The position numbers and the translations under genes are program-made. From Ignavibacteriota bacterium (GTDB taxonomy: Bacteria > Bacteroidota > Ignavibacteria > UBA10030 > UBA6906), in the NCBI GenBank assembly GCA_016218065.1, contig JACRFA010000179.1:1-38134 (forward strand): 38,134 bases of DNA, given 5' to 3'. Below the pieces are notes generated by a model. The model made no database searches. It had not been told where the DNA came from and saw nothing but the letters and a program-made list of their open reading frames with translations. Each line of letters starts with the position of its first letter. The first letter of the stretch is position 1. Shown here in pieces: positions 1 to 38,134 of this stretch.

Positions 1-1704
1 CAGAGATTCCCGTACGCCGCTGTGCAGGCGCTTCTCCTCTGGTTGTCATTCATCATCTGCTTCATTGCCGGCGCTCATGTCGTTCAAACCCGGCGCGATG
101 TGCAGTTCTTTCTTCGTGTGCTGCTCATCGTCAGCGCGGCTGCGAGTCTCGTCGCTGTCATCCAATATGCGTTCACCGGCGAGATGCGGCTCGATTTTTT
201 CATTGGGGCCGAACAAAGGATCATATCAACATTTGGCAACGCGACATTCTTCAGCAGCTACATCGTTCTCGTCGTTCCACTCTTCCTTGCGGCCGTCATG
301 CACTCCGGCTCAGCGCGATGGTTGCGTGTGTCAAGCGGCGTGCTTGTCGCCGTCTTATTGTTGCTGCTCATTCTGACTGCAACTCGCACGAGCCTTGTTG
401 CTCTTGTTCTCTCGCTGGTTGTGTTCTTCGCCAGAGTGGGCGAGCGATCCCGCAAGATCACAATCTTCTCGGCAATGGCACTCGTTTTTCTTCTCGGGAT
501 TGGCTTGGTTGCCTTTCCAAAGCTCGGCGAACGTTTTGCCGATTCGCTGGCTTCGAATTCAACGCTTCTTCGCCGCGTACAATTTTGGGAAGCAGGATGG
601 AAAGCATTCGCCGACGCGCCGCTCGTCGGTCACGGCATCGGCAGTTATGAAACCACCATGCTCAGTTATCGTCCGTCCGATTATTGGATTTCCAGCGGCG
701 AAGACGTAACGCAGCACGCGCACAATGAATTCATTGAAGTGCTGGCTGAGACTGGCATCATCGGATTTCTTGCGTACGGCGTTCTGGTTGTGTATGCCGT
801 GCGAAAGGGATTGCGTTCACTGAAATCGTTGCGACACCGCGAGCGTCTTTTTGTGTGGGGGATTGTTTGCTCGCTGCTGGGAATCGCGATCGACGGACTT
901 GCGAGTATCTCCTTGCGGACCGCGCCCGTGGGAGCGCTCGCGTGGTTTCTGCTGGGACTACTTGCTTCTTCGTGGCCGAAAGAGGAGAAAGGCGCGGCGC
1001 CTGTTCTCCGCAAGTCAGTCGGCTGGGAATGGATTGCCGCAGTCGCATGGATACTTTTTGCAGTTTGGTACACGCCTGACCAACTGAATCTCATTCGCTC
1101 GAGTCAGCATGAGATTGAAGGAATGCTTTCGAAGTACGAACACAACCTTCCCGCCAGAATACGGGAGTATGAAGCCGCAGTGCAGCTCGCGCCACACGAT
1201 GCGCAAAAACTTTCGCGGCTCATTGCCGTGCTTGTTAAGATTGGCAACTATGAACAGGCGCTGAACTACACTGAGCAGTTGCAGCGCCAAATCCCAATCT
1301 ACCCTAAATCAAATTTTCAGGAAGCAATCGCGGCATTCTCCCTCCGTCGCTATCATGAGGCAATTGATGCCGCGCGTGCAGAAATTCGTCTGCGCGATCA
1401 CCCTGATGCGTTCTTCGTGCTTGCGAGAAGTCACGCCCGACTCAACGATACGGTCGGCGAACGGCAGGCGTTGCTCGGACTTCTCGACGCCGACCTGCGA
1501 GGCAACACGGCCTTGCATCTGAACCCGACGTCGCAGCGTTTGCTGGACCTGATGCGCTCGGCCGAGGAACGCAAGACGCTCGACAGCATCTACAGAAATC
1601 TCCACATGCAATTCCCCGACAAAACCGTCGTGCAGCAAACACTGCACACACTCGATTCGTTGGCGGCGCAGGATGCCGCTGCAATCAACCGGCGCTTCCC
1701 ATAA
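1..1704 (+). CDS. O-antigen ligase family membrane protein with C-terminal TPR repeats (5' end outside window)
   Basis: The frame is open to the first base of the window, so the N-terminus is missing; the GTG at 22 is only an internal candidate start. The visible part has many hydrophobic segments (about 9-10 in the first 360 residues), a TRTSL motif after a membrane segment (around residue 120), and a periplasmic loop ending in the HAHNEFIEVLAETGIIGF signature (around residue 235). This is the Wzy_C/WaaL-type O-antigen ligase or polymerase hallmark. A last membrane helix (about 335-350) is followed by a soluble C-terminal part of about 200 residues with helical pairs of TPR type (for example the NYEQALNYTEQL and RYHEAIDAARAEI helices). 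Known family role: transfer or polymerisation of undecaprenyl-linked glycans at the periplasmic face; TPR-tailed versions are common in FCB bacteria. Which glycan is made cannot be told. It converges on rlmD with 112 bp between the stop codons. Confidence 0.82.
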   Translation, partial: QRFPYAAVQALLLWLSFIICFIAGAHVVQTRRDVQFFLRVLLIVSAAASLVAVIQYAFTGEMRLDFFIGAEQRIISTFGNATFFSSYIVLVVPLFLAAVMHSGSARWLRVSSGVLVAVLLLLLILTATRTSLVALVLSLVVFFARVGERSRKITIFSAMALVFLLGIGLVAFPKLGERFADSLASNSTLLRRVQFWEAGWKAFADAPLVGHGIGSYETTMLSYRPSDYWISSGEDVTQHAHNEFIEVLAETGIIGFLAYGVLVVYAVRKGLRSLKSLRHRERLFVWGIVCSLLGIAIDGLASISLRTAPVGALAWFLLGLLASSWPKEEKGAAPVLRKSVGWEWIAAVAWILFAVWYTPDQLNLIRSSQHEIEGMLSKYEHNLPARIREYEAAVQLAPHDAQKLSRLIAVLVKIGNYEQALNYTEQLQRQIPIYPKSNFQEAIAAFSLRRYHEAIDAARAEIRLRDHPDAFFVLARSHARLNDTVGERQALLGLLDADLRGNTALHLNPTSQRLLDLMRSAEERKTLDSIYRNLHMQFPDKTVVQQTLHTLDSLAAQDAAAINRRFP

Positions 1705-1816
1705 TCGCAAAGCCTCGACGATCTTCCCCGACAAGACGCTGATGCGGGACAACAAAGAAGCCGAAGCTGAATGACGTTCCGAAGGAGAGAATTCGAAACT
1801 GGAAGTACGTGCTGGG

Positions 1817-3244
1817 TCAGGGTCGGAGCTTGAGCGACACGACGTTCTCGATGTGGTAGGTGTGAGGGAACATGTCCACGGGCTGCACTTCAACGAGTTC
1901 GTATCCGGTTTCGTTGCATATCAACTTGAGATCGCGTGCTTGCGTCGCGGGATTGCAACTGACGTACACAATACGCTCGGGACGCATCTCGACAACTTCT
2001 CGCACAACTTTCTCGTGCATGCCTGCCCGCGGCGGGTCAATGATCATCACATTGGGTTTCGGATGGTTGCCGAGCCATGCAGTGTCTTTCGTGAGTCGAT
2101 CTTTCAGGTCGCCGAGAATGAATGTGCAATTGGTAACGCAGTTTGCCTCGGCGTTCTTCTTCGCATCTTCGACAGCAGCCTCGACATTTTCCACTCCGAC
2201 AACTTCCTTCACTGAATCCGCAATATGCAGCGCGATCGTCCCAGTTCCCGAATAAAGATCAAAGACAACATCGTCGGGCGAGAGCTGCGCCATGCGCGTT
2301 GCAACGTCGTACAGACGCTCCGCTTGCTTCGTGTTCGTCTGAAAGAAGGAGTTCGCCGAGATGCGGTACGTACGTTTCCCAATCTTCTCCGTGACGAAGC
2401 CGGGACCGTGATACACCTTTTCGTAATCGCCGATGGCAACTTGCGACTTACGTTGGGTGATGTTGTTGACGATGGTAGTGATGGAAGGAAAAGCAGCGAA
2501 GAGCGTAGAGCTGAGAGCCACGAGCAACTCGGGAGTATCCTCAGAGGTCACGAGATTCACCATCAGCTCGTTCGTATGCGCGCTCTGGCGAATGACGAGG
2601 TTACGGAGATAGCCGGTATGTGTGAATGTTGAGTAGATGGAAAGCTGTCGGTCGAGACAGAACTGGCGGACGAGATTCAGAATCTGATTGCTGACGTGAG
2701 ATTGCAGATGGCATTCGTTGATGTCGACGATCTTGTCGAAGCGTTGCGGGATGTGCATGCCCAGAGCGAATGTTTCCCGCTCGGTTCTCGGTTCAGGGTT
2801 CAGGTTTCTCTCGTTCAGTTCTTCTCTTGTTATCCATTTAGTACCAAACGAAAACTCCATCTTGTTGCGATAGAAGTACACATCCTCCGAGCCGATGGTC
2901 GGGTTGACTTGCACGCCCGTGAATCCCCCGATGCGTTCCAGCGCGTCGATCACGTGTTGCCGCTTGAAATCGAGCTGCGCCTGATAGTCCACATGCTGCC
3001 ACTTGCATCCGCCGCATGTGCCGAAATGCGCGCACGGCGGCACGGCTCGCAACGGCGATGACTTCACGACTTCAACAACACTTGCCTCCGCATGCTGCTT
3101 CTTCACTTTGTTGATGCGCACGCGAACTTCATCGCCTGGTACTCCGCCATCAACGAACACCACGAACCCGTCAACGCGTGCAATCGATTTTCCCTCGAAC
3201 GCGAACGACTCAAGTGCGACAACATGCTCTTCGAATTTCTTCAT
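1817..3244 (-). CDS. rlmD: 23S rRNA (uracil(1939)-C5)-methyltransferase RlmD/RumA family
   Basis: A 475-residue S-adenosylmethionine-dependent RNA m5U methyltransferase of the RumA/TrmA fold. It has an N-terminal TRAM-like beta-barrel (residues about 5-62) and an iron-sulfur cluster site made by Cys71, Cys77, Cys80 and probably Cys178. The SAM-binding motif DLYSGTGTIAL lies at 329-339, FFQTN at 300-304, DPPRAG at 403-408 and the catalytic cysteine in VSCNP (Cys430). All key residues are present, so it should be active; which uridine it modifies (1939 or 747) is not proven by sequence. The ATG at 3244 is preceded by AAAGGAAAG. An odd feature is a stretch NLNPEPRTE (147-155) between the RNA-recognition strands, encoded by a heptanucleotide tandem repeat (see 2783-2810). 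The gene appears monocistronic, divergent from the secreted BNR protein at 3505. Confidence 0.93.
   Translation of the reverse strand: MKKFEEHVVALESFAFEGKSIARVDGFVVFVDGGVPGDEVRVRINKVKKQHAEASVVEVVKSSPLRAVPPCAHFGTCGGCKWQHVDYQAQLDFKRQHVIDALERIGGFTGVQVNPTIGSEDVYFYRNKMEFSFGTKWITREELNERNLNPEPRTERETFALGMHIPQRFDKIVDINECHLQSHVSNQILNLVRQFCLDRQLSIYSTFTHTGYLRNLVIRQSAHTNELMVNLVTSEDTPELLVALSSTLFAAFPSITTIVNNITQRKSQVAIGDYEKVYHGPGFVTEKIGKRTYRISANSFFQTNTKQAERLYDVATRMAQLSPDDVVFDLYSGTGTIALHIADSVKEVVGVENVEAAVEDAKKNAEANCVTNCTFILGDLKDRLTKDTAWLGNHPKPNVMIIDPPRAGMHEKVVREVVEMRPERIVYVSCNPATQARDLKLICNETGYELVEVQPVDMFPHTYHIENVVSLKLRP
2783..2810. repeat. Heptanucleotide short tandem repeat inside rlmD (about 4 units)
   Basis: On the plus strand the units are GGTTCTC, GGTTCAG, GGTTCAG and GTTTCTC, four consecutive 7-mers. 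They lie within the rlmD reading frame and encode the NLNPEPRTE stretch in a loop region between conserved blocks. Because 28 is not a multiple of 3, a gain or loss of one unit would shift the frame. Confidence 0.7.
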
Positions 3245-3362
3245 TCTTTCCTTTTGTTCGATCTCGCCTGAAGTTTTCTCTGATCAAAGTACGGGACTCT
3301 GCCATGAATTCCAAGATGACTTGCTACAGACTTGTCAGCAGCAGATTTTTTTCTTTGGTGTC

Positions 3363-3394
3363 TTGACTGAACACGCACATTAAGTGTATCTTTG
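3363..3394 (+). promoter_or_regulatory. Bacteroidota-type promoter for the BNR/T9SS gene
   Basis: TTGACT (3363-3368), an 18-base spacer, then TATCTTTG (3387-3394), which fits the TAnnTTTG -7 element of the Bacteroidota primary sigma factor exactly. The start codon at 3505 lies about 105 bases downstream, giving a moderately long leader, and is served by a strong AGGAGG ribosome-binding site at 3491-3496 with 8-base spacing. Confidence 0.6.
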
Positions 3395-3504
3395 CGCACG
3401 CTATGAAGCGTCTGTGAACTGTTCTTTGTGGTTTTGCCTCTGACGATGAAAACGAGACATCAATTCCATTTACATCACATTTCCATCATAAGGAGGCATC
3501 CACT

Positions 3505-6500
3505 ATGCTCACTCTACCGTTGCATTCTACCAGGCGCGTTTTGGCCTGGCTCATTTCTGCATTTCTGATCTTCACTCCTCACGCAAACGCCCAAACATCT
3601 GCGCGCCAGACGGGCGAAGAAAACGACCCGGATGTTCCTCCATTCGCACGCGGAATTGACAAAGCCGAATATCTTCGACAGCGCGGCGCGTACATTGATA
3701 TGCTTCGCGGTGTGCCGTATGAGACCGCCTACAACCCGCGCGTCAAAGCGATTCTCGAGATGCAGCGGCAACGCGCAGACTTCCGGCAGTCCATCAATGC
3801 AGCAGCGTGGACTTCTCTTGGTCCCGCGCCAATACCGAACGGACAAACAGAGGGAACGACGACTGCAGTCAGCGGACGCACAACAGCAATTGCCATTCAC
3901 CCCACAAACCCCAACATCATTTATGTCGGCACGGCGCAAGGCGGAGTCTATCGATCGCTTGATGGCGGCGCAACATGGACTGCAATCTTTGATGATGCAC
4001 TGTCGTTGGCAATAGGCGCGATAACCATTGCACCTTCGAGCACAACAACCGTCTATGTTGGTACCGGCGAGCCGCAAGGTTCGTGCGACAGTTTCTTCGG
4101 GGTCGGCGTTTATCGCATTACGAATGCGGAAAGCGGAAGCCCGACGCTTTCCGGTCCGTTCAATTCCAACGGCGTGAGCGATGTAATGACCGGCCGCGCC
4201 ATTGGCAACATTGTCGTGCACCCCACAAATGCGGATACAATCTTTGTTAGCACAACGTCCGGCATTGGCGGCATTGGATGCGAAGCATCTGCCAGTCTTC
4301 CCACGCGAGGACTCTATCGGTCGTCCAACGCGCTGACGACTTGCACGTTCACCCAAATGACCACGAGCGGAACAAACGCAAGTCACGTTGACGTTGCGAT
4401 GGATCCCAATAATCCCAATCGTGTGCTGTGTACAGTCAATGGCAGCCCGGGCGGAGTGTACCTTTCGACAAATGCGATGGCATCCATTCCCACCTTCACG
4501 CAGACCCAAAGCCTGACAAGTGTCCGCGCGGAGTTGGCGTTGCACAGCTCTGGTGGAGTTGTCACGGCGTATGTTGCATCGGGCGAATCAAGCGGCCGAC
4601 TGCGACGGTCAGCTGACGGCGGGGCAACGTGGTCTGCCGTGCTCACTGCTGCAAATGGGTACTGCGGCGGCCAGTGCTTTTACAACATCGCGATAGCAGT
4701 CGATCCCACCAATGCAAACAATGTTATGATTGGTGGGAATGTTACGGGCGCATCGACGCGCCTTATTGCCAAATCAACTGACGGCGGCACAACGTTCGTC
4801 AACGTTGCAACGGGAGTGCATGCCGATAATCATGTGGTTCGCTACGCTCCCTCCGATGCATCGGTGCTCTACATGGGAACCGATGGAGGCATTTACAAAT
4901 CCGTCAATGGCGGAACAACGTGGACGAGTCTCAACAGCACTGGCTTCAGCGCAACGCAATTTCAAAGTATCGCGCTTCATCCGACAAACTCGCTGTTCAC
5001 GATTGGCGGAACGCAGGACAACGGGACCGAATGGAGAAAGCCCGACGGATCGTGGACGAGAGCTGATTATGGCGACGGTGGCTATGCACTGATCGACCAG
5101 AACGCTCCGGATGATGTGAACGTTACCATGTATCACACGTACTTCAACCAAACAAACGCGATGGGATACGCACAAGTCCTCACCACGCTGAATGCCAGCG
5201 ACGATCTCTGGGGCTTCTACGGCTGCGGTTTTCTGGGCGCCATTCCCAACGGCATGACGTGTAGCGCAACGGCAATTCTTTTTTACGCACCGATGGCGCT
5301 TGGTCCCGGCAATCCCAACACCGTGTACTTCGGTTCCGACGTTCTTTATCGCTCGCCGAATCTTGGCGTCACAATGACGAAAGTCAGTCAGGAACCGATT
5401 ACTTCTGGCATCGCTATCAGTTCCATCGGCATCTCACCGCAGAATGACAACGTCCGTTTGGTCGGCTTGCGGAATGGCAAAGTGTACGCCACGACGACCG
5501 GTGCTTCGCCGCTTACGAACATATCAAGCGCATCATTTCCCGCGCGCTTTGTCGCCCGGGTTGCGGTTGATCCCAACGACGTCAACACTGCCTACGCGAC
5601 ATTCGGCGGGTTCGGCGTCGCCGCGGGACAACATATCTGGAAAACTACAAACTTGAATGGCGCGCCGCCAACGTGGTCAGCATCGGCAACAGGAATTCCG
5701 GATGTTCCTGTCAACGCGTTCGTTGTCGATCCGACAAACTCCAACAATCTCTTCGCGGGCACCGACATCGGCGTGTATGTTTCGACGGATGCTGGCGCGT
5801 CGTGGCTTCCGTTTGGTACAGGCCTGCCCGTGGCCGCGGTGTTCGATATGGCAATTCATCCCGTGACGCGTGCGCTTCGGGTGGCGACGCACGGACGCGG
5901 CATCTGGGAAATCAGCGGAGCGCCGCTGCCCGTGCAGCTGGCTTCCTTCACGGCGACGATGTACCACCAGAACGATGTTCTTCTTTCGTGGAGAACGCTG
6001 AGCGAGGTGAACAACTATGGTTTCGAAAGTGAGCGTGCGCTGGAGCGACGCGGCCCGTACTACACAATCCCTGGCAGCTTCATTGCGGGTCACGGCACGA
6101 CGTCGATTCCTCACGACTACAGTTACGTTGATACGACGGCGGAACCGCGGACATGGTTCTACCGGCTAAGACAGAGAGACCTGGACGGCTCAGTGCACTT
6201 TTCCGAGCCGGTTGAGATCAACACCCTGACTGGAGTTGCAGCGCAACAACCTCCGGAAGAATTCGGACTCGCGCAGAACTATCCCAATCCGTTCAACCCG
6301 ACAACGAAGATTCGTTACGCATTGCCGGCAGTTACGGACGTATTGCTGGAAGTGTACAACACCCTGGGTCAGCGGGTTGCAACGCTGGTCGATGGAAAAC
6401 AGGGCGCCGGTTATCATGATGTTGAATTCACTGCGTCGGGAATTCCGAGCGGCGTGTATTACTATCGGCTCAAGGCGGGCAACGAGGTTTCGACTCGTAA

Positions 6501-6519
6501 GATGGTTGTGATGAAATGA
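3505..6519 (+). CDS. Secreted BNR/Asp-box beta-propeller protein with type IX secretion sorting domain
   Basis: A 1004-residue exported protein. Residues 1-30 form a Sec signal peptide ending in ANAQ. Residues about 110-800 contain repeated propeller blades with Asp-box motifs (SLDGGATW near 150, SADGGATW near 367, STDGGTTF near 423, SVNGGTTW near 465, STDAGASW near 759), as in sortilin/VPS10-like and sialidase-type propellers. Residues about 810-905 are a beta-sandwich linker of the PVQLASFTA type usual before the sorting domain. The C-terminal 85 residues (from FGLAQNYPNPFNP) are a type A T9SS sorting domain, so the protein should cross the outer membrane by T9SS and be released or anchored at the surface. 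No catalytic residues of a glycosidase can be assigned, so its substrate is unknown. The ATG at 3505 is fixed by AGGAGG at 3491-3496. It ends before a strong hairpin terminator. Confidence 0.88.
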   Translation: MLTLPLHSTRRVLAWLISAFLIFTPHANAQTSARQTGEENDPDVPPFARGIDKAEYLRQRGAYIDMLRGVPYETAYNPRVKAILEMQRQRADFRQSINAAAWTSLGPAPIPNGQTEGTTTAVSGRTTAIAIHPTNPNIIYVGTAQGGVYRSLDGGATWTAIFDDALSLAIGAITIAPSSTTTVYVGTGEPQGSCDSFFGVGVYRITNAESGSPTLSGPFNSNGVSDVMTGRAIGNIVVHPTNADTIFVSTTSGIGGIGCEASASLPTRGLYRSSNALTTCTFTQMTTSGTNASHVDVAMDPNNPNRVLCTVNGSPGGVYLSTNAMASIPTFTQTQSLTSVRAELALHSSGGVVTAYVASGESSGRLRRSADGGATWSAVLTAANGYCGGQCFYNIAIAVDPTNANNVMIGGNVTGASTRLIAKSTDGGTTFVNVATGVHADNHVVRYAPSDASVLYMGTDGGIYKSVNGGTTWTSLNSTGFSATQFQSIALHPTNSLFTIGGTQDNGTEWRKPDGSWTRADYGDGGYALIDQNAPDDVNVTMYHTYFNQTNAMGYAQVLTTLNASDDLWGFYGCGFLGAIPNGMTCSATAILFYAPMALGPGNPNTVYFGSDVLYRSPNLGVTMTKVSQEPITSGIAISSIGISPQNDNVRLVGLRNGKVYATTTGASPLTNISSASFPARFVARVAVDPNDVNTAYATFGGFGVAAGQHIWKTTNLNGAPPTWSASATGIPDVPVNAFVVDPTNSNNLFAGTDIGVYVSTDAGASWLPFGTGLPVAAVFDMAIHPVTRALRVATHGRGIWEISGAPLPVQLASFTATMYHQNDVLLSWRTLSEVNNYGFESERALERRGPYYTIPGSFIAGHGTTSIPHDYSYVDTTAEPRTWFYRLRQRDLDGSVHFSEPVEINTLTGVAAQQPPEEFGLAQNYPNPFNPTTKIRYALPAVTDVLLEVYNTLGQRVATLVDGKQGAGYHDVEFTASGIPSGVYYYRLKAGNEVSTRKMVVMK

Positions 6520-6562
6520 GCGACCTGTCCTAACGGCGAATAAACCGTTGATCGTGAGACGA

Positions 6563-6595
6563 CAAAGCCCAGCATAAGCGCCGGGCTTTGTTGTT
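6563..6595 (+). terminator. Hairpin terminator of the BNR/T9SS gene
   Basis: CAAAGCCC (6563-6570) pairs perfectly with GGGCTTTG (6583-6590) across a 12-base loop and is followed by TTGTT. The stem sequence recurs after the other two sorting-domain genes in this window. Confidence 0.75.
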
Positions 6596-6731
6596 CTCCG
6601 GGCTTCACTCTCCAACTCGCAAACAACGACAACGTGTGTTGCTTCTCCCGCGCCTTCTTGATAAATTTCCTTGCGCGTGCAGCGCGCTATCGGTGTCTCT
6701 CATCGCGGGTCGGTCGAAATCCTGTATTCTT

Positions 6732-7835
6732 ATGATCAGTTCACTTCTTCAAGCGTCAAGCATGGTTGCCATCACGCAAGCTGTGCTGATGGCTATTGCT
6801 TTCCTACGAAACAAGAAGAGTTCGCGGACCAGCAACTACACACTCGCAGTTATGCTCGTTGTTTTTGCCGTGGTCAACGGATGCACGCTGACGCTGAATG
6901 TCTTCGCGCCCGGACTTCAGCCGCCGATCCAGAAGATGGTATTTGTTCTGAGCAATCTCGCGTTCCTCGTCGGTCCGCTTTTATTCTTCTACATTCGTTC
7001 ACTCCTGGATTTGAGTCGTCCTTTCGGCGGGACGGATTGGCTTCACGCCCTTCCCATGCTGGGAGCAATGGCGCTCTCCCTCATCTTCATACCAGGCGAT
7101 AGCTTTCGCGTTTGGCAATACCCCGGTCGAATTGTTATCAGTTCCGGGTTGTTGATACAGAGCTTTGTTTACTGCGCCCTATCGTTCAGGGAGCTTCGAG
7201 CGCACGGCGTGCCGCTGAAGTCGTTCCTCCCGTACATCGACAATGACCGGTTGGCGTGGGTGCGGTTCTTCATCGGCGGGTACATCGTGTTGTGGCTCAT
7301 CCAACTTCAACTCTTCATTGGGTGGGATGTGCTCAAGCATCCAACGTGGTGTCCGTACGCGACGAGTCAGTACTTTGTTGCTGCATTTCTCTTTTTCAAC
7401 GGAATGGTGTATATCGCATTGCGAAAGCCAGCGTTGTTTCATCAACAACAAAAATACAAAACGTCGGTGCTGAAGTTGGCAGATAAGGAACGGTATCGCG
7501 GCGAACTGTTGACGCTTATGATCGGTGAGAAAGTCTATCGCAATTCTGCGTTGACTCTTTCCATGCTCGCGCAAAAGCTTGACATCGCTCCGTGCCATCT
7601 TTCCCAAATCATCAATGAATCGATGAAGGTCAGTTTCCGCGATTTCGTGAACAGATACCGTATCGATGAAAGCAAGAATCTTTTGATACAGCAAGGTCAG
7701 TTTCTCAACATCCTCGGCATTGCTTGCGAGGTTGGCTTCAATTCCAAATCCGCGTTTAACAGCGCCTTCAAGAAACACACAGGCATTACCCCCAAAGAGT
7801 ACCGCAAACAGGCCTTCACCGCCGCCGCGGCGTAG
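6732..7835 (+). CDS. Membrane-anchored AraC-family transcriptional regulator
   Basis: The N-terminal ~230 residues carry about seven hydrophobic helices (for example around residues 10-25, 38-60, 75-95, 105-122 and 135-155), then a short linker. The C-terminal ~105 residues form an AraC/XylS double helix-turn-helix: a first HTH around SMLAQKLDIAPCHLSQIINE and the conserved second part around GIACEVGFNSKSAFNSAFKKHTG. It would act as a one-component regulator whose sensing part sits in the inner membrane; this architecture is common in Bacteroidota. The ligand is unknown. I chose the ATG at 6732 (MISSLLQ), giving 367 residues, because the frame upstream (from 6588) overlaps the preceding terminator and encodes an Arg-rich stretch with no membrane-protein character. 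No good Shine-Dalgarno precedes it. It lies between two T9SS cargo genes, which are plausible but unproven targets. Confidence 0.82.
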   Translation: MISSLLQASSMVAITQAVLMAIAFLRNKKSSRTSNYTLAVMLVVFAVVNGCTLTLNVFAPGLQPPIQKMVFVLSNLAFLVGPLLFFYIRSLLDLSRPFGGTDWLHALPMLGAMALSLIFIPGDSFRVWQYPGRIVISSGLLIQSFVYCALSFRELRAHGVPLKSFLPYIDNDRLAWVRFFIGGYIVLWLIQLQLFIGWDVLKHPTWCPYATSQYFVAAFLFFNGMVYIALRKPALFHQQQKYKTSVLKLADKERYRGELLTLMIGEKVYRNSALTLSMLAQKLDIAPCHLSQIINESMKVSFRDFVNRYRIDESKNLLIQQGQFLNILGIACEVGFNSKSAFNSAFKKHTGITPKEYRKQAFTAAAA

Positions 7836-7983
7836 TGATTCCCCTCCGCCTCTTCTCGAAAAACGTCCTGATATATAAAGTCGGACGATTTCACCGAACA
7901 AGCAGCGTATCTTCTCTGGAAAAAAAACATGAGCCGACCTCAGACAAAGGCCCATGACAATCATCCCAATGAAGGAACGACTG

Positions 7984-9693
7984 ATGAAAAAGCTGACGCT
8001 GACGATTATGCTGTTGATGATAACAACTCATCCCCTGTTTGCAGGAATACTGCGCGTGCCAAGTGAATACTCAACCATTCAAGGCGCAATACATGCCGCG
8101 CGCAATTCCGACACTGTGCTGGTTGCTGAAGGAACGTATTTCGAAAACATCAACTATCGGGGAAAGAACATTGTGGTGGCAAGCAATTACATCTTTACCC
8201 GAAACGTGCAGACAATTGTGAACACGGTGATTGACGGAAGCCACTTTACGAATGGAGATTCTGCCAGCGTTGCGGCTTTTCTGAACAACGAAGATTCGTC
8301 TGCGGTGCTTGACGGTTTCACGCTCACGGGTGGACGTGGAACGCGCTACCAGTTCGGGGCAAATATCGTTCAAGAGGGCGGCGGAATTATTCTCGACAGC
8401 AGCAGAGCAACAATTCGGAACAACATCATCATCAACAACAGTGTCGTTGGTGTGCCGCCCACAAACAGCGGCGGCGGGGGCGGGATTGCAACGATGTATG
8501 GCCAGCCGCGCATTTACAATAATCTCATCGTGTCGAACAAAGCGAGGTACGCCGCCGGAATGGTGCTGAACTGGTCGGGTGCGTACGTGAAGAACAACAT
8601 CATCTACCACAACATCGGCGGGGAGAGTTACGGAGCTGGCGGCATTATGATTTGGAAAGTGCCGGCAAACTCCGCGTTTGTCGAGAACAACACAATCGTC
8701 GGCAACATCTCGGCGCGGGATGCCGGAGGAATTTCTATCGCGCTCACCGGTATTGGCGTTCCACTCGTGAAGAACACTCTTGTGTGGGGAAACAGGCAAA
8801 CAATCGGCGGACAGGTGACGATGCCGGGATACGTCGCGTATTGCGACGTTGAAGATTATTCAAGCGGATCAAATTTCTCTCTTCCTCCATCGTTCGAGGA
8901 AGGTTCATTCCTGCTTCAATCAAACTCTGCGTGTGTCGATCGAGGAGATACCAACACCTCCTGCCTTGATGCACCCGATCCTGCGAATCCATCGAGCGCA
9001 TTGTTTCCCTCGCGCGGCACGCGACGAAATGATGTCGGAGCGTTTGGCGGTTCGTTTGCGAAGGTCCTCCCGTTGCTGAATGTGTTTGATTTCTATCTGT
9101 CGAACACCAGCCCTTCCATACGCTGCAACGTTGGCGCTGTTGGAACCATCGGGGTTGAGTTTCTCAATCTCAGCTCAACAAGGGTGAGTGTAGATAGCAT
9201 CGTCTGTGGCACATCGCTGTTTCACGTTGGCGCTAACATGCATGGACGGATGCTTGGTCCTTTGGAGAACGATACGATTATCGTTTCAGCAATCCCCGTT
9301 GTGGCCGGAAGTTTCCGCGACACGCTGCGAATCTATCACACCGCGACAGGGATCCAGAATCCCGTGCGACTACCGGTTTCGTTAACAGCAGATCCTTCCG
9401 TTGGCGTGAACCTCGAACGCGCGCTTCCGAACAAGTATGCACTCAATCCAAATTATCCCAATCCGTTCAATCCATCGACGCGCATTTCGTACGATGTGCC
9501 TTCGACAAATGACATCAGCATAAAACTGTTCGACATGCTCGGAAGAGAAATCGGAACGCTCGTCAGAGGTGTTCATCAGCCGGGGAAATACTCACTTCGT
9601 TGGGACGCGCAGAATTGCGCAAGTGGAACGTACATTTGCCGAATGCAAGCAGGCGCTTTCACACAGTCAACCAAACTGCTGTTGATGAGATGA
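7984..9693 (+). CDS. Secreted parallel beta-helix protein with type IX secretion sorting domain
   Basis: A 569-residue exported protein. It starts with a signal peptide (MKKLTLTIMLLMITTHPLFAG) and then a right-handed parallel beta-helix of the pectate-lyase/NosD class. The opening SEYSTIQGAIHAARNSDTVL and GTYFENINY motifs are typical of these folds, followed by coils rich in N-N-I-I repeats up to about residue 300. Next comes an immunoglobulin-like region (about 370-470). The final 80 residues (from YALNPNYPNPFNP) are a T9SS type A sorting domain. Most proteins of this kind bind or cleave polysaccharide, but no catalytic site can be assigned. The ATG at 7984 is preferred over the one at 7954 because AAGGA (7972-7976) is correctly spaced and the signal peptide starts there. 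A terminator follows at 9713-9747. Confidence 0.87.
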   Translation: MKKLTLTIMLLMITTHPLFAGILRVPSEYSTIQGAIHAARNSDTVLVAEGTYFENINYRGKNIVVASNYIFTRNVQTIVNTVIDGSHFTNGDSASVAAFLNNEDSSAVLDGFTLTGGRGTRYQFGANIVQEGGGIILDSSRATIRNNIIINNSVVGVPPTNSGGGGGIATMYGQPRIYNNLIVSNKARYAAGMVLNWSGAYVKNNIIYHNIGGESYGAGGIMIWKVPANSAFVENNTIVGNISARDAGGISIALTGIGVPLVKNTLVWGNRQTIGGQVTMPGYVAYCDVEDYSSGSNFSLPPSFEEGSFLLQSNSACVDRGDTNTSCLDAPDPANPSSALFPSRGTRRNDVGAFGGSFAKVLPLLNVFDFYLSNTSPSIRCNVGAVGTIGVEFLNLSSTRVSVDSIVCGTSLFHVGANMHGRMLGPLENDTIIVSAIPVVAGSFRDTLRIYHTATGIQNPVRLPVSLTADPSVGVNLERALPNKYALNPNYPNPFNPSTRISYDVPSTNDISIKLFDMLGREIGTLVRGVHQPGKYSLRWDAQNCASGTYICRMQAGAFTQSTKLLLMR

Positions 9694-9712
9694 TTGTTGA
9701 AGGATGAAGGTG

Positions 9713-9747
9713 CGAAGCCCGGCGCGGTGAACGCGTTGGGCTTTGTT
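9713..9747 (+). terminator. Hairpin terminator of the beta-helix gene
   Basis: CGAAGCCC (9713-9720) pairs with GGGCTTTG (9738-9745) with one G-U pair, followed by TTGCTTC. It is the same stem as after the BNR gene, and it lies directly against the 3' end of the convergent ABC permease gene, so it may serve both directions. Confidence 0.65.
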
Positions 9748-9750
9748 GCT

Positions 9751-11169
9751 TCAAGAACTCAATCCAACGTCAGCGTAGCGAAGTGTACGCAATCGCGCTC
9801 GCATTGCCAACAGACAAATCGCAATTCCAACGATCGTGATCAACCAATGTGAAATCAAAACTCCGTTGGTTTCATTCGTCAGCGCCGATAGGATGTTTAG
9901 CTCCGTCAGCCAGGTTCGGCTTGCAAAGAAGGTTTGAACGTCGTCACGGAGTTGGATATAGACGAAGAACAGGAGAATCAGATTCGCGACGCCGGATGTC
10001 TGACTGATCACTGCGAAGCACAAATTTATGATGCTGAAAAACACGTTCAGCGCGAGCAGATACAGTGTGAACTCTGCCGGAAACGTTTGAACAAAAAAAC
10101 CGAACAGCACGATATAGGTGAACGTCGCCAACAACTGCGGGAGAAGCATGAGAAGCCAGCGGTTCATAATGATGTGGGAATACGGAATGCTCCTGAGAAA
10201 GTTATTATGCATCATCCCCGCGTCCCAATCGATTCTGATAAGGTGGTATTGATTGAATGAGAAGAGGCATGGCAGGAGCGCACCAAAATATATTTTTGCA
10301 AGCGGAAGGAGGTTCGCATCCTTGCGGCCAAACAGTGGAATGAGAAGCAGTAGTCCAACGAAGCTGAAGAACCCGAGAATTTTCCGGCTCGAAAGCCCCA
10401 TCATCTTGAAGTGATGCATGGAAATGTCTGCGCCCATCCGCTCGGCAATTCGTGCGAGAATACCTTTGCCAAAAGGTTCGGTCAATTCAACGTGAAGTAT
10501 TTTTCTTGCCTCATGTTGACCAACAAGAATTGCCGCAAATATACAACAGAGCCAGGTAATGTATGCCTGCGGCGAATCACGCTCAGTGAGAATCCAGAAC
10601 TGATTGAACACTTGGCCTTGAAAGAAGATATTTGCAAACTGCGACACTCCATACAGGAACGCAACAATGACGAGAGTGCCAAACTCGTTGCGCAGACGCG
10701 TGAACACACTTACTGTTGCAACAATCCAAAAGAGTATGTACCCGAAGACTCCACAAAGGGCTTTCAATCCAAACACTGCTGGACGCACGTTCGCCGGAGC
10801 GTACAGGAGCTGTTGCACAAGCGCAGTTGCATACGCGGGAAGCGCGAAGCCCAGCAGAAAGTACAACAGGTAACTGACTACCAGTCCCCAGAAGAGTTTT
10901 TCGTTTGTCAGTCGTGAGGCGAGAATCTCACGCCGACCAAGTTTCAATTCGCTTCTGAAATGTGAGACGATGAAAAAGAGAAAGTTCAAAAAGACAATCG
11001 ACATCAAGACCACATCATAGACCGACGTGAGCCTGTTGCTACTGTAGATAGCCGCGGGGTCGAACTCCGGTTCAGCCATGAGCCATGCAACTGAATAGTA
11101 CAGCGTGATGACGATTAGGTGAGTTGGCGTGATGAGAGACGTGAGGCTATGTCGAATGAAAGGCGTCAT
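9751..11169 (-). CDS. ABC transporter permease-like integral membrane protein
   Basis: A 472-residue polytopic membrane protein with about 11-12 hydrophobic helices and no signal peptide or soluble domain. Its start overlaps the stop of the ATPase gene by 4 bases, so it is translationally coupled and is most probably the membrane partner of that ATPase. The size and single-chain layout resemble Bacteroidota ABC-2-like permeases (DUF5687-like), but I cannot confirm the family from recognisable motifs. The conserved-looking cytoplasmic-face stretch RIDWDAGMMHNNFLRSIPYSH (around residues 310-330) may be the coupling region. Substrate and direction of transport are unknown; ABC-2-type systems of this shape are normally exporters. 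It is the last gene of a three-gene operon. Confidence 0.68.
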   Translation of the reverse strand: MTPFIRHSLTSLITPTHLIVITLYYSVAWLMAEPEFDPAAIYSSNRLTSVYDVVLMSIVFLNFLFFIVSHFRSELKLGRREILASRLTNEKLFWGLVVSYLLYFLLGFALPAYATALVQQLLYAPANVRPAVFGLKALCGVFGYILFWIVATVSVFTRLRNEFGTLVIVAFLYGVSQFANIFFQGQVFNQFWILTERDSPQAYITWLCCIFAAILVGQHEARKILHVELTEPFGKGILARIAERMGADISMHHFKMMGLSSRKILGFFSFVGLLLLIPLFGRKDANLLPLAKIYFGALLPCLFSFNQYHLIRIDWDAGMMHNNFLRSIPYSHIIMNRWLLMLLPQLLATFTYIVLFGFFVQTFPAEFTLYLLALNVFFSIINLCFAVISQTSGVANLILLFFVYIQLRDDVQTFFASRTWLTELNILSALTNETNGVLISHWLITIVGIAICLLAMRARLRTLRYADVGLSS

Positions 11170-12053
11170 TGCTTTGCGTTGCTACCTGAGTTTCCGAACA
11201 CCCGATAGGCTTCCTCCAATGTTGGCTCAACATGATTGCTTCCATGGATGTCGGAAAATCTTCCATCAAATCGAACGAGGAGTTCTTTCCCATCCTGTGC
11301 GATGTTCAATATTCTTAGCTTCTGTTTAAGCTCATCAGTAAACTCCTGCCTCTGCATTCTCACTTCCTTCACACACTGTTGTGCTGATGCGATAAGCTCA
11401 GCAGGTGTTCCCTGGAATTGAATCTTCTCATCCCCCACAATCATCAGCGTTGAGCATAGCCCTGCCAATTCATTCACGATATGCCCGATGAACAAGACGA
11501 TGCCCTCATCGGCCCTCTTCAGTAAATAGTCATGAAAGCGATGTCGTTCTTCAGAATCCAAATTATTTGTCGGCTCGTCGAGAAAGAGAACGGTAGGCTT
11601 GTGGATAACTGCCTGCGCGATTGCGGCGCGTTGTTTCGTTCCGCCGGAGAGATGACCAATTGGTGTGTTCTTGTATGATTGCAGATTGAGGTTTGCAGTC
11701 ACTTCTTCAATCCGTTCGCCGCGCGCGCTTCGTCGCTTCCAACCCGAAAGTAGCAGCATGTAATCCAGGTACTCGCCCACCGTCATCCGCTCGTAGAGTC
11801 CGGGCGATTGTGGCAAGTAGCCAATGTTCTCGCGCCAGAATTGGGACTCGAGATTCAGTTTCTCTCCATTGAAGAGAAACTCCCCGCGCTGAGGCGGAAG
11901 CAGTCCGGCTAGAATCCGAATCAGCGTTGTCTTACCCGCACCATTTGTACCGAGAACGCCGATGATGCCGGTTTGAATTCGGCCTGAGACGTTTTCAAGC
12001 ACAACTCTTTCGTCGAATCGTTTTGTTAGAGAATCAAACCTCAGTTCGTTCAT
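11166..12053 (-). CDS. ABC transporter ATP-binding protein
   Basis: A 295-residue ABC ATPase with all nucleotide-binding motifs: Walker A GTNGAGKTT (about 35-43), Q-loop in YLPQSPGLYERM (about 79-90), signature LSGGTKQR (about 139-146), Walker B VLFLDEPTNNLD (about 160-171) and a His-containing switch (FIGH, about 193). It has a ~70-residue C-terminal extension after the core domain, as in many CcmA/export-type ATPases. It overlaps both neighbours by 4 bases (ATGA type), so it forms one translational unit with the FG-GAP protein upstream and the permease downstream. By family it should energise the permease encoded next to it. Confidence 0.9.
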   Translation of the reverse strand: MNELRFDSLTKRFDERVVLENVSGRIQTGIIGVLGTNGAGKTTLIRILAGLLPPQRGEFLFNGEKLNLESQFWRENIGYLPQSPGLYERMTVGEYLDYMLLLSGWKRRSARGERIEEVTANLNLQSYKNTPIGHLSGGTKQRAAIAQAVIHKPTVLFLDEPTNNLDSEERHRFHDYLLKRADEGIVLFIGHIVNELAGLCSTLMIVGDEKIQFQGTPAELIASAQQCVKEVRMQRQEFTDELKQKLRILNIAQDGKELLVRFDGRFSDIHGSNHVEPTLEEAYRVFGNSGSNAKQ

Positions 12054-13270
12054 GGTCGTTTGCTTCCGGACGTCGGAAGCTTCGGAGTCTTCAATTCCAG
12101 AAATCTGATTTTCTGGCGGCTACTCTGCGTTATGATATCCAGGTAGCCGTTCCCATCAATATCCGCGACAACAACGTATGTTTGATTGAACTTCTTGTGT
12201 TCCTTTTTCAACTCGAAATCCATTATCAATTTTCCACTTGAGCCATCAAGGATGGAGAGCATCAAGTCATAGTCGCATACACTGAAGACCTCAGGAATGC
12301 CATCTCCGGTAATGTCGTAGAACGCGAGAGGCATTTGGTTTTCATTCTCTGCCTCGTACACCCACTTCACCGTGAAGTCCTTCGGGTCGATGCAGTAAAT
12401 GTTCTCATCAACCGACGGAGAAACAATTTCGTTCTTTCCATCGCCATTCATGTCTTTGAAATACATTCGTGTCAGCAATCCTGCATTGTTCGCGTCGCCG
12501 CGGAATTGCTCCTTCTTCAAAACCACTTCTCCCGATTTGGGCTTGATCTTGTAGAGATCACCGCTGGATGTCCTCGCGTAAACAAGATTATCGTCTGGGT
12601 TCCAGTAAGGCCGCATCCACCACCCAGGAAAAACACCGAGAGAAATTCCCATGAACTTCGCTTTTCTTTCTCCCGCATCTATCTTCCACTGCATTTTCTT
12701 TTCGTTGAGGTTGAACGCGAAGAGATCGCGTCTCCGGGCATTGTAAACTACCAGACCGTCAACGTAGTAACTGTATTCACCCGTTTGTCTCTTAAGCCGA
12801 GCTATGCTGTCGAGGTCAGGGAATTGATACACATCCACAATGGTGTCATTTTCTGCCACAAGAAGTTCGGACGTTTTATCTTTGTATGCACGATAATGTG
12901 TATAGAGATCGTGCGGCAATCTCTGTGAAGGAGCCTTTGCAGTTTTGAAATCATCGAAGTTCAGCCCGTATAATTCTTGCGTTTCAAAGAAATACAGGAT
13001 GTTGTTGTGCAAATACGTGTCGCCCCAGTACACGAAGCTCCGAACACCCACCCTTTGAAACACCAATTCGCGCTTGGCATTGAAGACCTTCAAGCCGCCC
13101 TTGCGCAGTAATACAAGCAAGTAGTATTGGTTATTGTCGGTGTTTCGCTCCAAGTAGAAGTCGTTGATTTCGCCGTCGTTGATGTCGATGGTGCCTGTCT
13201 CGAAAAGGTCTTGTGATGCAGCAAATGAAAATCCAATGAACAGCGCCAGAACACAGAGAATTGTTCTCAC
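12050..13270 (-). CDS. Exported FG-GAP/VCBS-type beta-propeller protein, first gene of ABC operon
   Basis: A 406-residue exported protein. The signal peptide is residues 1-19 (MRTILCVLALFIGFSFAAS). The body is a propeller with PQQ/WD-like blades in the first half and three Asp-rich calcium-binding FG-GAP loops in the second half: DMNGDGKNEI (about 275-284), DITGDGIPEV (about 322-331) and DIDGNGYLDI (about 370-379). It lacks a lipobox and a T9SS sorting domain, so it is probably periplasmic. The start is GTG at 13270, supported by GGAGGT at 13274-13279. The gene overlaps the ABC ATPase by 4 bases, and the pairing implies that this protein serves the transporter, perhaps as a periplasmic sensor or accessory subunit. 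That role is inference: it does not resemble a periplasmic solute-binding protein. Confidence 0.78.
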   Translation of the reverse strand: MRTILCVLALFIGFSFAASQDLFETGTIDINDGEINDFYLERNTDNNQYYLLVLLRKGGLKVFNAKRELVFQRVGVRSFVYWGDTYLHNNILYFFETQELYGLNFDDFKTAKAPSQRLPHDLYTHYRAYKDKTSELLVAENDTIVDVYQFPDLDSIARLKRQTGEYSYYVDGLVVYNARRRDLFAFNLNEKKMQWKIDAGERKAKFMGISLGVFPGWWMRPYWNPDDNLVYARTSSGDLYKIKPKSGEVVLKKEQFRGDANNAGLLTRMYFKDMNGDGKNEIVSPSVDENIYCIDPKDFTVKWVYEAENENQMPLAFYDITGDGIPEVFSVCDYDLMLSILDGSSGKLIMDFELKKEHKKFNQTYVVVADIDGNGYLDIITQSSRQKIRFLELKTPKLPTSGSKRP

Positions 13271-13434
13271 ACGAACCTCCGGGTTAAGTTGTGTTTCCGT
13301 GGTGATTATTGAAAGGAAAGAACGGGCGTGACGTTTAGTTGGCGATCAGCAGATTGAAAGCCGAAGAGTATGCCCTGCCACATTAGATGGGACGATTGAA
13401 ACTACTCAAAGTTGCAGAATGCTATTGCACCGAG

Positions 13435-15444
13435 TCAATCTCTAAACCCCGCACTAATTTTCTCCAACTCCTTCGTCACTTCACCCCACTTGAAGTAGAT
13501 GTCCGCTAGCTCGGCTTCCAGCGCTTTGTATTGCGCGGTCACATGCTTCACCTTCTCGCCATCCTTGTAGAAGTCGGCATGGCCCATCAGTTCTTCGAAG
13601 TCAGCTTTCTGTTTTTCCTTCGCTTCGATTTCCCGTTCGAGCTTGTAGATTTTTTGCTGAACGGGTTTCGTCAGGTGTGAACGCTTCTGGCGTTGCTCGG
13701 CTTCAATGCGTTTGCGATCCTTGTCGGAGAGCTTTGGTTCTTCCCGATGAGTCGCCGATGATCCGATTTGCCGGGAGTCGTTGATTTTCTTTTTCTGTTC
13801 TTGCTGCGCGGCAACGCTTGCTGCTTGCGCGGAGTTCTGTTCCTTCTGCTTCGCGTAAATGTATTCACTGACGTTGCCGAGATAGGTTTTGATCCGGCCT
13901 TTTCTGAACTCAACAACTTTGTTCACAATCGGATCGAGGAAGTCACGGTCGTGCGAAACGATCACGTAGCTTCCTTCAAAGTTCATCAGCGCCTGCTGCA
14001 TCACGGCTTTGGAACGCATGTCGAGATGGTTCGTCGGCTCATCCATCACGATGAGGTTGCACGGCTGCAAGAGCATCTTCGCCAACGCGAGACGGCTTTT
14101 CTCGCCGCCCGAAAGGACGCCAACTTTCTTGAACACATCGTCGCCGCTGAAAAGGAAGCAGCCGAGGAGATTGCGAAGCGTCCTGCGGATTTCTCCCGTG
14201 GCCACCTCATCAACTGTTCCCAGCACATCATTCCTCGGGTTCAGTTCATCTGCCTGATGCTGGGCGAAGTAGGAGACGATAACGTTGTGCCCGACCTTGC
14301 GTTCGCCCGACTCGAACGGCTCGACGCCGGCAATGATCTTCGACAGGGTTGACTTGCCCGCGCCGTTCACACCAACAAATGCAATCCGGTCGCCGCGGTC
14401 GATGTCGAAGTCGATGCCATTGAAGATGTGCTTCTCGCCATAGCTTTTGTGAATGTCTTTCAGCTCCATTGCCACGCGCCCGCTTGGCGGCGCCGGCGGA
14501 AAGTTGAACCGGATGCCGCTTTCTTCATCCTCGATCTCCACCATCTCCATTTTCTCAAGCTGCTTAATGCGGCTTTGCACCTGTCGGGCTTTTGTTGCCT
14601 TATACCGAAATCGCTCGACAAACTGTTCAGTCTGTTTGATTTGCTGTTGCTGATTGCGGAACGCCGCAAGCGTCAGTTGTTTGCGCTCTTCTTTCTCCAC
14701 AACAAAATAGCTGTAGTTGCCGCTGTACTCCGTGAGTTTGCCGAGACTCAGCTCATACGTCTTGGTCGTCATGTTATCGAGAAAGCGCCGGTCATGCGAG
14801 ACAACAATCACCGCGCCTTCATACGATTGCAGATATTCCTCAAGCCACTGCAATGAGTCGAGATCGAGATGGTTTGTCGGTTCGTCGAGAAGCAATAGTG
14901 ATGGTTGGATGAGAAGAAGCTTGGCCAGTGCAATACGCATCTGCCAGCCGCCGCTGAACTCATCGGTTTGCCGATCCATGTCATCGACGGAAAAGCCGAG
15001 ACCGAGAAGCACTTTCTCGATCTTCGCTTTCATCCGGAACGCATCGCTGTCTTCGAGCTTGTGCTGCAACTCGCCGTAGAGTTCGAGCAGTTCCGTGAAC
15101 TCATCATCTTCGTGCGACACCATGCCCATGCGTTCGTGAACTTCTTCAAGTCGCGATTGCGCTTCAAGCACATCGCCAAAAGCGGTCTCGACTTCCTTAT
15201 ACAGCGTCCTCCCTTCGACGTGCATTCCTTCTTGCGGCAGGTACCCGACGGTGACGTACTTAGCTTTTGCCACTTCACCTTTGTCTGAGGATGCTTCGCC
15301 GAGGAGAAGCTTGAGGAGTGTGGATTTCCCCGCGCCGTTGGACCCGACAAGCCCGATCCGGTCATGCGTTCCGACGCGGAACGAGACGTCTTTGAAAAGT
15401 TCGCGACCCCCGAAGGAGAGTTGTATGTTGACTGCAGAAATCAT
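13435..15444 (-). CDS. ABC-F family ATPase (ribosome-associated)
   Basis: A 669-residue protein with two fused ABC domains and no membrane segment. Domain 1 has Walker A GSNGAGKST (34-42), signature SGGWQMR and Walker B LLLLDEPTNHLD. An ABC-F linker of charged helices follows (around residues 245-300, with QQQQIKQTEQFVERFRYKATKARQ). Domain 2 has GVNGAGKST, LSGGEKSR and IVMDEPTNHLD. The last ~130 residues form a Lys/Glu-rich coiled coil as in Uup and related members. By family it binds the ribosomal E site and acts on translation; the exact subtype (Uup-like, YheS-like or other) is not certain. I chose the ATG at 15444 (MISAVNIQLSFGG), the conserved ABC-F start; the open frame further upstream has no family homology and is Cys/Arg rich. 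It is divergent from the unknown gene at 15665. Confidence 0.9.
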   Translation of the reverse strand: MISAVNIQLSFGGRELFKDVSFRVGTHDRIGLVGSNGAGKSTLLKLLLGEASSDKGEVAKAKYVTVGYLPQEGMHVEGRTLYKEVETAFGDVLEAQSRLEEVHERMGMVSHEDDEFTELLELYGELQHKLEDSDAFRMKAKIEKVLLGLGFSVDDMDRQTDEFSGGWQMRIALAKLLLIQPSLLLLDEPTNHLDLDSLQWLEEYLQSYEGAVIVVSHDRRFLDNMTTKTYELSLGKLTEYSGNYSYFVVEKEERKQLTLAAFRNQQQQIKQTEQFVERFRYKATKARQVQSRIKQLEKMEMVEIEDEESGIRFNFPPAPPSGRVAMELKDIHKSYGEKHIFNGIDFDIDRGDRIAFVGVNGAGKSTLSKIIAGVEPFESGERKVGHNVIVSYFAQHQADELNPRNDVLGTVDEVATGEIRRTLRNLLGCFLFSGDDVFKKVGVLSGGEKSRLALAKMLLQPCNLIVMDEPTNHLDMRSKAVMQQALMNFEGSYVIVSHDRDFLDPIVNKVVEFRKGRIKTYLGNVSEYIYAKQKEQNSAQAASVAAQQEQKKKINDSRQIGSSATHREEPKLSDKDRKRIEAEQRQKRSHLTKPVQQKIYKLEREIEAKEKQKADFEELMGHADFYKDGEKVKHVTAQYKALEAELADIYFKWGEVTKELEKISAGFRD

Positions 15445-15664
15445 GGCAACCAATATACGAAATTCTCGTGAGCGACAGAAGGTCAATGCAATGGCCTGGC
15501 CACTCCGCGTTGCTATGCAAATCACTTTTGTGTAGCTTGCTTTACGTATGCACGCGCACTCAGTTCTCACCTGCAGGCTTCGGGAAAATCTTCGCGCTGT
15601 TCTTGGCGGACAATGTTCGCCTCAACAACTCAATACCATCGTCAATGTGTGTCTCTCATTGGCG

Positions 15665-16579
15665 ATGGAGTTATTGAGCAGAAAAAGGATGAGCAGCAGC
15701 AGACTTTCCTCACAACAAGGGCTAAGCGAACACGACTTGGCTTTTGACTCCATTGCCGATCTGTTTCAACGCGATGCGAAAGGAAGCTTCGTTCAGCTGG
15801 AAGCATATTTGTCGAGCTTCGACATGGTTGCGGTGTCTGATGAAGAACTTCTCGTCTATCTCCGCAGGCTTGTTTACTCCAGAGTCAATCAGGCGCTCTT
15901 CCGAATGTACCACGAGGTTGATCCTCTCTTTTCCAAAATTCTTCGCAATCTCAAACTCGCTCTTCAGGCGATGAAGCAGTTTGATGAAATCGACAGATTT
16001 GGGGAAAACTACCTCGTGCCCGTACTCTGCGATACGTTAGAACATCTGCCAGCACTCGAACCCGATCTGATCAAACAACATCTCTGCTCTGCGTGTATCG
16101 GAACAGAAAATATTCCCCAGATGCTTGGGAGGCTTGCCTTCTTCCTCAGACAACAGGAAAGCAACTCTCGGATTATCTCCATGATGACGGTTGCAAATGT
16201 CTTTCAATCGGTGTATGCGATCATGAACCGACCGTTGCTTGCCGAGCCGTCTGTGGAAACGGACATGATTACGAACGACACGGCAGCAACAATCAAGTCC
16301 GTCTGCCGAAGCGTCAAAAGGGAAATGATGGCAGCATATGTCGGGAAGAACAAAGTTAGTGAACAAAACTACGATACCTACTTCGAAGTCATCGAAGCGA
16401 ATATGATCGCACGCTTCGTTATGCAGGATGGAGATGACCAATCATATCTTGAGTTACTCAAAACGAGAATCCCGGATCTGACGCCCGAAGAGTACAAGAA
16501 GCAACACCGGGCGAAACTGGAATATCTTGGAGCGCTCGCGCACAAACTCGCGATTAAGAAACTGAAATCAGTTGTGTGA
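15665..16579 (+). CDS. Conserved-looking hypothetical protein, soluble, all-helical
   Basis: About 304 residues from the ATG at 15665 (an ATG at 15689 and one upstream at 15548 are alternatives; none has a convincing Shine-Dalgarno). I do not recognise the family. The product has no signal peptide or membrane segment and is predicted mostly helical, with long amphipathic stretches (for example the region around NLKLALQAMKQFDEIDRFGENY) and a basic C-terminus ending in KLAIKKLKSVV. Codon use looks normal for the region and the frame is undisturbed, so I take it as a real gene. It is divergently arranged with the ABC-F gene and is followed by a repeat-rich spacer. Confidence 0.6.
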   Translation: MELLSRKRMSSSRLSSQQGLSEHDLAFDSIADLFQRDAKGSFVQLEAYLSSFDMVAVSDEELLVYLRRLVYSRVNQALFRMYHEVDPLFSKILRNLKLALQAMKQFDEIDRFGENYLVPVLCDTLEHLPALEPDLIKQHLCSACIGTENIPQMLGRLAFFLRQQESNSRIISMMTVANVFQSVYAIMNRPLLAEPSVETDMITNDTAATIKSVCRSVKREMMAAYVGKNKVSEQNYDTYFEVIEANMIARFVMQDGDDQSYLELLKTRIPDLTPEEYKKQHRAKLEYLGALAHKLAIKKLKSVV

Positions 16580-16684
16580 ACCGTTTGGGAATGAAGACAA
16601 CCACGAAGTTGCGAAGACATGAAGGAGTTGTTTGAAGGTGATTGGCGTAAGTCCTTTTCTTTATTCGTGCCTTTGTTCTTCGTG

Positions 16685-16725
16685 CCTGCCTGCCGCCTGC
16701 CTGCCGGTAGGCAGGGTAGGCAGGG
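16685..16725. repeat. GC-rich nested palindromic repeat (CCTGCC family)
   Basis: CCTGCCTGCCG occurs twice in tandem (16685-16695 and 16696-16706), followed by two copies of GTAGGCAGG (16707-16715 and 16716-16724). The two halves are near-perfect reverse complements and can form one long hairpin. It lies in the spacer between the hypothetical gene and the zinc-finger/FG-GAP gene. The following TTTTCTC could make it act as a terminator. Confidence 0.7.
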
Positions 16726-16787
16726 TTTTCTCTCAGTTTTTTTGTCGGACTTTCAGCGAGAGAGCAAGAATGTCACTCAGATGAGGT

Positions 16788-18236
16788 ATGATGCAGCATA
16801 TCGATGAACATAGCCTTGAATTGTACGTTCTGAATTCCGATGCGGTGCAATCGCGACGTTATGAGATTCAGGAACATCTCACGCAATGCGCAGGCTGCCG
16901 CTCTCTGGTTGAGCAAATGACCGCATCGTATCGGAGTGTCGAGGAGCAGTTCAAGAAATTGGAGGCAAGTGCTTCCTCTTCTTCGCAGGCTCTTGAACGA
17001 TTGCGCACGAAGTCAGTTGAATTCGCTCAACCGAAGTCACCCGCGGTTTCGTATCGCCCGGTGACACGCTTTCAAAACATGCAGTACTTTGTTCGCCAAC
17101 ATCCCGTTGTTGTAGGAAGCGGCTCGTTCCTTGCGCTTGCCGGACTCGCGCTTCTAGGCAATCTTGCATTCAAGACGCCATCCTTGAGAGATCAAAACCC
17201 GGTTACGAGTCACAACAATCCCCAATCGCAGGAAGTCGAGATCCTTAACAAATCGCGACAAATTCTTTGGACGCTCCCAACGCGCGGATTGGCTGCCGAG
17301 GTGAGAAATTGGGACACACAAACGGTCGTCACCAGTCTGAACGGGGATGGCATCAACGAAGTCCTCACATCAATGTGGCTGCCCGGCGACCCCGCTATTG
17401 GAAAGAATCAGCCGTTTCGAGTTTTTAGTTCAGAAAAGGAACTTCTCCACGAGTTTCATTTTACCGCCCCGATCAGTTATGCTCAAAGGAATTATCCCTA
17501 TAGCTGGACACCGAGCAACATCGTGGCTGGAAATATTTCAAGCATCGAGCGGAAGGATATTCTTATCACTTGGCGATGCGAGCGGTCTCCGTCCGTTATT
17601 ACCCGGTTAGATGCGGATGCAAAGGAGTTGGGACAGTACTGGCACATGGGAGCTCCGATGGCAATGTCTCTTGTTGACCTCGGTCGAGATGGAAAGCAAG
17701 AGCTGGTTCTCATGGGACGTAATGACACTGAGGACTCTTCCGGCAATGAATTCCCGGCAATTGTTGTGCTCGATCCGAGCCGAATTGTGGGAGCGAAAAA
17801 ATCAGTCGCAGCCCAGGCGTTTCATCTGCCTCTCTCAGACGCTGAACTGTATTACGTGAAACTGCCAACGTCGTCCATGAGTAAGGCACTGCTCAAAACT
17901 GACGGTGTATTTCGTCTTTTCAATCTATCCGACAGTCTCCTCACCTTTACCACTTCAAGTGACTTCGAAGAAACTGAGTCAAGGGTCAGCTTTGAGTACA
18001 CATTCTCACGAGACATGAAGGTTGTTCAGGTGAAGTCTGACGATGCCGGCCCCGCCGTGTATGAGAAGCTCGTGAAGCAGGGAAAGCTCACCGGCAAACT
18101 CGACCAGAAGTATCTGGATGATTTGAAAAAAGGCGTGCGGTATTGGGATGGAACGGAGTGGGTGAAGGAGGCGGTGAAGATACGACATGGACAGGAATTG
18201 TCAATGGTCAATGGACAATTGCCAGTTGACAATTGA
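16788..18236 (+). CDS. Zinc-finger (anti-sigma-like) transmembrane protein with FG-GAP-like C-terminal domain
   Basis: A 482-residue protein with an unusual build. Residues 1-50 look like a zf-HC2 anti-sigma zinc-binding domain, with the His-x3-Cys-x2-Cys motif in EHLTQCAGCRSL (about 29-40). A basic linker follows, then one transmembrane helix (about 104-125, VVVGSGSFLALAGLALLGNLAF). The C-terminal ~300 residues are outside the cytoplasm and carry FG-GAP-like loops (SLNGDGINEVL around 184-194 and VDLGRDGKQELVL around 287-299), suggesting a propeller. No sigma-factor gene is adjacent, so an anti-sigma role is inference. Start ATG 16788 or 16791 (GAGG at 16783-16786 is close to both). The last ~14 residues and the stop codon come from a heptanucleotide repeat (18195-18236), so the native C-terminus may have been shorter. 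Confidence 0.75.
   Translation: MMQHIDEHSLELYVLNSDAVQSRRYEIQEHLTQCAGCRSLVEQMTASYRSVEEQFKKLEASASSSSQALERLRTKSVEFAQPKSPAVSYRPVTRFQNMQYFVRQHPVVVGSGSFLALAGLALLGNLAFKTPSLRDQNPVTSHNNPQSQEVEILNKSRQILWTLPTRGLAAEVRNWDTQTVVTSLNGDGINEVLTSMWLPGDPAIGKNQPFRVFSSEKELLHEFHFTAPISYAQRNYPYSWTPSNIVAGNISSIERKDILITWRCERSPSVITRLDADAKELGQYWHMGAPMAMSLVDLGRDGKQELVLMGRNDTEDSSGNEFPAIVVLDPSRIVGAKKSVAAQAFHLPLSDAELYYVKLPTSSMSKALLKTDGVFRLFNLSDSLLTFTTSSDFEETESRVSFEYTFSRDMKVVQVKSDDAGPAVYEKLVKQGKLTGKLDQKYLDDLKKGVRYWDGTEWVKEAVKIRHGQELSMVNGQLPVDN
18195..18236. repeat. Heptanucleotide short tandem repeat forming the 3' end of the zinc-finger/FG-GAP gene
   Basis: Six consecutive, slightly diverged 7-mers: GAATTGT, CAATGGT, CAATGGA, CAATTGC, CAGTTGA and CAATTGA. 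More degenerate units may follow to about 18257. The stop codon TGA at 18234-18236 is the last three bases of the sixth unit. Repeat number therefore decides where the protein ends. Confidence 0.75.
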
Positions 18237-18263
18237 ACATCGGACGTTGACCAATGATCGTTT

Positions 18264-19520
18264 TCAGTTCTCCAGAAGCCACTTCCAGATTGGCGTGAAC
18301 TTCACGACACGATGTATTCCAAACCAGTCCGTCGTTTCAGTCGCTTCGTAGCTTCCTGTCAAGACGAGAAGATCGTCGCACTTCAGTTCTTTGCTTGCTT
18401 TGAGCAATGATCGCAACTCGCGCACACGCGTCGAGGCTGCGTCGATGTTCGTGCATACTTGAATGAGTTGCCGCGTTTGCGTCCCTTCGCGCAAGACGAA
18501 ATCAACTTCTTCTTGTTGCGCGTTTTTCCAGAACGTGAATCGAAACTCGCCGTTCAACTCGCGCCGTCGCAGTTCAATCGCCACGACGTTTTCGCACAAT
18601 CGCCCATAGTCGGGGCTTGTCTTGAACGCCCGCGCATGAATGAAGCCGTTGTCAATGCAGTAAAGTTTTTTGTTGGACGCAACTTGCTCTTTCACTTTGA
18701 AGGAAAAGCGATTGATGGAAAAAATCAAAAATGCTTCCTCGAGATAGGAAAGGTAGTTCTTCACTGTCTGGTCGCTCTTGGCGCCGCTTACTACGGCAAG
18801 AGTCTTGAATGAATATTCTTTCGCAACATTCGAAAGCACGTATGTTCCCAAGTCGTCAATCGCCGTGGAAAACCGAATAGCATGCCGCTTCACGATGTCT
18901 TTGTACAAAATGGACTCGAACAGCGTGGACAAGTATGCACGTGCATCCAAACGTTTTACAACAGGTTCGGGATAACCGGTTGACTCGACATACCGCGTAA
19001 ACTGTTCAGCCATTTCGGACGCGGTAAATTCCCGCCCAGCCGCGGCGATGAATTCGCTAAACGAAAATGGAAAGATAGAGATCGGGATGTGTCGCCCCGT
19101 GAGATGCGTCGCCAATTCGCGGCTCAGTAATTTCGCATTGCTTCCCGTGATTACTACGTTGTAACCCTCTCGATGCAACCGATTGACGAATAGTTCCCAC
19201 CGCGGGAGATTCTGAATTTCATCCATCAGAATACTTCGCGTCTCGCCGTACACTAAGCGAAGAGCGGCGAGGATGTCGTCACAATTGTCAGTTGTCGCAA
19301 GTCGCTCGTCATCGAAATTGACGTACGCGAAATTCGCTTTGCCCTGCAGCGCGTGTTGAGCGTAAAACGATTTGCCCGCACGCCTGGGCCCGATGATCAC
19401 TTTGACCAGCGGACTTTGAAGCGCCCGATTGTCAACCCTTCTTACGACGAATGGCTCAGCCGCGGCTCTTTCAAACTCACGTCTTTGGGAAACAATCGCA
19501 TCTCGTAGATTTTCTTTCAT
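18264..19520 (-). CDS. AAA-type ATPase, DUF4143 family
   Basis: A 418-residue P-loop ATPase. The Walker A motif GPRRAGKS is at about residues 43-50, Walker B with sensor-like context in ILMDEIQNLPRWE (about 96-108), and TGSNAKLLSREL is the sensor region. The C-terminal half is the DUF4143 domain (restriction-endonuclease-like fold with an acidic FTFWKNAQQEEVDFVL stretch). Proteins of this kind are very common, often multicopy, and of unknown function; roles in mobile elements or DNA-end processing have been suggested but are not established. I start it at ATG 19520 (MKENLRDAIV); the frame extends upstream to 19625 but there it reads through a hairpin and an inverted repeat. A perfect 13-bp inverted repeat begins 17 bases upstream of the start. 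Confidence 0.85.
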   Translation of the reverse strand: MKENLRDAIVSQRREFERAAAEPFVVRRVDNRALQSPLVKVIIGPRRAGKSFYAQHALQGKANFAYVNFDDERLATTDNCDDILAALRLVYGETRSILMDEIQNLPRWELFVNRLHREGYNVVITGSNAKLLSRELATHLTGRHIPISIFPFSFSEFIAAAGREFTASEMAEQFTRYVESTGYPEPVVKRLDARAYLSTLFESILYKDIVKRHAIRFSTAIDDLGTYVLSNVAKEYSFKTLAVVSGAKSDQTVKNYLSYLEEAFLIFSINRFSFKVKEQVASNKKLYCIDNGFIHARAFKTSPDYGRLCENVVAIELRRRELNGEFRFTFWKNAQQEEVDFVLREGTQTRQLIQVCTNIDAASTRVRELRSLLKASKELKCDDLLVLTGSYEATETTDWFGIHRVVKFTPIWKWLLEN

Positions 19521-19537
19521 TTCGCACACCCAGGATG

Positions 19538-19575
19538 TTGTATCACGAGAAAATATAGAAAATCTCGTGATACAA
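19538..19575. promoter_or_regulatory. Perfect 13-bp inverted repeat, candidate operator
   Basis: TTGTATCACGAGA (19538-19550) and its exact reverse complement TCTCGTGATACAA (19563-19575) are separated by a 12-base A/T-rich spacer. It sits just upstream of the DUF4143 ATPase start (minus strand) and about 200 bases before the plus-strand gene at 19771. The A/T-rich loop and lack of a T-run argue for a protein-binding site or an element end rather than a terminator. Confidence 0.6.
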
Positions 19576-19610
19576 TGAAAGGAGTAAGAAGTTTTCAGAA
19601 TATTGTACCT

Positions 19611-19653
19611 CCCGCCTCGTCCCAATTATTTGGGAGGGGCGGGATCTTTTGTT
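19611..19653 (+). terminator. GC-rich hairpin followed by T-rich tract
   Basis: TCCCAA and TTGGGA pair around a TTAT loop, extended by CCCGCCTC with GGGGCGGG (one bulged G and one G-U pair), and followed by ATCTTTTGTTT. On the plus strand this resembles an intrinsic terminator; it may also be a member of the dispersed GC-rich palindromes of this genome. It lies in the spacer upstream of the 19771 gene, so it would block read-through into it. Confidence 0.5.
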
Positions 19654-19770
19654 TGAGGTTTTCGGCAGGGATAACAGGGTGCAATACAAGATAAGGTAGA
19701 TTCGCGATCTTCATTGTTGGGCGCCAGCGATACAACAATCAGAGTCATCACTTACGAAAGGAACATAGTA

Positions 19771-20385
19771 ATGTTCAGAAACATCGGCCTTGAAGAACTG
19801 CTCATCATTCTCCTGCTCGCGGGCGGAATCATGTTTTTGATCGCAGTCTTCTATTTGCTAACGTTGCAAAAGGCCCTTGATCGCTGCTCACCTCAGAGCC
19901 GCAAGATATCACCAGGCTCCGTTTGGCTCATGCTAATTCCTCTTTTCAATATCGTTTTTCAGTTCATACTTGTCTCCAGAATAGCCTCTTCATTGGAGGA
20001 CGAGTTCAGGCTCAGGAGTATTCCAACAGAGCCCAACCCCGGCAAAGCAATCGGTATAACATTTTGCATCCTTGGTTTGTGTGGATGGATTCCATTCATC
20101 AGTCTTTTCGCGAGCATTATTGGCTTGATATGTTTCATAATCTACTGGGCAAAAATAGCAGGCTTCTCGTCGAAGTTGGCTCTTCCCTTTGTCGTCCCGA
20201 CCCAAATGAAAAAGTGTCCTAAATGTGCTGAGGAGATCAGAGTTGATGCGCAAGTTTGTCGGTTCTGCCAATTTGAGTTTCCAAAGGAGCAGGTGGAACG
20301 GGAAAATGTAGCCTGCGCTTTGGAAACGCAAGTGGGCAAACGAGCCCAACATCGCCTGAAAGGTTTTGAAGAACGATGGCGATAG
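19771..20385 (+). CDS. Membrane protein with C-terminal zinc ribbon
   Basis: A 204-residue protein with about four hydrophobic helices (around residues 8-30, 45-70, 90-112 and 115-135) and a cytoplasmic C-terminal zinc ribbon: KKCPKCAEEIRVDAQVCRFC, two CxxC knuckles separated by ten residues. The ATG at 19771 is chosen because AAAGGA (19757-19762) precedes it and the ORF extension upstream (from 19714) has no membrane character. The architecture recalls DUF4328/zinc-ribbon membrane proteins, but I cannot assign a family firmly. Function unknown. It begins a run of five plus-strand genes that look AT-richer than the flanks. Confidence 0.7.
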   Translation: MFRNIGLEELLIILLLAGGIMFLIAVFYLLTLQKALDRCSPQSRKISPGSVWLMLIPLFNIVFQFILVSRIASSLEDEFRLRSIPTEPNPGKAIGITFCILGLCGWIPFISLFASIIGLICFIIYWAKIAGFSSKLALPFVVPTQMKKCPKCAEEIRVDAQVCRFCQFEFPKEQVERENVACALETQVGKRAQHRLKGFEERWR

Positions 20386-20406
20386 TTCACCGCGCTACCC
20401 GCCTGA

Positions 20407-20700
20407 ATGAAGATGCCACAAACTCTGCTCGTTGGTTTTCGGCTAACATCTCAGAGTTTGGCCGTTCCATTCGTTCTGAAGGGTCTACGAAACCGGTTGG
20501 AAAATCAAACTAGCTGGGTGCGTGGTGCAGTCGAAGTAACAACAAAGACTGGCGTAACTTTTCAAGCCCCAGTGACTCTCTTCGATATTGCCGTATGGAT
20601 CGACGATGAACTCACAGGTGAAAAAATAAAGCAGGCATTTCGATTCGGGGATGGAAGCCGACTCCTTATCGAGTCACTGGAGTTTGATTTGGACAAGTGA
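20407..20700 (+). CDS. Small hypothetical protein
   Basis: A 97-residue product with no recognisable domain, signal peptide or membrane helix. It alternates hydrophobic and polar residues (for example RGAVEVTTKTGVTFQAPVTL), suggesting a small beta-rich fold, and ends with an acidic ESLEFDLDK. The gene starts 21 bases after the zinc-ribbon gene stop and ends 60 bases before the next start, so it may be co-transcribed. No Shine-Dalgarno is visible before the ATG at 20407, which lowers confidence that it is translated. Confidence 0.45.
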   Translation: MKMPQTLLVGFRLTSQSLAVPFVLKGLRNRLENQTSWVRGAVEVTTKTGVTFQAPVTLFDIAVWIDDELTGEKIKQAFRFGDGSRLLIESLEFDLDK

Positions 20701-20760
20701 CAGTTCGTCGGAACGCATGAGGTTTTTAGGAATAGTATAACGCTCTTTCAGGTGAGGACA

Positions 20761-22635
20761 ATGAAGACAAAAATAATTGGGATAGCCATTAGCATAGTGG
20801 TATTGACAGTTGCCATCTGGTACTACCTCGCATCAAACACATTGAAGCAACACGAGAGTAAGTTCCAAGAATTGCGTTCACAAATCGGGGTTCTCCGTAC
20901 TGCGTTCCTTGAATCCGGTTCACCAAAATCCGAAATCCGGTACGGCGATCTTGTCGCATACTCCAACACGTACAAGAACAGGAAGGATGAGTTGCTTCGT
21001 CTTAGTGATGAGTTGAAGAATAGAAGCGGCATGGCCTTTTGGTTTCCCAACGCAAGAGAAGAGACTAGCAAGCGAATCGAAATGTTCGTTCGGGACGAAG
21101 ACTCTCTCTACGCTTGTTGCCAACAAGTTTTGACTGATTTATCGGCTACGAATATTCAGGCTGTGGAACTTCAAAAGAAGTGTTCCACTGAAGTGGACTG
21201 TGCCAGAGCGACCCTGAACAATAGAAGTGATTCTCAGAATTTCAGAGCGATGTCGAATGCGATGTCACAACTGTCGAGGCCGCTCAAGGCCATGGAATCA
21301 AGAATCATGAGTTTGAAGAAAACGGCATCATTTGCCGGCCAGACGGAATCAATGCGACGAAGTGTCCTTAGTCAATTTTCAAGTATGCTAACGAGGGAGT
21401 TTAACTCGACGATATTGCGGCAGAAGGCTCTTGTTATTGCTGACCGCACTTTGAGTGACTACAAATCACAAGTGAGCCGACTTCTCAGCAGCGGGGTTGG
21501 AACGGCACTCGCCGGTAATTCTCTTGCCCAGAGTTTTTACCCGGTTACGTCTGTGGCATCTGAAAAGACCGCGCCGTTGAGAGAAATGATTGATGAACTT
21601 GAAAAGCCACTTATCAATGAAAGCGCGTTTGATGCCGTAGGTTTTCTCCTCGGTAATTCTTCAGGCGGATCGCTGTCGGCGATGAGTCTTATTTCGACCA
21701 TTGACCCGTCAACAGGACAGCTTATCGGGCTTATCAAAGATATTTGTGAAGGTATTGCCACAGCACATGGTGAGGTCGAAGGCATTCTTCAGGCAACACA
21801 ACCGCTATTGGATGCTTCCGAGCGTTTTCGCAGAACCAGGTCCCGAGAGCACTTGCGAGGCATCTGCGAGACAGCTCCTCAGGTGAGTTCTTACTTTGAA
21901 TCCAAAAATGACGCATTTGATCCAATCACAAGCAGGTTGGATGAAGGGAAGCAAGCGATAAGCCAATTGAATTCCATCGCTGCTCAGATACCAAATGCTA
22001 GAGCAAGAGATCTTGTGTTTCGAATGTCGAATGCTGCCAATGAGATCATTTCGCTAGCGTACAGACCATTTAATCAATGGCACCAATCGGTTGCCGCTAC
22101 AAGCATGTTCGTTGAGAACCTTCGGGAACTCGAGAGTCACTATTCTGCCACGTTAGGTCAACTTCAATCAGGCAGCATCGAGAGTTCCGGTTCAATGATG
22201 TCGGGAAGTAATAACAGGGCAAGCATACGAGATTCTGATATCAGCGACAGAAAAACCGTAACTGGCTCTGACAAACAAAATCCTGGACTCGAGAAAGAAA
22301 GTCTGGGGCCTAATCCTTGGGCAGAGGAAGGCTTGGATGTGTACAAGACCCCCAAAGACATACTCTACGTAGACCGAAGAATTGGTGATGGCAAATCTCC
22401 GCAGGAAGGAAAAACGCTAACTCTCTCAATGGGCCAGATCAGGTTGTTGGATCGTAGTAGACTTACAGTAGTGAGAGTCGAGAAAGTATACGGTTCTGAC
22501 ACTTGGCCAAAAGAGATTCAACAGGGCATGCGTTCTATGAGAACAGGTGGGTTGCGAGAAATTTTCATTCCAGCAGATGGAATCCACTGGCCTGAAGACA
22601 ATCTCTATTCGATTGAATTGCTGCGTGTCGAATGA
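20761..22635 (+). CDS. Single-pass membrane protein with long helical region and degenerate FKBP-like C-terminal domain
   Basis: A 624-residue protein. One N-terminal transmembrane helix (about residues 5-25) is followed by ~450 residues of Gln/Ser/Leu-rich helices with coiled-coil character, a Ser/Asn-rich low-complexity linker (about 470-515) and a C-terminal domain (about 530-624). The last part lines up with FKBP-type peptidyl-prolyl isomerases: KDILYVDRRIGDGKSPQEG matches the first strands, QQGMRSMRTGGLREIFIP matches the GM-x-x-G-G-x-R-x-x-x-IP core, and NLYSIELLRVE matches the last strand. Most FKBP active-site aromatic residues and the conserved FxD are not evident, so it may be a binding rather than an enzymatic domain. 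Start at ATG 20761 with AGGTGAGG just upstream (20750-20757); the GTG at 20752 is less likely. The helical part has no recognised family. Confidence 0.65.
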   Translation: MKTKIIGIAISIVVLTVAIWYYLASNTLKQHESKFQELRSQIGVLRTAFLESGSPKSEIRYGDLVAYSNTYKNRKDELLRLSDELKNRSGMAFWFPNAREETSKRIEMFVRDEDSLYACCQQVLTDLSATNIQAVELQKKCSTEVDCARATLNNRSDSQNFRAMSNAMSQLSRPLKAMESRIMSLKKTASFAGQTESMRRSVLSQFSSMLTREFNSTILRQKALVIADRTLSDYKSQVSRLLSSGVGTALAGNSLAQSFYPVTSVASEKTAPLREMIDELEKPLINESAFDAVGFLLGNSSGGSLSAMSLISTIDPSTGQLIGLIKDICEGIATAHGEVEGILQATQPLLDASERFRRTRSREHLRGICETAPQVSSYFESKNDAFDPITSRLDEGKQAISQLNSIAAQIPNARARDLVFRMSNAANEIISLAYRPFNQWHQSVAATSMFVENLRELESHYSATLGQLQSGSIESSGSMMSGSNNRASIRDSDISDRKTVTGSDKQNPGLEKESLGPNPWAEEGLDVYKTPKDILYVDRRIGDGKSPQEGKTLTLSMGQIRLLDRSRLTVVRVEKVYGSDTWPKEIQQGMRSMRTGGLREIFIPADGIHWPEDNLYSIELLRVE

Positions 22636-22869
22636 AAAGGTCTTGCTTGAGCTTGTCAAACACGTCACCCGATTCGAACCTAAGTGGTTAGGGTAGATAG
22701 CAATGAAACGAGTCATCAACCTACCATTAAGAATCGTCACTTGATTCAGCGCAACTGATTAAGGCACCCAACAATATTGCTAACAGTGTGTAATTAGTAA
22801 TGCATTATTGCTCGACACATCATTGGTTACCGATAATCTTTGAATTCATGAAATCAGTGGAGGTAAATT

Positions 22870-23262
22870 GTGAAACATTCAGTAATTATTCTACTGTTTT
22901 TCGCTGCCATTGGCATCCTGGGGTGTGGCAAAAGGACCGTTTCTGATTTTTATGACAATCGACTTCAGTACGCGGATAAGGTCATTGAAGTTATAGGAAA
23001 TGCAATCGAGGTCCATGGGGACACATCAATACGCTACTTCGACATCACCGACGGCAAAGCAATGATTCTTGTCCTCCCGTTGCAAGAGCCAGAGGAATTC
23101 CCGAAGGTTTACAACGGCGATAAGGTGAGGGTCGTTGGACGTTTGCGACTGCACTATCAGTTCAACTACTGGCCAACGATCGAAATAGGAGTTGTCGTTG
23201 ATCGTAAAGAAGGGGGCAGTATAGAGATCCTGCAAAGGAAAGAAGCAGAAGTTTCCCAATAG
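22870..23262 (+). CDS. OB-fold-like lipoprotein
   Basis: A 130-residue protein with a type II signal peptide and lipobox (ILGC, cysteine at residue 19), so it is lipid-anchored in the envelope. The mature part has the alternating strands of a small beta-barrel: DKVIEVIGNAIEV, IRYFDITDGKAMILVLP and GDKVRVVGRLRL, the pattern seen in bacterial OB-fold proteins. The start is GTG at 22870, fixed by GGAGGT at 22859-22864. A weak promoter-like element lies upstream (TTG at 22808-22810 and TAATCTTTG at 22834-22842, one base longer than the consensus). It is probably related to the next gene, which has the same layout; partner and ligand are unknown. Confidence 0.68.
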   Translation: MKHSVIILLFFAAIGILGCGKRTVSDFYDNRLQYADKVIEVIGNAIEVHGDTSIRYFDITDGKAMILVLPLQEPEEFPKVYNGDKVRVVGRLRLHYQFNYWPTIEIGVVVDRKEGGSIEILQRKEAEVSQ

Positions 23263-23313
23263 CGGTGCAAAATTGTCAATTAATGGATTTAGGAAGATTT
23301 AGGAGAAAATGTC

Positions 23314-23703
23314 ATGGCGCCAAGTGTTCAGGTGGGCAGACTTACATGCTTTTTAAGTTCTCTTTGTTTGGTTGCAGCCTTTTGTGGATGCTCCAAATCA
23401 ACAAAGGTAGAAGAGATTCTGCGTGATCCCAACAAATACGTTGACCAAACCGTCACGGTGGAGGGGCTCGTTATTGATGTATCATTCGATAGGAATCAAC
23501 GGGCGACAGTGTTCTCTCTAGCGGATGCTAATGGTCATACGATTCTTACAATCTATGAGGGCGATTTGAATATCAAAGGGAAAAGTCTTGTAGTGGTGAA
23601 GGGTATCTGCAAAAGGCATGGGGAGTTATGTTTTGTCAAGGTTGATCCTGCCAACGGAGGAGAGCTAAGAGTCCTTCGCATTGGCAGCGAACAACGGGAT
23701 TGA
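23314..23703 (+). CDS. OB-fold-like lipoprotein, probable paralogue of upstream gene
   Basis: A 129-residue lipoprotein (signal peptide and lipobox FCGC, cysteine near residue 27). The mature region follows the same strand pattern as the neighbour: a motif of the type I-L-x-D-P-N-K-Y-V-D-Q-T-V-T-V-E-G, then VFSLADANGHTILTIYEG and KSLVVVKGICKRHGELCFVKVDP, typical of small OB-barrel domains. An AGGAGA ribosome-binding site at 23301-23306 precedes ATG 23314. It starts 51 bases after its neighbour, so the two are probably one operon. Two similar surface or periplasmic OB-lipoproteins side by side suggest a duplication followed by divergence. The function is unknown. Confidence 0.68.
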   Translation: MAPSVQVGRLTCFLSSLCLVAAFCGCSKSTKVEEILRDPNKYVDQTVTVEGLVIDVSFDRNQRATVFSLADANGHTILTIYEGDLNIKGKSLVVVKGICKRHGELCFVKVDPANGGELRVLRIGSEQRD

Positions 23704-23856
23704 ACCTACGAAAAAGAAACTGAGATAGCTTGATTTATGTGAAACATTCCAATTAACGTAACAAGAGAATTTGAGGTCGGCGACTTCCAAAGTTAATTTC
23801 AATAGTCGCTACTCTTTTTTAAGCGGTGATTCTTACCTTGATTTTTTCAGATTTAG

Positions 23857-24144
23857 TTGCCCTTTGCCCGTATCAATTGTTTCCGGAACCAATCTATATC
23901 TACGGATTCGATTGAGTTCGCGCTTCCGAAGCAATCGCATGTCAAGTTAGAAATCTTCAACACACTCAGTCAGCGCGTCACTGCACTCGTGAACGAAACA
24001 AGGTCGGCGGGCTACTACACGGAGAACTTTGATGCATCAGGTTTGCCAAGCGGCGTATACTTTTATCGTTTGCAAGCAGGCGATGCTTCGACAGGCTCAG
24101 CACAGAATTTTGTCTCAACGAAAAAGCTGATTCTGCTCCGCTAA
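23857..24144 (+). pseudogene. Decayed type IX secretion sorting domain (3' relic of a lost cargo gene)
   Basis: Only the C-terminal part of a cargo protein remains. In frame 1 the residues IEFALPKQSHVKLEIFNTL, GYYTENFDASGLPSGVYFYRLQAG and VSTKKLILLR match the T9SS type A domain of the two intact genes. The signature that should precede it is displaced to another frame, where LFPEPI (from about 23880) resembles YPNPF, so a frameshift separates them, and no signal peptide or body is present upstream. The 24 bases 24085-24108 (ASTGSAQN) are an extra in-frame insert compared with the other copies. A well-formed terminator of the shared type still follows, which supports descent from a once functional gene. 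Confidence 0.72.
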
Positions 24145-24163
24145 CCCTGTCCGGCAGAATCTC

Positions 24164-24196
24164 AAAGCCCATTCCGAAATCGGGGTGGGCTTTTTT
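24164..24196 (+). terminator. Hairpin terminator after the sorting-domain relic
   Basis: AAAGCCCA (24164-24171) pairs perfectly with TGGGCTTT (24186-24193) and runs straight into a T tract (24191-24196). It is the strongest of the three AAGCCC/GGGCTT terminators in the window. Confidence 0.8.
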
Positions 24197-24197
24197 G

Positions 24198-24552
24198 TAT
24201 GCTCATAACCGTTTGCTTTTCGGTCACCCGCTTTGTCGGTTGTTACAGGGTGACTCAAACCGGAATGGGAGGGCAGACGCAACTGCCCGCGCGTAAAAAC
24301 GTCCGACTCGAAGATCCGTTGAAGTTGCAAACATCGGATAAACTCCTCGTCACAGTGTTGAAGGAAGAACACACAGACGATGTCGGCTTCGCAGATATGG
24401 AGTCGGCTTCGCTTCAGGACATCTCGGACGGAGATTTTCTCGATCTTGGAAGAGATCCGACACTATATCTCTCTCTTAGTGGAGATTCTTTTCGGACTGG
24501 TATTCCCGCCCTACACTTGATAGGCTCATCAAAGCCGGACTCGCCAAACGCT
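24198..24552. other. About 355 bases without a supportable gene
   Basis: An open plus-strand frame runs through here into the PIN-domain relic, but it shows no family, no ribosome-binding site and no domain. Short stretches in other frames (for example an LDRLIKAGLAKRY-like end at about 24510-24570) might be remains of an antitoxin gene. I treat it as decayed sequence. Confidence 0.4.
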
Positions 24553-24669
24553 ATGCAACTGATCGTTGACACGAATATTCTCGCATCCGCACTTATCCGT
24601 AATGCGAACACATGGCAAATCCTTCTTAGCCCATAGCCCAATCTGTTCCTTCCGGAGTTCTTTCTTGAA
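24553..24669 (+). pseudogene. PIN-domain toxin N-terminal relic with premature stop
   Basis: From ATG 24553 the product MQLIVDTNILASALIRN is the classical start of a PIN-domain ribonuclease, with the first catalytic aspartate in VDTNIL. It runs to ILLSP and then meets a TAG at 24634-24636. Reading on in the same frame restores family-like sequence (PNLFLPEFFLE), so a single nonsense change or small rearrangement has broken the gene. The rest of the domain, including the central and C-terminal acidic residues, is absent before the convergent YhcH gene. It must be inactive as a nuclease. Confidence 0.62.
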
Positions 24670-24727
24670 GGTAGCCTGCGGGGTGAAAACGTCGAGATGT
24701 GTTGGGAGATTCACTATTGGGAGAAAA

Positions 24728-25168
24728 CTACACCGCCACTTTTACCACCGCCTTCTTCACAAGCCCATCACTCACCATCAGAGCGTGGGCATCTTCAGGA
24801 AAGAAAATTGCAAACGAGCCAGGCGAGAGCGATAACCAACTCTCAGGTTTGTCGGTGAATGTCATGAAGTCTTTCTCTTCGTCATATGGCTTGTCGGGAG
24901 AGATGCAGTGCTGAACTGCCCTCCAGCCGATTTCCTCCTCACCTTCAAAGCAGAAGTGGATGTCAATATACTTTTTGTGAGCTTCGAGGAAGACTTCTTC
25001 TCGACGCTTTCCCACCTGCTGAGAAAAGATGATGTACACCATCTCACCATCAATTACCAAGTTCTCAGATCCAACAGTCTTCATCAAACTCAATGTTTCC
25101 AACACAGACCTGAAATGGGGATGGAGAGTAACGTAGCGTTTGGAGTTTTCAATAACATCAAGAACCAT
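24728..25168 (-). CDS. YhcH/YjgK/YiaL family protein
   Basis: A 146-residue cupin-like protein of the YhcH/YjgK/YiaL (DUF386) family, close to the usual ~150 residues. The start MVLDVIENSKRYVTLHPHF and the central motif KKYIDIHFCFEGEEEIGW are typical, as is the C-terminal FPEDAHALMVSDGLVKKAVVKV, which carries the metal-ligand histidine. Members act around sialic acid or other sugar catabolism, possibly as anomerases or epimerases; the substrate here is unknown. ATG 25168 is preferred over 25216 because it matches the family start and leaves a 5-base gap after the DUF4921 gene, with which it forms an operon. Confidence 0.87.
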   Translation of the reverse strand: MVLDVIENSKRYVTLHPHFRSVLETLSLMKTVGSENLVIDGEMVYIIFSQQVGKRREEVFLEAHKKYIDIHFCFEGEEEIGWRAVQHCISPDKPYDEEKDFMTFTDKPESWLSLSPGSFAIFFPEDAHALMVSDGLVKKAVVKVAV

Positions 25169-25173
25169 TTCTG

Positions 25174-26493
25174 CTATCGCAGATAGTACTTTAATGGATT
25201 CGGATCGACGCGGCACTCTTCGGCGATGCGCAGCCGGTCGATGCGCCCCTCGTCGCGCAGCTTGTACAAACGCGGCACCATCCGGTCGCGCACTTCAATC
25301 GGCGTCATCGGATTGATGAAGATGCCTGTCCCGCCCTCGAAGCCGGCAGGCACAGTGACGCGCCATTTGATCAAGATGTGCCACGGCATTTTGTACACGG
25401 CGTCGATGGGTGTGTAGTACCACTCCTCGTTGCAGGAGATCTGACTCCCCATGGCCGCATGCATCGCTTGCACAAGGTTACTCATGCCTCGGATTTCTTC
25501 ATCGGAATGTTCATAGGGCCGACCGGCTTGCGCTTTGGAGTACACCTCAATCGTCGGATAGCGATGCCCGATGCCCGCGTACGCAATTGCGTAATCGTTC
25601 TCGGCAAAGACCAGGTTGTGGTGCGCTGCGAAGTTCGCGCCGAACTGATTATAGACGTTCGGGTCTTCGCGAATCATCTTGGTTTGATTCTCAATCGATG
25701 ATCCCCACTCATCCAGCGCCACGAGCTGTTTGTGCAAATGATCGAACGACGCTCCTGCCGAACGGAGCCAGTTCTGAAAAACGCTGATGTAGCGCACGTA
25801 CCTGTTCGACGCGACAACATCGCGCATGGCGTCAATCGTGAACCGGAAATAATGGAAGTGTTCATCGAGCGTCATCTCTCCCGACGAGTAGAGATCCGGC
25901 TTATGCGTCGCATCATCCTTGAAATGCCGGCGGGCAATGACCATTTCATGGCAGCCGGCAAAAAACGCGTCGGCAACCGTAAGCCGGTCGGCCATCGTCA
26001 TCTTCTCCATCTGCTCTTCCGTCTTGCCTTCGCGCTGGAGCTTATAGTTGATGATATCGGTGATGTGTTTCAGTCCGACGGAGTTCGCGAGATACTCCTC
26101 TTTCCACCGCGCTTGCACGCCCGTCATTTTGTACGCATAGTTCTTCCGCCAGTAATCGAGCGTCACAATCTCGAACATATTGCCGACGCGACGGAATTCC
26201 GCGGGAGCGTCAAGATAGCTTTCGGGCGTCGGATGTTTGATGTGTTCCCATCGGCCGTCGGAGTGTTTGATGAGGCGGGCTTTCTCCGGCGCTGTTTCAT
26301 AGTAGCGTGTCTGGCAGAAGCTGCAGTAATCCTCCGGCGAGTGCTTCTCAAGCTTCTCCGCATCCTGCAGTTGTTCGTTCGTGATCGGCTTGCTGCGTCG
26401 CCCCGAAACCGCCCACACTTCCGTGCCCGTGAACGGATTCACCTGCTTCACGGTACCATCAGGCATGATGGTGTAGTAAACTCTCAGTTCCAT
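25174..26493 (-). CDS. GalT-like HIT-superfamily protein (DUF4921 family)
   Basis: A 439-residue protein related to galactose-1-phosphate uridylyltransferase. A zinc-site-like CxxC (Cys57 and Cys60 in YCSFC) lies in the N-terminal half, and the HIT active-site motif H-x-H-x-Q is seen as SFDHLHKQLVAL with His252, His254 and Gln256, matching the nucleotidylated His of GalT (HPHGQ). It is longer than typical GalT (~350) and the surrounding sequence matches the DUF4921 type, so the true nucleotide-sugar substrate is uncertain. Its downstream operon partner is a YhcH-type sugar protein, and the phosphohexomutase lies just upstream on the same strand, so a role in sugar-phosphate activation is reasonable inference. 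Start at ATG 26493 with a weak ribosome site. Confidence 0.8.
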   Translation of the reverse strand: MELRVYYTIMPDGTVKQVNPFTGTEVWAVSGRRSKPITNEQLQDAEKLEKHSPEDYCSFCQTRYYETAPEKARLIKHSDGRWEHIKHPTPESYLDAPAEFRRVGNMFEIVTLDYWRKNYAYKMTGVQARWKEEYLANSVGLKHITDIINYKLQREGKTEEQMEKMTMADRLTVADAFFAGCHEMVIARRHFKDDATHKPDLYSSGEMTLDEHFHYFRFTIDAMRDVVASNRYVRYISVFQNWLRSAGASFDHLHKQLVALDEWGSSIENQTKMIREDPNVYNQFGANFAAHHNLVFAENDYAIAYAGIGHRYPTIEVYSKAQAGRPYEHSDEEIRGMSNLVQAMHAAMGSQISCNEEWYYTPIDAVYKMPWHILIKWRVTVPAGFEGGTGIFINPMTPIEVRDRMVPRLYKLRDEGRIDRLRIAEECRVDPNPLKYYLR

Positions 26494-26522
26494 AGTCTCT
26501 CTCTATTAATCCTGAGCGCAGC

Positions 26523-26555
26523 GCCCGCCTGACTCACTGCACCAACAAGGCGGGC
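26523..26555. repeat. GC-rich palindrome of the CCCGCC/GGCGGG family
   Basis: GCCCGCCT (26523-26530) pairs with AGGCGGGC (26548-26555) across a 17-base loop. It lies in the 212-base spacer between the DUF4921 and phosphohexomutase genes and resembles the hairpins at 16685 and 36226. Confidence 0.55.
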
Positions 26556-26705
26556 AGGAAGGATATCCTACAAACTGACGTTATGGGAGGCTGGCGAATA
26601 TTTCTGGCCGCCCGTAACATCAGTTACTGCGAAATTCGTTGGACTTTTTTCGAAATGAATTTGGCCTTATCGAACCCGAATAACAGCTTCTGCCCTTCGT
26701 TCCAC

Positions 26706-28115
26706 TCAGGGCTTTGCTGTTACCGCCTCAAGCAATGCATCGCATTTCTCCTGACTCTCCGCCTCGGCGTAGAAGCGAATCAACGGCTCCGTCCCTGATG
26801 CGCGCACAAGAACCCATCCGCCGCCTTCAAGGAAAAACTTGTAGCCGTCCAGGTTCTTGCGGTCGAGAACCCTGAAGCCCGCGATCTCCTTCACGCCCTT
26901 TTTGTACTTCTTCATGATCGCGACTTTTTCTTTCTCGGTCATGTGCTTGTCAATGCGCTTGAACTCGTGCTGACCGAACTCATCCATCAGTTCCTGCACA
27001 AGGTAGCTCAAGCTCTTCTGTCGCGTCGCCATCATCTCGCAGAGCAGCAAACCGAGGAAGATTCCGTCGCGTTCCGGCAAATGAATCTTCGTTCCAAGTC
27101 CGCCGCTTTCCTCGCCGCCGATCAGCACATCGTGCTCGGTCATCAACCGGCACACATACTTGAAGCCAATGGGCGTTTCATGCATTTTCAATCCGTACTT
27201 CGCGCAGAGCTTGTCCACCATCGTCGTCACGGAAAACGTCTTGACGACGTCGCCCGTTTGCCCTTTCTGCTCGACAAGATATTTCAGCAACAGGGCAAAG
27301 ATGCGCTGCGAGTCAACGAAGTTGCCGAACTCATCAACAGCACCGATGCGGTCCGCATCGCCATCCGTAGCAATGCCGATGTGGAAGCCCTCATCTTTCA
27401 CACGACGCATCAGGGTTTGCAGGTTGAGTGCAATTGGTTCGGGATTCGTTCCGCCGAACGATGGATTGTACTCGTCGCGCAGCCGCGCAACGTTCGGCAG
27501 CACATCATTCAGCACACCCTGTCCTGCGCCGTGCATAACGTCGTACAGAATTCTGATGCCCGAGTTCTTTATGAGATTGAAATCCAGCTTCGTCATCAGA
27601 TCATCGAGATACCGCTGCTTCATGCTGATGTAGGAGATTGTTCCTTTCTCGAGCAGCTGCTTGAAGGATTTCTTCTGCGGAGGAAGCTTCTTCAGCTTCA
27701 GAATTTTGGCAAGCTCCTTCTCCACCTTCTCGACAGTTTCAGGAAACGCCGGTCCACCAAACTCGCCCTTGATCTCGAAGCCGTTCCATTTGGAGGGATT
27801 GTGACTCGCCGTGATCACGATGCCGGCCGCGGCTTTCTCCATTTTCGTCAGAAGTGAAATCGCCGGAGTAGTTGCGATGCTGTCGGAGAGTTTCACCTTG
27901 ATGCCGTTGTTCGCGAACGTCGCGGCGACGACTTCGGCAAACTCCTTCGACATAAATCGTGCGTCATATCCGATGACAATGCCATTACGAATCTTCTTGT
28001 GCTTCTTGTAATGGCGCGCCGTTGCCAGCGCGACTTTGTCGAGATTGGCAAACGTATAGTCATCGCCGATGACGGCGCGCCAGCCGTCAGTGCCGAATTT
28101 GATTGGTTGAGACAT
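26706..28115 (-). CDS. Phosphoglucomutase/phosphomannomutase family alpha-D-phosphohexomutase
   Basis: A 469-residue enzyme that moves phosphate between C1 and C6 of a hexose. All four domains are present: the substrate-entry GTDGWRAVIG at the start, the active-site serine loop ITASHNPSKWNGFEIKG (Ser104), the magnesium-binding loop ATDGDADRIG (Asp251, Asp253 and Asp255), the sugar-binding loop GGEESGG (about 346-352) and the phosphate-binding RASGTEPLIRFY near the end. Sequence alone does not tell glucose from mannose or glucosamine preference. The ATG at 28115 is preceded by AGGAAG. It sits between enolase and GalT-like genes on one strand, consistent with sugar-nucleotide supply. Confidence 0.92.
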   Translation of the reverse strand: MSQPIKFGTDGWRAVIGDDYTFANLDKVALATARHYKKHKKIRNGIVIGYDARFMSKEFAEVVAATFANNGIKVKLSDSIATTPAISLLTKMEKAAAGIVITASHNPSKWNGFEIKGEFGGPAFPETVEKVEKELAKILKLKKLPPQKKSFKQLLEKGTISYISMKQRYLDDLMTKLDFNLIKNSGIRILYDVMHGAGQGVLNDVLPNVARLRDEYNPSFGGTNPEPIALNLQTLMRRVKDEGFHIGIATDGDADRIGAVDEFGNFVDSQRIFALLLKYLVEQKGQTGDVVKTFSVTTMVDKLCAKYGLKMHETPIGFKYVCRLMTEHDVLIGGEESGGLGTKIHLPERDGIFLGLLLCEMMATRQKSLSYLVQELMDEFGQHEFKRIDKHMTEKEKVAIMKKYKKGVKEIAGFRVLDRKNLDGYKFFLEGGGWVLVRASGTEPLIRFYAEAESQEKCDALLEAVTAKP

Positions 28116-28163
28116 GAATTAGATCTTCCTGAAATGATTGCGGATTAGAGGCGGCGGAAGTTG

Positions 28164-28331
28164 TCACGCCATCCAGTTTTCAACTTCTAAGTTCTTGATC
28201 CTGGTGAAGTGAGCGGTATTGTTTGTGACGATGACGAGGTTGTTAGCAAGAGCAATTCCCGCAATTAAGGTGTCCGTATGTCCGTTTGAGGAACCAAGAA
28301 CGGTGTCGGTATCAAGCAACGCTGGCTTCAT
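28164..28331 (-). pseudogene. VapC-type PIN toxin gene with large internal deletion
   Basis: A 55-residue frame, MKPALLDTDT... to ...VENWMA. Its first ten residues match the N-terminus of VapC/FitB PIN toxins (LLDTDT with the first catalytic Asp). It then jumps directly to the C-terminal part, HTDTLIAGIALANNLVIVTNN and HFTRIKNLEVENW. About 70 central residues, including the middle acidic residue and helices, are missing, so it cannot be an active nuclease. The start overlaps the antitoxin stop by 4 bases, the normal vapBC arrangement, which shows it was once a coupled pair. Confidence 0.75.
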
Positions 28332-28570
28332 ATCTTGACTTTTCGTTTGAACAGTTGTTTCCTGACTCGACGCGTCTCCTTGAGATAATCCTGATAGTCT
28401 TTCTCACTCATGTCACTAAGGATGCCAGAGTAGGACATGATCTCTTTCACACGAGCCTCGTCAACCCTTTTGGGCTTTTGAGAAAGTGAGTGCACGAAAT
28501 GATACACTTCATCAAGTCTGTGCACCGGCACGTGTTGAATCTCTTCCCATATCGTATTCAGTGTTGTCAT
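28328..28570 (-). CDS. Antitoxin-like protein, partner of the deleted VapC gene
   Basis: An 80-residue protein from ATG 28570 (MTTLNTIWEEIQ), with GGAGGG at 28581-28586 about 10 bases upstream. The C-terminal half (SGILSDMSEKDYQDYLKETRRVRKQLFKRK) has the acidic-then-basic pattern of antitoxins that wrap PIN toxins. The reading frame is open further upstream to 28765, where residues MSIEEMVKQLPAELRQEV resemble the start of DUF2281-type antitoxins, so two antitoxin-like parts may have fused or one may be a relic. The partner toxin is deleted, so this gene may be an orphan. It overlaps the VapC relic by 4 bases. Confidence 0.62.
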   Translation of the reverse strand: MTTLNTIWEEIQHVPVHRLDEVYHFVHSLSQKPKRVDEARVKEIMSYSGILSDMSEKDYQDYLKETRRVRKQLFKRKVKI

Positions 28571-28795
28571 TGCTCTTCGTCCCTCCAAACTTTTCCAAAA
28601 AATACTCAAATGATCATGCAGTTTCAATCGAACGAGCCTGCGTTGCGCGGACAGAGAATCCTGGTCAACCGCGTCCGCAACCTCATTTCTTGTTGAAGGC
28701 AGCCAACAATTCACTTCTTGCCGGAGTTCCGCCGGAAGCTGTTTTACCATTTCTTCGATGCTCATTCGTCTCTCGATAGAGAATGAAATCCATCA

Positions 28796-30169
<1,374 letters not shown>

Positions 30170-30200
30170 TCAATCCATCGGATTATCAGATGAAGGTGAA

Positions 30201-32486
30201 TCAGTAGCGTTTTATCCAGTCGCAACGCTCTACCCAGTCATTCACCTCGTTCTGCGCGACCTCAGAGTTTACGAAGTTGAGCGATTGCCAGTACATTCTC
30301 TTTGCATCTTCGAATCGTTTCAAACGGAACAACACAAACCCCACCGTCTTCAGACGTTGTGCTTCAAGAATCGGCTCCGGCAATCCCTGTTCAAGCCGTT
30401 GTAACGAAAGCAAAGCCTGTTCCCATCGCTCCAATCGCATCAACACTCTTCCCTTCAGATAGATCGGTAGCCAATGATCAACCGCGTTCTGCGCCATGGA
30501 ATCCAGAAGAACAACGCGTTGAGAATCAGATGGAGAAGAAAGAAAATAGCGCAGGAGCGCGTCGCGATTTGTTGAGTCGCGAGTTGCCACCCTGCAGATC
30601 ACAGACGATTCGGTCAACGTTTCACCCAGATCCGCAATCTCGACGCGTTGGAACAATGCGCGGGCGGCGTCAAGGTGTCCGTTCCCCCATTGTGCAAGGC
30701 CTACGTTGATCATAAGCGGAATGTACTGTGAGGGATTCTGACTCCCCCGTGTTGCGGTATCAAACGTCGAGATGACGTCGGCAAATTGTCCTGCGCGTAA
30801 TGTGCTTGTGAGAAACCCGCTCAGCGCATCATACCCCCGGCCATCTTCATAGGATTGCCGGTAAAGCCCGGCAGCGGCTTCATACTCGTGGTGCGCGAAC
30901 TTTTTTCCTGCAAGAATATTTCTGGCCGCGACTACTCGCGCACAGACTTTTTCAAAAATGGGGGGACGACGGAACAGGACATCGATGGCGTCGCGCTCCT
31001 GCTCGGCGACGGGAACGGTTACAAGAAAGGCGCGCCACTCCGTGATGATCGCTTTGAGAGGTTTTCCGTAGACGGCATCATAGTCACTTGAGCGATACAC
31101 CAGCATCATGTTGCGAATGCCATACGTTTCGATCAAGAAGCGGCAGAACGATCCCGCAAGCACGTAGCTGATGGACGACGATTGTGAAGCAAAGCCGGTG
31201 ATCGTCATGAGCGAGCTGATGTCGGGTCCGACGCCGAACTTTTTCATGGCAGCCGCGTATTGATGCAACGTCCGGTTTCCCCAGTCCCACTCGATTGCCA
31301 TGGCAAGCCCTTCGACCAGTCCGGTGCTGAGGCTCGCATTGACGATAGGAACACCGAACGGTGCTGCAACGACATGAACCAGTTCGTGCTTCAGCGTTCC
31401 GTCAAGCGATTGCTTGGTGAGGTGAATCTGGCCGCTCCAGGGCTTGGCAATGTTGGTGTTGCCCGCGCCCATCAAGCGCTTTTTCGCCTCGCTTGACGGA
31501 TAGATGTACGATTCGATCTTGCTTCTGTAGTTGAGACTCAAGATGTTGGTGATTTGCTTGAGTCGGAATTCATGCTCGGCTGCAATCCAATGCATCTCGT
31601 TCGCACTATACGACTGCGATGAGTAGTAGATGATGAAGTGCTCGGTCTCGTGGCGTTGGCCGAGTTGTCGCTGAATAAACATGCTCGTGGAATCAAATCC
31701 AAGCTCGCCGCGAAACCACCACGTAACGATAACCAGTGTCGCCAGAGCCGCGGTGATGAATGTGTTTTTCCCCTGCACCATCACGCCGAGAAGGGCAACA
31801 CCTTTCTCCCAAGTTTTGTCTTCTCGTTTCGTGTTGGTGAGGAGAAGCCATGTCATCCAAACCAACGCCGCGGCAAGCACCAGAGTCAAGAGTCTGAACA
31901 CAACCAACGGAAGCCCGATGCCGAGAGCTTCGTCATACGTCAATCCGGGAAAGTAGCCGAAGAAGAAGTTGTACGAAAAGATCGCCGGCGTGAAATAGCC
32001 GACCGCGAGTACTTCGGCAAACGTCGCGAGCACAATCACAACAAACACTGTCTTTGCAAGCCGATAGTGAATGGCGCAGAAAAATCCAAGCGACGAAGAA
32101 AACACGACACTCACAACAGGAACGAGAAGGAAGAACCCGATGCCTTCGAGCAGCGAACAGTTCTTGACGAAGAACGCGTTCGTGAGCATCACGATGAGCG
32201 GAATGATGAGAAGGGTGAAGTTAAGGATGAGCGATTGCTTGAAAGCGCTCAATGCATGATCGGGGATTTGGGATTGGGGATTCTGGAGTGATCCCCTGAT
32301 TGACTTGATCGTCGCGAAACCGGCAATGAATGTTCCAACCAGAGCAATAACTGTGGAGAATTCGTAGCCGAGATAGTTGAGGAGGGGGAGTTGGGTGCAG
32401 ATGAGCGAAACCGAGAGATAGAAAAGACCGAAAAAGTTGAATCTCGCTCTCTGTATACGACGGAAAAGATTCACGCTTTGTCCCAC
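30201..32486 (-). CDS. Multi-pass membrane protein with gluzincin-like HExxH peptidase domain and C-terminal TPR region
   Basis: A 761-residue protein in three parts. Residues 15-260 hold about seven to eight transmembrane helices. Residues about 275-520 form a soluble domain with a zinc-protease motif HELVH (367-371) and a downstream EGLA (about 395) that could supply the third ligand, as in gluzincin (peptidase MA-like) domains. The remaining residues carry helical repeats of TPR type (for example LPIYLKGRVLMRLERWEQALLSL and the final ~50 residues). It is probably an inner-membrane protease or a maturation factor; no substrate can be named. The start is GTG 32486, or GTG 32474, whose GTGA overlaps the hicA relic's stop. 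A heptanucleotide repeat encodes NPQSQIP at residues 69-75. Confidence 0.75.
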   Translation of the reverse strand: MGQSVNLFRRIQRARFNFFGLFYLSVSLICTQLPLLNYLGYEFSTVIALVGTFIAGFATIKSIRGSLQNPQSQIPDHALSAFKQSLILNFTLLIIPLIVMLTNAFFVKNCSLLEGIGFFLLVPVVSVVFSSSLGFFCAIHYRLAKTVFVVIVLATFAEVLAVGYFTPAIFSYNFFFGYFPGLTYDEALGIGLPLVVFRLLTLVLAAALVWMTWLLLTNTKREDKTWEKGVALLGVMVQGKNTFITAALATLVIVTWWFRGELGFDSTSMFIQRQLGQRHETEHFIIYYSSQSYSANEMHWIAAEHEFRLKQITNILSLNYRSKIESYIYPSSEAKKRLMGAGNTNIAKPWSGQIHLTKQSLDGTLKHELVHVVAAPFGVPIVNASLSTGLVEGLAMAIEWDWGNRTLHQYAAAMKKFGVGPDISSLMTITGFASQSSSISYVLAGSFCRFLIETYGIRNMMLVYRSSDYDAVYGKPLKAIITEWRAFLVTVPVAEQERDAIDVLFRRPPIFEKVCARVVAARNILAGKKFAHHEYEAAAGLYRQSYEDGRGYDALSGFLTSTLRAGQFADVISTFDTATRGSQNPSQYIPLMINVGLAQWGNGHLDAARALFQRVEIADLGETLTESSVICRVATRDSTNRDALLRYFLSSPSDSQRVVLLDSMAQNAVDHWLPIYLKGRVLMRLERWEQALLSLQRLEQGLPEPILEAQRLKTVGFVLFRLKRFEDAKRMYWQSLNFVNSEVAQNEVNDWVERCDWIKRY
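32263..32283. repeat. Heptanucleotide short tandem repeat inside the membrane metalloprotease gene
   Basis: Three successive units GGGATTT, GGGATTG and GGGATTC, exactly 21 bases, in frame with the gene and encoding the NPQSQIP stretch in the loop between the second and third membrane helices. A change of three units would be neutral to frame, while one unit would not. Confidence 0.7.
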
Positions 32487-32641
32487 TCTTCAACTGAAAT
32501 TCCCGCCTGTCGCAGTATGCGTGCAACGAGCGAAACATCAATGTCGCCTTCATGAGGATTGGGAATTCGAACCTTGGGGGTCCCGCGTCTCATAAACTGA
32601 TGCTTTCCACCGGCGTACGGATCATCTCTCGTCGAGTGAAA
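32471..32641 (-). pseudogene. HicA-type toxin relic lacking its N-terminus
   Basis: The frame contains the typical HicA core: GGKHQFMRRGTPKVRIPNPH, with the family His/Gly residues, and the ending DVSLVARILRQAGISVEEW. An in-frame TAA lies about 18 codons before the FMRRG motif, and the first ~15-20 residues of a normal HicA (the R-E-L-I helix) are missing. The only ATG in frame is within the motif (32593), giving a 40-residue product. It directly follows the HicB-like gene, in the usual order for this family, and its TGA overlaps the GTG start at 32474 of the membrane protease gene. Confidence 0.68.
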
Positions 32642-32644
32642 GCA

Positions 32645-32887
32645 TTAGGCATCAGCAGCGACTTTCTGATTGAGATCAATTCCATCGAGAATGGGCAGGA
32701 CATCGCCATCTCGCAGTTTGAGAAGCAACCAGCCTTCAATCACTTCTATCAACTCACTCCGGCATGCTTCAAGTGTTTCTGCTTCTACCCACACACCTTG
32801 AAGCTCGGGTATCTCGGCATAGTACCGATTGTTCTCCAGTATTTCGTACTTCGCTCTCCTGAGCGCCGCTTGAATGAATGATGATAG
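32645..32887 (-). pseudogene. HicB-type antitoxin with no usable start codon
   Basis: About 80 residues with the HicB fold: LSSFIQAALRRAKYEIL, YYAEIPELQGVWVEAETLEACRSEL and EGWLLLKLRDG, ending IDLNQKVAADA. The family normally starts at M-x-S-F-I-Q, but here the corresponding codon is CTA (32887-32885). An AGGAG site lies nine bases upstream, as if an ATG had mutated. The frame continues upstream into a copied piece of murA (32910-32949) and then into the 3' end of the PIN toxin gene; the first ATG in frame lies at 33025, inside that gene. It is therefore probably not translated as a normal antitoxin. Confidence 0.6.
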
Positions 32888-32909
32888 CCTGTGAATCTCC
32901 TTTCTAGAA

Positions 32910-32949
32910 TTCTTCTTCAGCTCAATGTCCGCGCCGAGCCGTTCAAGCT
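32910..32949. repeat. 40-base copy of a murA segment next to hicB
   Basis: Bases 32910-32949 match 33823-33862 (inside murA) at 38 of 40 positions, mismatched at the 11th and 30th base. In both places the minus-strand reading is LERLGADIELKKN, part of the conserved MurA sequence; at this site it is joined to the hicB frame. The source is clearly murA, so this is a short ectopic duplication about 900 bases away. Confidence 0.85.
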
Positions 32950-32954
32950 GAAAG

Positions 32955-33362
32955 TCATGCGTTACTAAGGAATTTTTGGGCGAGGCGCTGCATCTCCTTA
33001 TCGAAAGTAGCCAACTCTGCATTGAACCGTTTTGCAACTTCGACAACGAGAGCATCCATTCCCCGCATGCCAATGCTGGAGGCGATCCTAGTAGCATTAG
33101 CCGCCATCAGTTCATCGACGGGGACGAATTCGACGTTCGGCAATTGTTGCAGTTTTCCTACCGCTCTCTCGGCAATTTCCGTTGAACCCGTTCGTCGCCG
33201 GACCGCCCCAGCAACTTCAACGAGAACAGTCATTGGCATGATCGCTTCTGTTTTTCCGTCTGTAACTTCTGTCCAGATCTGATCTGCTTGGTTGTGATTC
33301 GGATCCGCTTGCACCAATGATGCGACGATGAGTGAGCTGTCAACTGTGAGACGTCTCTTCAT
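32955..33362 (-). CDS. PIN-domain toxin (VapC family)
   Basis: A 135-residue PIN-domain ribonuclease from ATG 33362 (MKRRLTVDSSLIVASLVQ). The acidic catalytic residues are all in place: Asp8 in VDSSLI, a central Glu in VLVEVAG, Asp in GMRGMDALVVEVA and Asp in ATFDKEM near the end. It overlaps the antitoxin gene by 4 bases (ATGA) and is thus translationally coupled. Of the toxin-antitoxin genes in this window it is the only one with an intact toxin. Targets of such toxins are usually tRNA or rRNA, but the target here is unknown. Confidence 0.85.
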   Translation of the reverse strand: MKRRLTVDSSLIVASLVQADPNHNQADQIWTEVTDGKTEAIMPMTVLVEVAGAVRRRTGSTEIAERAVGKLQQLPNVEFVPVDELMAANATRIASSIGMRGMDALVVEVAKRFNAELATFDKEMQRLAQKFLSNA

Positions 33363-33583
33363 GGTTTTTCGCGGTGCCAACGGATTTCTTCCACTGCATC
33401 AGGACGACCTTTCCATGCTGCCGAAACCTCACGACCGAGGTCTTTCCAGTCAGCAGTGAAGGTGCTGTTCTTGGTGGGTCGCCTTCTTGACCTCACTTTC
33501 GCGAAAAGAAGCTCCTTTTGAATTTGATGAACATCTCGCATCACTCTTTTCAGTTTTCGCTCCAGCGTTGTTATCTTGTCCAT
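33359..33583 (-). CDS. Antitoxin of the PIN-domain pair
   Basis: A 74-residue protein with a helical N-terminus (KITTLERKLKRVMRDVHQIQKEL) and an acidic C-terminal tail with DWKDLGREVSAAWKG and AVEEIR, the pattern of VapB-type antitoxins that block the PIN active site. Start ATG 33583 has GGAG upstream. It begins 22 bases after the murA stop and overlaps the toxin gene by 4 bases, so murA and the toxin-antitoxin pair may be read as one transcript. Confidence 0.78.
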   Translation of the reverse strand: MDKITTLERKLKRVMRDVHQIQKELLFAKVRSRRRPTKNSTFTADWKDLGREVSAAWKGRPDAVEEIRWHREKP

Positions 33584-33605
33584 ACTTTCTCCAGAGTTTT
33601 GTGTC

Positions 33606-34868
33606 TCAAAATTCTTCTCCCGCCACGCGCTCGATGTCCGCGCCGAGTGCTTTTAATTTCTTCTCGATAGCTTCATACCCGCGGTCGAGATGATACACAC
33701 GCAGCACTTCAGTCTCGCCTTCGGCGACAAGTCCGGCAAGAATGAGAGAGGCGGATGCGCGCAAATCGGTGGACATGACTTTTGCGCCGGTAAGGCTCTT
33801 AACGCCGCGAACAACCGCCGCGTTCTTCTTCAACTCAATGTCCGCGCCGAGGCGTTCAAGCTCGGGTACATGCTTGAAGCGATCGGTGTAGATCGTATCG
33901 GTGACAATCGATGTGCCGGTTGCGATCGACATCAACGCGATCCATTGCGCCTGCATGTCCGTCGGAAAGCCGGGATAGATCACCGCCGTTGCATCAACCG
34001 GCTTCAACTCCGTCGGCGCTTGAAACCAGAATCCAGAATCCAGAATCTCAGTCTTACATCCTGCATCTTCCAGCTTCGCGGTCACTGCCGAAAAGTGATT
34101 GGGATTCACATTCGTCAACGTAATCGATCCGCCTGTCATTGCGGCGGCGACCAAGAACGTTCCCGCCTCTATTCTATCGGGAATGGTTTCGCAGTCCGAC
34201 GGATGAAGGTCGCTGACGCCTTCAATTTCCAATCTGTTCGTGCCGATGCCGTCGATCTTCGCTCCCATCTTCACCAGAAATTCTGCAAGCGCCGTAATCT
34301 CCGGCTCGATCGCCGCATTGGTGATGAGTGTTGTACCGCGGGCAAGCACGGCTGCCATCATCACGTTGCCGGTCGCGCCGACGCTGGAAATATCGAAGTG
34401 GATTCTCGCGCCCGTGAGTTTTTCCGCGTGCGCAACAATGTAGCCGTGCTCAAGCTCTACGTTCGCGCCCAGCTTCTTGATGCCGTCGATGTGCAGATTG
34501 ACGGGGCGCGGACCCCACGCGCAGCCGCCCGGCAGCGAGACCTTCGCCCTGCCATAGCGCGCAATCAGGGGACCCAACACGTAAATGGATGCGCGCATCT
34601 TCTTCACATGCTCATACGGCGCTTCGTGTTTGTTGACGCCGCGTGTGTCGAGCGTGAGCAGGTTGTTCGTGAAGTCGATCTTCATGCCCATCGATTTCAG
34701 CAGACTCGACATCGTCGTTACGTCGCGTAGCCGCGGCGTGTTGCCGAGCTTAAATGTGCCGCTCGCAAGCAGCGCGGCCGGCATCAGCGCTAGCGTAGCA
34801 TTCTTCGCACCGCTGATGGCAACTGTGCCATTGAGTTTTCTGCCGCCGTGAATGATAAACTTGTCCAA
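33606..34868 (-). CDS. murA: UDP-N-acetylglucosamine 1-carboxyvinyltransferase
   Basis: A 420-residue EPSP-synthase-fold enzyme that adds enolpyruvate to UDP-GlcNAc, the first committed step of peptidoglycan synthesis. Lys22 and Asn23 (SGAKN), the flexible loop with the catalytic cysteine Cys116 (PGGCAWGPRP) and the PGFPTDMQAQ motif are all present, so the cysteine targeted by fosfomycin is retained. The only possible start in frame is TTG at 34868, because an in-frame TAA lies four codons upstream and no ATG or GTG is available before MDKFII. No Shine-Dalgarno precedes it, so its translation may be weak. A heptanucleotide repeat lies within the gene (34026-34046), and part of the gene is duplicated near hicB. 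Confidence 0.96.
   Translation of the reverse strand: MDKFIIHGGRKLNGTVAISGAKNATLALMPAALLASGTFKLGNTPRLRDVTTMSSLLKSMGMKIDFTNNLLTLDTRGVNKHEAPYEHVKKMRASIYVLGPLIARYGRAKVSLPGGCAWGPRPVNLHIDGIKKLGANVELEHGYIVAHAEKLTGARIHFDISSVGATGNVMMAAVLARGTTLITNAAIEPEITALAEFLVKMGAKIDGIGTNRLEIEGVSDLHPSDCETIPDRIEAGTFLVAAAMTGGSITLTNVNPNHFSAVTAKLEDAGCKTEILDSGFWFQAPTELKPVDATAVIYPGFPTDMQAQWIALMSIATGTSIVTDTIYTDRFKHVPELERLGADIELKKNAAVVRGVKSLTGAKVMSTDLRASASLILAGLVAEGETEVLRVYHLDRGYEAIEKKLKALGADIERVAGEEF
34026..34046. repeat. Heptanucleotide short tandem repeat inside murA
   Basis: Three exact copies of CCAGAAT on the plus strand (34026-34046), encoding the minus-strand ILDSGFWF stretch. The length of MurA around it looks normal, so it may be an ancient repeat absorbed into the sequence. 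Gain or loss of a unit would break an essential gene. Confidence 0.65.
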
Positions 34869-35273
34869 GTGTAAGGCTTAGTGGATTGATGAATTCATGG
34901 ATTGTTGCCTGCCCGCCAAAGCGCCGCGGGGATACTGGGATTCAATTCAAAAGTCTCCAGAGGAATTTCTCTATTTCGATGGGCAAAAGCAAAGGAGTTT
35001 TCGCCGCCCATTGACATTGCGAAAGCTTCTTGCAATATTCTTTCGCGGCAGGTCAAGAGCTTCCACGTCGTGCCGCAAACCACCATCGCAATCGTTCCTT
35101 CGCGTACTGTTTCGTCCATTCATCACCGACTGAATTGCATTTGACGAAACGCGTCGTGGAACGCATGTTCACCTTCAGAGGAGATTCGCGCAAAGCCAAA
35201 CTGCTACAGCTTGCCGCACCATCCGGCAACCTTGACCAATTAACAATCATCTCACAATCCGGTGGAGGTTCTC
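34869..35273. other. 405-base intergenic region between murA and the outer-membrane barrel candidate
   Basis: Several overlapping open frames exist on both strands (for example 34895-35119 minus, 34897-35133 plus) but none has a domain, a ribosome-binding site or a recognisable family. A partial GCCTGCCCGCC element sits at 34908-34918. The minus-strand murA start and the plus-strand gene at 35274 face away from each other, so promoters for both must lie here; I could not pick clear ones. Confidence 0.5.
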
Positions 35274-36185
35274 ATGCAAGGCAAAGCTGCAATTCTATCC
35301 GCCATACTGTTCGCGGCGGCTCACTTCTCATTCGCTCAGGAAAGTTCCGACAACACGCGAAGGTTCACGGGCGTCATTTCACCTTTTCTCGACCATCACA
35401 CAAGCATTTCTGAAGGGTATGCACTTCATTGGTCGGTAGCATACGCGCCGTACGACAAAAAAACGAACTTTGCGTACGGAAATCTTTCGCTGAGCATTGC
35501 CGGTTTGCTCAAAGCCTCGTTCTCCCACGACGGAGTAATCGGAGCGCCGACGGGCTTAATGGAGCCGATCGATCTTCTCGCACTGCAGCTTCAGATTGTT
35601 CAGCAACGAGAACAGCTCCCAGGTGTCTCAGTGTTTTTGAAAACCATGACCGACAAAGAGACCAGAACCCTGTACGGAAACGATCTCTTTACAGAGCTTC
35701 GTGAGATTTACTTTCGTGGTGTTTCTACAATTTCGTACGATGCAAGAACGACCGTCGCGGGAGTTTCCCTCTCGACCATGCCCTTGGATGAACTTTCAAT
35801 CAATGCATCTCTTGGCGTGCGGGAGATTGTATGGAAGCAGAAATGGGCTCACTATAGAACAGGTAATGACCTGCCGACTGGTTGGGTATCGCCTCTCGCG
35901 GAGCGCACCAACTTGGGAATCGACTGGTCGGTGAGTGCGGCAGCGCGTCCGTTGCAGCAGCTGGGCGTCATTGCTGAGATCTCGTCCATGCCGTATGCCG
36001 ACATCGACGGAACGTCGTTGCTCATCGAGGCGCGCATGGGCTACGCGGGAACAATCGGGATTTGTTATTACCTGCCTCTCTCATTACGCGTTGATCTCTA
36101 TGACCGATGGGTTTTAGCAAGCAGCAAGCAAAGCGCCTATCATCAAGTTCGCCTCGGCATCAGCAGCGACATTCAGTTCCTATAA
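35274..36185 (+). CDS. Exported protein, probable outer-membrane beta-barrel
   Basis: A 303-residue protein with a signal peptide ending in FSFAQ. The mature part has amphipathic strands alternating with short turns (for example GYALHWSVAYAPY, GNLSLSIAGLL, GVSVFLKTM and GICYYLPLSLRVDLY) and ends in DIQFL, a terminal aromatic residue followed by Leu, which is close to outer-membrane barrel endings. No family is recognised. ATG 35274 is preferred to the upstream alternative because GGAGG at 35264-35268 precedes it. The gene is followed by a perfect hairpin at 36226. Confidence 0.68.
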   Translation: MQGKAAILSAILFAAAHFSFAQESSDNTRRFTGVISPFLDHHTSISEGYALHWSVAYAPYDKKTNFAYGNLSLSIAGLLKASFSHDGVIGAPTGLMEPIDLLALQLQIVQQREQLPGVSVFLKTMTDKETRTLYGNDLFTELREIYFRGVSTISYDARTTVAGVSLSTMPLDELSINASLGVREIVWKQKWAHYRTGNDLPTGWVSPLAERTNLGIDWSVSAAARPLQQLGVIAEISSMPYADIDGTSLLIEARMGYAGTIGICYYLPLSLRVDLYDRWVLASSKQSAYHQVRLGISSDIQFL

Positions 36186-36225
36186 TGTGTAGGTCGTCAA
36201 GACCGCCGTGCATGTCGTGAAGCCT

Positions 36226-36253
36226 GCCCGCCTCAGTGAACTCTGAGGCGGGC
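36226..36253. repeat. Perfect GC-rich hairpin (GCCCGCCTCAG stem)
   Basis: GCCCGCCTCAG (36226-36236) pairs with CTGAGGCGGGC (36243-36253) as an 11-bp stem with a 6-base loop. It resembles the palindromes at 16685 and 26523. No T tract follows, so it is more probably a dispersed palindromic repeat than a classical terminator. Confidence 0.65.
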
Positions 36254-36433
36254 GGAGCACACTACGTCGGTTCGGGGTACAACACATATCCCTCTCTGTG
36301 TGAGCATATCTGTGAGTGAGAAGGGAAACGAAGTGGATGCGTCGTAATCCGATAAAGGATACAGCCCGACGGAATCCTTCGGCACTCGCACGACCCCAAC
36401 CCACGGTGAAAGCTCTCGGCACCTGCGATTGTT

Positions 36434-37168
36434 TTATCTCCTCCTCATGCTTGCCAGCTCTCTGAGTGTCGCGTACCGGAGAATGCTCGAGTCGTCGAAT
36501 GCCTTTGCGATTGCTGTCGGTGAACTCGCGAGCCAGAGCGTGTAGTTGAGTCGTGGGCCGAGAATTTCTATCCGGTAGGCAAGCACCGCTTGCAGCACGT
36601 CGTTCAACTTCACGCCGACATACTCTTGCGCCTCGAGAATTCTGCCGTACACCGTTTCCGGCGTCCGTGCGCCGACCGACGAATCGAACCGGGCGATCAC
36701 CCACGATTCCTCCCGCGGCAACGAAAACGCCGCGATCCGATCCCACTGCGGCGCGATGGTCAATGTCTCGCGCTGCGCGATAAGATTCTTCAGAAAGCCG
36801 TACTGGTAGATGTCGCCGCTTGGTGTGAACTGAAAGTAGAGCGTGTCGCGCCGCGCCAGGTTGCCGCTTGTCTCAAACGTGCTGTCGATAACCATCGTCA
36901 CGGGTGTCCGTCCGAACACGGTCGCCCCGGTGTCAACAACAGTCCATGAGTTTCTGAAATACGATGAGGGAATGCGTCCCGTGTAGTCAACAAGCCAGTT
37001 GTCGAACGTGAAGGAATCGCCGGAAAGAAAACGGAAAGGCGGAACCTCGGTGGTCTGAGAGCCTCCGAGCGGAAGTTCCTCCCTGCACGAAAGGAAGAGC
37101 GTTGCAAGAACGCAAAGGAGAACGCCCGAAGATTTCAGGGTTCTCCTTATGCTGTTTCCATTACGCAT
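36434..37168 (-). CDS. Lipoprotein of unknown function
   Basis: A 244-residue lipoprotein. A basic N-terminus and hydrophobic segment (GVLLCVLATLFLSC) end in a lipobox with the acylated cysteine near residue 28, so the protein is anchored in the envelope. The rest is rich in beta strands and Arg/Thr with no recognised domain (for example TFDNWLVDYTGRIPSSYFRNSW and YGRILEAQEYVGVKL). Start ATG 37168 is used (a GTG at 37183 in frame is less likely); GAGG lies about ten bases upstream. It is the only gene in its spacer and is convergent with the barrel gene at 35274. Confidence 0.7.
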   Translation of the reverse strand: MRNGNSIRRTLKSSGVLLCVLATLFLSCREELPLGGSQTTEVPPFRFLSGDSFTFDNWLVDYTGRIPSSYFRNSWTVVDTGATVFGRTPVTMVIDSTFETSGNLARRDTLYFQFTPSGDIYQYGFLKNLIAQRETLTIAPQWDRIAAFSLPREESWVIARFDSSVGARTPETVYGRILEAQEYVGVKLNDVLQAVLAYRIEILGPRLNYTLWLASSPTAIAKAFDDSSILRYATLRELASMRRR

Positions 37169-37264
37169 TTTCAAAAACCTCACACCGGTCTGTCGTCAAT
37201 CATCAACTCAACATCAATGTAAGAAACTTCTCGTTGACCGACCACAAGGTTCCGAAGCGGGACT

Positions 37265-38134
<870 letters not shown>

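Follow-up and report, generated by a model that had tools for sequence, protein, structure and literature searches.

Whether an apparently exported propeller protein, an ABC ATPase and a permease encoded one after the other in an Ignavibacteriota bacterium work together as one transporter, and of which kind, is the question raised by this locus, which lies in a window (the whole stretch of DNA that was analysed) of 38,134 nucleotides. The three genes, hereafter the cassette, follow each other head to tail on the minus strand in the order propeller, ATPase, permease (Table 1), and the open reading frames, together with two ATGA overlaps, bear out the claim of an earlier sequence-only reading that they overlap by 4 bases each. 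Its further claim, that these overlaps imply a complex, does not hold. At the four relative loci described below, neighbouring genes either overlap slightly or stand up to about 100 bases apart (the cassette genes lie one or two bases apart at L103, and 74 bases separate ATPase and permease at L105), the 4-base overlap being found in the window only. Moreover, at L058 a gene that, on reading its sequence, resembles a prolyl oligopeptidase shares 4 bases in just this way with a different ABC ATPase gene, and such an overlap is thus a weak argument for a complex. Neither tRNAs nor Rfam families were detected in the window.

Table 1. Coordinates of the features in the window and at the four relative loci.
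Feature	Locus	Position	Strand	Remarks
tRNA-methyltransferase gene, flank	window	1817-3244		common to congeners
Insert stretch, 10.2 kb	window	3245-13434		absent at this place from congeners G001 and G002
Two large exported proteins with secretion-sorting tails	window	3505-6519 and 7954-9693		beside the cassette
Permease gene	window	11169-9751	minus	472 aa; 12 predicted helices (2 x 6); orphan family
ATGA overlap, ATPase stop / permease start	window	11166-11169	minus	seen in the sequence
ABC ATPase gene	window	12053-11166	minus	295 aa; motifs intact; C-terminal extension common to family members
ATGA overlap, propeller stop / ATPase start	window	12050-12053	minus	seen in the sequence
Propeller gene	window	13270-12050	minus	406 aa; GTG start; signal-like N-terminus; no lipobox seen; FG-GAP/PQQ-type
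Ribosome-binding stretch with GGAGG	window	13271..13285	minus	directly before the propeller GTG start
ABC-F gene, flank	window	13435-15570		common to congeners
Relative locus	L103 (genome G601)			same order and strand
Relative locus	L104 (genome G597)			propeller cut by contig end; one extra gene between propeller and ATPase
Relative locus	L105 (genome G682)			one extra gene between propeller and ATPase
Relative locus	L106 (genome G595)			propeller partly masked; same order and strand
Apparent ranthipeptide-type cluster	L105 (genome G682)	2972-11709		maturase, precursor candidate, Rce1-like membrane protein, exporter
57-aa precursor candidate	L105	10059-10232	minus	strong ribosome site
Extra gene, ~300 aa	L105	7637-8539		between propeller and ATPase
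Extra gene, ~300 aa	L104	2570-3466		between propeller and ATPase

Conservation of the arrangement is more telling. A search of 391 genomes of the class with the permease alone, accepting E values up to 1, gave a match in 22 of them. One is the genome of the window itself and four others hold full-length relatives (44, 37, 35 and 30% identity; E 2e-120 to 4e-54); the remaining 17 gave short stretches (E 0.002 to 0.4), which were set aside. Upstream of the permease in all four relatives lie, on the same strand, a propeller (28-37% identity) and then an ATPase (42-52%), so that the three-gene order, which the sequence-only reading had proposed to look for in other genomes, does recur. It is kept across five loci whose permeases share 24-43% identity pairwise, the neighbourhood of propeller and ATPase being interrupted by one gene in two of the four relatives (L104 and L105). 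When 164 genomes of the order to which G601 belongs were searched with a profile of the five permeases, the same four were retrieved, plus one short stretch with stops (E 3e-4) that was likewise set aside. In these 164 genomes the propeller profile (E <= 1e-12) matched only the four cassette genomes; as these had supplied rows of the profile they match by construction, and the informative genomes are the other 160, among which no propeller of the cassette family without a permease was found. The objection, foreseen in the earlier reading, that the propeller might stand next to unrelated genes in related genomes therefore finds no case there. The mirror-tree distance correlation between permease and propeller is not significant, being reached by 15 of 120 label permutations. 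Judged from the recurring gene order, the association of propeller, ATPase and permease is more than chance, and it is carried by conservation, the overlap proving little.

Outside this set, the permease found no relative (E <= 0.001) in 99 other genomes searched nor, as a single sequence at the same threshold, among the 394 other genomes of a 395-genome phylum sample, and its profile returned only the window's own match in 345 phylum genomes; these genome samples overlap and their counts are not additive. The propeller matched in 17 of 100 genomes searched, over its full length only in that of the window, the other matches being partial FG-GAP stretches. Scans of genome contigs with the propeller and with the permease, and of plasmids and viral contigs with the permease, gave nothing useful. 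The cassette is a rare unit, scattered over distantly related bacteria.

The propeller of the window starts with a hydrophobic, signal-like stretch and matches FG-GAP_3 in Pfam at 45.6 bits (cut-off 26.9; 1.1e-11), PQQ_2 matching weakly; by this repeat match and its DxDxDG-type loops it is an FG-GAP propeller. Among three relative propellers scanned, FG-GAP_3 was just above the cut-off in one and under it in two. Three DxDxDG-type loops occur, of which loop 2 (from residue 319) is present in all five members and loop 1 in four of the five, whereas loop 3 is variable or unreadable among them. The calcium loops named by the sequence-only reading are thus a partly correct description. Loops of FG-GAP type mostly bind calcium, for stability. 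Residue 293 of the window propeller is a Cys, within a YC motif, that is invariant in all five members, and the alignment holds no invariant partner Cys.

The ATPase matches ABC_tran in Pfam (1.9e-33 for the window protein), and Walker A, Q-loop, SGG signature (LSGG-type), Walker B and H-loop are intact in all five ATPases, as in a genuine ABC ATPase. It lies outside the families defined by the PQQ-ABC model TIGR03864 (131.5 against a cut-off of 302 bits), the lantibiotic-protection model TIGR03740 (117 against 310 bits) and the gliding motility GldA model TIGR03522 (145.9 against 402.6 bits). When its profile was compared with the PDB, the best sequence matches were nucleotide-binding domains of ABCA lipid transporters, with LptB among the 60 matches listed; nearness to ABCA is weak evidence for what would be an outward movement of amphipathic or lipid cargo. 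A role of the cassette as a defence system was considered and rejected, PADLOC giving no match for propeller or permease and matches for the ATPase that look generic.

No Pfam or NCBIfam model matched the window permease above cut-off, no ABC-2 match was obtained in Pfam or NCBIfam for the permeases of L105 and L106 (those of the window, L105 and L106 were scanned), and the permease profile had no PDB sequence match. The permease thus falls in no family named in Pfam, NCBIfam or the PDB, which leaves without an instance the other objection foreseen, that of a family whose known partner is different. Hydropathy averaged over the five members gives 12 candidate helices, and alternating loops are positively charged, a charge bias that fits an N-in/C-in topology; the positive loops 72-91 (after helix 2) and 306-338 (after helix 8) are at the places of ABC-2 coupling helices, and the best-kept motif, FNQY...D..(A/S)GM...N.LR, sits in the loop after helix 8. 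These predicted features fit a permease made of two fused six-helix ABC-2 halves. The designation as ABC-2-like is drawn from the predicted helix count and the loop charge; no family model of the ABC-2 type was matched. Single-sequence AlphaFold models (pLDDT 33 and 46) were too poor to judge a contact between propeller and permease.

Compared with three ABC-2-type sets, the permease profile showed no significant link; of those sets only one pair find each other, and the DUF5687 set also misses the other two, so that this comparison speaks neither for nor against the fused halves. DUF5687 and related Bacteroidota ABC permeases (470-530 aa) resemble the cassette permease in being single chains of similar length, and in a motif. 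Membership in DUF5687 was nevertheless rejected, because the similarity of profiles (hhalign E 0.008 when only the window sequence was used) was gone with the five members (E 0.52). Kinship to the ~520-aa permeases encoded beside the nearest ATPases of closer relatives was rejected too, as these form a different group with varied upstream genes. These pairs of an ABC ATPase and a ~520-aa permease, at L052-L062, include the L058 overlap case.

To find an ABC permease accompanied by an exported propeller is less unusual than had been supposed, PedA2 of PedA1A2BC being a precedent. PedA1A2BC is a lanthanide ABC system in which PedA2 is a YVTN propeller, its role being given as unknown (PMC6839425). 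Both systems have an exported beta-propeller, an ATPase and a permease in one operon, and the parts of the cassette correspond to PedA2, PedB and PedC, a counterpart of the binding protein PedA1 being absent; PedA1A2BC differs by its substrate-binding protein, by its propeller family and by being regarded as an importer. No match up to E 0.1 was obtained between the window propeller and TIGR03866, the YVTN-type propeller model of the PQQ-ABC/PedA1A2BC system, to which the cassette does not belong. In nosDFY the gene order is that of an exported beta-repeat protein, an ATPase and an ABC-2 permease, the same as in the cassette. NosDFY differs in that NosY, with six helices, acts as a dimer, and in that the whole serves copper-site assembly. 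NosD, which presumably docks on NosFY, is a beta-helix, whereas the exported part of the cassette matches FG-GAP and PQQ propeller models, which sets it apart from NosDFY. LanFEG with LanI, and YydIJ, are also alike in being ABC-2-type pumps of peptide clusters, LanI acting as an extracytoplasmic helper, but their helpers are not propellers and the cassette mostly stands without a peptide cluster. LanF proteins carry E in the Q-loop position (E-loop), whereas all five ATPases here have Q and the TIGR03740 score is low, placing the cassette outside LanFEG. YydIJ is an ABC pair in a peptide operon for which self-protection was proposed and which proved a minor resistance factor at most (PMC7026026). 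Among the matches listed in the literature search, none dealt with the combination of propeller, ATPase and permease by its title or the start of its abstract. The cassette is accordingly a new variant among those ABC systems that have an exported partner, its permease family being unnamed, and not a new category; the earlier suggestion of an undescribed transporter type was too strong, although an undescribed variant is supported.

What the cassette may act upon is suggested by one of the five loci, that of G682, the only one with a peptide cluster. A same-strand run there comprises a radical SAM/SPASM maturase, a 57-aa ORF, the propeller, an extra gene, the ATPase, the permease, an Rce1-like protein and an exporter with fused membrane and ATPase parts, which is the second ABC system of the run and separate from the cassette. 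The 57-aa ORF ends in ICTYIDYSSSCEEVDRCGVDFT and has two Cys-X3-Asp motifs and one Cys-X2-Asp; it is a candidate precursor only, because no precursor model of NCBIfam matched it. Against the nif11-like peptide model the maturase scored 395 bits (cut-off 519), and against the PapB model 322 bits (cut-off 340), PapB being an enzyme that joins Cys and Asp in Cys-X3-Asp motifs (PMC8172795). No counterpart of the maturase was found in G000 (the genome of the window), G601, G597 or G595, and next to the cassettes of the window, L103 and L106 no ORF was seen that resembles a precursor and has a ribosome site. The extra genes of G597 and G682 share 44% identity, contain two DDxxD motifs each and are confined to these two among the 164 genomes; one of the two copies gave a sub-threshold polyprenyl synthetase match (E 0.0036), comparison of the product with the PDB gave nothing useful, and the product looks like a class I isoprenoid-synthase fold. 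The setting in G682 hints that the cassette exports, or protects against, modified peptides.

We give about an even chance to the reading that the three genes encode one envelope ABC machine, in which a periplasmic propeller docks on the permease and which probably serves to export peptides or lipids or to protect the cell itself. Two ATPase subunits would drive the permease, a fused pair of six-helix ABC-2-type halves, while the exported propeller would sit in the periplasm as the permease's dedicated partner, docked on its outer side in the style of NosD on NosFY. With each ATP cycle the permease and the docked propeller would move, and a compound would thereby be lifted from the outer leaflet of the inner membrane, or released there, for the propeller to take up or hand on. 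The data themselves show the gene order and co-occurrence, the intact motifs of the ATPase, the prediction of 12 helices, the signal-like start of the propeller and the scattered distribution, whereas complex formation, the direction in which transport runs and docking of the propeller are what we infer. As to the cargo, our guess is a modified peptide that is exported, or else a compound linked to a lipid, the purpose being self-protection or final export.

A special case of this machine, possible though somewhat doubtful, would be a RiPP self-protection module, found in non-producers as an orphan resistance cassette: the ABC-2-type pump would expel the peptide from the membrane and the propeller would catch it outside, as LanFEG does with LanI. 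The sporadic occurrence and the absence from congeners fit a resistance cassette, and so does the G682 run, where exporter and cassette lie beside the maturase, the precursor candidate and an Rce1 protease-type membrane protein; yet a single locus has the peptide cluster, and the Q of the ATPase, in place of the E of LanF, and its score on the lantibiotic-protection model speak against it. In plan the G682 run resembles yydFGHIJ or lantibiotic clusters, but the yyd ABC pair is itself not the main resistance factor in that system (PMC7026026). An unlikely alternative is a periplasmic loading or assembly machine of NosDFY or PedA1A2BC style, whose propeller would carry a metal or cofactor while the ABC pair drives its transfer. 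The nosDFY gene order, the parts equivalent to PedA2, PedB and PedC, the metal-type loops and the invariant Cys 293 all suit such a machine. However, of the neighbours of the five loci that were searched against family models none was recognised as a binding protein or a metalloenzyme, the ATPase falls short of the PQQ-ABC model, the propeller is outside the YVTN family, and its loops are of a type that mostly serves calcium binding and stability. That the propeller is a surface or periplasmic protein merely co-transcribed with an unrelated ABC exporter we regard as quite improbable: overlaps and tight spacing are common in operons, as between the peptidase-like and ATPase genes of L058, but the order is kept at five of five loci despite the divergence of their permeases, with an intervening gene at two, and no propeller stands alone in the 164 genomes.

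As to the origin of the cassette, the tRNA-methyltransferase and ABC-F genes are adjacent in both congeners (8-20 bases apart by protein alignment), at the place where the window holds the 10.2 kb stretch that contains the cassette, an AraC regulator and the two large exported proteins. Only the sorting tails of these two proteins match anything at the four relative loci. The G+C content of the cassette is 48%, against 53-55% in neighbouring stretches common to the congeners. Since it is rare and lies inside a stretch missing from both congeners, the cassette is probably mobile and, because its occurrence is scattered, gain by the lineage of the window appears likelier than several losses. A wider proposal, tentative and in our view rather unlikely, is that of a mobile class of propeller-coupled pumps in Gram-negative bacteria, with a permease family of its own, which at the periplasmic side of the inner membrane would handle peptides made by radical SAM enzymes and, in two members, an isoprenoid-linked compound. 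Such a class would be a self-protection system against peptides, with the beta-propeller as the helper on the outside.

Few systems are known in which an ABC-2-type pump has an exported partner, and the reason for a periplasmic propeller on a pump is unknown even for PedA2 (PMC6839425). With a scattered cassette of three genes that is apparently self-contained, the question of why the propeller is needed becomes directly testable. If the link to peptides is true, the cassette would mark self-protection genes, and hence new peptide clusters in poorly studied bacteria.

Two minor observations concern the flank of the cassette. The ABC-F gene probably starts later than the GTG at 15570 that is listed for it, the congeners aligning only from residue 31 or 41. 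Beside this gene lies a second stretch (15571-25173) whose larger genes have no counterpart at that place in either congener; among the products encoded there are an anti-sigma-like protein (16788-18236) and an ATPase of AAA_14/DUF4143 type (18264-19625).
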